Assembly: GCA_037576195.1 (NCBI GenBank)
Contig: CM075101.1
Location: forward strand, 47,120,001 to 47,184,000
Reading direction: 5' to 3'
Source of the DNA: Phytoseiulus persimilis
Taxonomy: Eukaryota > Arthropoda > Arachnida > Mesostigmata > Phytoseiidae
Length of the DNA: 64,000 bases
Within the stretch, counting starts at the first letter, position 1; each line of letters starts with the position of its first letter. A model generated the notes under the pieces. The model was not told where the DNA came from. It saw only the letters and a program-made list of their open reading frames with translations, and did no database searches. Positions 1-64,000 of the stretch are shown in pieces. The translations under genes and the position numbers were made by a program.

Positions 1-1405
1 GATTGCCGAACGCGCGAATTGCCGAAACTTGTTTCTGCCCGGCGTAAACAGCTGAAACTTCTATGCTGAGCGCCGAGTGCGGCCATGGAGGCGTTCCCGA
101 AAACCCTGACATGTCGATCAGAAGTCCAGATACCAATACAGAAAATCATGAGCATTGCGAATCCATGCTGGCAGTTGGAATCTTAGCTTCGAGAAACTGA
201 GCCAGGCGTATCAGCCTGCTAGGTGCTCCGCCCTTCACAAGCTTTCTCGATCGTGAGCGTTCCCTTCTTGGAAATTGTGTCTCCGGATTCTTTGCAACAA
301 TGGTGTCGGCTCCCTCGGGGAAACTTCCAGCCAAATATCAGGATGATGCTAGAATATCAAATACTGTTGATTCTCCCGTGCTTCCCGACAGAAAGAACCT
401 GTCTCATTCCCCTTGGACCACCAGGAGCAGTACCAAAGCTCTACTCGAGTGTCCCCGCCTCCCTTTTCTGTTGACGTAGCATCGATGGGTATCATGAGCT
501 TTTTCTTAGAGTTTGATGCACACCTCCCATGATACTAGCTGGTGATCAAGCTCTACCTCCTAGTTTCCCGGCTCCAGAACAAGCGAACCTCTAGCAGAGA
601 GTCACCTGTCTTCGGAACTCCGATGCTCCCTGACGTTCGCCAAACCTCATATCCGAGAAAGTGAATCAAACGGAAGATTTTCCAACCATTCAGCTCCACT
701 GGCGGAGTTCCATGATGAAGTACCTCCCCGGAATGACGTGTAACTGCACAGAAAACACGGGACGATGGGACGCAGTGCGGGATAGGAGCGATGTGGAAAT
801 CGGAAAGTAAGCGAGAGCCATGCCGTATCTGCAGTCCCAGTTGAGAGCTACCCGTGTTCCTGTGAAGCTGAAGCTATGTGGCATTTTGACTGATATATTC
901 GTGCTCTCCATAGCTGGAGCATTGCCCATTTGCCTCCCGCTCATTCCTGGTTTCAAAATACAGATCTCATGCTCACGCAGATTCTGAATCCGCTTGCCCT
1001 GGAACCCTCCGCGCTCGGCATAGAAGCTTCGACTGCTCCACTACGGGACGGTGAGCATTTTCGGCAATTCGAGTTTTCGATCACTCGGTTTCTCGGGGAT
1101 CCGGTAGCACATGCCCTAACGGGTGGAAACGTAACGGGTACCGGCATGTCGGGCCCGGACCCGCACTCGGGTCTGAACACATGGTTTCAACTGTGGTCAG
1201 GATGTCCCCCTGAGAGCAATCTTGATTGGGCTTTGACTTGGAAGGATCCGCGAACCTGGCTCGAGTCTGAATCCGCTGGTTCAATCCGGATCCAGGTCGA
1301 ATTCGCTCTCAACGATAGACTCGAATCCGTCCTGGATCCGAATAATGGCCATCTCTGTAGCAGAACATCAAACAGCATCCAGCAGGTTTGGAATGAGTTA
1401 CTCAC
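1..1405. other. Intron or 3' flank of the prosaposin-like gene
   Basis: No saposin exon could be recognised on the minus strand, although the donor at 1405-1400 requires one further on. Positions 2-25 hold two copies of an ATTGCCGAA motif, possibly the edge of a repeat. Positions 1100-1180 contain GGGTACCGG/CCCGGACCCG runs resembling the GC-rich repeats at 55.1 and 58.5 kb, which suggests transposon debris in a long intron. Confidence 0.5.
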
Positions 1406-3122
1406 GTTGATGGCCGCTACAATATAGCCAGCGAATTTCTGGCATTCCTCACAGGTGTGTCTCGGGGCTCGAGCAGCAGGTTCGGGAGCCGCGCAAAGTC
1501 CGAGAGTCTTGCATATGCGATCCACGGTTACTTCTTGACGGAGGAGTTCGAACAAAGCGTCCACATGCTCGTCCATAAACTTGCGGCAACCATCCATGTC
1601 TGGACACGATTCGCAAGTCTTGTCGAGCACAGCCTTGATGTTCGCTTCGGAGCGGTCATCCTGTTCGTACAGTTCGAGACGTCTCAGACAAAAATCTCCT
1701 CTAATGTTCCGCGTCCGCACTATTGCAGACCACAAAACGGGCCTAGGGAAGTTTGGAATCAGTGACTTACGTTGATAGCCATCACAATGTAGCCGGCGAT
1801 TTTTTGGCATTCTTCACAGATGTCTGCAGGAGCTCGAGCAATGGGTTTCAGAAGTTTGCAACGACCGATGGCGGCGCAAATCGCATTAGGAGTCGCGTCT
1901 TGCTGGATCATGGAGATGATGTACTCGTCGTAAACGTTGATTACGTTCTGGCATTCGGCTCTGTCAACAGGGAGGATCTCGCACACTCTCTGCAGAGCAT
2001 CCAGGATTGCGGCGTCGGTGGTGTTGTCCTGTGAGTTCAGATCTTAAGGATCGGGTTCAATCGACATGAAGAAATGGAAATGCCCCGCTCACCGACCCAG
2101 CTTACCTTCAATTCACCAATGAGGTAGCCCACAACATCTGAGCAGAGTTCGCAGCCGGTGGATCCGGATTTCATGACGGCGGGTCGGGGGAGATTGCGAG
2201 CGCCACAGAGTCCCACAGTCTTGCATATGCGATCCACGGTGACTTCTTGACGCAGAAGCTCGAACAAAGTGTCCACGTTTTCGTCGATGAATTTCCGGCA
2301 ACCATCGACGTCCGGGCAGGCCTCGCAAGTCCTTTCGAGCACAGCCTTGATGTTCGCTTCGGAGCGGTCGTCCTGTTCAGGCGGTTCGGGGGTTTTAGAT
2401 GAAATGAGTTCGTCTCCAATGTTCCGAAGTCCTACTGGAGCAGATCATAGAACTCAAAGACAAGGCGACGAAATGAGCTGGAATTCGAGACTCACGTTGA
2501 TAGCCTCCACAATGTAACCCGCGATTTTCTGGCACTCCTCGCAGGTGACTCCTTCTGGAGCTCGATCAACGGGTTTCGGTTTGTCGCAAAGACCGATAGC
2601 GGCGCAGACTGCGTCAGCAGCGAAGCCTCGCTCGAGCATTGAGAGGATGTATCCACCGTAGACATCGATGTAATTCTGGCATTGCTTCTGGTCGACCGGC
2701 AGGACTTTGCACACTTTCTCCATGGCCTCGAGGGCGGCGGCGTCGGAGAAGTTTCCCTTCAATTACGACGTTCCGAAACTTAGTGTCAGCCGTTCGATCC
2801 GCAATCGGTCAACCTTCTCAAAAGAATGAGGCTCTGCGAACGCCGCGCAGTTCGAGGCTCTCACTGAGCTCACCTTCAGTTTATGGATCAAGTAGTCAAC
2901 GACCTGGGAGCAGAGAACGCACTCCGCATCGGCGACCGCGACGCGAGAAGCGCACAAACGAAGAGTTTTGCAGATCTCGTCGGCGGTAACCTTCTGACGG
3001 AGGATCTCGAACAGCTGGTCCAAGTTCGTGTTGATGAACTGCTCGCACCGGCCGTAGTCTACAGGAATCATTTGACACGTTTTGTCCAGGACGTTCTTGA
3101 TGTTCCGTTCGGTGCGATCGTC
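1406..3122 (-). repeat. Tandemly duplicated saposin exon pair
   Basis: Exons 18, 20 and 22 (3122-2874, 2372-2106, 1660-1406) encode closely similar half-domain pairs beginning DDR-[TS]-E. Exons 19 and 21 (2756-2496, 2028-1771) form a second similar set with the VCxxLPVD and CAAIG motifs. The alternation shows that a two-exon, two-domain unit was duplicated in tandem. All boundaries are phase 0 and fall between helices 1 and 2 of a saposin fold, so adding a unit keeps the frame. Confidence 0.85.
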
Positions 3123-6100
3123 CTGTCCAGAAGCGAAAATTCCGATTCTTGTTATTCAGTTCGTCAATCCTCAGAGTGCCCACCAGTACCGAAAGAGGTG
3201 ATCCCACACTCACGTCGAGCGCAGCAACAATGTGATTCGCGATCAGCTGGCATTCGTCGCAGACAGGGTCCGGCACTTGAGCCGCAGGCTTGACAGCTGG
3301 AATTTCTAAAACTTGTCAGAGACGAAGCGCAAGAAAGTTTTCGGATCTCGGTCCAGCAAGGCAACAATGAGCACACGCGAACAAACACACCCACAGAGAC
3401 GCTTTCCGGCAAACTGAATATCGGCACGACACGTACCGCGAGGTGCATTACAGAGACGAATTTCTGAACAAATCTGCCCCGGGTCCATCCGATGCACTAA
3501 CAAATGAATTATCAGACTGCCGTAAGCCTCGATTTCGCTCCGGCACGAACTTTTGCTTTTTGGGGGGATCAGGTCGGTGTCGCAGACCTCTTGCACCAGC
3601 TTGATGATGTCATCCTGAAGAAGCAACATCGGTCAGCTCGACGCGATTTCGCCCTCGAACAATCGAGTCCGATGCGTGGCGAGTTCACAACCTCGGCCTG
3701 AGTATTCTCATCAAAGCTCGGAGCGGAACGCACCTCAGTTCTCGTAGAATTGAGTTCGGACGCCACCCAAGAGACCGCGGTTTCGCACATATGGCACTTG
3801 TCTTCGCGGAACTCTGCCCGAAGCTCTGTGAATGCTAACAGTTTGAGTGTTTCGGGACACAGTTCCAGGCGCCGACAGACCTCTTGAGCCGTCGTGAGAT
3901 TTCCTTTCTCGACAAGATCCAAGATTCGAGCGCTGTACGTATCCTTGAAACGCTTGCACGGAACAAGAATGTTCGGATATTTGTTGCATACCTCGTCTAA
4001 GCCGAACTTTATGACTACCTGCAGATCGCAGAGCTTCGCGGTTACCCGGCTGGAGTCGATTCGCGCTGGCCTCGAATAACGGGAATTCGTGGATCCGCAC
4101 ACAGACTACAGCGAAATCTTCGGAGTGGGAGAGTGGATCAGCGCTCCGCACCCCTCGGAAAATGAATCTCACAGAAAGTAACGCCGGCTATCCTGCGATT
4201 CCCCTCCGAACCGTAACCCGTTTGAGATTCGTTCGCGGTTTCTTTGAGGAAAGAAAACGTCGAGCGGCCAGCCGCACATTCTCGCGGGCGGAGTCTATGG
4301 ATCCGATCTACGTTGTCGCAAATGACTAAGAGTGCTAGTAGACCTTACTCTGTGCCTCCTCCCGTTGGCGAAATGGAACACCCACGACATCGCTGTCAAA
4401 CAAACCGAGCAATTCTCCGAGGGCTCTTCCGAGAACTGACCGATGATAAGATAATCCGAAAACGATTCTACAGGAGATCGGGAACAGGAAGAAACTTCGT
4501 CATAAGCTGAGCGACCTCTATAATCTCGGCCAGCGTCGCCACCACAAACGCATTCCAAAGCAACCGAAAAGCTACGGCGAAAGACGAACCATGCGAAGCC
4601 ATACCATCACGCTTTCCTGCTAAGCAGACACGCAGTAGCGTCTCGCATATAACCCCTGAATCCAATTCCTCCTCAACGAACTCCCGAAGACGCGGGAAAT
4701 TATCCTCAACGAAATTCATGCACTTCCTATGCTCGAATGGCAACAGCCCGCACAGGTCCGCGACAAACGCTTCCGCGATTTCCTGCGTTAGGAACGGACT
4801 TTTAAACAGTCGTTTCAAGGTTCGCTGTTGGCTTTTTAGACTCGGTCGAGCGCTCGATTCAGCGGCCAACGACTGAACGTCATCAAACGTTCATTATGTA
4901 CCTCATCAGAGTCGCTCTTATTCACGTACAGCCTCAGAAAATCCACCGCGACTCTACAAGCTACGCAAGTTACTTCTCCGCTGATGGTCTCCTCCTCTGG
5001 AATTGAGTCGAATGTATCGAACAATCAAGGCGATTCCGAGCCGCAGAGCACCGGTCGCAGCGAGCACGAAGGAAAGGGGTTCGAGGGCGGCCGAGGAGAA
5101 GGTTAGGAACGGAAAACCTACCAGTGGCAGCAGGACAGAACTTGAAACTCTCGGAACATATGTGATCTACAGTGAAGCGTTCGTTGAACATCTGGATCAG
5201 TTGCGGGACGTTTTTGTTCACAAAATCGAAGCAGTTCTCTTTGCTGGCTGTAGGAAGCACGTCGCAGACCAGATCGAGCGCGCCGATCAGTTGATTCTAG
5301 AAAGTTCAACGAATCATGCATACATGCTCTGCTTGGAGACACATACTCGATCTCTCTCCGAGATTAGCTTGCTGGCTTTGATATTCTCCCGAGAGCTTTT
5401 GGTCGCTGATCAGCGAATTGGCCACGCTTTTCCATAATTTACATCCAACGTAAAGTCTCGACGGGAATTCTGAGCTACCTGGGTGAAGTTGGCGTTCACG
5501 GCCTTTTGGACGACCTTGGCCACGTCTTGGCAAATAGTGCACATCGCCGCTGATCCAAGGGCTGTTAGTTCGGTGCATGCCGTTAGATCCCAACGAGTTC
5601 TGTGCGCTTCTCTCATCATGCATCACTCGTCGTTCTCGGAGCGAGCAAGCAAACCAACGTACTAACATGCATCGCGTGCTCTCACTTACCTGTGGCGGGT
5701 CTGGCGGGCGTTAGCTTCGCCATCGGGAGGCTTCTCAGACCTGGAAGGAAACTTTCCGTTTACGAGGTTTCCGTAACGACACCTCAATGCGACAGATTCG
5801 GCCGCCTCCCTCATCCGTGATAAATCTCCTCCCGAAATATCTTCGCCCTGTGTCATCTGTGAGGGAGAAACCTCATTTGTTCTCTGTTTACCCGTCATTT
5901 ACCAACCGAAGGATAGAGAGCTTGCGGAAACCTATTTTCAAGCAGTCCCGGGCACCGGCTCCGACGACGATACCGAGCATATTCGAACCGAAAACATCGG
6001 GACCGCTCGCCACGTCTACGACTGCGAGTGTACGCACGAGTATCGCACGGAAAGGGCCACGGTGTCAGCCGACTGCGTGACAGCTGCGACTTTCCGGACC

Positions 6101-9100
6101 AGGGTGCCGGACTCAATGAAAATGCAGGACGCGGAACGGAGCCGAGGCCTCCCATTCAGGCCTGTTTGCGAGTGTGGCTTCGGCTGGATCCTGATCCATC
6201 CGTGGGATTGGGTCCCGGACCTCCCAAGTTGTTCGTATGATCGCGTAGTACGAGTGCAGCAATCCGCATCTGACCACAGTTTTTCATTCGCATATTGCGA
6301 CGCTTCGCGGGACGGACGAGCCTTCCCGCGGACACCTCATTGAAATTGAAAATATGACACGTCCTCGCTCCTGGAAAAAAACGGCTCCCCATGGGAGCTC
6401 AGGAAAGATCTCTGCGCTTACTTTGTTTGCTGTTGCAGATGCCGGCCAATGTGCAGGCCTTGACGGGGTTCTGGAATCCAAGATAGAGTCAGTTTCTGCG
6501 ATGAAAGCATCACTTCGAAACACGACGAGGAGATAAGACGAATCAGCAACGTGATCGAGGTTGACGATTCCAGAGTTTGGATGCTCCGCTTTGTGGCTGT
6601 TTCTGGAGTTCTCCAGTGTGCGGTATCGATTCCCCAGAGGCTGCGGCGCTACCGGGGCGAAACCTTCTGAAAACCTCCATCGAGAAAGCGAGACGAGAGA
6701 ACGGAGAGAATTCTCACCAGCATGGAAATGAGCTCATCATAGGCCTTGTCGAAGTCATCTTCAATCCTCTGCTGACACTGGAACGATGAAGCATAAAATA
6801 TGAACGTCTCTCCCGTCACGGAAAGAAAGACCCTCTCTGCAGCCTCCTGCTGACGTAGTCGACCGGCGTTCTCCTCGGGCGCCGGGCTCCCAGACTCGAC
6901 CAAGTTTAAAACATTGCTGATCTTTTTCGGATAACCGCTAATCTTCTCTGCTGCTGCTCGGAGCGATCGATGGAGCTCCGACCAGTCAGGAACAGCATCT
7001 GCATGATTATCTTGTACGCTAGCTTCGCGAGAGAATTCTGGGAAACGTGCATGAGCTCTAGGTCGCGTCGTCAAGCGCGGAGCATGCTTTTTTGTGGGGA
7101 TAAGCCCGAATCAAACAGAACGCGGTCGTGTCAAGTAGAATCTGTGCGTACCTCAGCAGCCCACGAGCCCGTCGTTTTGCAGATGTTCTCGAGCACGGTC
7201 TTAACCTGTTGTTTCATCGAAGTGTTGTTGAATTGAACGACAACTTTGTGGATCATGGCCTCGCAGAACTCGCATTCCATAGTGTCAGCGGGTCCGACAG
7301 ACATCGGGCGACTCGGTCCATCGCAACGTCCGAGAAACTGGCAAGTCCTCTCGGAGGGCTGAAACGAGGTTTGAGGAAGCTGTCTCATGAAAACGTTCCC
7401 GCACGGGCCGAACTTTCATAAGAAAACTCCGGACTTCCGGGAAGTTTCCAGTGCTCGGACATCGATGAATTTAATCTTACCGCGAGTTGGAAGTGATGAA
7501 GGAATTTCGCGAAGTAGGTCTGAGCAAATTCGTCGCACTGGAATCGGAAATATACTGACTCTACTACGAAGTCGTAGGACAAGTGAGGGCGAATTTCCCC
7601 ACGTGATCTCGATTTGCATTCTATTCGAGGGGAGAATGAAAATGGTCGCCTAGTTCCTCCCCTCTCTCATACGAGTTTGAACGTTGTGTTCGACATCAGT
7701 TCGCGTGAAGAATCCCCCATTATCTCAACAACTCACCTTTGCCTTCGAGTAACCAGCGCCTTGGCAAGCATTGCTGAAGCCTTCGATGAAGTCACGCTAA
7801 GAACAGAGACACCCGGCTGAGAAACTGCAGAGGATGACTCGGGAGTAAAGATTGAAAGATGCTTCGACACGAACCTTTCCCGCGAACTTGGTGATCGCTG
7901 CCATGTTCGTGACGCTCGCTTTGCAGGTGTTGCAGGTCTTCTTAGCGGACTGGCGGAGGAATATCTCGCTTGCGCGTTGCTCGATGTCAGAGTTATCGGG
8001 TTTCCAACACAAACCGGAAACCGTGCACACTTGGGTGGGATCCATCCGCGACACGAGCATATCGTTCAATTCGTCTTGGAAGGTGTCCATCAGCTTCTTG
8101 CACTTTCGGGTTCGCATGGAAACAGGAATCGACGTTCATATCTGGTCGCGATGAAGCTCCAGATGCCGGGTTAGTTTCAGGCCGATTTTTCACACTCACG
8201 ATGCCGTTGAACGGTGGAATTGGGATGAGAACGTCGCAGCTGCCCTCAAGAACCTCTTGGAGTTCACTCTGTGTCAGGTTGCTCAGCAGGTTCTCTCTGG
8301 CCTCCTGTACCATCTCCTTGCAGGTGGCACAGAGTTCGGTGTCGTTTCCGACGGGAGTCTTCAGTCGTTCCCAGTAGGGAATGCAGTTCTCCAATGTTCC
8401 GCATTCGATCGATCGATAGAGATCGGAACACGCGGTTTTCAGGGTGTCGCATGCGGTAACTGGCCGTCCAGGAGCCGCAGCTGTGATAACATTCATAAAA
8501 ATGTTGAATCAGAATTGTTTCGGAAATATACCTAATTTCGTCGGTTATTCCCTACGGCTGCAAGAATTAGCAACCATGCGAACAACATCGAGATCGGTGG
8601 AATGCCGCGTTCAAATCGCGGAGGAGCGAATCCAGGGATCTGTATTACTCAAGGTTTGGCTCAGTTTCCTGGTGTGCCACGGATAAAATCGTCGGGGAAA
8701 GTCCCTGGTGCGTATAGCTGACAGGGTTCGCACCCAAACACCAGCCAACCGTTGAGGTAAATCGCGTGAATAATCCTGGATTATTCCGGGGAGCGGCAAG
8801 GACAAGTTCACGTCCGACCAGGTTCAACTTTATCAGATGACCGATATCCAACGTGCTGGGGATTCGCTTTGGCAAGGTCTAGCTCTGCGAGACTGCGCCT
8901 CAACATCTGAGGAACCTCGACGTTCCTCTTCGAAAAACATCTCTCCGAAATGCATGTATCAATGGGGAAGAAAGATTCCACTCCATCCAGGGTCTCCCAG
9001 TGTTGGGAGATCCAAATTTTCCCAGGTCTCGCATCAGGGTCATCATGGAGGCTCGCTCTCGTTGGGAACGAGTATCGAACGAACCGCTGACAAGTATCAA

Positions 9101-9832
9101 ACTGACGGGTGAACCAAGTCAACCACGTCAAGTCAGAACAATGCTTTTTACTTAATCTAGGCGCGATGACGCAATCGCGGAACCATGTTCAAACGGCGCA
9201 GCCGACCAAGTGACAGACTGCATCCGTTCTTTGCTGTGGACAGTGCTGCTCATAAGCTGGACAAGGAACTCTAGCTTGGAGAGACTCTTGATGGTCCCCA
9301 GTGTTACGGACAAGGTATCAGCAAAGTATCTCCGACCCCCTCGAGAAATACCTATCTCGAGCAGGCTCACAGCTGTATTTAAGATTCACTCCTGGTGCGC
9401 GAGCTGATAAGGCGTTCGCGCCGACCGAGGGGTCAACAAGAACAGCGGTCGGCTCTGGACAATAACACCGGCCACCGCGCAGTTCCCTAACATCGGAACA
9501 TCGTCATCTCCCAGCCGAGCTGAGACCCTCCGGGAAGAGTGGCTTTTGCGGGGAAAGTTTCGGGACATTGTCATTGAGTGTGGTCAAAACAGTTGTTGGG
9601 AAATCAGCCGTAGTTCATTGGACCAGACGATTCCGTTGAGAATTTCCCGGTTATGGAAGCTCGGAAACGTCGGTCGCGATGCGGAAGATAAGCGGCTCAC
9701 TCGCCCTGTCTCGGAATGAACCGATTACCAGAGCGATGATTAAGGCGCATTCACTCGCTGGAACAGAGAGAAAGTCCCACCATACTCACCCGCTAGAGCG
9801 GCGATCGCAACGATGCTCAACAACGCACGCAT
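1406..9832 (-). CDS. Prosaposin-like multi-saposin precursor (3' partial)
   Basis: Precursor of saposins, the lysosomal sphingolipid-activator proteins. Exons read on the minus strand: 9832-9790, 8480-8200, 8102-7875, 7796-7737, 7537-7481, 7358-7152, 6777-6718, 6470-6422, 5740-5690, 5561-5479, 5296-5122, 4996-4902, 4782-4605, 4467-4349, 4018-3734, 3614-3437, 3305-3214, 3122-2874, 2756-2496, 2372-2106, 2028-1771, 1660-1406. All join in frame with GT donors and AG acceptors (1177 codons). Residues 1-14 (MRALLSIVAIAALA) form a signal peptide. A SapA-type Cys-rich segment follows, then twelve full six-cysteine saposin B domains and the first CxxC half of a thirteenth. C2-C3 spacing is about 27-28 residues, as in known saposins, and most domains keep an N-x-S/T glycosylation site near the end of helix 1. 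Exon 22 ends at a GTGAGT donor, so the gene continues, but I found no next exon in 1-1405. The 4605/4467 junction is the least certain; an alternative acceptor lies near 4439. Human prosaposin has four saposins, so this one is greatly expanded. Confidence 0.93.
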
Positions 9833-9864
9833 CGTGATGTGCCCGCGAACTGGGCGATTCGCTT

Positions 9865-9870
9865 CTTATA
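9865..9870 (-). promoter_or_regulatory. TATA box of the prosaposin-like gene
   Basis: The minus strand reads GGGTATAAG here, about 33 bases upstream of the initiator ATG (9832-9830). A start site about 30 bases downstream of the TATA would leave a 5' UTR of only about 10 bases. The position match is seen in the sequence; promoter function is inferred. Confidence 0.55.
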
Positions 9871-12800
9871 CCCTCCTGAAAGAGAACGGGATCTCTCTTA
9901 CCATTTTGACATGTTATTTGGTGGATTTATAGATGGATTCAATCACAGATAAACCGGCTGTTTCCATCACCATTTAGCTATCATGCTCGGCGATTCGAAA
10001 GCCTATTCGAAACGGATCCGATAGGATTACTTCCGTGATTAGGTCAGCCTGGATTCCGCGCATCGAGACAGGCTTTGCGCGGGAATCAAAGCATTCCCGG
10101 AGAATGATATTATTCATGTGAGAAGGAGCCGCTGACTAGTTTGTAGAGTTGTGTTTTTTGATTGTGCTATTATCGTGAGCTTCCCTCGAGGGTTCTTAAT
10201 TCGAAACCTTTCTGGTTCAAGTCACCCTGATGCATGAGCCTCGGCTTCTCGGACAAACAGGGAGATTTTCCCATAGATTCCCTCTAAAATGGCTTTCGCC
10301 TTTCCTCCCCAACCCTCTCCAGGCTCGACTGAGTCGGCCATGATGGCTGTGCAGTACCGGCAGGGTCCGGTCTTACATGAACACACCAACCTACCAACAC
10401 ACACACACACCCCTCGGAGAGTATTTTGATCATGGCAAACGCTTGATGAGGCGAAGGTCAGAAGTTTCCGATGAAGACGTTTAAAAGACCTCCGAGCAAT
10501 CGAGTTTGTGGAGGAGTGGAAAAAAGTCAGTGCTCGTCAATTATACGAACCTCACGGAATGGGAACTGGAGCGTCTGCGCAAACTGCGACAGCTCCGAAC
10601 GTCTCCGTAACCGTTGAGAGAGAGGATTGTTGAAGAAAAGCGCTGAATTCTGTATCCGAGTTCTTGGGATGACTTGGAACCCGAAAGCTTTGAAAATGCG
10701 CGACTCCTGAGATTGATAGCAGGATTGAGGATAGAAGGCCCCAATACGGCCGCCCGATTCGAGGAGTTGTTTTTGATCTCTTAACGTTTCATCGTTTCCT
10801 CACCGTCGCTCTCACCATCTTCACGTCGAATCTTAACTCATCTTCTGCTTCCAGGAGATTGATCAGATCCTCTCCGATTCTCTGAATGTCTGTTCTTTGT
10901 TCTATTGGTTTCACGAGGGCGCCGGTGCTGTGCGTTTCCTCCACAATAAAGGATAGATTCCCTCATCTTATCTCCATCTCCCAATGATCCAGTGGAGCAA
11001 ATTGATAAACTCCAAGCGAAAATTCACCCGGCTCATCTCGCGGCTTCCTTAATACATTCCGGTGACTGGACTCACTCTCCGGATACTTCGACCAGACAGA
11101 GCTACACGAGAGTCTTATTGAGTCAAAGGACCGCGAACGCTGTGGAATGTTTCTCAACTTTCTGGAATGTATCCGCCAAATCAAGGTTTTGTTCGCAACT
11201 CTGCAGTCGATTTCCCCGATTCGAATGACCATCATCGACCACGCGACTCGTGTTGCAGCGATGCGAACTTGGGTGGGACTGGGACTCACTTGCTCGAGAA
11301 CAGCTCCCCTCGCATGTCCGTCTCCGAACTCAAACCCGGCTTCTGCACAAACAGAAGAACTCACAAGTCGGGAGTTCGTCGCAACTCGCGCGAGAGATCG
11401 CTCAAGCTGCCTTCGAATATCGAACAGCTTCGAAAACTTCTACGAATCAGAGCACTGTGCACGTTCGGGTCATCTCATGTATCTTGATTGGAAACAGTGC
11501 ATTCAGCGTTCGAATCGAATGTATATCCAAACGAGCTGTTCGATTTCCTCGAGGTGAAACGAGCCGATCTGCCGAGAGGCAGATCCACATCCGTGTTTAC
11601 ACACGTCAGTGCGTGAGTCAGATTCTGTCGACTCCTCTTACGCGGTGCTCTGGCCAGAGTGCTAATGTCACCGAGCCCGTCATACGATTTTGGGATAGTT
11701 CTCCCGCTCAGTCCCCTGCGCGGTCTGAACTCTGTTCATAGCAGAACTAGGAGGCATTCTCCTGAATCGAAAGTTCAGACCCTGCAGACTTCAATCCAGA
11801 GCGATGGCGGCTCGAGCAGGAACGTTATCACTTCAGTTCTGCGTTTTCACTCCACATCCTCGGATTCGGAAAGCAGCGTCTCGCAACCCACCGGGACGAG
11901 TTTAGGAAACCTTTAGTTTCTCAGCGTGTTGGAGCGCGACGTTGATGTTTAGCTGATGCGATCAATCAGATCAGAACTCGCAGCTTTCGAACTTTCGCTC
12001 CAGAGATCCAGATCTAGGTGCCACCAGTGATGTCAGAGATCATCATGAGCATGACATGGTTGTTTAAACCGAGGAATTGAAAGATCCAAAACTGTTTCGA
12101 AGAGACCCAGAGTAGTGAATGCCTGCCAGAATCGAAATCGGATCGATCCGTCGTCGGCGCATGGAAACTTTCTGATCGGAGACGTCTATACACCCAACAC
12201 GGAGAACGCACTGATTTCCGGAGCTTCCTGAAACCGTATCGTGTTTCAAAGTGCACAGCCTCCATGAATATTTCTGTGATCGCTCGCTCGCAAACCAGCG
12301 AACATGATACTTCGAGAGCATCGTCACTTATCTTCCATGTGATCCCGCCGGCGACAGGTTCCCTAAAGGAAGGCCTTCTCCGTTCTTCCAGGGGTCACTA
12401 CGGGCTCGACGTCGTACTTGAACAGTTTTGATGGAGATCTGTCTGAGGGCGATCCTCCTTGGATCAGGATACTCGTTTGTCGTCAATCAATTTCTGCGTC
12501 AGCAACCCAAACCGTTCTGGCCCTTATCAGAATGATCATGAAAGTGGCCGCTTCGCGCGGTGTACTGGGCTCATGTTTGAGAGTTTTTCGAGGGTTGCTT
12601 GCAACACTGAAAACCTCACCTGCGCTCAGAGATTATCGATGTTTCAAATATCCTCGGACCCGAAACAGAGTTGCTACGCTGAGCTTCACCCGGACACACA
12701 CGATACAAACACACGGTGAGAACACAGTTCGTGTGTAGCCGATCCAGTGACTAAATGAGTGACTCTCCGCCGGATTGTCTGCCGCTCGCCTATTCCGACG

Positions 12801-15800
12801 CGGTTAGAGTGAATGGGGGCGATCCATGTTCGAGCTTGTACGGAGAGAATAATGATGTTGTTGTTCTTCTTATCCGTGTATGTAATCGTCGACTCCTCCT
12901 CACTCTCGGCCAGGAGGATCGAGAAGATACAGCCGCGGCGACAGCGACGCCATGACTATTTCGATATTTGACAGCCAAAACAACTGTTTCTTGATCCGAC
13001 AATGGCGGCAACTCGCACGATCACCACTCAGATTATTTTCTTCTGGAGCTGCTCGCCCTCGCGTGGGGAGAGATCGTGATCATCCCTTCATTGGCACCAT
13101 TTACCAAATGGAAGAAGAGTGTTTCTCGAGCGCTTCCCTCGAACGTCAGTTTCGATGTTTTTGAGGAGCTCCGGGCGTATTTTTGAGAAAATATTGCGAA
13201 ACGTCCCGAGAAAACCTACCGGAAGAACGCTCACACGAATAGAACGTGGAGAGGGGAGAGTTTTTGGTTTCGCTTTTCATACAGCTGGTGTTCCGTTCCG
13301 CTCTGCTGTGGGGCAACGAGTGGAGCCCGTATGTTGGACTGATATTGATCAATCTATCCATTGATCGTCGCAGGATGGATGGACAATTGGTTGTTCTGCA
13401 TAAATAATGGCTCTCCATGCACTCGTCCGGCCGATAGTGTTTGAAGCCGCCAGAAGCGTGGCCTGGAGACTTCAGAACGAGGCAGGCTCGCGATCCTGGC
13501 CAGGAAGGCCAACAAGACCATCTTTCAAACTCCAATCGAACCTCGCCACGCAATGGAAACTTGAAATTCAACGTACTCTTCCTATTTTTCACAATGCTAG
13601 CTTCGAGAGGATCTCTCCCTTGGACCATTCGCGACCATGGGAGTCGCATGGGGGCCATTGTTCGGATGCGCCGAAATCGAACCGGAGTTTGATTCGGTTC
13701 GAGTTGCAATCGCACTAAACGAAGATCTCTCTCGATTTGGGTCTTCCTCGACTCGCTTCCTGAAGCCGAGCACCGTGAACTTCGCGCTGTTCGTCGGTCA
13801 GTTCGCGGAACGATCGACACTCCCACGGGAGCGAACTTCGAGCGCCGTTCACGAGCTTTGCTTCCGAGACGATTGGGTCGGAGACTGCCTTTTGCGATGC
13901 TGACTTCAACTTCGTTCGGCAAGCACGGCCGCCGGGTTTCTAGAAGTTATCGCGGAATTCTCTCCAGGCGTAGTGAGCTCGAATCGACATTGCTCCGGCA
14001 TTGAGAGCGAGTGCGACCGTTCGTGCTTTGAATAAGTCGCTGTGCCATTCTCTCAATCGCTTCCCTCATTTTGCTCGTTCGAATTCTTCCACTCGTTTCT
14101 TGTTTCTCAAGGGTTCTTATTCACTCGGAAGACATCTGAAGGAGGGTCTCACTGCCTTGCTTCGCGGATCCGCCCGTCGTTCTCGATTCGTCTTGCCGAC
14201 GGGGGAGCTTATTCCAGATGCACGAGGTGTGCGTCCTCGCACGTACTGACGGCCGCACTCGTTTGGTAAGTAGTCCACTCATTCAAGCAACCCTTAAACC
14301 TTCCTGAATCTGAGCTCGAGATTGAGGTTAGACTCAGGTCTTTCGGTTTCATGAAAGTCGAAGTTTTCTCTATGCCTCTCTTTGGGTTTGATTAACATTG
14401 CCCTGAGAGGGCCTGCTCGTTCGTTGCCTGCCAGGGTGGCGGTTTCCTCATTTGGGCTGGGTAGCTCTGTAGGAGGTCTGAAAAAAAACCGCTCCCGTAA
14501 AGGTCTTGTGGTTCCCGACCGAGCGCTTGGTCCGCTGTCGCTCGGAAGCGATTCGTTCCGACAAGCCCCCTCCTCCCCATGTCGCCTTGTAGAATCGGGC
14601 TCCACCTGGCCTCTGATTTTGCGGTGCCGGACGGATGACCTCCCATGACCTTGTCGGAGGTCTCGGTGATGATGACTCATATATTGAGGGCGTGATCACA
14701 TTCCTCTACTGTCGGCGAAACATTTCATCCAATCTGCGCGATGTGGCTCCATGGATCATCGATCCGAGCGCCGTGAAGACTCATGGACCGTGACGACTCC
14801 AACTCTTCTGCGCCCGAACGAGGATTGGCAAGAAACTTTGCGAAAATCTCTCTGCGGCCAGGCAACTACCAGAGAGGTAGGCGTTGGTTCCATCAGGCCA
14901 TGATACCAAACTTCACATCGTCTCAGAAGTATCCCTAGGAACCAAGCTGGGATGGGAAAAATTAATTCGGGCTGGAGGCTTCGGTTTTCTCACGCTCCGA
15001 AATGCAGTTCCATGTTCGTGTTTGTGGTTTGGGCGCGGGTCTCAGGAGTACCGAAGGTTGGGGAAGTTTGCTAAAAACTGTAACAGACGATCAAACAGGA
15101 TCCCACTCGAGTTGAGGAGCTCTGAGAGAGGTTATTGGGCAACTCACAGTGTTGCACAAGGGGAATCTTGTTGATCATTGATAAGAAGCGAGAAGAAAAC
15201 GGAAACCCCGTAAATGAAAGAGGCTGAGAATGAAAACCCCGCGTTCGAAAGGAATCTCAGCGACGGAGGCGAAGCGATAAGGAGAGCAACATCTTGCTTT
15301 TAGAACCGACCACCCGACAGCCCCACCCACCAGTTTGGTGGTCGACTGGATATATAGCGCCCTACCGAAAGCACCTCATCCACGACTGGGGAGGCGAGGA
15401 GCAGCAGGAAAAAAACGCAGATAGCACAGAATATGAGCAACGGAACGGATGTTCGTCTTCTTTCTCTGCATACCCTCCGTTGGGCTCGCCCCACCTTATT
15501 GCTCGCTCCATCTCATCTTTTCCATTTCGTTCGATCTGCGTCGCCTTTCTGTGCCGTCGACGGGCGCGGGGGCGACGATACCGGACCATAAAGCCGAACG
15601 TAAATTTTATTCGATTCACTCGGTCCAAGACATAGTTTGGCTTTCTCGCTTTGGATTCCTCAAAAGATGGCAGAGGAACTTCCTCCGCAACGCAGCGATG
15701 ATCGAGCCGAAATCCAATTCTAAGCGAGGCGATGGTTCGGCGCGAAGAGCTCCAAGTCCACCTTGGAACCTCTCTCCGACGCCATCGTTCCTCCGTATCT

Positions 15801-18800
15801 CCCCTTTCAGTTTCTGAAGTTAGCATCCGGAGAAGCCAGGAAGTGTACCCCTGCCGGAATTCAGGGAGTTAAGAGAAAAAAATTTGAACTGCGCAGCTTC
15901 TCAGGAGGGGTGTCGAACGATTTCCGTCCGTTTCGTCCGCATTGTTGAGGAATGGACTCCTCATGTGGGCCGGGGATGTGCGGCTTGCCTGATCTGGGAT
16001 TCGGTTGCGCAACTGAGTTGGGTCGCTCTCGGCCCATGCCGCGGCTGTAGATATGAACGTGCGTTCACCCCGAGCGCTGGGGTCGAAAAGGCATCGGCAA
16101 GATCTATTACAACGTGACTTGGCTCCGCAACGAGGATATTAGCGTTTTCTGATTCCACCATCAACACCGTCTCACTACCAATGTAAAATGACCCATCTGG
16201 CGTTTGCTCAGCTTCCCCGCCCGCACTTCTCTCTTTTCTGAAATACTCCGGGAGGAAGCGGAGAAAAATGTCCGCATTTTGATGACGACGCGGACCCGAG
16301 GTTGTTCAGCCCCGCGGGGCCGGTCTGCGACTTGCGCCCCGGTGGCGTTCCGAGATGTACATACATTGCGCGCCAAGAAAGAGACCGGACAGCCTGCTAC
16401 CGATGCGTGCTACCAGTGGTGAAGGCAAAACATTATTCGGGAGGAATGCATCTGGAACGTCCGGACTTGGCATCATATCAAGGATGTTAGGAAAGTGTGA
16501 GACCGTGTTATCGTGATGGAGTAAGGAATAAAGTGCCAAGCATGCAGCGAATCCGACCCCTCGGTCCGTGGCTTGTTCTGATCTTCGATGCGGATGGCAA
16601 ATATTTGAAACGGCAATCGAGAATATTCGAATTCGAGATATTCGTGTCCCGAAGTGTCGGTCGCTCGAAATGATTTCAAGGACCCCGAATTCTACGGAGT
16701 ACACGAGAATAATCCCAGGTTCTTCGTCTTACTCCTAGAGCCGACAACCCTTTCAACGCGAACTGTTTTCAGGGACAAAATATAGAAGAGAGACGAAGAG
16801 TCAAATGAAATAATCGTGTTTGCTCTCTTCATTTCCCTCGAAATATTCCCGGCGAAGTCAAACGACGATTTTCGGTTCCCTTGCCTCTATCATCCGCATC
16901 TGTTGCAGCTACGTCGATGGAGGCATCGCGGTTCTGCTGCCGGATTTTGGTGTGGAGCACTTCTGCTCTCGTTTAGGCTAGAGGGATTCTCTGGATTTCT
17001 TCGGATCGTTGTCGGAATTTCCATAGTTTGTTCGCTGATTTGACAACGGAATCGAACCTGGGCTCAATCACAGATTTTCGGTATCCCTCGGCGTTCACAC
17101 AGTTCTTCCATTGGGAACACTAGCAACACCTCGGTGTGTATTTTGGAAAGGATTATCTGGTTCAGGAGTTTCCGAGGCTTTGCGGAATCCGTCGTGAGAT
17201 CGAAGGGATCTTCTTGAAGGAATCGCGTCAGAAATAGGGCGATCCCGCTCCCGGCCCATATAACTCTCCAGAATTCGTCCCTGGAGTAACTGCTCCCAGT
17301 ACTGGAAACACGCTTGAAGGGCCAGCTTATATGGGGAATACTTTTCTTGTGCAGTCGAGGGGGAGAATCAACCCTATGGATCTCATTCTTCTTTTAACTC
17401 GATAAGCGTTCGTTCCAGACAACTGGGCGTTGGAGTCCGCGAGCGAAAGAAACAAAGTTCGGATCCTGTTTTTTCCTCGGCCGGAGCCATCGATTCGGAG
17501 CCTCTTAAAAACGCAAGTAGCACGAGTGGACAGCTCTACGTGCAGTCCGCGCACTAGATTCTCGACTGTGAAAATCGTCGACTCCAACTACAATGCAATG
17601 CAATGTATGTACGCTTAGCTCTTCAGCTTCCGATATTCGACCCGGAGAAATATCGGTTTCGGATTCGTATTCGACCCGGAGAAATATCGGTTTCGGATTC
17701 GTATTCGACCCTATCTCAGTGCTTGGAAACTGGCTCATCATTCGCGAGATCGCTCACTATATGAGCGAAGTGAGCCCTACCTATCCTGGTGAATGCTCGT
17801 GAAATAACTCCGCGAGAGTCTCATGGCGTTCCGCTTCGGGTGTTGAGAAAATGGGTCTTCATCCCCGTACCGTCAACGTGGATGTGCTCCGCTCGATGAA
17901 CTCGTGGCCTGATGCCCTTCCGAATGCTCCGGTACCCTCCCAATTGACTTTTCAACCTCAAGCCCTCTTTCTATACTTGCTTCTCGTGCTCAGCATCATT
18001 GCAGAATATTCTTGAACGCGAGGTTTTCGGTGCGCGACGCAGCATGCCAAGATGAGTGAAGCTTTGGGCGTTTGCTGGAAATGTAAAGAGTTCGAGAAAT
18101 GTGGAGCACTCCATAGCTTTTTCCTTCCCGATTAGTTAAATCCCGTGAAGTTCTTGAGAAAGAGGGAGTCCGAACGATCTGCGGGCATCGAAATGTGCTC
18201 TACTCGAACGGAGTCCCGTTCCCGTCGAAAGCTACTGCCACCGGCGTCTGCAACTAGTCGCTCCTCTAACAAGATGAGCGACGGAAGAATCAACACCCGA
18301 TGGAAAACACAAACGCCTTTCAAATCATGGCGCCTTGGTATTCTGGCTTCGTTCGTGTTAACTATCTAGAGCTGCGAGACGGCGGTCTCTAGGCGTCGAG
18401 GCGGCGTTGTTTGTAATGACCGAACGAACGACCGGATGGCTGACAGACAGCCCATCAGATGGGAGAGGCGCGCACATCCCAATGCCTGTTTCTCCGTTCT
18501 AAAGAGTAGACTTTGACCGTTAGTTGGAGAAGACGCCTGTTATCCCCGGCTTCATCGTCCATGAAGCTGCGCCCTCGAGAAGGTAAATCGAGTGTGGTGA
18601 AGTTCCGGTCCGGCAACTGATACGTGACAACAGTGGATGACAAGTCCGACGAACAAAAACAACGAGTGCTGGGTTTCGTGCGCACGGATCAGCTGGGAAC
18701 TCTCCTCCTACGACGACATCTGACATTCCTTGTGATCCTATCTGATTACTGAATCACACAATTATGAAAGAGACCTCCGCGGATCAGTCGATCAGTTACC

Positions 18801-18962
18801 CGCTCGGTCGGTTTTTGGGAGACAACGGGACTTCGCAAGAGTTTCAACGGAGAAAACTGAGCTAGTTGAAGCAATCAATGGGTGGATCATGACTCGACTT
18901 CCCGGATCTCCACATGAGAACTCCGATTCCTCTCGTTACGATTTCTCCAATCGGTATCGATC
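9871..18962. other. Long intergenic stretch without a supported gene
   Basis: About 9 kb with no recognisable protein family, tRNA or rRNA on either strand. An (AC)n microsatellite lies at about 10397-10411 and a 34-bp tandem repeat at 17634-17711. Two short coding-like patches were noted: minus 10222-10338, a 39-codon reading frame starting at ATG, and plus 10856-10950, after a CTTCCAG acceptor. Neither could be tied to a family or a splice chain. The 5' UTR exon(s) and promoter of the first HSDL2 gene may lie at the right end. Confidence 0.5.
17634..17711. repeat. 34-bp tandem repeat, about 2.3 copies
   Basis: Two exact consecutive copies of a 34-base unit beginning TATTCGACCCGG and ending TTTCGGATTCG, followed by the first 10 bases of a third. 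It lies in non-coding DNA and no function is evident. Confidence 0.9.
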
Positions 18963-19028
18963 GTGAACCATGATTCGTGCTCATTCCGACATTGTTTCAG
19001 TCATCGCGACCCTCAGCAGGAAGCAGTT

Positions 19029-20899
19029 ATGTTGAACACAGGAAAGCTCGCGGGACGCACAATTCTCATAACGGGGGCCTCGCGAGGTATAGGGAAAGAG
19101 ATCGCTCTCAAATGTGCCAAAGTGAGCTTCGTGGTTATACCTCAATATCATGATATTATCGGCCCTGACAACATCATTGCAGAGAGAACGCCAACCAAGT
19201 CAATCGAGTTTTGTTTCCAGGATGGAGCCAACATCGTTGTGGCCGCGAAATCTGTCACAGAAGACCCGAGTATGCCTGGGACCATATATTCTGCAGCAGA
19301 AGAAATAGAGATGGTGGGCGTATTTTCACTTCCTCTCGGTTCCCTCCGGCCTCCGTTGGTTCGAGCTTGCTTGGCTCGCGTTAGATTGGTCCCACCGTTG
19401 TCTTGAGGCCGATAGGATCCAGGCCACAGATCCCTCATGAGCTTTTCACTTCGAAGCTCTCGCGTTGTCACCAGCACATCTTTGACAAGTCTTCTTTCCT
19501 TGCTCCTGGAAACGCAGGCTGGTGGGAAGGCGTTGCCAGTCATTATGGATGTCCGGGACGAAGCTAATGTACAGTCTTGTGTGGAGGAAGCGGTGAAGAA
19601 GTTCGGCGGTATCGATGCCCTCATCAACAATGCCTCTGCTATCACACTCACCCCTACAGAGAAGACTGAAATCAAGCGGTGGGTTTCTGGGCGGATGAAT
19701 CTACAGAGAATGACACTGAAAAGCTTCGGGACTTAATGAGTGATTGATCGCTGTTGGACATAAGAGAACGGTCTGTATCGAATTGGCACTCTAGGTACGA
19801 TCTCATGCACCAGGTGAATGTGCGCGGCACTTTCATCGCATCGAAGCACTGCATACCCCATCTGAAGAAGTCAAAATGTGGCGGGAAAATCCTGAACAAC
19901 TCGCCGCCACTCGTGATGAATCCTCGATGGTTCGCGCCCAATCTAGCCTATACGATGACGAAATATGGGATGTCGATGTGCGCATTGGGAATGGCTGAAG
20001 AGGTAAGCTCTGATGCTCGCGTTTGCAGCTGCCAAAGTCGCCTCGAATATGGGAGGGGGACTATGGGACAGGGAGCGCAGCTCGTAACCCTGACCCGTGA
20101 AATCATTCTACTTACAGTTGAAGGCATGTGCAATCGCGGTGAATGCCTTATGGCCGAAGACATGGATTCACACAGCGGCTACTGAGATGCTCGCTGGCGA
20201 GGCGGAATTAGCTCGACAGAGTTCGAGGAAGCCGTCCATCATGGCAGACGCGGCCTACGCGATCTTGTTGAAGCCGAGTTGCTTCACTGGGAATTTCTGT
20301 ATCGACGAAGAAATCCTCAAAACTGAAGGTACTATTTCCGACGATCAAGTTCTCGAACGCTCAGCCTGTTGTTCGGAGATCTCATGTTTTTCGTCGTACC
20401 GCCGGAAATCTTCTGATTGATCTCAATGAACATTTAAACTCGAATTGAAGGGATCACCGACTTGGACCAGTACGCGTGCGTACCCGGCAAAGAACTCATC
20501 TTGGACGGTTTTTTGCCCGACAAGTACTACCTGGGAAATGGGAAACTGACGCCGACCAAACACTGCCCGACCAACCTGGACGATGTTTTTGAAAGTGTCA
20601 AGAGCCTTATCGATGGAGAATGGGTCGCGAAAACCAAGGGGATCTTTGTCTTCCAAATTCCGGGGGGTGGACAGTACTTCATTGACATGAACGCCGGAGC
20701 AGGGTCCGCGGGGAAGGGTCGACCTTCGGAGCAAGCAGACGTCACGTTCACTGCCGATGAGGAATGCATGCTTCACATTTTCGCTGGGAAAGTCAAACCG
20801 ACCTCCGCCTTCATGACGGGGAAGCTGAAGATTCGAGGCGACATGAGCAAAGCGATGAAATTGGAGAAGCTCATGGAGCAAATGAAAGGCAAATTATAA
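19029..20899 (+). CDS. HSDL2: HSDL2-like SDR/SCP2 protein, paralogue A
   Basis: Hydroxysteroid dehydrogenase-like protein 2: an N-terminal short-chain dehydrogenase/reductase fused to a C-terminal SCP2 sterol-carrier domain, peroxisomal and/or mitochondrial in animals, substrate not firmly known. Coding exons: 19029-19121, 19221-19313, 19518-19678, 19795-20002, 20118-20328, 20451-20899 (404 aa; human 418). The cofactor motif TGASRGIG is at residues 15-22 and NNAS at 99-102. The catalytic set is Ser152, Tyr168 and Lys172 (YTMTK). SCP2 occupies about residues 296-404. The start at 19029 (MLNTGKLAG) matches the known HSDL2 N-terminus. An ATG at 18963 is in frame, but a TTTCAG acceptor at 19000 suggests a spliced 5' UTR instead. 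The last three residues, GKL, are only a weak PTS1-like signal. Its tandem partner lies 1.1 kb downstream. Confidence 0.95.
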
Positions 20900-20988
20900 A
20901 ATCAACAGTGATCCTAGGACTCCGTCCGAAATTTAGTGTGACGAGCCTAGTTGCGGGCAGCCGTTTTCAGGACCCACTCTTGAGATGC

Positions 20989-20994
20989 AATAAA
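20989..20994 (+). terminator. Poly(A) signal of HSDL2-like paralogue A
   Basis: AATAAA 90 bases after the stop codon, the first canonical signal downstream. Confidence 0.7.
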
Positions 20995-21959
20995 ATCCGC
21001 TTCCGAGATTTGTCCCCTGTGTTGGAAGTCCCCTGTACTGAACGGTTCTGTTTGACAGGTCTGCGCAGGTGTTCGATGAACGCTCTGAGAAGAGTTGGCC
21101 ACAAACAGCTCTTCCCTATCACGAGAACCTCCTCTTTCGTCCACTCACGAAACGGAGCAGCATTGAGTAACCGTCAAGTCCGCTAATCCCGATCTTCGAT
21201 GCTCCGAGCAGCAATCCGGACCGATGGCATCCAATGACGATTCGAAATTTGGCGGGCCTCTTACACAGCTGTTTTCGACATCTACGTGTGGTCTGCGCTG
21301 CCGGGCCGCCTTCGGGTACTGCGAGAGTGAACTTTGGATCGTTAGTCGGCAGTCTTGTTTCCTTAGAGTGAACAGACAGTTTCGCGGTGAGTGATAGAGT
21401 TGCGACTCCGTGGAAGAGACTAGGGGGAGACGGGAATTCGGTTCCGTGACGATCAACAAGAGCCGGCAAATTACCTGAACCTCGAAGGTTTGACTTGATA
21501 CAGTTTTACATCTAAAAATATCCTCAGAGGTAACCTTGATCACCAAGTGGACGAAACTCTTTTGACGTAATAAAGTTTCTTCCGACGTGGAGAATTTTTT
21601 CGTGGAAGGCAGAGGAGGCTTTCTCTTCGGAGCTTTCATTGGGATCGGAGCTAACAACCTCGCGAAATTCGGTCCGCTCAGGCGACAATTTTCGCGTTCT
21701 TTCGATTGTCGAGAGGAGCTCATCTTGTCCTGCGCGGATGATCTGGAATCGTCGGGAAATCTGCTGAACGACAGGGAACCGGGAATTCCTCCCCATTGGG
21801 ATCTTTCAATCGAAACTTGCCTCCTAAAGTGTTCTCAAGATGACGGCTCGCAGTTCTGACTGCCTCCAAAGCAATGAGATCAAGCGGCAAGTTCAATGAA
21901 CTCTGCCAGATCCAAGGCGCGGATAGCATCGAGTGCTCATCAGATTCATTTTTCTTCAA
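20995..21959. other. Spacer between the two HSDL2-like genes
   Basis: About 1 kb with no recognised gene. A pyrimidine-rich tract ending in CTGCAG at about 21966, 31 bases before the second gene's ATG, looks like the 3' splice site of a 5' UTR intron. The promoter of paralogue B is therefore probably in this spacer, but I could not place it. Confidence 0.45.
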
Positions 21960-21996
21960 CCTGCAGCGCAACTCAGGCACTGAGAGGAGGGACAAC

Positions 21997-23805
21997 ATGT
22001 TGAACACGGGCAAACTGGCCGGCCGCACAATCTTCATCACAGGCGCTTCGCGAGGTATCGGAAAAGAAATAGCTCTGAAATGCGCGAAGGTAATCAGATT
22101 CCATCCACCATAGATTCCACCATAGATCCCGGGAGACCCTAGTTAGATTTGGACCGAACTTGAACGTCTTATATCCTCTAGGATGGAGCCAATATTGTGG
22201 TTGCGGCCAAAACTGTCACCGAGAACCCAAAACTCCCCGGCACTATATACACCGCCGCGGAAGAAATTGAGAAGGTGAGCTTTCTCACTCATCGAAACGT
22301 GGAGATACGTTTTATCTTTGAGCTTTATCGAACCTTTCTCTGGCTGAACGAGCAACGAGTTTCCGGTAACGCATCTCATCACGCTCCGTCTCGCTATCCC
22401 CTCGATCAACCGGTCTCGAAAACTATGAGAAAATCTCCGAGTATTGCCAAAGACCTTTTTCAAACCCCAGGCAGGCGGCAAAGCGCTCCCCGTCGTTATG
22501 GACGTGAGGGACGAGGCGAATGTGAAGTCATGCGTCGAAGAAGCTGTCAAAAAGTTCGGGGGAATCGACGCGCTCATTAACAACGCTTCCGCCATAAGCC
22601 TGACACCAACGGAAGAAACTGAGATCAAGAGGTTTGTGCCAGTTGAACTACCATGGAACCAACGCCGTTCTTCTGGAAACCGCGAGCTCTCTATTCTATC
22701 CGTTGTTTCCAGGTACGATCTCATGCATCAAGTAAATGTTCGTGGAACGTTCATCACGTCCAAGCACTGCATTCCATACTTGAGACAATCAAAAGCTGGA
22801 GGCAAAATCATCAATAACTCCCCGCCGCTCTGCATGAGCCCACGGTGGTTTGCGCCGCATGTGGCGTACACCATGACGAAGTTTGGAATGTCGATGTGCG
22901 CTCTCGGAATGGCTGAAGAGGTGGGCGTCTGATCTCTCCCATTTTTGAATGAGGATAGAGAGGCACCGGCCTGATCATATTTTTCCCCCCTCTCCACGCT
23001 TACAGCTGAAGAAGGATAACATCGCCGTGAATACTCTCTGGCCGAAAACATCAATCTACACAGCAGCCACCGCGATGCTCGCCGGAGACGCCGATATAGC
23101 GATGGCGAACTCGAGGAAACCCACCGTAATGGCAGATGCTGCGTATGCTATCCTCTCGAAACCGAACTCATTCTCTGGAAACTTCTGTATTGATGAGGAA
23201 GTCCTCAAGGGTGAAGGTGAGACCAATCTTCCCCATCCCTCGAACCCTCTTATGCCGGGAGTCTCGGTCTTCGCCCGTGAGTGACCCTCGCGGAGAGCTA
23301 AGCTCGTGCCCTCCAAGTGCGTGTAACCATACGAATTTTCATCGCTCCAGGGATCACGGACTTCGATCAATACGCCTGCGTGCCCGGTAACGAGATCATG
23401 TTAGATTTCTTCCTACCTGACAAATACTATGGAGGGCAAGACAAAACTTTGGAGACGTCCGGAGGCAAGCCCGGCCTGAGCCTAGAACGTGTGTTCGAGA
23501 AAGTCGGGGGACTCCTCAGTGAAGAGCTGGTCTCTAAAACGAAAGGATTGTTCCTCTTTCAAATTAAAGAGGGAGGTGAATATTTCATCGACATGAAGAC
23601 CGGCGCCGGCTCCGTTGGAAAAGGTGCACCCTCTGAGAAGGCCGACGTGACCTTCATCACGAACGAAGAAAGTATGCTCTCTATGTTCACAGGGAAGCTC
23701 AAGCCCACAGCGGCATTCATGACTGGCAAATTGAAGATCAAAGGCGACATGGGAAAGGCCATGAAGCTTGAGAAGCTGATGTCACAGATGAAGAGCCAGC
23801 TCTAG
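21997..23805 (+). CDS. HSDL2: HSDL2-like SDR/SCP2 protein, paralogue B
   Basis: Second tandem HSDL2-type gene with the same domain order (SDR then SCP2). Coding exons: 21997-22089, 22182-22274, 22471-22631, 22713-22920, 23006-23216, 23351-23805 (406 aa). Exons 1-5 have exactly the lengths and phases of paralogue A; only the last differs, by two codons. TGASRGIG, NNAS and the Ser/YTMTK catalytic set are conserved. The protein ends in SQL, closer to a peroxisomal PTS1 than paralogue A's GKL. Intron 3 (22632-22712) is 81 bases with no in-frame stop, so its retention would add 27 residues. Introns share positions but not obvious sequence with A, so the duplication is not very recent. Confidence 0.95.
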
Positions 23806-23875
23806 TGACCTCTCATGACTCAGACGAATTGAGACCTTTCAAAGTTAAAAAATGACTTCTCATCAGCTATTTCGG

Positions 23876-23881
23876 AATAAA
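23876..23881 (+). terminator. Poly(A) signal of HSDL2-like paralogue B
   Basis: AATAAA about 70 bases after the stop codon, running into an A-rich tract. Confidence 0.7.
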
Positions 23882-26010
23882 AAAAAAACTTCGGGATAAG
23901 CATGGCAGAATGAATCATCAAATAACTTGACGGACATCTCTGAGAGAAAATGATCGAAGTTGATGAGAAGTTTCAGTCTCCGGAAGTTGAATGGCACCTG
24001 AAAAAGGAATCTGTCTTGGAGGGAGCGGTTCAATGGCTCGCTGACACGGATTTAGACGGATAGACGTGTCTGGAGCCCTCACATCCAGAGGGGTTATGTG
24101 CTCTACGTCCGGCTCTACAGTTCGGACTCGCTCAAATCGGGAACATTCCGCGGGCCTTGAGCTCCTATTCTCAGAACGTCCCCAGTTTGCATCAAGTTCC
24201 TGTGGGAGAACTCTGAACTCTCATCCACTGGGAGGAGATCCCGCGCATGTCCGACCCGACCGGCCCAGCGCCCGTGGATCCGGACCCTGGGTTTTGTATG
24301 AGTACAAAAACCTTGGGAGCCCGCTCCGTAACCTGTCAGTCGGAATCGAGTGAACTGTGGTCCCGGCTTCGTCGATCGATATAGATTGTCCCGGCGCGTA
24401 TCCTTGGAGGAGATGATCGTTTTTCCTGAAGGGGATAGGCACATCAAAAAGTTCATGGAATCTTCTGTCAAAGTGATTATTCCGGTAGAACAGCTGTTGA
24501 ATGGACTCGGCATCTTCGAGGCCGGCAGTTCGAACTGATTCAAGTGCTTCCCGTCTTCGGAGAAAAATGACCCCCCCCCCCCCCTCCTTGGGAGATACGG
24601 GGTTAAACGGCATCAACTTCTGGATTCAGCTGATGAAATGAATATGAGAGACCTTCTGAGGAATGGATTCTCGCCAAGCCATACAAGGATGGTTCTCCAG
24701 TTCAAGAATGGTTGCCTCATGAGAAGGATGAGAAAGCAGGCCACCAACAACAACCGCGACGAGACCCTAATCAGAGAAGAAATCGCGGATGACGAGGCTG
24801 TACTCTCGCGGGTTCATGACAGCAAGTGAAACTTTCGATTTGAACCACACTAGAGACGCTTCTCTGCCTTCCGTCCAAGATTAGGTCCTCCGGAGAGCTC
24901 TCCCCGAGTACTCGCATCCAGATTGAGGGCGAAGTCGAAGGAAACGATCTTCGAAGGAATCGATCCCCGCAGCCTGGCGAAAACGAGATCCGAGATGCAG
25001 TTTCCTGCACAACTTGTTGCCGGATAGACCGCGATATTGCATATGGTATGCATTCACAATTAGACATGTATTCCCGTATCACGGCTTTCGCAATGCTGCT
25101 TCGTTTTCGTTCGGCCATTTTTATTTCTGCGTAGAGGGGACCGATCAGGAATACTCTTACTCCGAAGCCAACGATAACTCCATTGCGCAGAGTCTATCCG
25201 CAAAACGCGCGATTTCCCTCTTCTGAGCTGTAGATTCTAGTATTTGACGAGCCGTGCTTCGGAATCGAGCTTCTCGAAATATTTGATTGAGACCTGGAGC
25301 GATAAAATGAGATCGTTGAGCAACGGGATTTATCGGGCCGACGAGTAAGAAGCGATTCGCGTTGCAAACCAAGTCGTGTTTCAAAATCGGCCTCCTTCTT
25401 GTTCGTTTCCCATTCGGTTGCATCAAGCTCGAGGTTTCCCGAGAATCGAATGTCCTGCCTGAATCTCCCGGACCTTCACCTGAGCGAATCGGCCCTATCC
25501 GCCACGAGATGCAAGTTCTGTGGTTTCGAGAGGATCGACGGAAGAGTTGTGGCTCACCACGAGAGAATCATATACCTCGCGGAGATGTGAGCCCTATATT
25601 TTTGCCTCTTCTGCCATGTGACGCTGAACTCCATTGTGGGCGTGCAACTGCATACTAGTCGGAAGCACGGAATCAACCATAATCCGTACTAGAACAGTGA
25701 AACAACGTCGAGCACTTCGTCGTTCATGGCGGCCTGTCAATGGTTAGACTTCCGAAGAAGCCGCATGTCAGATCACGTCATCATCAAAAACCAAGCGAAG
25801 ATTGCGGAGCACTATCCGATGAGGGGCGGGCATTTGGGCTGTTTCATGAATTCCCTCGAATAGGTTACCATTCAGGCGACCCCCCGGCCCGGCCTCTCCT
25901 CTCCGACGATAATCTTCGGTGACGAGAGTCTGGAAAAAACGAATATTCAGAGGCAGCGATCGTTCCACGGCTTCCAGATTCCATGCGCGAACTCGATTGA
26001 GATCCTAAAG
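23882..26010. other. Intergenic region without a supported gene
   Basis: No protein family, RNA gene or splice chain recognised. It contains a 14-base poly-C tract at 24571-24584. A short patch at 25440-25590 (plus) reads CKFCGFERIDGRVVAHHERI, a zinc-finger-like pattern with no supporting context. Confidence 0.45.
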
Positions 26011-26475
26011 CAGGGGTGGGCAACTTGGTGCGGCCCGCGGGCCGCAAAATCTGGCCCGCGGGCCGCACGAGGTGCTTCGCGGGCCGCAGTGCACAGCACC
26101 ATCGCGGCCGTGCAAGCTCACGGGCCGCCACATGAAACGTATCTCAGCGAGCTCGAAGTATTCCTAATCCATGTGACATGTCTCCAGAGAGCGTCATCCG
26201 GCAAAGATGAGGTTTCAAGCTCAGGAATCGTTTCCTTTGGGTGCATCCGAAACCTGAGCTCCAGAAAAATCACAACACCTCGATGTGCCTATCGAAGAGT
26301 GAACACTCGACTCACTCGCCCACCAAGTTGAGGAGATTCACTCAGGTTGGGGAAGATCGTAGGAAATGTTAAATCTATTTTCCATGGAAGCGATTCGTCG
26401 TTTTCAAGCGCTTTTTGCGCGGGGCCCTGCCCGAACACAGCGGTCCACTCGCGGGCCGCACTTTGCCCACCCCTG
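26011..26475. mobile_element. Non-autonomous hAT element (MITE)
   Basis: The left end reads CAGGGGTGGGCAA followed by CGGCCCGCGGGCCGC. The right end is its inverted counterpart (TTTGCCCACCCCTG), with CGCGGGCCGC just inside. It is flanked by 8-bp direct repeats, TCCTAAAG (26003-26010) and TCCTAGAG (26476-26483), differing at one base. CAGGG-type ends, subterminal CGGCCCG motifs and 8-bp target duplications are hAT hallmarks. At 465 bp it has no transposase and would depend on one supplied in trans. Confidence 0.85.
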
Positions 26476-26483
26476 TCCTAGAG

Positions 26484-27210
26484 TTTCTCGAACGCCGTTG
26501 AGCGGGCGAAAAAAGCGGCCACCAGCTGCTCATACGGACCCCTCTCACATAGAGCTTTGCTTGAGTGGGCGCGAATGCTGTCCCCTCTCGCCGAGGGAAA
26601 TTTTACCTGTAAAATATTGGAACCTTATAATCTTCGTCGGATATAGTAACGGAAACGTTCCCTTGCAACTGCGGGTATCGGGACGGGCCCCTCACACTCC
26701 TCTCGTTTAATGGATAGAACGCATGGTCCAGAATCTATTGGAAGTATTCTCGACCCGCATCGTCAGATTGATGCAAGACCACCCGCATTCCAACCCACGA
26801 GATCGAGTTTCGAAGTGAGATAACTCGGCGCTACGAACTGGAGAAGCCTTCCTGGACGGTGACCTCATGAAATGGGCTCTGACTTGCCGTGAAAAAAGTA
26901 GATGCTTCTTTGCTTGGTCGCTTTCCAAGCAAAGTTCAAACTAGTTCTCCTACTAGTTTGATCCCTAGCTTATGGTTGCTTATCTTCAAGCTCGTCCTGG
27001 GTAGACAGCGAACACACTTCCACATCTCCGGATGAAGAAATCATTGATGTTTTCGACGTCACCAAAAATTATTCCAAGAGTCATCACAGCTATAACGCTA
27101 CGAATACGAATCCGAAACCTGTTTCCAGGGCCGGATTCCCGCCGCCATCACATCGTCCAGAACCGACCTGCCGTTAATTTTCATTTCTTCGACTCTAAGG
27201 CGGTCCCCCA
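26484..27210. other. 3' flank of the RRM gene
   Basis: On the minus strand, about 27210-27010 aligns with the 3' UTR of the RRM-Tudor copies at 41.9 and 50.2 kb (shared GGCAGGTC and TTCTGGACGAT words), and a weakened poly(A) signal, AATAATT, stands where the other copies have AATAAA. The rest shows no recognisable gene. Confidence 0.5.
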
Positions 27211-28074
27211 TCAGGTATCTCCTCCGCTGACATTTAGAACACTCTGGACAGCATTAGAGACCCGTTTCCAAGGCCACTCATTGCTTCTCACTCCCCAGCG
27301 CGGCGATTTGGAACGCCCCTTCACGGGTTCAACCTGGCGCCTCCAGTGATTCCTTCCGAGAGGCTTTCTGAGGAAGCCGTTCGGTCGCCTGGAAGGAAAG
27401 AAAATTAAACCCATATCCGACCCACACTGTCCGGGAGAATCTGCCGAGGACCTTCAAGACTCAGGAGGTATGGTACTCGCACAATGAGTGAGAAATCCTC
27501 CCACGGCTGATTGCGAATCTGGGCGGCGGTTTTCACCCTCATGAATTCGCCCATGAGATGCATGACTCCTTTCTGAGCCACTAGAACCTTGACTACCGCG
27601 TCGTCAGCGAAGTCCACGAAGCTTGAATCCGAGGAATGAGCGAATCGTTAGCTCCACTACGGAGTTTGTCAGCGAGTGCGAAATCGATCGATTTTGGGAG
27701 TCCAGACGCCCAATAATCGTGCCGAAATGGGCTCCCGTGGTTCTTAAAGTCGCCTGTGCTTGTAAGCTCCCTGTGCCAGGTGGGCCCCTGAGCGCTGCTC
27801 AAGCAACCAGTACTTACGCGACTTGACGAGACCACCGAGAATCAACCCCCTTGTTGAGCAAGCGTATGCTCATCGGTTTGAACGGCTGCAGGGATTCCAG
27901 AACATCGCCCTGGGAGAAAGACGGTCCGGATCAATCTTCTTCCATCTCGAACGCCATGTTCGACGGGTTGTATTCTGTACACCTTCGGATCTCTACACAA
28001 GGTTGAATTCTACTCACATTGGTTGCCCATGCTGACAATGGGTTGATAAACACGGTTTGCTTACGACAGTCCAT
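27211..28074 (-). CDS. Single-RRM protein, copy 1 of an RRM-Tudor gene family
   Basis: Putative RNA-binding protein of 147 aa. Minus-strand exons: 28074-28018, 27909-27818, 27621-27505, 27388-27211, all in frame. The fold is an RRM: RNP2-like VFINPL at residues 8-13, RNP1-like RQVAFVDF at 47-54, and a closing GEFMRV strand. A basic tail follows. Compared with the copies at 40.8 and 49.1 kb, the region coding the Tudor-like domain (about 360 bases, between GAAACGGG and AATGTCAGCGG) is replaced by about 27 bases, and a small indel shifts the frame. The product therefore ends after the RRM and a short tail. The third donor (GTGGGA) is weak where copy 2 has GTGAGT. The 5' UTR also matches the other copies. 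It may be a live shortened gene or a decaying one. The RRM call is from motifs; the host-gene identity is not recognised. Confidence 0.65.
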
Positions 28075-28278
28075 CTCTCCTGACAGAGTCAGAAAAAGGT
28101 AGAACCGGATCGTGGAGTTCTGAATTGTACAAAAGCGGCAACGAAATTAAGTCCCTGGGCTTCAGAGCTTCCTTATTCATGGCGAATCTCAGCACGACTC
28201 CCAGGGTTAGACATGAATGGCTCTGTACGAATTCGAGAAATGCGGAAATCAATGACAGCAATCATGTTGGCGGTTCCA

Positions 28279-31200
28279 TCGGCTTCGTCTGTAAGTTTGT
28301 CAGTTTGTCTGTTTGCCCGCACTTTTTCTGGAACACATGGGGATGGTTCCGGGACCAATCTGACCATACTGTCCCGAGTCTGGAGAGGTGATTCCGGTAC
28401 GAGTCTGATTATACATTTTGAAAGCTGGAGGGGTGATTCCGGTACGAGTCTGATTATACATTTTGAAAGCTGGAGGGGTGATTCTGGAACCGATCTGATC
28501 ATACCTTCCAGAACGAGGAGGGGTGATTCCGAGACCAATCTGAGCATTACTTCCCAACTCTGGAGGGGTGATTTCGAGACCGATCTGAGCATTACTTCCC
28601 AACTCTGGAGGGGTGATTCCGGGCTCAATCTGAGCATTACTTCCCAACTCTGGAGGGGTGATTTCGAGACCGATCTGGGCATTACTTCCCAACTCTGGAG
28701 GGGTGATTCCGGGCTCAATCTGAGCATTACTTCCCAACTCTGGAGGGGTGATTCCGGGCTCAATCTGAGCATTACTTCCCAACTCTGGAGGGGTGATTCC
28801 GGGCTCAATCTGAGCATTACTTCCCAACTCTGGAGGGGTGATTCCGGACTCAATCTGAGCATTACTTCCCAACTCTGGAGGGGTGATTCCGAGACCAATC
28901 TGGGCATTACTTCCCAACTCTGGAGGGGTGATTCCGGGGTCAATCTGAGCATTACTTCCCAACTCTGGAGGGGTGATTCCGAGACCAATCTGAGCATTAC
29001 TTTCCAACTCTGGAGGGGGTGATTTCGAGACCGATCTGAGCATTACTTCCCAACTCTGGAGGGGTGATTCCGGGCTCAATCTGAGCATTACTTCCCAACT
29101 CTGGAGGGGTGATTCCGAGACCAATCTGAGCATTACTTCCCAACTCTGGAGGGGTGATTTCGAGACCGATCTGAGCATTACTTCCCAACTCTGGAGGGGT
29201 GATTTCGAGACCAATCTGAGCATTACTTTCCAACTCTGGAGGGGTGATTCCGAGACCGATCTGAGCATTACTTCCCAACTCTGGAGGGGTGATTTCGAGA
29301 CCGATCTGAGCATTACTTTCCAACTCTGGAGGGGTGATTTCGAGACCGATCTGAGCATTACTTCCCAACTCTGGAGGGGTGATTTCGAGACCGATCTGAG
29401 CATTACTTCCCAACTCTGGAGGGGTGATTCCGAGACCAATCTGAGCATTACTTCCCAACTCTGGAGGGGTGATTCCGAGACCAATCTGGGCATTACTTCC
29501 CAACTCTGGAGGGGTGATTCCGGGGTCAATCTGAGCATTACTTCCCAACTCTGGAGGGGTGATTCCGAGACCAATCTGGGCATTACTTCCCAACTCTGGA
29601 GGGGTGATTCCGGGGTCAATCTGAGCATTACTTCCCAACTCTGGAGGGGTGATTCCGAGACCAATCTGAGCATTACTTCCCAACTCTGGAGGGGTGATTC
29701 CGGGGTCAATCTGAGCATTACTTCCCAACTCTGGAGGGGTGATTCCGAGATCAATCTGAGCATTACTTTCCAACTCTGGAGGGGTGATTTCGAGACCGAT
29801 CTGAGCATTACTTCCCAACTCTGGAGGGGTGATTCCGGGCTCAATCTGAGCATTACTTCCCAACTCTGGAGGGGTGATTCCGAGACCAATCTGAGCATTA
29901 CTTCCCAACTCTGGAGGGGTGATTTCGAGACCGATCTGAGCATTACTTCCCAACTCTGGAGGGGTGATTCCGGGGTCAATCTGAGCATTACTTTCCAACT
30001 CTGGAAAGGTGATTCCGGGCTCAATCTGAGCATTACTTTCCAACTCTGGGGGGGTGATTCCGAGACCAATCTGAGCATTACTTTCCAACTCTGGAGGGGT
30101 GATTCCGGGGTCAGTCTGAGCATTACTTCCCAACTCTGGAGGGGTGATTCCGAGACCAATCTGAGCATTACTTTCCAACTCTGGAGGGGTGATTCCGAGA
30201 CCAATCTGAGCATTACTTTCCAACTCTGGAGGGGTGATTCCGAGACCAATCTGAGCATCACTTCCCAACTCTGGAGGGGTGATTCCGAGACCAGTCTGAG
30301 CATTACTTCCCAACTCTGGAGGGGTGATTCCGAGACCAATCTGAGCATTACTTCCCAACTCTGGAGGGGTGATTCCGGGGTCAGTCTGAGCATTACTTTC
30401 CAACTCTGGAGGGGTGATTCCGAGACCAATCTGAGCATTACTTCCCAACTCTGGAGGGGTGATTCCGAGACCAATCTGAGCATTACTTCCCAACTCTGGA
30501 GGGGTGATTCCGAGACCAATCTGAGCATTACTTCCCAACTCTGGAGGGGTGATTCCGAGACCAATCTGAGCATTACTTCCCAACTCTGGAGGGGTGATTC
30601 CGGGCTCAATCTGAGCATTACTTTCCGACTCTGGAGGGGTGATTCCGAGACCAATCTGGGCATTTCTTTCCAACTCTGGAGGGGTGATTCCGGGCTCAAT
30701 CTGAGCATTACTTTCCAACTCTGGAGGGGTGATTCCGGGGTCAGTCTGAGCATTACTTTCCAACTCTGGAGGGATGATTCCGAGACCAATCTGGGCATTT
30801 CTTTCCAACTCTGGAGGGGTGATTCCGGGCTCAATCTGAGCATTACTTCCCAACTCTGGAGGGGTGATTCCGAGACCAATCTGGGCATTTCTTTCCAACT
30901 CTGGAGGGGTGATTTCGAGACCAATCTGAGCATTACTTCCCAACTCTGGAGGGGTGATTCCGGGGTCAATCTGAGCATTACTTCCCAACTCTGGAGGGGT
31001 GATTTCGAGACCGATCTGAGCATTACTTCCCAACTCTGGAGGGGTGATTCCGGGGTCAATCTGAGCATTACTTTCCAACTCTGGAAAGGTGATTCCGGGC
31101 TCAATCTGAGCATTACTTTCCAACTCTGGGGGGGTGATTCCGAGACCAATCTGAGCATTACTTTCCAACTCTGGAGGGGTGATTCCGGGGTCAGTCTGAG

Positions 31201-31454
31201 CATTACTTTCCAACTCTGGGGGGGTGATTCCGAGACCAATCTGAGCATTACTTTCCAACTCTGGAGGGGTGATTCCGGGGTCAGTCTGAGCATTACTTTC
31301 CAACCCTAGAGGGGTGATTCCGAGACCAATCTGACCATACTTTTCAAAGTTGGAATGCTGACCCAGTGAAGGGAGAGAAAAGTGCCTCGATGGCAGGGAG
31401 CGCCGTCCAAGCGCGCGCAGCGCGGCCGACTCCAGTCGGCCAAAGGCCGGCTGG
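28279..31454 (+). mobile_element. Minisatellite-bearing non-autonomous Helitron-like element 1
   Basis: Starts A|TCGGCTTCGTCTGT (28278/28279) and ends with an 8-bp-arm hairpin GGCCGACT-CC-AGTCGGCC (31424-31441), nine bases, then CTGG|T (31451-31454/31455). TC at the 5' end, hairpin plus CTRR at the 3' end, insertion between A and T, and no inverted repeats or target duplication are the Helitron signature. The interior is a head of CAGTTTGTC repeats, a 45-bp array, and a conserved tail of about 105 bp. There is no Rep/helicase, so it would need a helper. The class is inferred from the ends. Confidence 0.65.
28345..31340. repeat. 45-bp minisatellite array 1 (about 65 units)
   Basis: Tandem 45-base units containing CAACTCTGGAGGGGTGATTC and CAATCTGAGCATTACTT. 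Variants fall mostly at fixed positions (GAGACC, GGGCTC or GGGGTC; CCC or TTC before CAACTC). Some stretches alternate two variants, giving a 90-bp higher order (about 29500-29720). A variant block with GGAAAGG and GGGGGGG units recurs at 29990-30120, 31070-31210 and 33870-34080. Because 45 is a multiple of 3, three of the six frames stay open for hundreds of codons. Confidence 0.98.
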
Positions 31455-32365
31455 TCCCTAATAATTGGGGCTGCGCATCTTTGTCGCGATCAAGAAACGC
31501 GAATATCGCGGGCACGGGCCTACCAGCTTTTTTTGGGGGGTGAGGGGGGAGGGGGTTAAACTGAGTGGATCACTCGAGAATCGTGACGGGTGATGAGATC
31601 GCGTGAATACCGCAACAAACTTGATCGAAAATGAGTACATGGTGTAACGATGGAGAAACAGACTATTTTCTTAGTTTGAACAGAGCATGACCACCTTACA
31701 ATGCTGAAGAGGTCCTATCACATCCTGAAAATGTTTCCACCTCAGACGATGAAGACGGATTCGGCTTGGAATAGGACAACGTAGATTTGCGTTGAACTTG
31801 ATTTGGATCCAAGCTCTGGAGCGTATCGGCGTTACGATGAAGCTTGCTGTAGACGGCTGAATTTGGCTCAGCGATGCTACGGCGGCCATTCCTCAATACT
31901 TTCGAGTACATGCTGAAATACCGCTCCGCGGTAACAATCCCGAGAGAAACGCTGCGGCAAATTAGAGCTATGTGGGACAGTTCAGGGAAGCGTTGGTCTG
32001 AGGCAAGCCAGGAGCCCACGGCGCGACTGAAGCTATTGAAGCTTTGATCGAGTTCAAAAACATTCTGAGCTCCGCCCTCGCCAAGTTGTTTTCGTCGAAC
32101 CAGGAAATAATCTCAAAGACTACCTCAGGATCTACTGCAGTGATTCCAATGTCTCGGTTATCGAGGTCATTGCCGGAAACGACAGAGATCGTGATGTTCT
32201 TTCAGCCCGCTCATAATTCAGCCCAACCGATGGAATGTCCCCGAACGCTCTGTTTCTCGAGGGCGAGTTGCTCAGCTGGCCTCTGGCACTTGAGATCATT
32301 GAAGCATATGCTGGAAGACTTCGGATAGGCGAATAATTATTATTATTATCCTTTACTATATATAA
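31455..32365. repeat. Spacer between Helitron-like elements 1 and 2, first copy
   Basis: This 911-bp spacer recurs without visible differences at 34252-35162. No coding gene is recognised. Near its right end (32262-32345), the words CAGCTGGC and CACTTGAGATCATTGAA also occur at about 52520-52595, so part of it is itself a dispersed repeat. Confidence 0.9.
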
Positions 32366-34251
32366 TCGGCTTAGTCTGTCAGTTTGTCAGTCTGTCAGTT
32401 TGTCAGTCTGTCAGTTTGTCCGCACTTTTTCTGAAAGACATGAAGGTGATTCTGGGACCAATCTGCACATACTCTCCCGAGTCTGGAGAGGTGATTCCGG
32501 TACGAGTCTGACTATACTTTTCAGAAGCTGGAGGGGTGATTCTAGAACCAATCTGACCATACTTTTCAAAACGTGGAGGGGTGATTCTAGAACCAATCTG
32601 ACCATACTTTTCAAAACGTGGAGGGGTGATTCCGGAACCGATCTGACCATTACTTTTCAAGTCTGGAGGGGTGATTGCGAGACCAATCTGAGCATTACTT
32701 CCCAACTCTGGAGGGGTGATTTCGAGACCAATCTGAGCATTACTTTCCAACTCTGGAGGGGTGATTTCGAGACCAATCTGAGCATTACTTCCCAACTCTG
32801 GAGGGGTGATTTCGAGACCAATCTGAGCATCACTTTCCAACTCTGGAGGGGTGATTCCGAGACCAATCTGACCATTACTTTCCAACTCTGGAGAGGTGAT
32901 TCCGAGACCAATCTGAGCATTACTCCCCAACTCCGGAGGGGTGATTCCGAGACCAATCTGAGAATTACTTTTCAAGTCTGGAGGGGTGATTCCGAGACCA
33001 ATCTGAGCATTACTTTCCAACTCTGGAGGGGTGATTCCGAGACCAATCTGAGCATTACTTCCCAACTCCGGAGGGGTAGTTCCGAGACCAGTCTGAGCAT
33101 TACTTCCCAACTCCGGAGGGGTGATTCCGAGACCAATCTGAGCATTACTTCCCAACTCTGGAGGGGTGATTCCGAGACCAATCTGAGCATTACTTCCCAA
33201 CTCCGGAGGGGTGATTCCGGGGTCAATCTGAGCATTACTTCCCAACTCTGGAGGGGTGATTTCGAGACCAATCTGAGCATTACTTTCCAACTCTGGAGGG
33301 GTGATTCCGAGACCAATCTGACCATTACTTTCCAACTCTGGAGAGGTGATTCCGAGACCAATCTGAGCATTACTTCCCAACTCCGGAGGGGTGATTCCTA
33401 GACCAATCTGAGAATTACTTTTCGAGTCTGGAGGGGTGATTCCGAGACCAATCTGACCATTACTTCCCAACTCCGGAGGGGTGATTCCGGGGTCAATCTG
33501 AGCATTTCTTTCCAACTCCGGAGGGGTGATTCCGGGGTCAATCTGAGCAGTACTTTCCAACTCTGGAGGGGTGATTCCGAGACCCATCTGAGCATTACTT
33601 CCCAACTCTGGAGGGGTGATTCCTGGCTCAATCCGAGCATTACTTCCCAACTCTGGAGGGGTGATTCCGGGCTCAATCTGAGCATTACTTCCCAACTCTG
33701 GAGGGGTGATTCCGAGACCAATCTGAGCATTACTTCCCAACTCTGGAGGGGTGATTCCGGGGTCAATCTGAGCATTACTTCCCAACTCTGGAGGGGTGAT
33801 TTCGAGACCGATCTGAGCATTACTTCCCAACTCTGGAGGGGTGATTCCGGGGTCAATCTGAGCATTACTTTCCAACTCTGGAAAGGTGATTCCGGGCTCA
33901 ATCTGAGCATTACTTTCCAACTCTGGGGGGGTGATTCCGAGACCAATCTGAGCATTACTTTCCAACTCTGGAGGGGTGATTCCGGGGTCAGTCTGAGCAT
34001 TACTTTCCAACTCTGGGGGGGTGATTCCCAGACCAATCTGAGCATTACTTTCCAACTCTGGAGGGGTGATTCCGGGGTCAGTCTGAGCATTACTTTCCAA
34101 CCCTAGAGGGGTGATTCCGAGACCAATCTGACCATACTTTTCAAAGTTGGAATGCTGACCCAGTGAAGGGAGAGAAAAGTGCCTCGATGGCAGGGAGCGC
34201 CGTCCAAGCGCGCGCAGCGCGGCCGACTCCAGTCGGCCAAAGGCCGGCTGG
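32366..34251 (+). mobile_element. Minisatellite-bearing Helitron-like element 2
   Basis: Same architecture as element 1: A|TCGGCTTAGTCTGT start (32365/32366), CAGT/TTGTC head, a 45-bp array at about 32450-34140 (about 37 units), the conserved tail, hairpin and CTGG|T end (34248-34251/34252). The right part of the array matches element 1 and the left part matches element 3, with a constant 2797-bp offset, as expected after a tandem duplication. Confidence 0.65.
32450..34140. repeat. 45-bp minisatellite array 2
   Basis: About 37 units of the same 45-base repeat as array 1. The first units are diverged (TTTTCAAAACGTGG and TTTTCAGAAGCTGG in place of TTCCCAACTCTGG), a pattern kept at the head of array 3 and, in reverse orientation, near 54.2 and 57.5 kb. 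Confidence 0.97.
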
Positions 34252-35162
34252 TCCCTAATAATTGGGGCTGCGCATCTTTGTCGCGATCAAGAAACGCGAA
34301 TATCGCGGGCACGGGCCTACCAGCTTTTTTTGGGGGGTGAGGGGGGAGGGGGTTAAACTGAGTGGATCACTCGAGAATCGTGACGGGTGATGAGATCGCG
34401 TGAATACCGCAACAAACTTGATCGAAAATGAGTACATGGTGTAACGATGGAGAAACAGACTATTTTCTTAGTTTGAACAGAGCATGACCACCTTACAATG
34501 CTGAAGAGGTCCTATCACATCCTGAAAATGTTTCCACCTCAGACGATGAAGACGGATTCGGCTTGGAATAGGACAACGTAGATTTGCGTTGAACTTGATT
34601 TGGATCCAAGCTCTGGAGCGTATCGGCGTTACGATGAAGCTTGCTGTAGACGGCTGAATTTGGCTCAGCGATGCTACGGCGGCCATTCCTCAATACTTTC
34701 GAGTACATGCTGAAATACCGCTCCGCGGTAACAATCCCGAGAGAAACGCTGCGGCAAATTAGAGCTATGTGGGACAGTTCAGGGAAGCGTTGGTCTGAGG
34801 CAAGCCAGGAGCCCACGGCGCGACTGAAGCTATTGAAGCTTTGATCGAGTTCAAAAACATTCTGAGCTCCGCCCTCGCCAAGTTGTTTTCGTCGAACCAG
34901 GAAATAATCTCAAAGACTACCTCAGGATCTACTGCAGTGATTCCAATGTCTCGGTTATCGAGGTCATTGCCGGAAACGACAGAGATCGTGATGTTCTTTC
35001 AGCCCGCTCATAATTCAGCCCAACCGATGGAATGTCCCCGAACGCTCTGTTTCTCGAGGGCGAGTTGCTCAGCTGGCCTCTGGCACTTGAGATCATTGAA
35101 GCATATGCTGGAAGACTTCGGATAGGCGAATAATTATTATTATTATCCTTTACTATATATAA
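34252..35162. repeat. Spacer between Helitron-like elements 2 and 3, second copy
   Basis: Second copy of the 911-bp spacer at 31455-32365, 2797 bp away. The duplicated tract also extends into the arrays on both sides (about 30.95-33.72 kb with about 33.75-36.52 kb). Confidence 0.9.
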
Positions 35163-36688
35163 TCGGCTTAGTCTGTCAGTTTGTCAGTCTGTCAGTTTGT
35201 CAGTCTGTCAGTTTGTCCGCACTTTTTCTGAAAGACATGAAGGTGATTCTGGGACCAATCTGCACATACTCTCCCGAGTCTGGAGAGGTGATTCCGGTAC
35301 GAGTCTGACTATACTTTTCAGAAGCTGGAGGGGTGATTCTAGAACCAATCTGACCATACTTTTCAAAACGTGGAGGGGTGATTCTAGAACCAATCTGACC
35401 ATACTTTTCAAAACGTGGAGGGGTGATTCCGGAACCGATCTGACCATTACTTTTCAAGTCTGGAGGGGTGATTGCGAGACCAATCTGAGCATTACTTCCC
35501 AACTCTGGAGGGGTGATTTCGAGACCAATCTGAGCATTACTTTCCAACTCTGGAGGGGTGATTTCGAGACCAATCTGAGCATTACTTCCCAACTCTGGAG
35601 GGGTGATTTCGAGACCAATCTGAGCATCACTTTCCAACTCTGGAGGGGTGATTCCGAGACCAATCTGACCATTACTTTCCAACTCTGGAGAGGTGATTCC
35701 GAGACCAATCTGAGCATTACTCCCCAACTCCGGAGGGGTGATTCCGAGACCAATCTGAGAATTACTTTTCAAGTCTGGAGGGGTGATTCCGAGACCAATC
35801 TGAGCATTACTTTCCAACTCTGGAGGGGTGATTCCGAGACCAATCTGAGCATTACTTCCCAACTCCGGAGGGGTAGTTCCGAGACCAGTCTGAGCATTAC
35901 TTCCCAACTCCGGAGGGGTGATTCCGAGACCAATCTGAGCATTACTTCCCAACTCTGGAGGGGTGATTCCGAGACCAATCTGAGCATTACTTCCCAACTC
36001 CGGAGGGGTGATTCCGGGGTCAATCTGAGCATTACTTCCCAACTCTGGAGGGGTGATTTCGAGACCAATCTGAGCATTACTTTCCAACTCTGGAGGGGTG
36101 ATTCCGAGACCAATCTGACCATTACTTTCCAACTCTGGAGAGGTGATTCCGAGACCAATCTGAGCATTACTTCCCAACTCCGGAGGGGTGATTCCTAGAC
36201 CAATCTGAGAATTACTTTTCGAGTCTGGAGGGGTGATTCCGAGACCAATCTGACCATTACTTCCCAACTCCGGAGGGGTGATTCCGGGGTCAATCTGAGC
36301 ATTTCTTTCCAACTCCGGAGGGGTGATTCCGGGGTCAATCTGAGCAGTACTTTCCAACTCTGGAGGGGTGATTCCGAGACCCATCTGAGCATTACTTCCC
36401 AACTCTGGAGGGGTGATTCCTGGCTCAATCCGAGCATTACTTCCCAACTCTGGAGGGGTGATTCCGGGCTCAATCTGAGCATTACTTCCCAACTCTGGAG
36501 GGGTGATTCCGAGACCAATCTGAGCATTACTTTCCAACTCTGGAGGGGTGATTCCGAGACCAATCTGACAATATATTTCAAAATCAGAATGCTAAACCAG
36601 TGAAGGGAGAGAAAAGTGCCTCGATGGCAGAGAGCGCCGTCCAACCGCGCGCAGCGCGGCCGACTCCAGTCGGCCAAAGGCCGGCTGG
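35163..36688 (+). mobile_element. Minisatellite-bearing Helitron-like element 3
   Basis: A|TC start at 35162/35163 and CTGG|T end at 36685-36688/36689, with the same hairpin. Its 45-bp array (about 35247-36575) is identical to that of element 2 for its first 1.3 kb, then leaves through a diverged last unit and tail (AATCAGAATGCTAAACC in place of AGTTGGAATGCTGACCC). The 5' flank of the second RRM gene copy begins directly at the 3' end, with a TATAAAT only 5 bases further on. Confidence 0.65.
35247..36575. repeat. 45-bp minisatellite array 3
   Basis: About 29 units. An open stretch of 333 codons on the plus strand is identical to that of array 2, so this part was duplicated recently or is a duplicated assembly segment. 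Confidence 0.97.
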
Positions 36689-36693
36689 TTCAC

Positions 36694-36700
36694 TATAAAT
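36694..36700 (+). promoter_or_regulatory. TATA box of RRM gene copy 2
   Basis: TATAAAT followed by GAGGAAGCTC, 109 bases upstream of the ATG. The same TATAAATGAGGAAGCTC context is present at 45329-45345, next to the remnant 5' end of another copy. In copy 1 the corresponding position reads GAATAAGGAAGC, so its TATA box is degraded. Function is inferred. Confidence 0.5.
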
Positions 36701-36808
36701 GAGGAAGCTCCGGTGCGTTGGAATCACTTCCGTTGCTTGTTCTGTGAGACTCAGAATTCCACGATCCGGTTCTCACTTTTCTGACTCAGTCGGAAGAAAA
36801 ACGTAGAG

Positions 36809-37443
36809 ATGGACTGTCGCAAGCAAACCCTGTTCATCAACTCCTTCGCGGCATGGGCAACCAATGTAAGTAGAGTTCTACCCTGTGAAGAGATCCGAAG
36901 CTATAGAACATACCCTCCCTCGTCAGACACTGCGTTTAAGATAGAAGAAGATTGATTCGAACCGTCTTTTCCCCAGGGCGACATCCTGAAATTCCTGCAC
37001 CCGTTCAAACCGATGAGCATACGCTTGCTCAACAAGAAGGATGATCCTCGGAGGTCTCGTCGAGTCGCGTAAGTACTGGTTGCTTGAGCAGCCCAAGTCA
37101 CTTCATGCGCAGTTTGAGCAGTTTGAGTTTGAGGCACAGGCGACTTGTTGTACCACAGGAGCCTCGACTGACACGATTGTTGGGCATCTGGACTCCCAGT
37201 AATCGATGTAGTTTTCCGTCGCTTCCACGCTTCGCAGGAGTTCCAACGATTAGCTCATTCTTCCAATTCCAGGTTCTTGAACTTCGCGGACGAAGCGACA
37301 ATCAAGGCCGTGATCGCCCAGAAAGACGACACGCATTTCATGGGCGGATTCATGAGGGTGAAAACGGCCACCTCCAATCGCCATTCCGCCTCCAATCGCC
37401 CTGCCCAAGAGAATGGCGGCAACGACACGAGCCGAAACCAACC
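36809..37443 (+). pseudogene. RRM-Tudor family copy 2, cut by a LINE
   Basis: Exons 36809-36865, 36977-37068 and 37273-37443 match copy 1's first three exons in length of the first two, phase and residues: start MDCRKQT, RNP2-like LFINSF, and RNP1-like RRVAFLNF across the splice. The third exon is longer than in copy 1 by an inserted Asn/Arg-rich stretch and has a good GTGAGT donor. The following intron is interrupted at about 37524 by a LINE, so the 3' exons, including any Tudor domain, are not continuous with it. This is a 5' partial gene. Confidence 0.7.
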
Positions 37444-37523
37444 GTGAGTGAAATTTCCCAATCGTTTCGCGGGTACCATATCTCCCAAGTCATGAAAGCT
37501 CTCAGTTCGAGTTTGATGCAGAG

Positions 37524-40500
37524 TCGCACAGTAGTTATCATCGTCCTGGTGCTCTTTGTGTGTGGCTTGAGGACGAAGCAACCTAGCCGACAGGAAGTGG
37601 ACATGCCTATGGAAGCCTGGGAAGGTCCAAGTGATGACGAAGCAGAACAATAGAAGTAGACGGCTGCGCTTGAAAAAGATGTGCTTATCGACATGAAAGT
37701 AGACATAATGATGGTATGCGAAACGCGTCTTATGAATGACGAGAAAGCACCACCCATTGAGGGATACAACATAGTATCCAGCAACTGGCGAAGCTCGGCT
37801 CGTTGGCCGTGTGGCATAAACCAACGCCTTAGGTGCCACGCTAAGCTAGCAATCGCGGGTTCGATCCCCGGCCGACAACAAAAATTTCTTATGTGGTAAA
37901 AAGAGGATTTAATTTGTATCAGAATTAAATCTGAACCATCTTAAGACCCAAGCCCACCGCTCGCAATGGGATTTGCGAGGCGATAGGGAGTGTTACCGAA
38001 GCAATACCGAAAGGTGAACCCAGGACACTTCTGAGGGCTGGCTGAGAGGTTCAGCCGGAAAACAGAGAAAACAAAGACAAAAAGCAACCGGCGAGGCCCG
38101 ACTGGGAAAAACTCGAATGGTGGCGTAGCTATCCTATACAGGGAAAACTATGTCGAAGACTGGAACCACAGAGGCAATGACTTCATTGCCCAAGCAACGT
38201 GGATTGGCAGACAACGATGGATATTCATATCCTTCTATATGAAACATGGAACAGTAAGGGAAAACAAAACCCTCACCAGATACATGAGCACACACATAAA
38301 GCAAAAGCGCTCGCCGCTAGATAAGATTATCATAGGTGGTGACGCCTATGCGCAGATCCCCTGCCTCGATGGAAAATCAAGCAAAAGAGGACGGATCCTT
38401 GAAGAGTTTTCCATCGAGAACGGACTCACTATACTAAACATGACTGAGCGATGCGAAGGCAAATTCACGAGGGGAGTCAGCGATAGACTACTTTCTTTTG
38501 AACGGAACGGCGCTGAGTCAGATAGACTCCATGACCATCGACGAAGACAGGATCATAGCAAGTTCGCGAGGAAGTGCAGGGAGTAATAAAGCAACGTGAC
38601 CACCAAATATGCCTGGATATCCTCAAAGCACCCAAAAAAAACAGAGTCAAAAGGCTGTGGCAGTTCCTTAGTCGAAGTAAGGACACTGGACGCCCGTCTG
38701 GCACCAGGATCAAAGACCGAAATGGTCTCCTGATTCCAGACGACGGCTTGACAGCTCACCTTACTGGCGTAGGAATTGAGTTGCTGGAAGCAAGCAATAC
38801 CAACGACCAGAAAGACTCGTGGCGAGGAAGCAGAGATCCCACAGGAATCGTTACAGACCCAGAAGAGGTCAAGAGAGCGATGAGTACCATCCAAGACCGC
38901 ACAGGGTGTGGCCTCGATGGAATCCCTGCGAAAGTCTTGAAAAACCTGAAGAATGAAGGTGTAAGGCAAATCACCGAACTATTCAACAAAATGTTTTCCG
39001 GAGCCGAAGACATACCAGAGGACTGGAAACAGGGAAGAGTGTCGCTCATAGAAAAAGGAAACTCTGAAAAAGGACACCTGAACACATACCGACCGATCAC
39101 CATCACCCAGTCCTGTACAGACTATTCACCAAGATCTTCCTCGAAGATCCAAGAGTGGATCGAGAATGAACAGATCCTGGGGGAGATGCAGAACGGCTTT
39201 AGACCAGGTAGGCGTGGAGACGATAACATCTTCATACTTACTTCCGCCTCGGAGATCGCCAGGGAAAACAAGCAAGGAATGATAGCCTGCTTCCTGGGCT
39301 GCTCCCGAGCCTTCGACAGAATAGACCGCGAAGAACTGTTGAAGATTCTACGCAGACTCGGAACGGAACCCAGCTGGGTCGACCTACTGACACGCATATA
39401 CGAGAACAACAAAGTCAAAATTGTTCACGGCGAGGTCAGCTCAGACTGACTATGCTCTCACAGAGGTGTGAAACAAGGCTGCCCCTTGAGCAGCATCCTG
39501 TTCATACTACGCATAACAGAGCTTGAGAAACGACTGATTGAAAGTAAGCGCAGACTTTAAGTCAGGCGGAGAGGAGACTTTTGGAACACTCGGGAACCGA
39601 AACACTTCGTGCTACCCGGGTTGTTCTTTGCGGATGACATAGTGCCACTCGCACACAACCGCAAGGATCTACAAGAGCTTCTTATCATCACCTCGGCATT
39701 CAGAAGGGTTAGAAGATTGACCTTCAACCCCCTAAGAAGTGCAGTGGTTGTGTTCTCAAACCACTCGGTTGGCGATTGCGACGACCTCCAGATACAAGGC
39801 AAAGCCCTACCTGTCAGCCGAGAGTACACATATCTAGGGATCACCCTGAGTGACGACTCCAACTACCTCTCCAAGCAAGAAGAGAAATGGAAGACGGATG
39901 CGAAGAAAGTCCTTCACCAGATGCACGCCCAGACACTATGGGGATTCAACAAGTTTGAAATGTCCAAAACATTCTGGAAAGGCGTCGCTGTCGCGAAAAT
40001 CACATACGCAGATGCTGTTTTCCGTAAAGACAACTAACACAGTGAACGAAGTGGAGAAAGCCGAGCGCGACGCAGCGCGATGGGCACTTGGTATACCAGG
40101 ATGGAAGGTGGCGAACGAATACCTTTCATCAGAGCTGAGCTGGAGCTCCTCCGAAGCTAGGGAAGCCAAAAGTAAGCTCAGGTATTTCGCGAGGATCCGC
40201 TCAATGCCGGACTCGAGATGGCCCAAAATGCTACTCGATGCAGTTGAGCTACAAAAAAACAAAACGAAAGCCTACCTAAGAATGGGACTTCTCCGAACCG
40301 ACTTCGATTGTGACGCACTGACGATCGACCACGACCACGAAAACCGAGCACTCCTTGGAGTCTACTACCGGAAGCTATCCGAAAAAGTTGAGACCATACA
40401 GGATAAAGCCTGGGAGGACGGGATTGAAAAGAGGTCCACTCTCGAGCTGTACCGAGCCCACAATGAGTCAAGGACCACAACCACCCACATATATGAAAAT

Positions 40501-40845
40501 AGTAGAGGATCCTCCCTGCTAGCCCTAGCGAGAGCTGGAACCCTCCCAACAAAATGTCACAATACCATCTTCCAAGCTGCCCCAGACACATTCTGCGACC
40601 GATGTGGAGTTCACCCCGAAACAACCGCACACGTGATCTTCGGATGCAATGAATTCTACTACACCAACGAAGACCTCGCAGCTCGCCTCGGCCCAAGCAG
40701 CGAGCTGAATCATTCATTGGTAAACAAGACTAAGCGACTTCTCGAAGAATGGGAACGCAACAAGAAAGGATCCGCTGAGCATGCTCGCGCCTGAATTGAA
40801 AGGTTGATTCATAAATACAAAAAATCAGATCCAATAAACCATGAA
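37524..40845 (+). mobile_element. APE-type non-LTR retrotransposon (LINE), copy L1
   Basis: A 3' complete, 5' truncated LINE. It opens with a 43-codon tail of an upstream reading frame (hydrophobic VVIIVLVLFVCGL, then acidic, ending DDEAEQ). Then come endonuclease pieces (VDIMMVCETRL, GGVAILYR, KIIIGGDAYAQ), reverse transcriptase (CGLDGIPAKVLK, NTYRPITITQ, NGFRPGRRGDDN, GVKQGCPLSS, FFADDIV, YTYLGITLSDD) and a C-terminal CCHC knuckle (C-x2-C-x8-H-x4-C) at about 40.6 kb. It ends GATCCAATAAACCATGAA. It is inactive: a SINE splits the endonuclease, TGA replaces Trp at about 39447, and a shared TAA/frameshift follows at about 39558. Probably jockey/CR1-like; the clade is not determined. Confidence 0.9.
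37793..38082 (+). mobile_element. tRNA-derived SINE inserted in LINE L1
   Basis: The tRNA-like head has a box A (TGGCCGTGTGG, 37804-37814) and box B (GGTTCGATCCC, 37858-37868). Unrelated sequence follows (TTCTTATGTGGTAAAAAGAG, then TGCGAGGCGATAGG), ending in an A-rich tail. It is flanked by direct repeats AGCAACTGGCGA (37780-37791) and AGCAACCGGCGA (38083-38094). Removing it restores the endonuclease reading from YNIVSSN to GGVAILYR. Confidence 0.88.
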
Positions 40846-42050
40846 CCGATGAGCATACGTTTGCTCAACAAGAAGGATGATCCTCGGAGGTCTCGTCTAG
40901 TTGCGTAAGTACCGGTTGCTTGAGCAGCCCAAATCACTTCATGCTCCCAAACGCAGTTCGAGTTCGAGGCACAGGCGACTTGTTGTACCACAGGAGCCTC
41001 GATTGACACGCTTGTTGGGCATCTGGACTTCCAGTAATCGATGTAGTTTTCCGTCGCTTCCACGCTTCGCAGGTGTTCCAACGATTAGCTCATTCTTCCA
41101 ATTCCAGGTTCGTGAACTTCGCGGACGAAGCGACAATCAAGGCCGTGATCGCCCAGAAAGACGACACGCATTTCATGGGCGAATTCATGAGGGTGAAAAC
41201 GGGCACCCCCAATCGCCATTTCACCTCCAATCGCCCTGCCCAAGAGAATGGCGGCAACGACAAGAGCCGAAACCAACCGGGTACCATATCTCCCAAGTCA
41301 TGAATGCTCTCAGTTCGAGTTTGATGCAGAGTCGAGCGGGAATGTTCTCCCAGACAAAGTCGGATGTTTCAAATCTGCTTTCCTTACAGACCATCGAATG
41401 GATTCCTCAGGAAGCCTGTCGAGTAAAAACGATCGACAGAAGCGCCAGGAGAAACCCGTAAAGGGACGTTCCAAATCGTCGCGTTGGGTCACGGGAACCA
41501 ATTAGTGGCCTTAGAAACGGGCTGGCGGGCGGATCAGAGGAAGCTCGCTGATGACCTCCAGGAATACGCGGACTTTATCGCCTGCGGCGTGGACGAGATG
41601 GAGCCAGAGGTCGTCTACGCCTGCAAAGACGGCGTCACCCCAACCTGGCAGCGGTGTCGCAAGATAAGCGAGACCGGAGGCGTCGTCTCCGTGGAACTGA
41701 TTGACCAGGGTCGGCAGCGAACGGTCCGGAAAGACGAGGTGCTAGAGCTCTCGTCTCTCTACAAGTGCTGGACCGTCAAAGCTGTCGATCTGGATATCGT
41801 TGGCTTCGAGGTCGCCTCGACTTCTATGGGAAGCTTGGAGGCTCATGTTCTCGAGAAGACATACGACCTCTCCTATGAATGTCAGCGGAGGGGTCTCTGA
41901 TGAGGGACCGCCTCAGAGTTTCAGAAATGAAACTTAACGGCAGGTCCGTTCTGGACGATCTGGTGGCGGTGGGAATCCTGCTCAGGAAATAAGTTCAGGA
42001 TTCATATTTGTAGCGTTATAGCTCTGATAGCTTTCAGAATAAATTTCGGT
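40846..42050 (+). pseudogene. RRM-Tudor family copy 3 (5' truncated)
   Basis: Begins in the middle of exon 2 (PMSIRLLNKKDD), directly after the LINE end. The GTAAGT donor at 40905 and the acceptor before 41108 are kept, and the RRM strand FVNFADEATIKAV follows. The intron after exon 3 has lost its donor by a 27-bp deletion. Exon 4 starts after CCTTACAG (about 41390) and runs in one frame, broken by a TAA after FLRKPVE, into a Tudor-like region that is open from the TAA to 41900. That region holds EVVYACKDG, VVSVELIDQG, RTVRKDEVLEL. AATAAA lies at 42040-42045. Tudor domains bind methylated arginine or lysine and are typical of germline RNA-granule proteins. The Tudor call rests on the V-x-V-x-hydrophobic-IDxG pattern and predicted strand order only. 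Confidence 0.65.
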
Positions 42051-42703
42051 TACGTCAGAAACATCGATGATTTCTTTGTTCCAACATCTGGAAGTGTGCC
42101 CGCTGTCTTCCTAGGTCAAGCTTGGAGATGAGCATCCATAAGCTAGAGATCACATCAAGGAGGGAACACGTGATTGGGAGGAATGCGTCGTTGCCGCTCT
42201 CTCAGAACGCGTCGCTCGACGGCGTTCGCGAAACTCTGGGATCCGGCTCAAGATCGAGCATCTCCCCCGGAAGCCGTTGGACTATCGCCGCTCCTGGAGC
42301 TGTGCCCCCTCCAGTCTCCGGCCCACTCAATTTTGTGGGGAGCCGTTCCGAGATTGAGGACGAGTCATCCGGTATTCTATGCAAACGACAACCCCGGTTC
42401 AGTTTCACCAGCATTGGAGTGTTTCCATGAGAAGTGTAGTTACTATAACGAGGCCTCGGAATCATTCGTAAACTTGTGATCTTTTGGATCTAAGTACCTC
42501 AAATTCCTGGTGCTTTTCCTGAGTCTAGCAGCAATGCTCGAGGGGTCGACTGAATGGTAACCCATCAGGAAAAATTTCTGTAACCGCCTGAATGCTCGCC
42601 TCTCGTCGGATTTCGCTCAGCGCTTTATGTCGGCGTAGGCTTACGCTCTCTGGCAAAAGAGTAGCACGCATCCGAGAGAGGGCTGGAACGGAGGTCGAGT
42701 GAA
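42051..42703. repeat. Flank shared with 50334-50983
   Basis: Sequence 3' of the RRM-Tudor copy, repeated with few changes after copy 4. Readable frames exist, but none is recognised. Its right end (about 42600-42703, KRVARIRERAGTEVE) may be the start of the R1-like LINE body that follows only here. Confidence 0.8.
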
Positions 42704-44895
42704 CCATCATGGACCGGGAATGTAAAGAGGCAAAAGATAGGCAGGCGGGAATCGACCACAAACTGGTGGCGGATATTCTCATAAAGGCGTGCACCGCCGG
42801 AGCGCCAACGACTAACCCACGATGGAAGAACCTTAAACCATTTCATTGGTGGACGGAGACCATCTCAAGACTCCGGAAAGTTGCGTCAAGGCCAGAAGAC
42901 TGCACATCAGGAGTAGGAAACATATCTGCCGGGACCCGAGACGGGCAGCGGAAGCCCTCTCTGAAAACACCAGGAAAAATAGGGAATACGAATTTGAGAT
43001 CTCGGCCAGCAAGCGAAACAAGAGTAGATAGCTCTGCGAGTCCGTCCGAGAAGACGTCTGGGGTCTTCCGTATAAGATTGTCAGAGAAAAACTTAGACGA
43101 AAGCGAGTCAGACTCCCGGAGGAAACGATAAGCAGAGCCATCGGAGAACTCTTTCCGAATGGAATGGAAGCTGCGCGCGAGCAGCTCCAGATTGCCAGAA
43201 CTGATGTCCCAAAGGTAACTGCGCAGGAAGTTGCAGCAGTGGCTGACCGCATTCCGTCTAGAAAAGCTCCGGGACCTGACGGCATTCCAGCAGGGGCGAC
43301 AAAAGCGTTCCTGAAGCGATGGCCCAGTGTCTTTGCACGGCTAGTGAACGGCATACTGCAGAAAGGCTCATTCCCATATGAGTGGAAAACGGCGAACCTG
43401 ATACTCATCCCGAAGGCGGGGGGAGAGGACGCTTGGGCCAACCCTGTGGAACACGGCGAACGACGACATTCTCCGCGTAAAGATGCCCGATGGAGCGCGG
43501 ACAATCGCCTACGCGGACGATTTGGCGCTCGTAGTAATGGCGAATAACACGGAGAGCTTGAGGACATAGCGAACACTGCTCCGCGGAAAATCGGAAGATG
43601 GTGCCAGGAGCACTGCTTACGCATGGCTCCAGAGAAAACGGAAGCGGTGGTGCTTCTTGGCAGGAGAAACGATGGCGCACTATCAATTCGAATAGAAGGG
43701 CACTTGGTGGAAATCACGAAATCAGCAAGATATCTGGGAGTGTACCTCCAGGCAAACCTTAAAGGCTCGATACATGTGGCGATGGTAACGACAAAAGCAA
43801 TGAAAGCCGCGAAGGACATGGCAAAAATCCTCCCTCGCACATATGGGGCATCGGAAGCACAAAGAAGACTACTCGTGACGGTAGCTGATTCGATTGCGTT
43901 GTATGCAGCGCCAATTATTGATGGCGGTTAAACGTAACTCTGTAACGTGGGCTCCGAACGCGCTGGAACTCGCATACAGCAGACAGTTGCTTGATAGAAC
44001 GCAGAGGACGATGGCCATTAGAATCACACGGTGCTACCGCACTGTGTCGACTGCAAAGATGCTAGTTCTGGCTAGAACCACCCCTTGGACGCTCTTGGTG
44101 GAAAAAAGAAATGAAATCTGGCAGGAAAACGAACGGCGAGACGCTCCATATGACCTCGAAAGAGGGGACAACTCTGGGTCGGCTGATGAGGAGATCAAGG
44201 CGAAAACGCTTGAAGAGTGGCAGTTTAGATGGGAAAATGTCCCAAGAAGACGATTGACGCACAGATGCGTTCCTGACCTAAGAAAATGCTGCGAAAGGAA
44301 GTTCGGCACAGTCATCTATCACCTATCTCAGGTGCTTTCGGGACACGGCGATTTCCACACGTATCTGAGTCGATTCAACCTGTCGTCGACGCCCATGTGC
44401 GTTCACTGTAACTCTGGGGAGGAAGACACAGTCGAATACACCGGCCTTCACTGTCCGGCTTTAGCAGTACAGAGAACAGCAATAGCCTGTGCTGCGAATC
44501 TGCCCAGCCTGATGCAGGAAATGTTGCAGAGCGATGACGGATGGAGGCGGATAAGCAGAACAATTAGCAAAATTCTCAGCAGGGAGACTGAGCTGGGAAA
44601 AAGATACGAAGACGTTTCGACGCATCACAGGCAGGCAACTCGAGGCCTGCACAGCCAACGTGAACAAGATACCCATCGAAATGAATACGCAGATTTGAAC
44701 CAGACATTGCGCAGCTAGTCGAAGGGCTCCCGATGTGACGGACGCAATACCAAACGAGCTACAAATTTCGAGTTCCCGTCCCCTGAAGGCGACAGGGGGG
44801 GTTTTAGAGGCCACACCTCACTACCCGGTCAAAACCCCAATTCTACCCGTGGTGTCCGAAGGGATTTCCCCTCCTGCCATGATGGAAAAAAAAAA
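42704..44895 (+). mobile_element. R1-like non-LTR retrotransposon, internally deleted
   Basis: Reverse-transcriptase pieces in changing frames: a region before RT (42709-43131), SRKAPGPDGIP and WKTANLILIPKAGG (43164-43430), then a jump to TLWNTANDDILRV and YADDLALVV (about 43440-43550), and LGVYLQANLKGS. The C-terminal half follows (43894-44718) with the R1-type LSQVLSGHGDFHTYL and CVHCNSGEED. The jump removes the central RT fingers/palm motifs. The terminal knuckle keeps C-x2-C and a final C, but the expected His reads Tyr (VEYTGLHC). It ends in a short poly-A at 44886-44895. A dead copy. Confidence 0.85.
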
Positions 44896-45328
44896 GATGA
44901 GAATGCGGTTTCAATGAACTTCTCTCCATTACTTAAGTGGATCTGGATTCTCATGTCCGGATTCGGTCAACACTCAATGGGTGAGCGTCCAACGATTTTC
45001 ACGATGAAGTGCTCGGCGGCTGTATAGATCCTCCTCGAGAGAACCCTCCACAAGAGCGTTCTCTTGAGGGTAGCTCAGAGGGGGGCTGATGGATTTCGAG
45101 CGGAGCATTTCAGCAAGGGGTTCGAGAAAACCGAGTTGTTTGTTCGTAACCTCAACTTTGATAGCCCTCGGTGAGAAGCCCCTCTTAGCTTCTGTCGGTC
45201 CGCGCCGCTGACGCAGGTGAATCAAGAGGAGTGGGAGAGGAACGAAACAATTTGGAATTCTTCGGATTACTGCAGAGCCGAGATCTCTCTCTCTCTCTCT
45301 TTCTCCTAGAACTCGAGCTCAGATCCGC
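44896..45328. other. Unassigned sequence upstream of a gene 5' remnant
   Basis: No gene seen. It contains an imperfect 12-bp-arm hairpin (CCTCGAGAGAAC / GTTCTCTTGAGG, about 45033-45069) and a (CT)n tract near 45287-45305. Confidence 0.4.
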
Positions 45329-45452
45329 TATAAATGAGGAAGCTCTGGTGCGTTGGAATCACTCTCGTTGCCTTTTCTGTACGATTCAGAACTTCACGAT
45401 CCGGTTCTCACTTTTCTGACTCAGTCAGAAGAAAAGCGAAGAGAAGGCCGTT
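45329..45452 (+). pseudogene. 5' UTR remnant of an RRM-Tudor family copy
   Basis: TATAAATGAGGAAGCTC and the following about 110 bases match the leader of copies 1 and 2 (CACGATCCGGTTCTCAC, TTTTCTGACTCAGTC). The match stops at AGAGAAGG, just before where the ATG should be, and unrelated sequence follows. Only promoter and leader survive. Confidence 0.75.
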
Positions 45453-45790
45453 GCTCTCACACTGGTCCTTATCTACGTGACAAGCTCGATGGATTCAGTA
45501 CCCTCTGGAGTGCTTCATGCGGAAATGTCCCCACTGGAGTAAAGCAAGAAGGAGAAGGTGTGACGGGGAACCGAAGAAGCGATTGTGAAACCCTCCAAAG
45601 AACCCGACAAGACGCTGTCTCATACGGTGGACCATTTCTCGCCCACTAAAAAGTACAACATCGGAATTGCTGCATTCAACGTCGACCCGGAAGACAGCAC
45701 CAAGTTGCACTTCGGAACATGGATTTACCTGACAAACTACTCGAAGGATGATTCTCTTTCCAGTCGAGCAAATGTTATGCTCATCTTCTC
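45453..45790 (+). other. Exon-like fragment of unknown origin
   Basis: Reads openly from about 45567 as KPSKEPDKTLSHTVDHFSP, continuing through YNIGIAAFNVDPED and FGTWIYLTNYS, and fuses in frame to the LINE leader frame at 45791 (111 codons from ATG 45585 to the stop at 45920). Composition looks protein-like, with a TTTCCAG at 45759-45765. I do not recognise the family. It may be a captured host exon. Confidence 0.35.
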
Positions 45791-46059
45791 TCGCACAGTA
45801 GTTATCATCGTCCTGGTGCTCTTTGTGTGTTGCTTGAGGAAGAAGCAACCTAGCCGACAGGAATTGGACATGCCTATGGAAGCCTGGGAAGGTCCAAGTG
45901 ATGACGAAGCAGAACAATAGAAGTAGAGGGCTGCGCTTGAAAAAGATGTGCTTATCGACATGAACGTAGACATAATGATGGTATGCGAAACGGTTCTTAT
46001 GAATGACGAGAAAGCACCACCCATTGAGGGATACAACATAGTATCCAGCAACCGGCGAA

Positions 46060-46349
46060 GCTCGGCTCGTTGGCCGTGTGGCATAAACCAACGCCTTAGG
46101 TGCCACGCTAAGCTAGCAATCGCGGGTTCGATCCCCGGCCGACAACAAAAATTTCTTATGTGGTAAAAAGAGGATTTAATTTGTATCAGAATTAAATCTG
46201 AACCATCTTAAGACCCAAGCCCACCGCTCGCAATGGGATTTGCGAGGCGATAGGGAGTGTTACCGAAGCAATACCGAAAGGTGAACCCAGGACACTTCTG
46301 AGGGCTGGCTGAGAGGTTCAGCCGGAAAACAGAGAAAACAAAGACAAAA
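46060..46349 (+). mobile_element. tRNA-derived SINE inserted in LINE L2
   Basis: Same insertion as in L1, with AGCAACCGGCGA on both sides (46048-46059 and 46350-46361). The shared position shows that the SINE was in the LINE before the two LINE copies separated. Confidence 0.88.
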
Positions 46350-47921
46350 AGCAACCGGCGAGGCCCGACTGGGAAAAACTCGAATGGTGGCGTAGCTATC
46401 CTATACAGGGAAAACTATGTCGAAGACTGGAACCACAGAGGCAATGACTTCATTGCCCAAGCAACGTGGATTGGCAGACAACGATGGATATTCATATCCT
46501 TCTATATGAAACATGGAACAGTAAGGGAAAACAAAACCCTCACCAGATCCATGAGCACACTCATCAAGCAAAAGTGCTCGCCGCTAGATAAGATTATCAT
46601 AGGTGGTGACGCCAGTGCGCAGATCCCCTGCCTCGATGGAAAATCAAACAAAAGAGGACGGATCCTCGAGGAGTTTTCCATCGAGAACGGACTCACTCAT
46701 GACTGAGCGATGCGAAGGCAAATTCACGAGGGGAGTCAGCGATAGACTACTCTCTTGTGAACGGAGCGGCGCTGAGTCAGATAGACTCCATGACCATCGA
46801 CGAAGACAGGATCATAGCAAGTTCGCGAGGAAGTGCAGAGAGAAATAAAGCAACGTGACCACCAAATATGAGACCAACGACTAGAAAGACCCGTGGCGAG
46901 GAAGCAGAGATCCCACAGGAATCGTTACAGACCCAGAAGAGGTCAAGAGAGCGATGAGTACCATCCAAGACCGCACAGGGTGTGGCCTCGATGGAATCCC
47001 TGCGAAAGTCTTGAAAAACCTGAAGAATGAAGGTGTAAGGCAAATCACCGACTATTCAACAAAATGTTTTCCGGAGCCGAAGACATACCAGAGGACTGGA
47101 AACATAGGGAAGAGTGTCGCTCATAGAAAAAGGAAACTCTAAAAAGGGACACCTGAACACATACCGACCGATCACCATCACCCAGTCCTGTACGGACTAT
47201 TCACCAAGATCGTCTCAAAGATCCAAGAGTGGATCGAGAATGAACAGATCCTGGGGGAGATGCAGAACGGCTTTAGACCAGGTAGGCGTGGAGACGATAA
47301 CATCTTCATACTTACTTCCGCCTCAGAGATCGCCAGGGAAAACTCGCAAGGAATGCAAGGAATGATAGCCTGCTTCCTGGGCTGCTCCCGAGCCTTCGAC
47401 AGAATTGACCGCGAAGAACTGTGGAAGATTCTACGCAGACTCGGAATGGAACCCAGCTGGGTCGACCTGCTGACAAGCATATACGAGAAAATCAAAGTCA
47501 AAATTGTTCACAGCGAGGTCAGCTCAGACTGGCTATGCTCTCACAGAGGTGTGAAACAAGGCTGCCCCTTGAGCAGCATCCTGTTCACACTATGCATAAC
47601 AGAGCTTGAGAAACGACTGATTGAAAGTAAGCGCGGACTTTAAGTCAGGCGGAGAGGAGACTTTTGGAACACTCGGGAACCGAAACACTTCGTGCTACCC
47701 GGGTTGTTCTTTGCGGATGACATAGTGCTACTCTCACACAACCGCAAGGATCTACAAGAGCTTCTTATCATCACCTCGGCATTCAGAAGGGTCAGAAGAT
47801 TGACCTTCAACCCCCTAAAAAGTGCAGTGGTTGTGTTCTCAAACCACTCGGTTGGCGATTGCGACGACCTCCAGATACAAGGCAAAGCCCTACCTGTCAG
47901 CCGAGAGTACACATATCTAGG

Positions 47922-48117
47922 TGTTAAATATCGTAAGAGCGAACTGCGAATTCATTGCGATTGGAAGCGCGCGCCGCCTCGACGCTCAACCTTTCATAAA
48001 TAAAACGTGCCACATCAAGTGAATGTGTGGGAATCAGTCGAGACCACAGCATCCGTTTTCCTTTGCAAGAAAAAGGGTCTGAAACCGTCAACCCGGAGCG
48101 CGACGGAATTCTCACTA
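47922..48117. other. 196-bp insertion inside LINE L2
   Basis: Separates TACACATATCTAGG from ATCACCCTGAGTGACGACTC, which are contiguous in L1. The insert starts TGTTAAATATCG and ends TTCTCACTATGG. No clear target duplication and no match elsewhere in the window. Confidence 0.7.
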
Positions 48118-49129
48118 TGGATCACCCTGAGTGACGACTCCAACTACCTCTCCAAGCGAGAAGAGAAATGGAAGACGGATGCGAAGAAAGTCCTTCACCA
48201 GACGCAACGCCCAGACACTATGGGGATTCAACAAGTTTGAAATGTCCAAAACATTCTGGAAAGGCGTCGCTGTCGCGAAAATCACATACGCAGATGCTGT
48301 TTTCCGTAAAGACAACTAACACAGTGAACGAAGTGGAGAAAGCCGAGCGCGACGCAGCGCGATGGGCACTTGGTATACCAGGATGGAAGGTGGCGAACGA
48401 TTACCTTTCATCAGAGCTGAGCGGGAGCTCCTCCGAAGCTAGGGAAGCCAAAAGTAAGCTCAGGTATTTCGCGAGGATCCGCTCAATGCCGGACTCGAGA
48501 TGGTCCAAAATGCTACTCGATGCAGTTGAGCTACAAAAAAAAACAAAACGAAAGCCTACCTAAGAATGAGACTTCTCCGAACCGACTTCGATTGTGACGC
48601 ACTGACGATCGACCACGACCACGAAAACCGAGCACTCCTTGGAGTCTACTACAGGAAGCTATCCGAAAAAGTTGAGACCATACAGGATAAGGCCTGGGAG
48701 GACGGGATGGAGGAGAGGTCCACTCTCGAGCTGTACCGAGCCCACAAAGAGTTAAACACCACAACCACCCACATATATGAAAATAGTAGAGGATCCTCCC
48801 TGCTAGCCCTAGCGAGAGCTGGAACCCTCCCAACAAAATGTCACAATACCATCTTCCAAGCTGCCCCAGACACATTCTGCGACCGATGTGGAGTTCACCC
48901 CGAAACAACCGCACACGTGATCTTCGGATGCAATGAATTCTACTACACCAACGAAGACCTCGCAGCTCGCCTCGGCCCAAGCAGCGAGCTGAATCATTCA
49001 TTGGTAAACAAGACTAAGCGACTTCTCGAAGAATGGGAACGCAACAAGAAAGGATCCGCTGAGCATGCTCGCGCCTGAATTGAAAGGTTGATTCATAAAT
49101 ACAAAAAATCAGATCCAATAAACCATGAA

Positions 49130-50333
49130 CCGATGAGCATACGCTTGCTCAACAAGAAGGATGATCCTCGGAGGTCTCGTCTAGTCGCGTAAGTACCGGT
49201 TGCTTGAGCAGCCCAAATCACTTCATGCTCCCAAACGCAGTTTGAGTTCGAGGCACAGGCGACTTGTTGTACCACAGGAGCCTCGATTGACACGCTTGTT
49301 GGGCATCTGGACTTCCAGTAATCGATGTAGTTTTCCGTCGCTTCCACGCTTCGCAGGTGTTCCAACGATTAGCTCATTCTTCCAATTCCAGGTTCGTGAA
49401 CTTCGCGGACGAAGCGACAATCAAGGCCGTGATCGCCCAGAAAGACGACACGCATTTCATGGGCGAATTCATGAGGGTGAAAACGGCCACCCCCAATCGC
49501 CATTTCACCTCCAATCGCCTGCCCAAGAGAATGGCGGCAACGACAAGAGCCGAAACCAACCGGGTACCATATCTCCCAAGTCATGAAGCTCTCAGTTCGA
49601 GTTTGATGCAGAGTCGAGCGGGAATGTTCTCCCAGACAAAGTCGGATGTTTTCAAATCTGCTTTCCTTACAGACCATCGAATGGATTCCTCAGGAAGCCT
49701 GTCGAGTAAAAACGATCGACAGAAGCGCCAGGAGAAACCCGTAAAGGGACGTTCCAAATCGTCGCGTGGGTCACGGGAACCAATTAGTGGCCTTAGAAAC
49801 GGGCTGGCGGGCGGATCAGAGGAAGCTCGCTGATGACCTCCAGGAATACGCGGACTTTATCGCCTGCGGCGTGGACGAGATGGAGCCAGAGGTCGTCTAC
49901 GCCTGCAAAGACGGCGTCACCCCAACCTGGCAGCGGTGTCGCAAGATAAGCGAGACCGGAGGCGTCGTCTCCGTGGAACTGATTGACCAGGGTCGGCAGC
50001 GAACGGTCCGGAAAGACGAGGTGCTAGAGCTCTCGTCTCTCTACAAGTGCTGGACCGTCAAAGCTGTCGATCTGGATATCGTTGGCTTCGAGGTCGCCTC
50101 GACTTCTATGGGAAGCTTGGAGGCTCATGTTCTCGAGAAGACATACGACCTCTCCTATGAATGTCAGCGGAGGGGTCTCTGATGAGGGACCGCCTCAGAG
50201 TTCAGAAATGAAACTTAACGGCAGGTCCGTTCTGGACGATCTGGTGGCGGTGGGAATCCTGCTCAGGAAATAAGTTCAGGATTCATATTTGTAGCGTTAT
50301 AGCTCTGATAGCTTTCAGAATAAATTTCGGTTA
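49130..50333 (+). pseudogene. RRM-Tudor family copy 4 (5' truncated)
   Basis: Same structure as copy 3, again starting at PMSIRLLNKKDD immediately after the LINE end. The exon 2 donor GTAAGT, the acceptor before exon 3, the RRM tail strand and the Tudor-like frame (stop at 50180-50182) are all present. The Tudor-like protein stretch is identical to copy 3 over 138 residues, and the TAA after FLRKPVE is shared. Small indels distinguish the two in the RRM-Tudor linker. AATAAA lies at about 50319-50324. Confidence 0.65.
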
Positions 50334-50983
50334 CGTCAGAAACATCGATGATTTCTTTGTTCCAACATCTGGAAGTGTGCCCGCTGTCTTCCTAGGTCAA
50401 GCTTGGAGATGAGCATCCATAAGCTTGAGATCACATCAAGGAGGGAACACGTGATTGGGAGGAATGCGTCGTTGCCGCTCTCTCAGAACGCGTCGATCGA
50501 CGGCGTTTGCGAAACTCTGGGATCCGGCTCAAGATCGAGCATCTCCCCCGGAAGCCGTTGGACTATCGCCGCTCCTGGAGCTGTGCCCCCTCCAGTCTCC
50601 GGCCCACTCAATTTTGTGGGGAGCCGTTCCGAGATTGAGGACGAGTCATCCGGTATTCTATGCAAACGACAACCCCGGTTCAGTTTCACCAGCATTGGAG
50701 TGTTTCCATGAGAAGTGTAGTTACTATAACGAGGCCTCGGAATCATTCGTAAACTTGTGATCTTTTGGATCTAAGTACCTCAAATTCCTGGTGCTTTTCC
50801 TGAGTCTAGCAGCAATGCTCGAGGGGTCGACTGAATGGTAACCCATCAGGAAAAATTTCTGTAACCGCCTGATTGCTCGCCTCTCGTCGGATTTCGCTCA
50901 GCGCTCTATGTCGGCGTAGGCTTACGCTCTCTGGCAAAAGAGTAGCACGCATCCGAGAGAGGGCTGGAACGGAGGTCAAGTGT
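50334..50983. repeat. Flank shared with 42051-42703
   Basis: Continues the duplication of the LINE plus gene block (37524-42703 with 45791-50983). The match ends at GGCTGGAACGGAGGTC; here unique sequence follows in place of the R1-like body. Confidence 0.8.
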
Positions 50984-51644
50984 TGGGGAAGTAAATCAAC
51001 GATTGGCGGGCCATGGCTGGATCAGCCGATCAAACGACGCTGGCTTCATTCAGTGCGCGATTCAGTCAGCTTTCAGTTTCAACCGAGCTCGTGTTGATCC
51101 GACAAACGGCGTGCCCACACCGATGGTATTCCTGGAATTGTGGAAAATCGCGATTCCACGTTTCCGGCGGAAATAGGAATATGACCGCCCGCTTCTCTTC
51201 GGAATCATGAAGTTTTGTCGCGAAATACGCTCCACTGAAGGAAACTAAGCGAGTCGGCAGCCGCATACTCCCGAGGACATATCGGCCTCGGGAGTTGCCT
51301 CCTTCAACTCAGAATGGTTCTGATCCCTACTTGGCCAAGAGGCTTGTGGGGACACTGATTCGATCAGTTCTGAGCCCATTGGAGAGTTGATGCTACCCAG
51401 GCATCGAGTCCTGAGAAGAAAACGAGTCTCCAGATGTGTCGCCAGATCGTTGAAGTGTCTACGTGGTAATGTCTCACGTTGAAACTCTGGAACTTATCCG
51501 AAAATCGCAAACCGCGGTGAGGAATTCTGCCGCATACGTTAGCTACAGCTGAAATAAAATATTTATGGAAATCGATGCATCGGGCGAGGAGGAATCACCC
51601 AAACAAGAATCCGATCTAGCCTCCGATGTTTCGAGGATTACAGC
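50984..51644. other. Unassigned sequence
   Basis: No gene, RNA or repeat recognised. Confidence 0.4.
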
Positions 51645-52252
51645 CAATTGGCCTGAAATCCTATTCGCCTGAATACCCATTGGCCTGAAACCCCATTGAT
51701 CTGAAAACCCGTTAGCCTGAAAACCGGCTTGCCCGAAAATTCAGAGAGTACATTCTGGGCTAGCAAGGCTTCTGCGCGCAGCGCTGATCAGGCAGACAGG
51801 TAGACAAGGATTCGAACTCTCGGAAAATTAGGATTGGAATTTAAGAGTGCTCTGGAAATGGATTTGGGAAATTCGGAAATCGATGTCCGCTCGTAGGTAA
51901 ACTCCCGATTCTCTGCTTAAGTGTGAGATTCGAATTAATGTTACGGCTGTTGTGTTCCAAGGAGCTACAGGGAACATGATACAATTGCAGGTTTGCTCGG
52001 TGAATAAGTGTGTGAAATTATAATGAAGACTTCCAGTGATAGAATGAAGCATACCATCTTGGTCATTGTCATGTAGAGCAAGCTATCTGGAGGGAACGAG
52101 ATGCCGCTTGATAGCGCGACGGCTCCGCGCTGCGCGTAGAAGCTTCGCTCTCGCGTAGAAAGCTCTCGAAGAATTCGGGCCAATGGGTTTTCAGGCGAAT
52201 GGGTTTTCAGGCTGAGGGGTTTTCAGGCCAATAGGATTTCAGGCGAATGAGG
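51645..52252. mobile_element. Foldback-type element with repeat-built inverted arms
   Basis: The left arm (about 51645-51740) is a run of short repeats of the form CCCATTGGCCTGAAAA. The right arm (about 52172-52252) is the inverse complement (TTTTCAGGCGAATGGG). Further inward, CTTCTGCGCGCAGCGC (left, about 51768) faces GCGCTGCGCGTAGAAG (right, about 52128), so the inverted symmetry extends inward. No transposase lies in the about 430 bp between the arms. Similar ATTGCCGAA repeats are at positions 2-25 of the window. Confidence 0.7.
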
Positions 52253-53995
52253 TGCGCACCGTTTCGAGCCCGGATTTCAACAACCCCGACTGATGGGTTC
52301 CACGTAGTTTTCAGACGATTCCTTGACGCTGGAACGAGGCAGAGAGTCAATTTTTCTTTCCCAGAAAGATCTATCCAGTCGAGGAGCGCTACTCATGGAG
52401 ATCAACGGACGCTTAACCGTCGCAACAGTTCCTCAAGAATGAGTTACTCTCCAAGGTGCAGGGGCTCCCTCCTTTCAGCGCACTGCAGAGAAGCTTAGTT
52501 TCGTACGCTCGGCTCTTCGCTCAGCTGCTCAGCTGGCTTCGGGCACTTGAGATCATTGAATCATGTGTTCGAAGACTTTCGATGAGCGAATAATCAGTAT
52601 GAAGGAGGATAGAAGAAGACAAAGTGAATCAGTATCCATCTTCAACTATGTTGTCGGAACAGGATTCCCCTTTCGGAAGTGTCAGCTCGGCTCATCTCCA
52701 TCGTGAGCTTCCTGCCTCATACGGGTTAGCTCATCGTTCGCTCTTGGAATTTTCCAGCCAAACCTCGGTAGAGGAGCCGGAGCCCTGGAAGAGCCTGATC
52801 AGAGGAGCGGGGGTGGTCGTGGGCTCTGACACACCGTAATCGGGGATGAAGTCGATATCTTTCTGGAGTTTATCCCTCAAAATTTGAGGGGGAATGATTC
52901 GGATTATACTCATGTTAACAATGAATGTAGCCTGACTTTCGACCCTTCTCATGAAGAAATCCCAAGGGTCTGTCACGAACCCCTTCTTCCTTATTCTTTC
53001 TCGAGCAGTAATCAAGCTCCGATCAAGCGGACTCGGACTTCAGTGAGGAGCTCTTCGTTTCAAACATATTTTCTGTTATTCGTTCCGAATTTCAGCAGAA
53101 TTACGACCATGCATGCGATGACACGCATGCAGACTGTCGTTAGAGAAGGTGGGATCTCGGGTTCGAATGTTTGAATTTGATTGGTCCCCGTGTCCCGAAT
53201 ACGGGGATCGATTTGAGCAGGATATCTCTTCAGCGCGGAGCGATCGAATCCGAGTTTTGGGAATCAGAAAAATTATCCTTCTCCAACCCTTTCTTCAAAA
53301 GCGACGGCCGCAGTTCAAGAACGTCAGTCACTGGGGCTCTTATCTCTCCAACAAACTCGCGTTGACGGCCGTCGACTTCCGTCTCATAACGGCGAGAGAC
53401 GCAGTCGCCTTCCTGTACAAAACCGATCTCTACTATGAATTTTTCCTCCGAATCTGCTGGCATGGGGCGCCCTTGGCTCCGGCGCAGGCGAATGAGTCCG
53501 CGGAAATTCCTGTGAAATATCTTCGCCTGCCGTCAAACACGATCGTCTGCGCTTTGCTTTCAGCATTTGACTTCGAAGACTTCAGATGATCCACGAACTC
53601 TCGACTCGAGAATGAGTCATTATCGACAGGTCGTTTCGCAGGCCCACCGGGGAGACTTTCAAGACTTGAATGAAACGCCACGAAGAAAGACGGCATCCGT
53701 CGACTTCCTTGAATGGTAGAAATTTTGACGAGACATGATCCTATTCTCGAAGAAAAATCGGAGTTCCCGCGACCTCCCCTTGCCATTTTAGCGCAGAAAT
53801 GCGCTTTTCTCCGGGCGTGTTTACTGGGGTGTAACTGGGAGTGGAACGAAAAAATGGGAACGAAAAAATCGCAGCGGGAGGCCTTCAAGATTCTTTCCGG
53901 AGCGAGGGGAATTTGAATTCGAGTTGAATTTCATGTGGTGAATCTCCGTGTCTCGTCATAGGTCAATGACAATGAAGTGATGGTAGTTAAAGTAT
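52253..53995. other. Region with a dispersed-repeat fragment and one possible reading frame
   Basis: About 52515-52600 matches the end of the 911-bp spacers (CACTTGAGATCATTGAA, GAATAAT). A 146-codon plus-strand frame at 53149-53589 has protein-like composition, but no family or start context I can support. Nothing else was recognised. Confidence 0.35.
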
Positions 53996-54286
53996 TGTCG
54001 GTCCCGGAATCACCCCTCCAGACTTGAAATGTGAAGGTCAGATTGGTCCCGGAATCACCCCTTCAGACTTGGAAAGTAATGGCCAGATTGGTGCCGGAAT
54101 CACTCCTCCAGACTCAGCAAGATATTGTCATACGCGTCCTGGAATAAACCCACCAGACTCAGAAAAGTATGCTCAAATTGGTTCCGGAATCACTCCTCCG
54201 GACTCAGAAAAGTATGCTCACATTGTTGCCGGAATCACCCCCATGTATTCCAGGAGGAATTCGGACAAACTGACGGACGAAGCCGA
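53996..54286 (-). mobile_element. 5' part of a Helitron-like element, reverse orientation
   Basis: Read on the minus strand, it starts A|TCGGCTTCGTCCGTCAG (54287/54286), the same end as elements 1-3. A GTCCG/CCTGGAATACATGG head and about six diverged 45-bp units follow. No hairpin/CTGG end was found at its left side, so it is 3' truncated. Confidence 0.6.
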
Positions 54287-54384
54287 TCATAAGTAGTGAG
54301 GATCCTCGGATCCAGGGTACGAAGAATTAATTTCTGTACCGGGTGGTACGGAAATTTTATTGCCGTACTACGGAAAATGATGTC

Positions 54385-54545
54385 GAGTCCCGGAATCACC
54401 TCTCCAGACTTGGGAAGTAATGGTCAGATCGGTCCCGGAGTCACCCCTCAGACCTGGGAGAGTGATGGTCAGATCGGTCCCGGAATCACTCCTCCAGACT
54501 TGAAAAGTGAAGGTCGGATTGGTCCCGGAATCGCTCCAAGAAATC
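54385..54545. repeat. Short 45-bp-family array
   Basis: About four units with GGTCCCGGAATCACTCCTCC. Partner at 57716-57921 has one more unit. Confidence 0.85.
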
Positions 54546-54762
54546 GATGGTCGGTGATCGACCCACTGGGGCACGGCAGTGCATTAACTTCAACGAAGTC
54601 GCTCAGGGGGTCCACGGTTGACCCCGTGGTCGACAGGTGGAGCTGCTATTCACGAACGCAGAGGAGCACCTACGCAAGCAACTCCCACAATTGCACCAGA
54701 TCTCATTGATGAAGATCCTGGTGACATTCGTGCCTGTAAAATACTCCTACGTAACCAACTAA

Positions 54763-55098
54763 TACATAAATCCGGGAACATCGTTCGAACTCATTGAAGA
54801 GTTCCTGCTGAAATATGACCATGTTCTGTCTCCTGGTATACAAAACCAGAGAACTTCACTGATTCTATGCGGTGATTTCAATTGGAACCTGCAAGAACCC
54901 CTCAAAAAGAAAAAAAATATCGAATTTATGCGAAATCAATTTGAAAATCTTGAAATAATAACCGATCCTGAGATATTGACTCCACGTGGCCGAACATGCA
55001 TCGATATCATTTCTCGAGAGGCATTCCGGAGCACTGAAGATAGAACTGTCGAAAACAAATTGAGGGGGGCTTTGGGCGGAAGCCTCCCTCTCGAGTAG
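54763..55098 (+). pseudogene. Retrotransposon endonuclease fragment, unit 1
   Basis: One frame reads FELIEEFLLKYDHVLSP, then SLILCGDFNWNL and TDPEILTPRGRTCIDIIS, ending at TAG 55096-55098. GDFNWNL and the T-x-x-G-x-x-x-x-ID pattern are the C-terminal part of an APE-type endonuclease of a non-LTR element unlike L1/L2. No RT follows. Confidence 0.7.
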
Positions 55099-55100
55099 GG

Positions 55101-55215
55101 GTCGCAAATACCCGGGTATCAGGAACCGGGTCCGTACCCGGTTCCGGACCCGGGTACCCGATTACCCGACTTCGGGTACCCGGTTCCAGACGCGGGTACG
55201 GACCCGGGTAAATGA
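55101..55215. repeat. GC-rich GGGTACCCG palindromic repeat, unit 1
   Basis: Run of overlapping ACCCGGGTA / GGGTACCCG words, nearly self-complementary throughout. Recurs at 58477-58591; weaker relatives at about 1100-1180. Confidence 0.8.
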
Positions 55216-55235
55216 GGCGGGTTCTACGATGGCCG

Positions 55236-55660
55236 GGACCAATCTGAGCATTACTTTCCAACTCTGGAGGGGCGATTCCGGGACCAATCTGACCATTACT
55301 TTCCAACTCTAGAGGAGTGATTCCGAGACCAATCTGAGCATTACTTTCCAACTCTGGAGGGGTGATTCCGAGACCAATCTGAGCATTACTTTCCAACTCT
55401 GGAGGGGTGATTCCGAGACCAATCTGAGCATTACTTTCCAACTCTGGAGGGGTGATTCCGAGACCAATCTGAGCATTACTTCCCAACTCTGGAGGGGTGA
55501 TTCCGGGACCAATCTGAGCATTACTTTTCAACTCTGGAGGGGTGATTCCGGGACCAATCTGAGCATTACTTTTCAACTCTGGAGGGGTGATTCCGAGACC
55601 AATCTGAGCATTACTTCCCAACTCTGGAGGGGTGATTCCGGGACCAATCTGAGCATTACA
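55236..55660. repeat. 45-bp minisatellite array 5
   Basis: About nine units in the same orientation as array 1, with GAGACC/GGGACC variants. Neither a TC head nor a CTGG tail is present. Confidence 0.95.
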
Positions 55661-55945
55661 TCAGAAACTGGAAGGCGAGCCTCTTTCGGAACTGAATGAG
55701 CGATGGAGATTTTCTAAGCATCGCTCGATCGACTGCTTGGCTTTATTCGGAGTATATGAATACATAAGTGGCATTCGTCTGCTTCCGAATCGGTTGACTG
55801 GAAATCTGTTGTGGGCGACATGTATAGAAGACGAATCGGGGAGCCCAACACCCGTACAACCTGGCGAAAGGGAAAAGAAGGTTACTTTACGGGCACTCCT
55901 CCGAGGAAGTGGGCGATTTCACATTCAGAGAAAAAATACTAACGT

Positions 55946-57355
55946 TCACTGTTCTTCCTCTCGAGAAACTCCATGGTACCATGCACGAAGCAGCACCAAA
56001 CTGTCCATGGTCTTTGGTGCAAGAGAGTTTCTGGTCTTCGAGCATACGAAGTTCATCACGCTGAAGTCTCTCTCTGGTTTCACCGATGTTGGCGGAATTG
56101 TCAGCAGTCGGCGAGTGCAGATCTTCAGGAACCTCCCAAAGCCCTGACCCGCCTCGTGCAGTTTCATCTCTCTCACAATCTTCTCGTTCGTTGCTTCCGA
56201 TTGAGATGGAGCTCGTCGTGGGCGGAGAGGGATTCGAAAAACATCCTCGAAACCGAATAAAGAAGACGATGAGGTTCCGGGTTGAGGCTCCTCTCCAGCC
56301 TCTGCATCGATCGAGTCGGCGAGTTCAGCTTCTTCGGAGTCCCGACTCAGGATTTCGCTGATCGAATGCTGCAGATCGGCGTCCGATACGGCGCTCATTC
56401 CGAGAGCGCGCTCAACTCTCGAGTCGTATGATGGATCCAGGAGATACTGCAGTAGAGATGAGAACCCTGTTCGTCTTTTGCGGACTTCCTCAATCACAGC
56501 AGTCTGTAGGGCGACTGAAAGGGTGGAATTGTTGGCTCGCAAACAATCCAAGAGAGCCAAAATTGTGCGGTCGCCATGGGCAAGTGTCGCCTTCGACGAG
56601 CACAGGAGCTTCATGGCGGTTTTAAACGGCATCAGCACCTTCTGAATGTTCATGAGCTCGATCTTGGCCTGTTTGCTGAACGGTTCTTCATCGAACTCGT
56701 CGAGTACCAAGTTGATTGATGGCATGATCAGCAACGTTCTTTCGAGCATTGTTATGGTTGAATACCAGCGAGTTTTGGTATCCAGCATTACTTGAAGGCT
56801 CTTGCCGTGCTGTTCTCGTGTGATTTCTCCCAGCCTGTCACGTTTCGGGCCACTCCGCTTGATTCCTGTCAGAACTTTCCTCAAGTTAGCGATGACCGTT
56901 TTCACCGCTGCCAACTCCGGCTGTTCTCTGTCCCTCGATGGAATCTCGTACCGAGACTCAGAAAGGTCGCTGGATGCTTGACCCGAGTTTTCCTCATCAC
57001 TGCTTTGAGGCTCAGTGGTGTCTCCAGAAAATGCTCCGCCGTGACGACTCTCTCTATCCGTGTCTACTTGCATGGATACAACTGGTGTCAGCATTCCGTC
57101 GTTGTCGTTTTCGTCTCCAGAAGACGAGGAATCATAGCTGTCCTCCGAGTTATCGTCCTCGCCACAGATCAAGGTGTTGATGTGATTGTATGATGCACTT
57201 AGATCCGCCGATTTCTCGAGGACTTTCACGAGAGCGAGATGAAGCGCGTGCACGAGGCAAAGCTGGGATTTGAGGTTGAGCTTCTCAGCTACGTTCTTCA
57301 TCACGGCCGCGCCATCGGTCACTGCAAAGTAGCAATTCCGGAGGCTCACATCAAA
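55946..57355 (-). pseudogene. hAT transposase, copy A (N-terminally truncated)
   Basis: 467 open codons on the minus strand: part of the RNase H-like core (NCYFAVTDGAAVMKN, LCLVHALHLALVKVL), an acidic insert, the helical region, and the hAT C-terminal dimerisation motif (LTIPPTSVKPERDFSVMN, then RNSLAPKTMDSLVLL). The BED finger and the first half of the core are missing because the gene is cut at 57355 by the start of the duplicated block. The remaining frame has no stop. Without the N-terminal domain it cannot act as a normal transposase. Confidence 0.9.
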
Positions 57356-57361
57356 GTCGTG

Positions 57362-57616
57362 TGAAGGTCAGATTGGTCCCGGAATCACCCCTTCAGACTT
57401 GGAAAGTAATGGCCAGATTGGTGCCGGAATCACTCCTCCAGACTCAGCAAGATATTGTCATACGCGTCCTGGAATAAACCCACCAGACTCAGAAAAGTAT
57501 GCTCAAATTGGTTCCGGAATCACTCCTCCGGACTCAGAAAAGTATGCTCAGATTGTTGCCGGAATCACCCCCATGTATTCCAGGAGGAATTCGGACAAAC
57601 TGACGGACGAAGCCGA
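57362..57616 (-). mobile_element. 5' part of a Helitron-like element, reverse orientation, unit 2
   Basis: Second copy of 54031-54286, with the same A|TCGGCTTCGTCCG end at 57617/57616. The block is shifted by 3331 bp here and by 3376 bp after a one-unit expansion of the short array that follows. Confidence 0.6.
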
Positions 57617-57715
57617 TCATAAGTAGTGAGGATCCTCGGATCCAGGGTACGAAGAATTAATTTCTGTACCGGGTGGTACGGAAATTTTATTGCCGTACTA
57701 CGGAAAATGATGTCT

Positions 57716-57921
57716 AGTCCCGGAATCACCTCTCCAGACTTGGGAAGTAATGGTCAGATCGGTCCCAGAGTCACCCCTCAGACCTGGGAGAGTGATGGTC
57801 AGATCGGTCCCGGAGTCACCCCTCAGACCTGGGAGAGCGATGGTCAGATCGGTCCCGGAATCACTCCTCCAGACTTGAAAAGTGAAGGTCGGATTGGTCC
57901 CGGAATCGCTCCAAGAAATCG
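57716..57921. repeat. Short 45-bp-family array, unit 2
   Basis: As 54385-54545, plus one extra 45-bp unit (CCCCTCAGACCTGGGAGAG present twice). Confidence 0.85.
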
Positions 57922-58137
57922 ATGGTCGGTGATCGACCCACTGGGGCACGGCAGTGCATTAACTTCAACGAAGTCGCTCAGGGGGTCCACGGTTGACCCC
58001 GTGGTCGACAGGTGGAGCTGCTATTCACGAACGCAGAGGAGCACCTACGCAAGCAACTCCCACAATTGCACCAGATCTCATTGATGAAGATCCTGGTGAC
58101 ATTCGTGCCTGTAAAATACTCCTACGTAACCAACTAA

Positions 58138-58474
58138 TACATAAATCCGGGAACATCGTTCGAACTCATTGAAGAGTTCCTGCTGAAATATGACCATGTT
58201 CTGTCTCCTGGTATACAAAACCAGAGAACTTCACTGATTCTATGCGGTGATTTCAATTGGAACCTGCAAGAACCCCTCAAAAAGAAAACAAAATATCGAA
58301 TTTATGCGAAATCAATATGAAAATCTTGAAATAATAACCGATCCTGAGATATTGACTCCACGTGGCCGAACATGCATCGATATCATTTCTCGAGAGGCAT
58401 TCCGGAGCACTGAAGATAGAACTGTCGAAAACAAATTGAGGGGGGCTTTGGGCGGAAGCCTCCCTCTCGAGTAG
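58138..58474 (+). pseudogene. Retrotransposon endonuclease fragment, unit 2
   Basis: Copy of 54763-55098 with one extra base in the A-rich stretch after CCCCTC, which breaks the frame between GDFNWNL and TDPEILTPRG. Confidence 0.7.
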
Positions 58475-58476
58475 GG

Positions 58477-58591
58477 GTCGCAAATACCCGGGTATCAGGA
58501 ACCGGGTCCGTACCCGGTTCCGGACCCGGGTACCCGATTACCCGACTTCGGGTACCCGGTTCCAGACGCGGGTACGGACCCGAGTAAATGA
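58477..58591. repeat. GC-rich GGGTACCCG palindromic repeat, unit 2
   Basis: Near-identical to 55101-55215; one change near the right end (CCCGAGTAAATG for CCCGGGTAAATG). Confidence 0.8.
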
Positions 58592-58609
58592 GGCGGGTTC
58601 TACGATGGC

Positions 58610-59541
58610 CGGGACCAATCTGGCCATTACTTTCCAACTCTGGAGGGGTGATTCCGAGACCAATCTGAGCATTACTTTCCAACTCTGGAGGGGTGATTCC
58701 GAGACCAATCTGAGCATTACTTTCCAACTCTGGAGGGGTGATTCCGAGACCAATCTGAGCATTACTTCCCAACTCTGGAGGGGTGATTCCGGGACCAATC
58801 TGAGCATTACTTCCCAACTCTGGAGGGGTGATTCCGGGACCAATCTGAGCATTACTTTCCAACTCTGGAGGGGTGATTCCGAGACCAATCTGAGCATTAC
58901 TTCCCAACTCTGGAGGGGTGATTCCGGGACCAATCTGAGCATTACTTTCCAACTCTGGAGGGGTGATTCCGAGACCAATCTGAGCATTACTTCCCAACTC
59001 TGGAGGGGTGATTCCGAGACCAATCTGAGCATTACTTCCCAACTCTGGAGGGGTGATTCCGAGACCAATCTGAGCATTACTTTCCAACTCTGGGGGGGTG
59101 ATTCCGAGACCAATCTGAGCATTACTTCCCAACTCTGGAGGGGTGATTCCGAGACCAATCTGAGCATTACTTCCCAACTCTGGAGGGGTGATTCCGGGAC
59201 CAATCTGAGCATTACTTTTCAACTCTGGAGGGGTGATTCCGGGACCAATCTGAGCATTACTTTCCAACTCTAGAGGAGTGATTCCGAGACCAATCTGACC
59301 ATTACTTTCCAACTCTGGAGGGGCGATTCCGAGACCAATCTGACCATTACTTTCCAACTCTAGAGGAGTGATTCCGAGACCAATCTGAGCATTACTTTCC
59401 AACTCTGGAGGGGTGATTCCGAGACCAATCTGAGCATTCCTTTCCAACTCTGGAGGGGTGATTCCGAGACCAATTTGAGCATTACTTCCCAACTCTGGAG
59501 GGGTGATTCCGGGACCAATCTGAGCATTACTTTTCAACTCT
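58610..59541. repeat. 45-bp minisatellite array 6, expanded
   Basis: About 20 units, against nine in the unit 1 counterpart. It is interrupted at its right side by a SINE and resumes at 59813-59950. Confidence 0.96.
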
Positions 59542-59812
59542 CTGTTTTCGGCTGAACCTCTCAGCCAGCCCTCAGGAGTGTCCCGGATTCACCTTTCGGT
59601 ATTGCTTCAGTAACACTCCCTATCGCCTCGCAAATCCCATTGCGGGCGGTGGGCTTGGGTCTTAAGATGGTTCAGATTTAATTCTGATATAAATTAAATC
59701 CTCTTTTTACCACATAAGAAATTTGTTGTCCCGGCCGGGGATCGAACCCGCGATTGCTAGCTTAGCGTGGCACCCAAGGCGTTGGTTTATGCCACACGGC
59801 CAACGAGCCGAG
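59542..59812 (-). mobile_element. tRNA-derived SINE inserted in a 45-bp array
   Basis: Third copy of the SINE, in reverse orientation. Box B is GGTTCGATCCC and box A GGCCGTGTGG on the minus strand. It is flanked by a perfect 13-bp target duplication, ACTTTTCAACTCT (59529-59541 and 59813-59825). The unit 1 array lacks it, so it is younger than the block duplication. It ends GCCGAAAACAG without the longer A-rich tail of the LINE-borne copies. Confidence 0.92.
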
Positions 59813-59950
59813 ACTTTTCAACTCTGGAGGGGTGATTCCGGGACCAATCTGAGCATTACTTTTCAACTCTGGAGGGGTGATTCCGAGACCAATCTGAGCA
59901 TTACTTCCCAACTCTGGAGGGGTGATTCCGGGACCAATCTGAGCATTACA
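59813..59950. repeat. Remainder of array 6 after the SINE
   Basis: Three units, then CATCAGAAACTGGAAGGCG as at the end of array 5. Confidence 0.95.
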
Positions 59951-60236
59951 TCAGAAACTGGAAGGCGAGCCTCTTTCGGAACTGAATGAGCGATGGAGAT
60001 TTTCTAAGCATCGCTCGATCGACTGCTTGGCTTTATTCGGAGTATATGAATACATAAGTGGCATTCGTCTGCTTCCGAATCGGTTGACTGGAAATCTGTT
60101 GTGGGCGACATGTATAGAAGACGAATCGGGAAGCCCAACACCCGTACAACCTGGCGAAAGGGAAAAAGAAGGTTACTTTACGGGCACTCCTCCGAGGAAG
60201 TGGGCGATTTCACATTCAGAGAAAAAATACTAACGT

Positions 60237-62293
60237 TCACTGTTCTTCCTCTCGAGAAACTCCATGGTACCATGCACGAAGCAGCACCAAACTGTCCAGG
60301 GTCTTTGGTGCAAGAGAGTTTCTGGTCTTCGAGCATACGAAGTTCATCACGCTGAAGTCTCTCTCTGGTTTCACCGATGTTGGCGGAATTGTCAGCAGTC
60401 GGCGAGTGCAGATCTTCAGGAACCTCCCAAGGCCCTGACCCGCCTCGTGCAGTTTCATCTCTCTCACAATCTTCTCGTTCGTTGCTTCCGATTGAGATGG
60501 AGCTCGTCGTGGGCGGAGAGGGATTCGAAAAACATCCTCGAAACCGAATACAGAAGACGATGAGGTTCCGGGTTGAGGCTCCTCTTCAGCCTCTGCATCG
60601 ATCGAGTCGGCGAGTTCAGCTTCTTCGGAGTCCCGACTCAGGATTTCGCTGATCGAATGCTGCAGATCGGCGTCCGATACGGCGCTCATTCCGAGAGCGC
60701 GCTCAACTCTCGAGTCGTATGATGGATCCAGGAGATACTGCAGTAGAGATGAGAACCCTGTTCGTCTTTTGCGGACTTCCTCAATCACAGCAGTCTGTAG
60801 GGCGACTGAAAGGGTGGAATTGTTGGCTCGCAAACAATCCAAGAGAGCCAAAATTGTGCGGTCGCCATGGGCAAGAATTGCCTTCGACGAGCACAGGAGC
60901 TTCATGGCGGTTTTAAACGGCATCAGCACCTTCTGAATGTTCATGAGCTCGATCTTGGCCTGTTTGCTGAACGGTTCTTCATCGAACTCGTCGAGTACCA
61001 AGTTGATTGATGGCATGATCAGCAACGTTCTTTCGAGCATTGTTATGGTTGAATACCAGCGAGTTTTGGTATCCAGCATTACTTGAAGGCTCTTGCCGTG
61101 CTGTTCTCGTGTGATTTCTCCCAGCCTGTCACGTTTCGGGCCACTCCGCTTGATTCCTGTCAGAACTTTCCTCAAGTTAGCGATGGCCGTTTTCACCGCT
61201 GCGAACTCCGGCTGTTCTCTGTCCCTCGATGGAATCTCGTACCGAGACTAAGAAAGGTCGCTGGATGCTTGACCCGAGTTTTCCTCATCACTGCTTTGAG
61301 GCTCAGTGGTGTCTCCAGAAAATGCTCCGCCGTGACGACTCTCTCTATCCGTGTCTACTTGCATGGATACAACTGGAGTCAGCATTCCGTCGTTGTCGTT
61401 TTCGTCTCCAGAAGACGAGGAATCATAGCTGTCCTCCGAGTTATCGTCCTCGCCACAGATCAAGGTGTTGATGTGATTGTATGATGCACTTAGATTCGCC
61501 GATTTCTCGAGGACTTTCACGAGAGCGAGATGAAGCGCGTGCACGAGGCAAAGCTGGGATTTGAGGTTGAGCTTCTCAGCTACGTTCTTCATCACGGCCG
61601 CGCCATCGGTCACTGCAAAGTAGCAATTCCGGAGGCTCACATCAAAGTCGTGTAGCCGTCCTCTCACTGCATCGGCCACGACTCCCGCCGTAGCCTTTCC
61701 GTTGATTTTCACGAGACCGAGACAAATGTCAATGCCAGCTTCTTCATCTGCTTCGGTTCTCAAGCTCACGCTTATGTAACGGTGTGAAGAATTCGAGGCC
61801 GATGCCTCGTCGAAAGCGACCGCGAATGAGCCTCTCCCTAACTGATAAGTTTCTAGCTGCTTGCGGATATTCTGCCGACAATCCTCAGCCTTCTTCAGCA
61901 CGATCGATTTGATTGTGTTAGGTGACCGAGGTACGTCTTTGTCGAGATAAGCTGAGATCAGACGTCTCAGCGTTGGAGATTCCGCGATGGTTTTGAACGG
62001 AACGTTATCTTCGGCTGCAAGCTTGGAGATGATGGTTTCGAGATTCTTGTCAGCGGCTTCGGAGGTGAAAAACGATGGCGGAGCTCGCCTTTGACAGCTC
62101 TCCTCGGGTTCATCTCGGTGACATGTTCGCTCATACCATGAACTTTCTTGAGGTGCTTGCCCATCGCACTCGTACTACTTCCTTTGTAGTAGATGAGAGT
62201 CTCGCATATAGTGCATAGCGCTCGCTCACTCCCGGCGACGCGCTGGAAGTGCTCCCAGACCCAGCTTCTCGAAGGCGTTGGAGAAGGGTCCAT
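60237..62293 (-). pseudogene. hAT transposase, copy B (full length, broken)
   Basis: Cut-and-paste transposase of about 685 codons if read through. N-terminal BED zinc finger (WVWEHF, C-x2-C in ALCTICETLIYY, H-x4-H in GKHLKKVH), then LETIISKLAAEDNVPF, the RNase H-like core (VAFDEAS, YFAVTDGAAVMKN), the acidic insert (CGEDDNSEDSYDSSSSGDEN) and the C-terminal hAT motif (LTIPPTSVKPERDF, stop at 60237). It is broken by a frameshift at about 62090-62100 after the BED region and by TAG at about 61248, where copy A has GAG. Inverted termini were not found around it. Confidence 0.9.
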
Positions 62294-62892
62294 GTCGACG
62301 ACTCACAGAGATTGTCTAGCGATGATAGAGGACACTGAAGTTTTCACGGTTCTCACAGAATGGAACTCCCAGGGAGAGTCGAGTGAAGCGTCTATCGTCT
62401 GAGCCGGTTTGAGGTGGAGCTTCGATGCCAGGGACTGCAGTCCAACCGCTGTCCGGACTACGACTCCCGGAGTAAGAAGACGAACTTGCTCGGACACAAC
62501 TGGGAGCGGCGGCTTGATGCTGAGTCGACCTTGGACGCTAGGGCAGCGGAAGGAAGGGACGTTTTGAAGACGGTCACAACTTGTCGGAGGGCTAGTCTAC
62601 TCTTCTACTCTCGGAGTCTCTTTTTATTCGTTTCGCTCTTGCAGGGTCTTTCTCCACTCGCCGGTCGTGTTCTTGCTTTACATTGGCCGGGGTGCCTGCG
62701 CTCTTTCACTATTGATCTCTACCACGTGCCTGCGCCCTCGGACGCAATGCCGGTTTCACCGCCCGCACATGTTACACATGTGGCCACTATGATCGTTATC
62801 CGCGAAGGACACTTTCGTGCGAGGTGCATACTGTTGGCTCGAAGAATGAACGCATTACACTAGCGACAGGAGCTCCCCGTTCCAGGCGTCTA
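62294..62892. other. Unassigned sequence
   Basis: Five-prime side of hAT copy B. A 149-codon plus-strand frame at 62414-62863 has no recognised similarity. No hAT-type CAGGG end was seen. Confidence 0.4.
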
Positions 62893-64000
62893 CCAGCTTA
62901 CAAACTAGCTAGTATCAGGGAATCATCTCTCCAGACTCGAGAAAGTGTTGTCAGATTGGTCTCGGAATCACTCCTCCAGAGTTGGGAAGTAATGCTCAGA
63001 TTGGTCTCGGAATCACTCCTCCAGAGTTGGGAAGTAATGCTCAGATTGGTCTCGGAATCACCCCTCCAGAGTTGGGAAGTAATGCTCAGATCGGTCTCGG
63101 AATCACTCCTCCAGAGTTGGGAAGTAATGCTCAGATTGGTCTCGGAATCACCCCTCCAGAGTTGGGAAGTAATGCTCAGATTGGTCTCGGAATCACTCCT
63201 CCAGAGTTGGGAAGTAATGCTCAGATTGGTCTCGGAATCACCCCTCCAGAGTTGGGAAGTAATGCTCAGATTGGTCTCGGAATCACCCCTCCAGAGTTGG
63301 GAAGTAATGCTCAGATTGGTCTCGGAATCACCCCTCCAGAGTTGGGAAGTAATGCTCAGATTGGTCTCGGAATCACCCCTCCAGAGTTGGGAAGTAATGC
63401 TCAGATTGGTCTCGGAATCACCCCTCCAGAGTTGGGAAGTAATGCTCAGATTGGTCTCAGGAATCACTCCTCCAGAGTTGGGAAGTAATGCTCAGATTGG
63501 TCTCGGAATCACTCCTCCAGAGTTGGGAAGTAATGCTCAGATTGGTCTCGGAATCACTCCTCCAGAGTTGGGAAGTAATGCTCAGATTGGTCTCGGAATC
63601 ACCCCTCCAGAGTTGGGAAGTAATGCTCAGATTGGTCTCGGAATCACCCCTCCAGAGTTGGGAAGTAATGCTCAGATTGGTCTCGGAATCACTCCTCCAG
63701 AGTTGGGAAGTAATGCTCAGATTGGTCTCGGAATCACTCCTCCAGAGTTGGGAAGTAATGCTCAGATTGGTCTCGGAATCACTCCTCCAGAGTTGGGAAG
63801 TAATGCTCAGATTGGTCTCGGAATCACTCCTCCAGAGTTGGGAAGTAATGCTCAGATTGGTCTCGGAATCACTCCTCCAGAGTTGGGAAGTAATGCTCAG
63901 ATTGGTCTCGGAATCACTCCTCCAGAGTTGGGAAGTAATGCTCAGATTGGTCTCGGAATCACTCCTCCAGAGTTGGGAAGTAATGCTCAGATTGGTCTCG
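62893..64000 (-). mobile_element. 45-bp array 7 with a possible Helitron-type 3' end (runs off the window)
   Basis: About 23 very uniform units in the orientation opposite to array 1. Variation is almost limited to CACTCCT versus CACCCCT, with one inserted base at about 63460. Read on the minus strand, the left edge reads ACTAGCTAGT, seven bases, then CTGG|T (62896-62893/62892). This is hairpin-like plus CTRR, but with a short loopless palindrome and a sequence different from elements 1-3. The array is certain; the Helitron assignment is weak. Confidence 0.55.

Follow-up and report, generated by a model that had tools for sequence, protein, structure and literature searches.

The question raised by this locus is whether its long arrays of a 45-bp repeat are the bodies of mobile elements or an ordinary minisatellite that happens to lie beside element-like ends. 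The window, that is, the whole stretch of 64,000 nucleotides of Phytoseiulus persimilis DNA that was analysed, carries three such arrays in a row on the plus strand, and a sequence-only reading had taken them for Helitron-like elements. They are designated E1, E2 and E3, and the features of this block are as follows.

28279–31454, plus strand: E1, complete Helitron-like element, about 66 units of 45 bp (ends plus profile unit count).
28279–28339, plus strand: 5' end of E1, TCGGCTT followed by a short GTCTGTAAGTTTGTCAG-type leader.
31424–31454, plus strand: 3' end of E1, 18-nt palindrome, 9 nt, CTGG; an alternative terminal hairpin reaches the last base.
31455–32365, strandless: 911-bp spacer, copy one.
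32366–34251, plus strand: E2, putative recombinant element, E3 head to about 33713–33735 and E1 tail after it; 38 units.
34252–35162, strandless: 911-bp spacer, copy two, 100% identical to copy one.
35163–36688, plus strand: E3, complete Helitron-like element, 30 units.

The 5' pattern TCGGCTTNGTCTGTNAG occurs exactly at 28279, 32366 and 35163 on the plus strand and with one mismatch at 54270–54286 and 57600–57616 on the minus strand. When up to three mismatches were allowed, seven matches were obtained in the window against 2.05 expected, a number reached in 1 of 100 shuffles; the two remaining matches, at 41347 and 49629, have three mismatches each. At the opposite end, the 31-mer GGCCGACTCCAGTCGGCCAAAGGCCGGCTGG gave three exact matches in the window, ending at 31454, 34251 and 36688, and none in 100 shuffles. 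All three elements open with A|TCGGCTT and close with GGCCGACTCCAGTCGGCCAAAGGCCGGCTGG|T, and the common start and common hairpin/CTGG|T end claimed earlier were recovered as exact matches in each. Profile counts of the 45-bp unit were 66 in E1 (two runs of 1 and 65, with one weak unit between the runs unscored), 38 in E2 and 30 in E3, close to the earlier figures of about 65, 37 and 29.

The head of E2 (32366–33735) matches that of E3 without a mismatch over 1370 bp, and its tail differs from that of E1 (30916–31454) at one position in 539 bp. At an offset of 2797 bp, the E1 tail, spacer and E2 head together match the E2 tail, second spacer and E3 head with a single mismatch in 2820 bp. To the left of this identity (30000–30900) mismatches climb to 4–13 per 100 bp, and to the right they climb to 81 per 100. 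Because the 2820-bp near-identity is bounded by rising mismatches on both sides, E2 is evidently, as judged from the alignment, an E3 head joined to an E1 tail and not an independent insertion, with the exchange point confined to the 23 bp at 33713–33735.

The order of the block, E1–spacer–(E3 head/E1 tail)–spacer–E3, and its sequence make-up appear to fit closely the expectation for one unequal exchange between the E3 and E1 arrays. Three independent insertions were rejected on account of the recombinant nature of E2. Faulty assembly is, in principle, another possible source of the identical 2.8-kb repeat.

The two reverse-strand 5' ends reported earlier at 54.3 and 57.6 kb are both present, but they represent one end copied by a segmental duplication.

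53990–54286, minus strand: R54, 5' part of a third element, with the A|TCGGCTT end.
57368–57616, minus strand: R57, segmental-duplication copy of R54.

R57 lies within a tandem segmental duplication in which 54030–57362 corresponds, in three pieces, to 57360–61653. With E2 apparently recombinant and R57 a duplicate, the count falls to three distinct 5' ends and two distinct 3' ends, and the remaining set would consist of two full elements (E1 and E3) and one 5' fragment (R54). The argument that constant ends around an array of variable length denote a mobile element keeps its shared ends, but it loses some of its force, as the length of E2, one of three, seems to have come from unequal crossing-over in place.

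Comparison of the distinct ends was carried out on both sides of each boundary. The first 18 bases of the 5' ends are identical at 16 of 18 positions in each of the three pairs, while their 40-bp flanks share 16, 7 and 12 of 40. The two 3' ends do not differ at any of their last 31 bases, and outside these identity drops to 21/40. An A precedes every distinct 5' end (A|TC, 3 of 3) and a T follows every distinct 3' end (CTGG|T, 2 of 2). An 18-nt palindrome stands 9 nt before CTGG and ends 13 bases before the terminus. The TC start, the hairpin–CTRR end and the A/T site that had been read as a Helitron signature were all found at these ends (TC in 3 of 3, CTGG in 2 of 2). The same reading had set target duplications at empty sites against a Helitron; flanking direct repeats of 1–10 bp were sought at E1, at E3 and around the whole block, and none was found.

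As regards folding, an alternative terminal hairpin, CCAGTCGGCC-AAA-GGCCGGCTGG, has one arm in common with the 18-nt palindrome and folds better when taken alone (−9.7 kcal/mol versus −7.3 kcal/mol for the palindrome). It is also contained in the minimum-energy fold of both 3' ends. For the final 69 bases of E3, folding is better than in any of 200 shuffles; the result for the E1 3' end is less clear, with 18 of 200 shuffles folding at least equally well.

The 45-bp repeat is also found at places in the window that lack Helitron ends.

54403–54535, minus strand: 45-bp tract without Helitron ends; duplicate at 57733–57910.
55233–55661, plus strand: 45-bp tract without Helitron ends; duplicate at 58609–59951, broken by an insertion.
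62931–64000, minus strand: 45-bp tract, no 3' Helitron end, its other side beyond the window edge.

When the duplicates and E2 are collapsed, six distinct tracts are obtained, of which two have both ends, one has the 5' end only and three have neither, one of these three being cut by the window edge. The minisatellite is more widespread than the element in this window. E1 and E3 are the tracts with both ends, and R54 has its 5' end alone, no 3' end for it having been found in the window. Six flanks, five of end-less tracts and the 3' side of R54, showed no resemblance to the element ends above shuffles.

Consensus units were compared for E3 and for the tracts at 55233, 58609 and 62931, with the 54403 tract left out, and differed from that of E1 at 0, 1, 1 and 1 of 45 positions, respectively; the units had been gathered by an anchored pattern, by which non-anchor units are dropped and anchored columns are fixed. 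The near-identity of these end-less tracts to E1, and the fact that half of the distinct tracts (3 of 6) have no Helitron ends, favour the view that the repeat is an ordinary dispersed minisatellite, grown within or next to Helitron ends, for which these ends are an occasional host and not the carrier. However, in the tracts of E1, E3 and R54 the ends are the same and are oriented alike with respect to the units, and diverged head units are common to E1 and E3; this explanation is considered unlikely.

The insertion sites themselves were examined by means of three copies of a gene family present in the window.

28076–28278, minus strand: left flank of E1, lying upstream of gene copy A, a divergent paralogue.
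36689–36809, plus strand: start of the promoter and first-exon region of gene copy B, right flank of E3.
45313–45444, plus strand: gene copy C, paralogous site without an element.

In the three-copy alignment, copy B, supplied as the sequence beginning with the T that follows CTGG, is aligned from its very first base (T|TCA), and copies A (...GCTGAGA|TTCGCC) and C (...GCTCAGA|TCCGCT) continue upstream together past the junction of B. In the 20 bases leading up to a shared reference point, 8 of these bases lying past the junction of B towards the gene, A and C are identical at 15 positions, B and C at 9, and B and A at 8. The similarity of A and C upstream of the E3 junction is moderate, as the score of a free local alignment was reached by 22 of 500 shuffles. 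This arrangement would represent a one-sided empty site at the 3' end of E3, and it supports both the 3' boundary of E3 and an A|T target. Full empty sites were not recovered: three joined-flank queries gave no match spanning a junction within the window. A candidate empty site at 52.5 kb was rejected, since the 72-bp relative of the spacer found there diverges about 25 bp before the 5' end of E3.

The left flank of E3, which is spacer, gave no match above shuffles to the upstream regions of A and C. This is as expected for a spacer that travelled with the elements, and the outer flanks of the block (CCA|T...CTGG|TTCA) also agree with an A|T insertion; E1, spacer and E3 could accordingly be seen as one compound Helitron whose replication began at the 5' end of E1, read through the hairpin terminator of E1 and stopped at that of E3. 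Against this, the leaders and units of E1 and E3 differ, so that two older elements would be needed anyway, and no joined empty site of the compound was found within the window. The compound origin is regarded as quite improbable.

A further resemblance was noted between the sequences that follow the two 3' ends. The first 40 bp after E1, that is, of the spacer, share 21 of 40 positions with the bases after E3 and 22 of 40 with the corresponding position in the promoter of copy C; among 10000 background places in the window, 0 attain the 21/40 level. Beyond about 60 bp the likeness tails off, and gapped and local alignment of 300 bp of spacer and promoter region did not rise above shuffles. 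On the 5' side, the flanks of E1 and E3 share 16/40, a level that 272 of 10000 background places attain.

The likeness of the 3' flanks is what would be expected if E1 and E3 stemmed from one insertion beside the promoter of the gene family, later copied by an old segmental duplication. In that case, however, ends and flanks should be equally diverged, whereas the ends match at all 31 bases compared, about half of 40 flank positions agree, and this agreement does not extend past about 60 bp; the 5' flanks also differ (16/40). Such a duplication of a single insertion is judged very improbable. The CTGG boundary stands, since all 31 end bases match and only about half of 40 flank positions do. 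The likeness of spacer and promoter may come from preferential insertion at TATA-like targets or from an old target common to both, and the 3' junctions of E1 and E3 may not be wholly independent. Two separate insertions, one for E1 and one for E3, are less certain than their flanks first suggested.

Pfam identifies fragments of reverse-transcriptase, hAT and host-type genes in the window. Of its 121 open reading frames of at least 110 aa outside the arrays, 50 were scanned, and none of these contained a Rep/helicase domain. A minus-strand frame in the spacer (31699–32112) gave a weak match to the hAT C-terminal domain, 20.1 bits, under the cut-off of 21.4, and kinship of this frame with the hAT frame at 56–57 kb was not visible (BLASTP E 0.65). 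Exact-match scans of viral contigs and of bacterial and archaeal genomes returned 0 matches.

A hAT transposase gene is flanked by the plus-strand tract ending at 59951 and the minus-strand tract from 62931, and the segments 58609–59541 and 62978–63911 on its two sides form inverted repeats of 95% identity. Outside the arrays, only four weak pairs of inverted repeats were found around this gene at 60–62 kb, with no clear terminus. It is conceivable, as a long shot, that one minisatellite is the shared cargo, or a foldback-type terminus, of both the Helitron and the hAT element, which belong to unrelated transposon classes, and has been spread by both.

Finally, the possibility that the arrays encode a 15-residue repeat protein, suggested by open frames of up to 1001 codons through E1, was rejected as practically nil, because three frames are open together owing to the divisibility of 45 by 3, the frames are broken by a 1-bp insertion near 29015, and the third codon position is not the most variable in any of the three open frames (anchored unit set).

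E1 and E3 are probably two separate insertions of a non-autonomous, canonical Helitron family with a 45-bp minisatellite body. In the portions of PMC4067079 drawn on here, the canonical Helitron has a 5' TC, a palindrome of 16–20 nt lying about 11 bp from the 3' end, a 3' CTRR and an A/T insertion without duplication. E1 and E3 share all of these traits (5' TC, palindrome, 3' CTRR, A|T insertion, no target duplication) with canonical non-autonomous animal Helitrons as outlined there, and differ from them in a body that is almost wholly 45-bp array.

The nearest comparison for the body is with the HINE/DINE-1 group, the non-autonomous Helentrons. Parts of PMC4067079 describe HINE families in which some copies carry tandem repeats, including HINE-Mo of the mite Metaseiulus occidentalis. 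Like these elements, so far as portions of PMC4067079 and PMC7492417 portray them, the present family has a GTCY-like microsatellite closing the left module (a 16-bp AGTCTGTCAGTTTGTC repeat in the leaders of E2 and E3), a central array of fixed orientation (here of 45-bp units), a 3' palindrome and no target duplication. In contrast to them, E1 and E3 are without subterminal inverted repeats of 12–15 bp, insert at A|T and not T|T, and end in CTGG. When the first 30 bases were compared with the last 100, the longest exact inverted repeat was 5 bp in both E1 and E3, which is not above shuffles, and the T|T insertion of Helentrons was not seen at any of the three 5' or two 3' distinct ends. Membership in HINE/Helentrons was rejected on the basis of the missing subterminal repeats and the A|T flanks. 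The E1/E3 family would combine canonical Helitron ends with a HINE-like body.

Arrays inside such elements have been described in other animals. In the sections of PMC7492417 concerned, Cg_HINE of the Pacific oyster is reported with GTCY-like microsatellites and central arrays of 140–180 bp units, with a maximum of 29 monomers, in contrast to the 45-bp unit and up to about 66 copies found here; a general role of repeat-carrying Helentrons in satellite expansion is reported there as a suggestion. Passages of PMC9918286 describe short satellites, with units of 15–35 nt, inside Helitron1_CE and HelitronY of C. elegans. These Helitrons share with E1 and E3 the tandem arrays of short units and variable length, but, according to those passages, their arrays adjoin conserved regions and, in complete copies, a transposase gene, whereas here there are only ends and array.

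Helitron-like elements with internal tandem arrays have been described already, and the E1/E3 family looks like another example, adding one case to a known pattern. The present 45-bp family was not seen in the open-access titles and abstract openings surveyed, and passages of PMC6902594 mention Helitrons in bulk only.

The layout of the family would be a TC end with a leader containing a GTCT/GTCA microsatellite, the 45-bp array, and a tail of hairpin and CTGG. In the general Helitron model, a Rep/helicase nicks the TC end, peels off the strand as far as the hairpin–CTGG terminator and inserts it between A and T. Insertion of E1 and E3 was most likely driven in this manner, by rolling-circle replication with a Rep/helicase encoded elsewhere and presumably supplied in trans.

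After insertion, the neighbouring arrays would recombine. An exchange between E3 and E1 on misaligned chromatids could have doubled the spacer and produced E2, and array length would probably change mainly by such unequal exchange, perhaps also by replication slippage, and not by transposition. The end-less tracts may be eroded, truncated or escaped arrays.

The locus may offer a snapshot of a mutual feeding of minisatellites and rolling-circle transposons, in which insertions bring arrays close to each other and the arrays then recombine, duplicating the DNA between them. The placement of the E2 exchange within 23 bp would make array-mediated segmental duplication testable across haplotypes.

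Inverted arrays of the 45-bp unit, the minisatellite repeat that forms the body of the Helitron-like elements, were observed at 58609-64000 on both sides of a hAT transposase gene, and the two flanking arrays shared 95% identity across approximately 930 bp. Two features were recorded here:

~62174-60240, minus strand, hAT transposase gene with one in-frame stop
59539-59816, 278-bp element inside a 45-bp array

The Pfam match of the transposase gene was restricted to the 60240-61247 part. At the tandem-duplication junction (57350-57370), a 45-bp unit directly abuts a hAT open reading frame. The 278-bp element, which carries the direct repeat ACTTTTCAACTCT on both flanks and has 95% matches at 37791-38068 and 46058-46335, looks like a retrotransposed insertion. 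ARAGORN detected no tRNA genes in the window.

GC-rich 20-bp repeats (GTACCCGGTTCCAGACCCGG) adjoining 45-bp tracts at 55126-55207 and 58502-58582 make up an inverted repeat. A large segmental duplication (37524-42701 vs. 45791-50982; three pieces, 96-99% identity) contained reverse-transcriptase fragments and paralogous gene exons.

Over its first 40 bp (31455-31494), the spacer 3' of Helitron-like element E1 resembled the promoter starts of gene copies B (36689; 21/40 bases shared) and C (45324; 22/40). At the 3' end of E1 (31424-31454), one arm of the Helitron palindrome also belongs to a terminal hairpin that is stronger; the terminator could therefore alternate between these two predicted folds.
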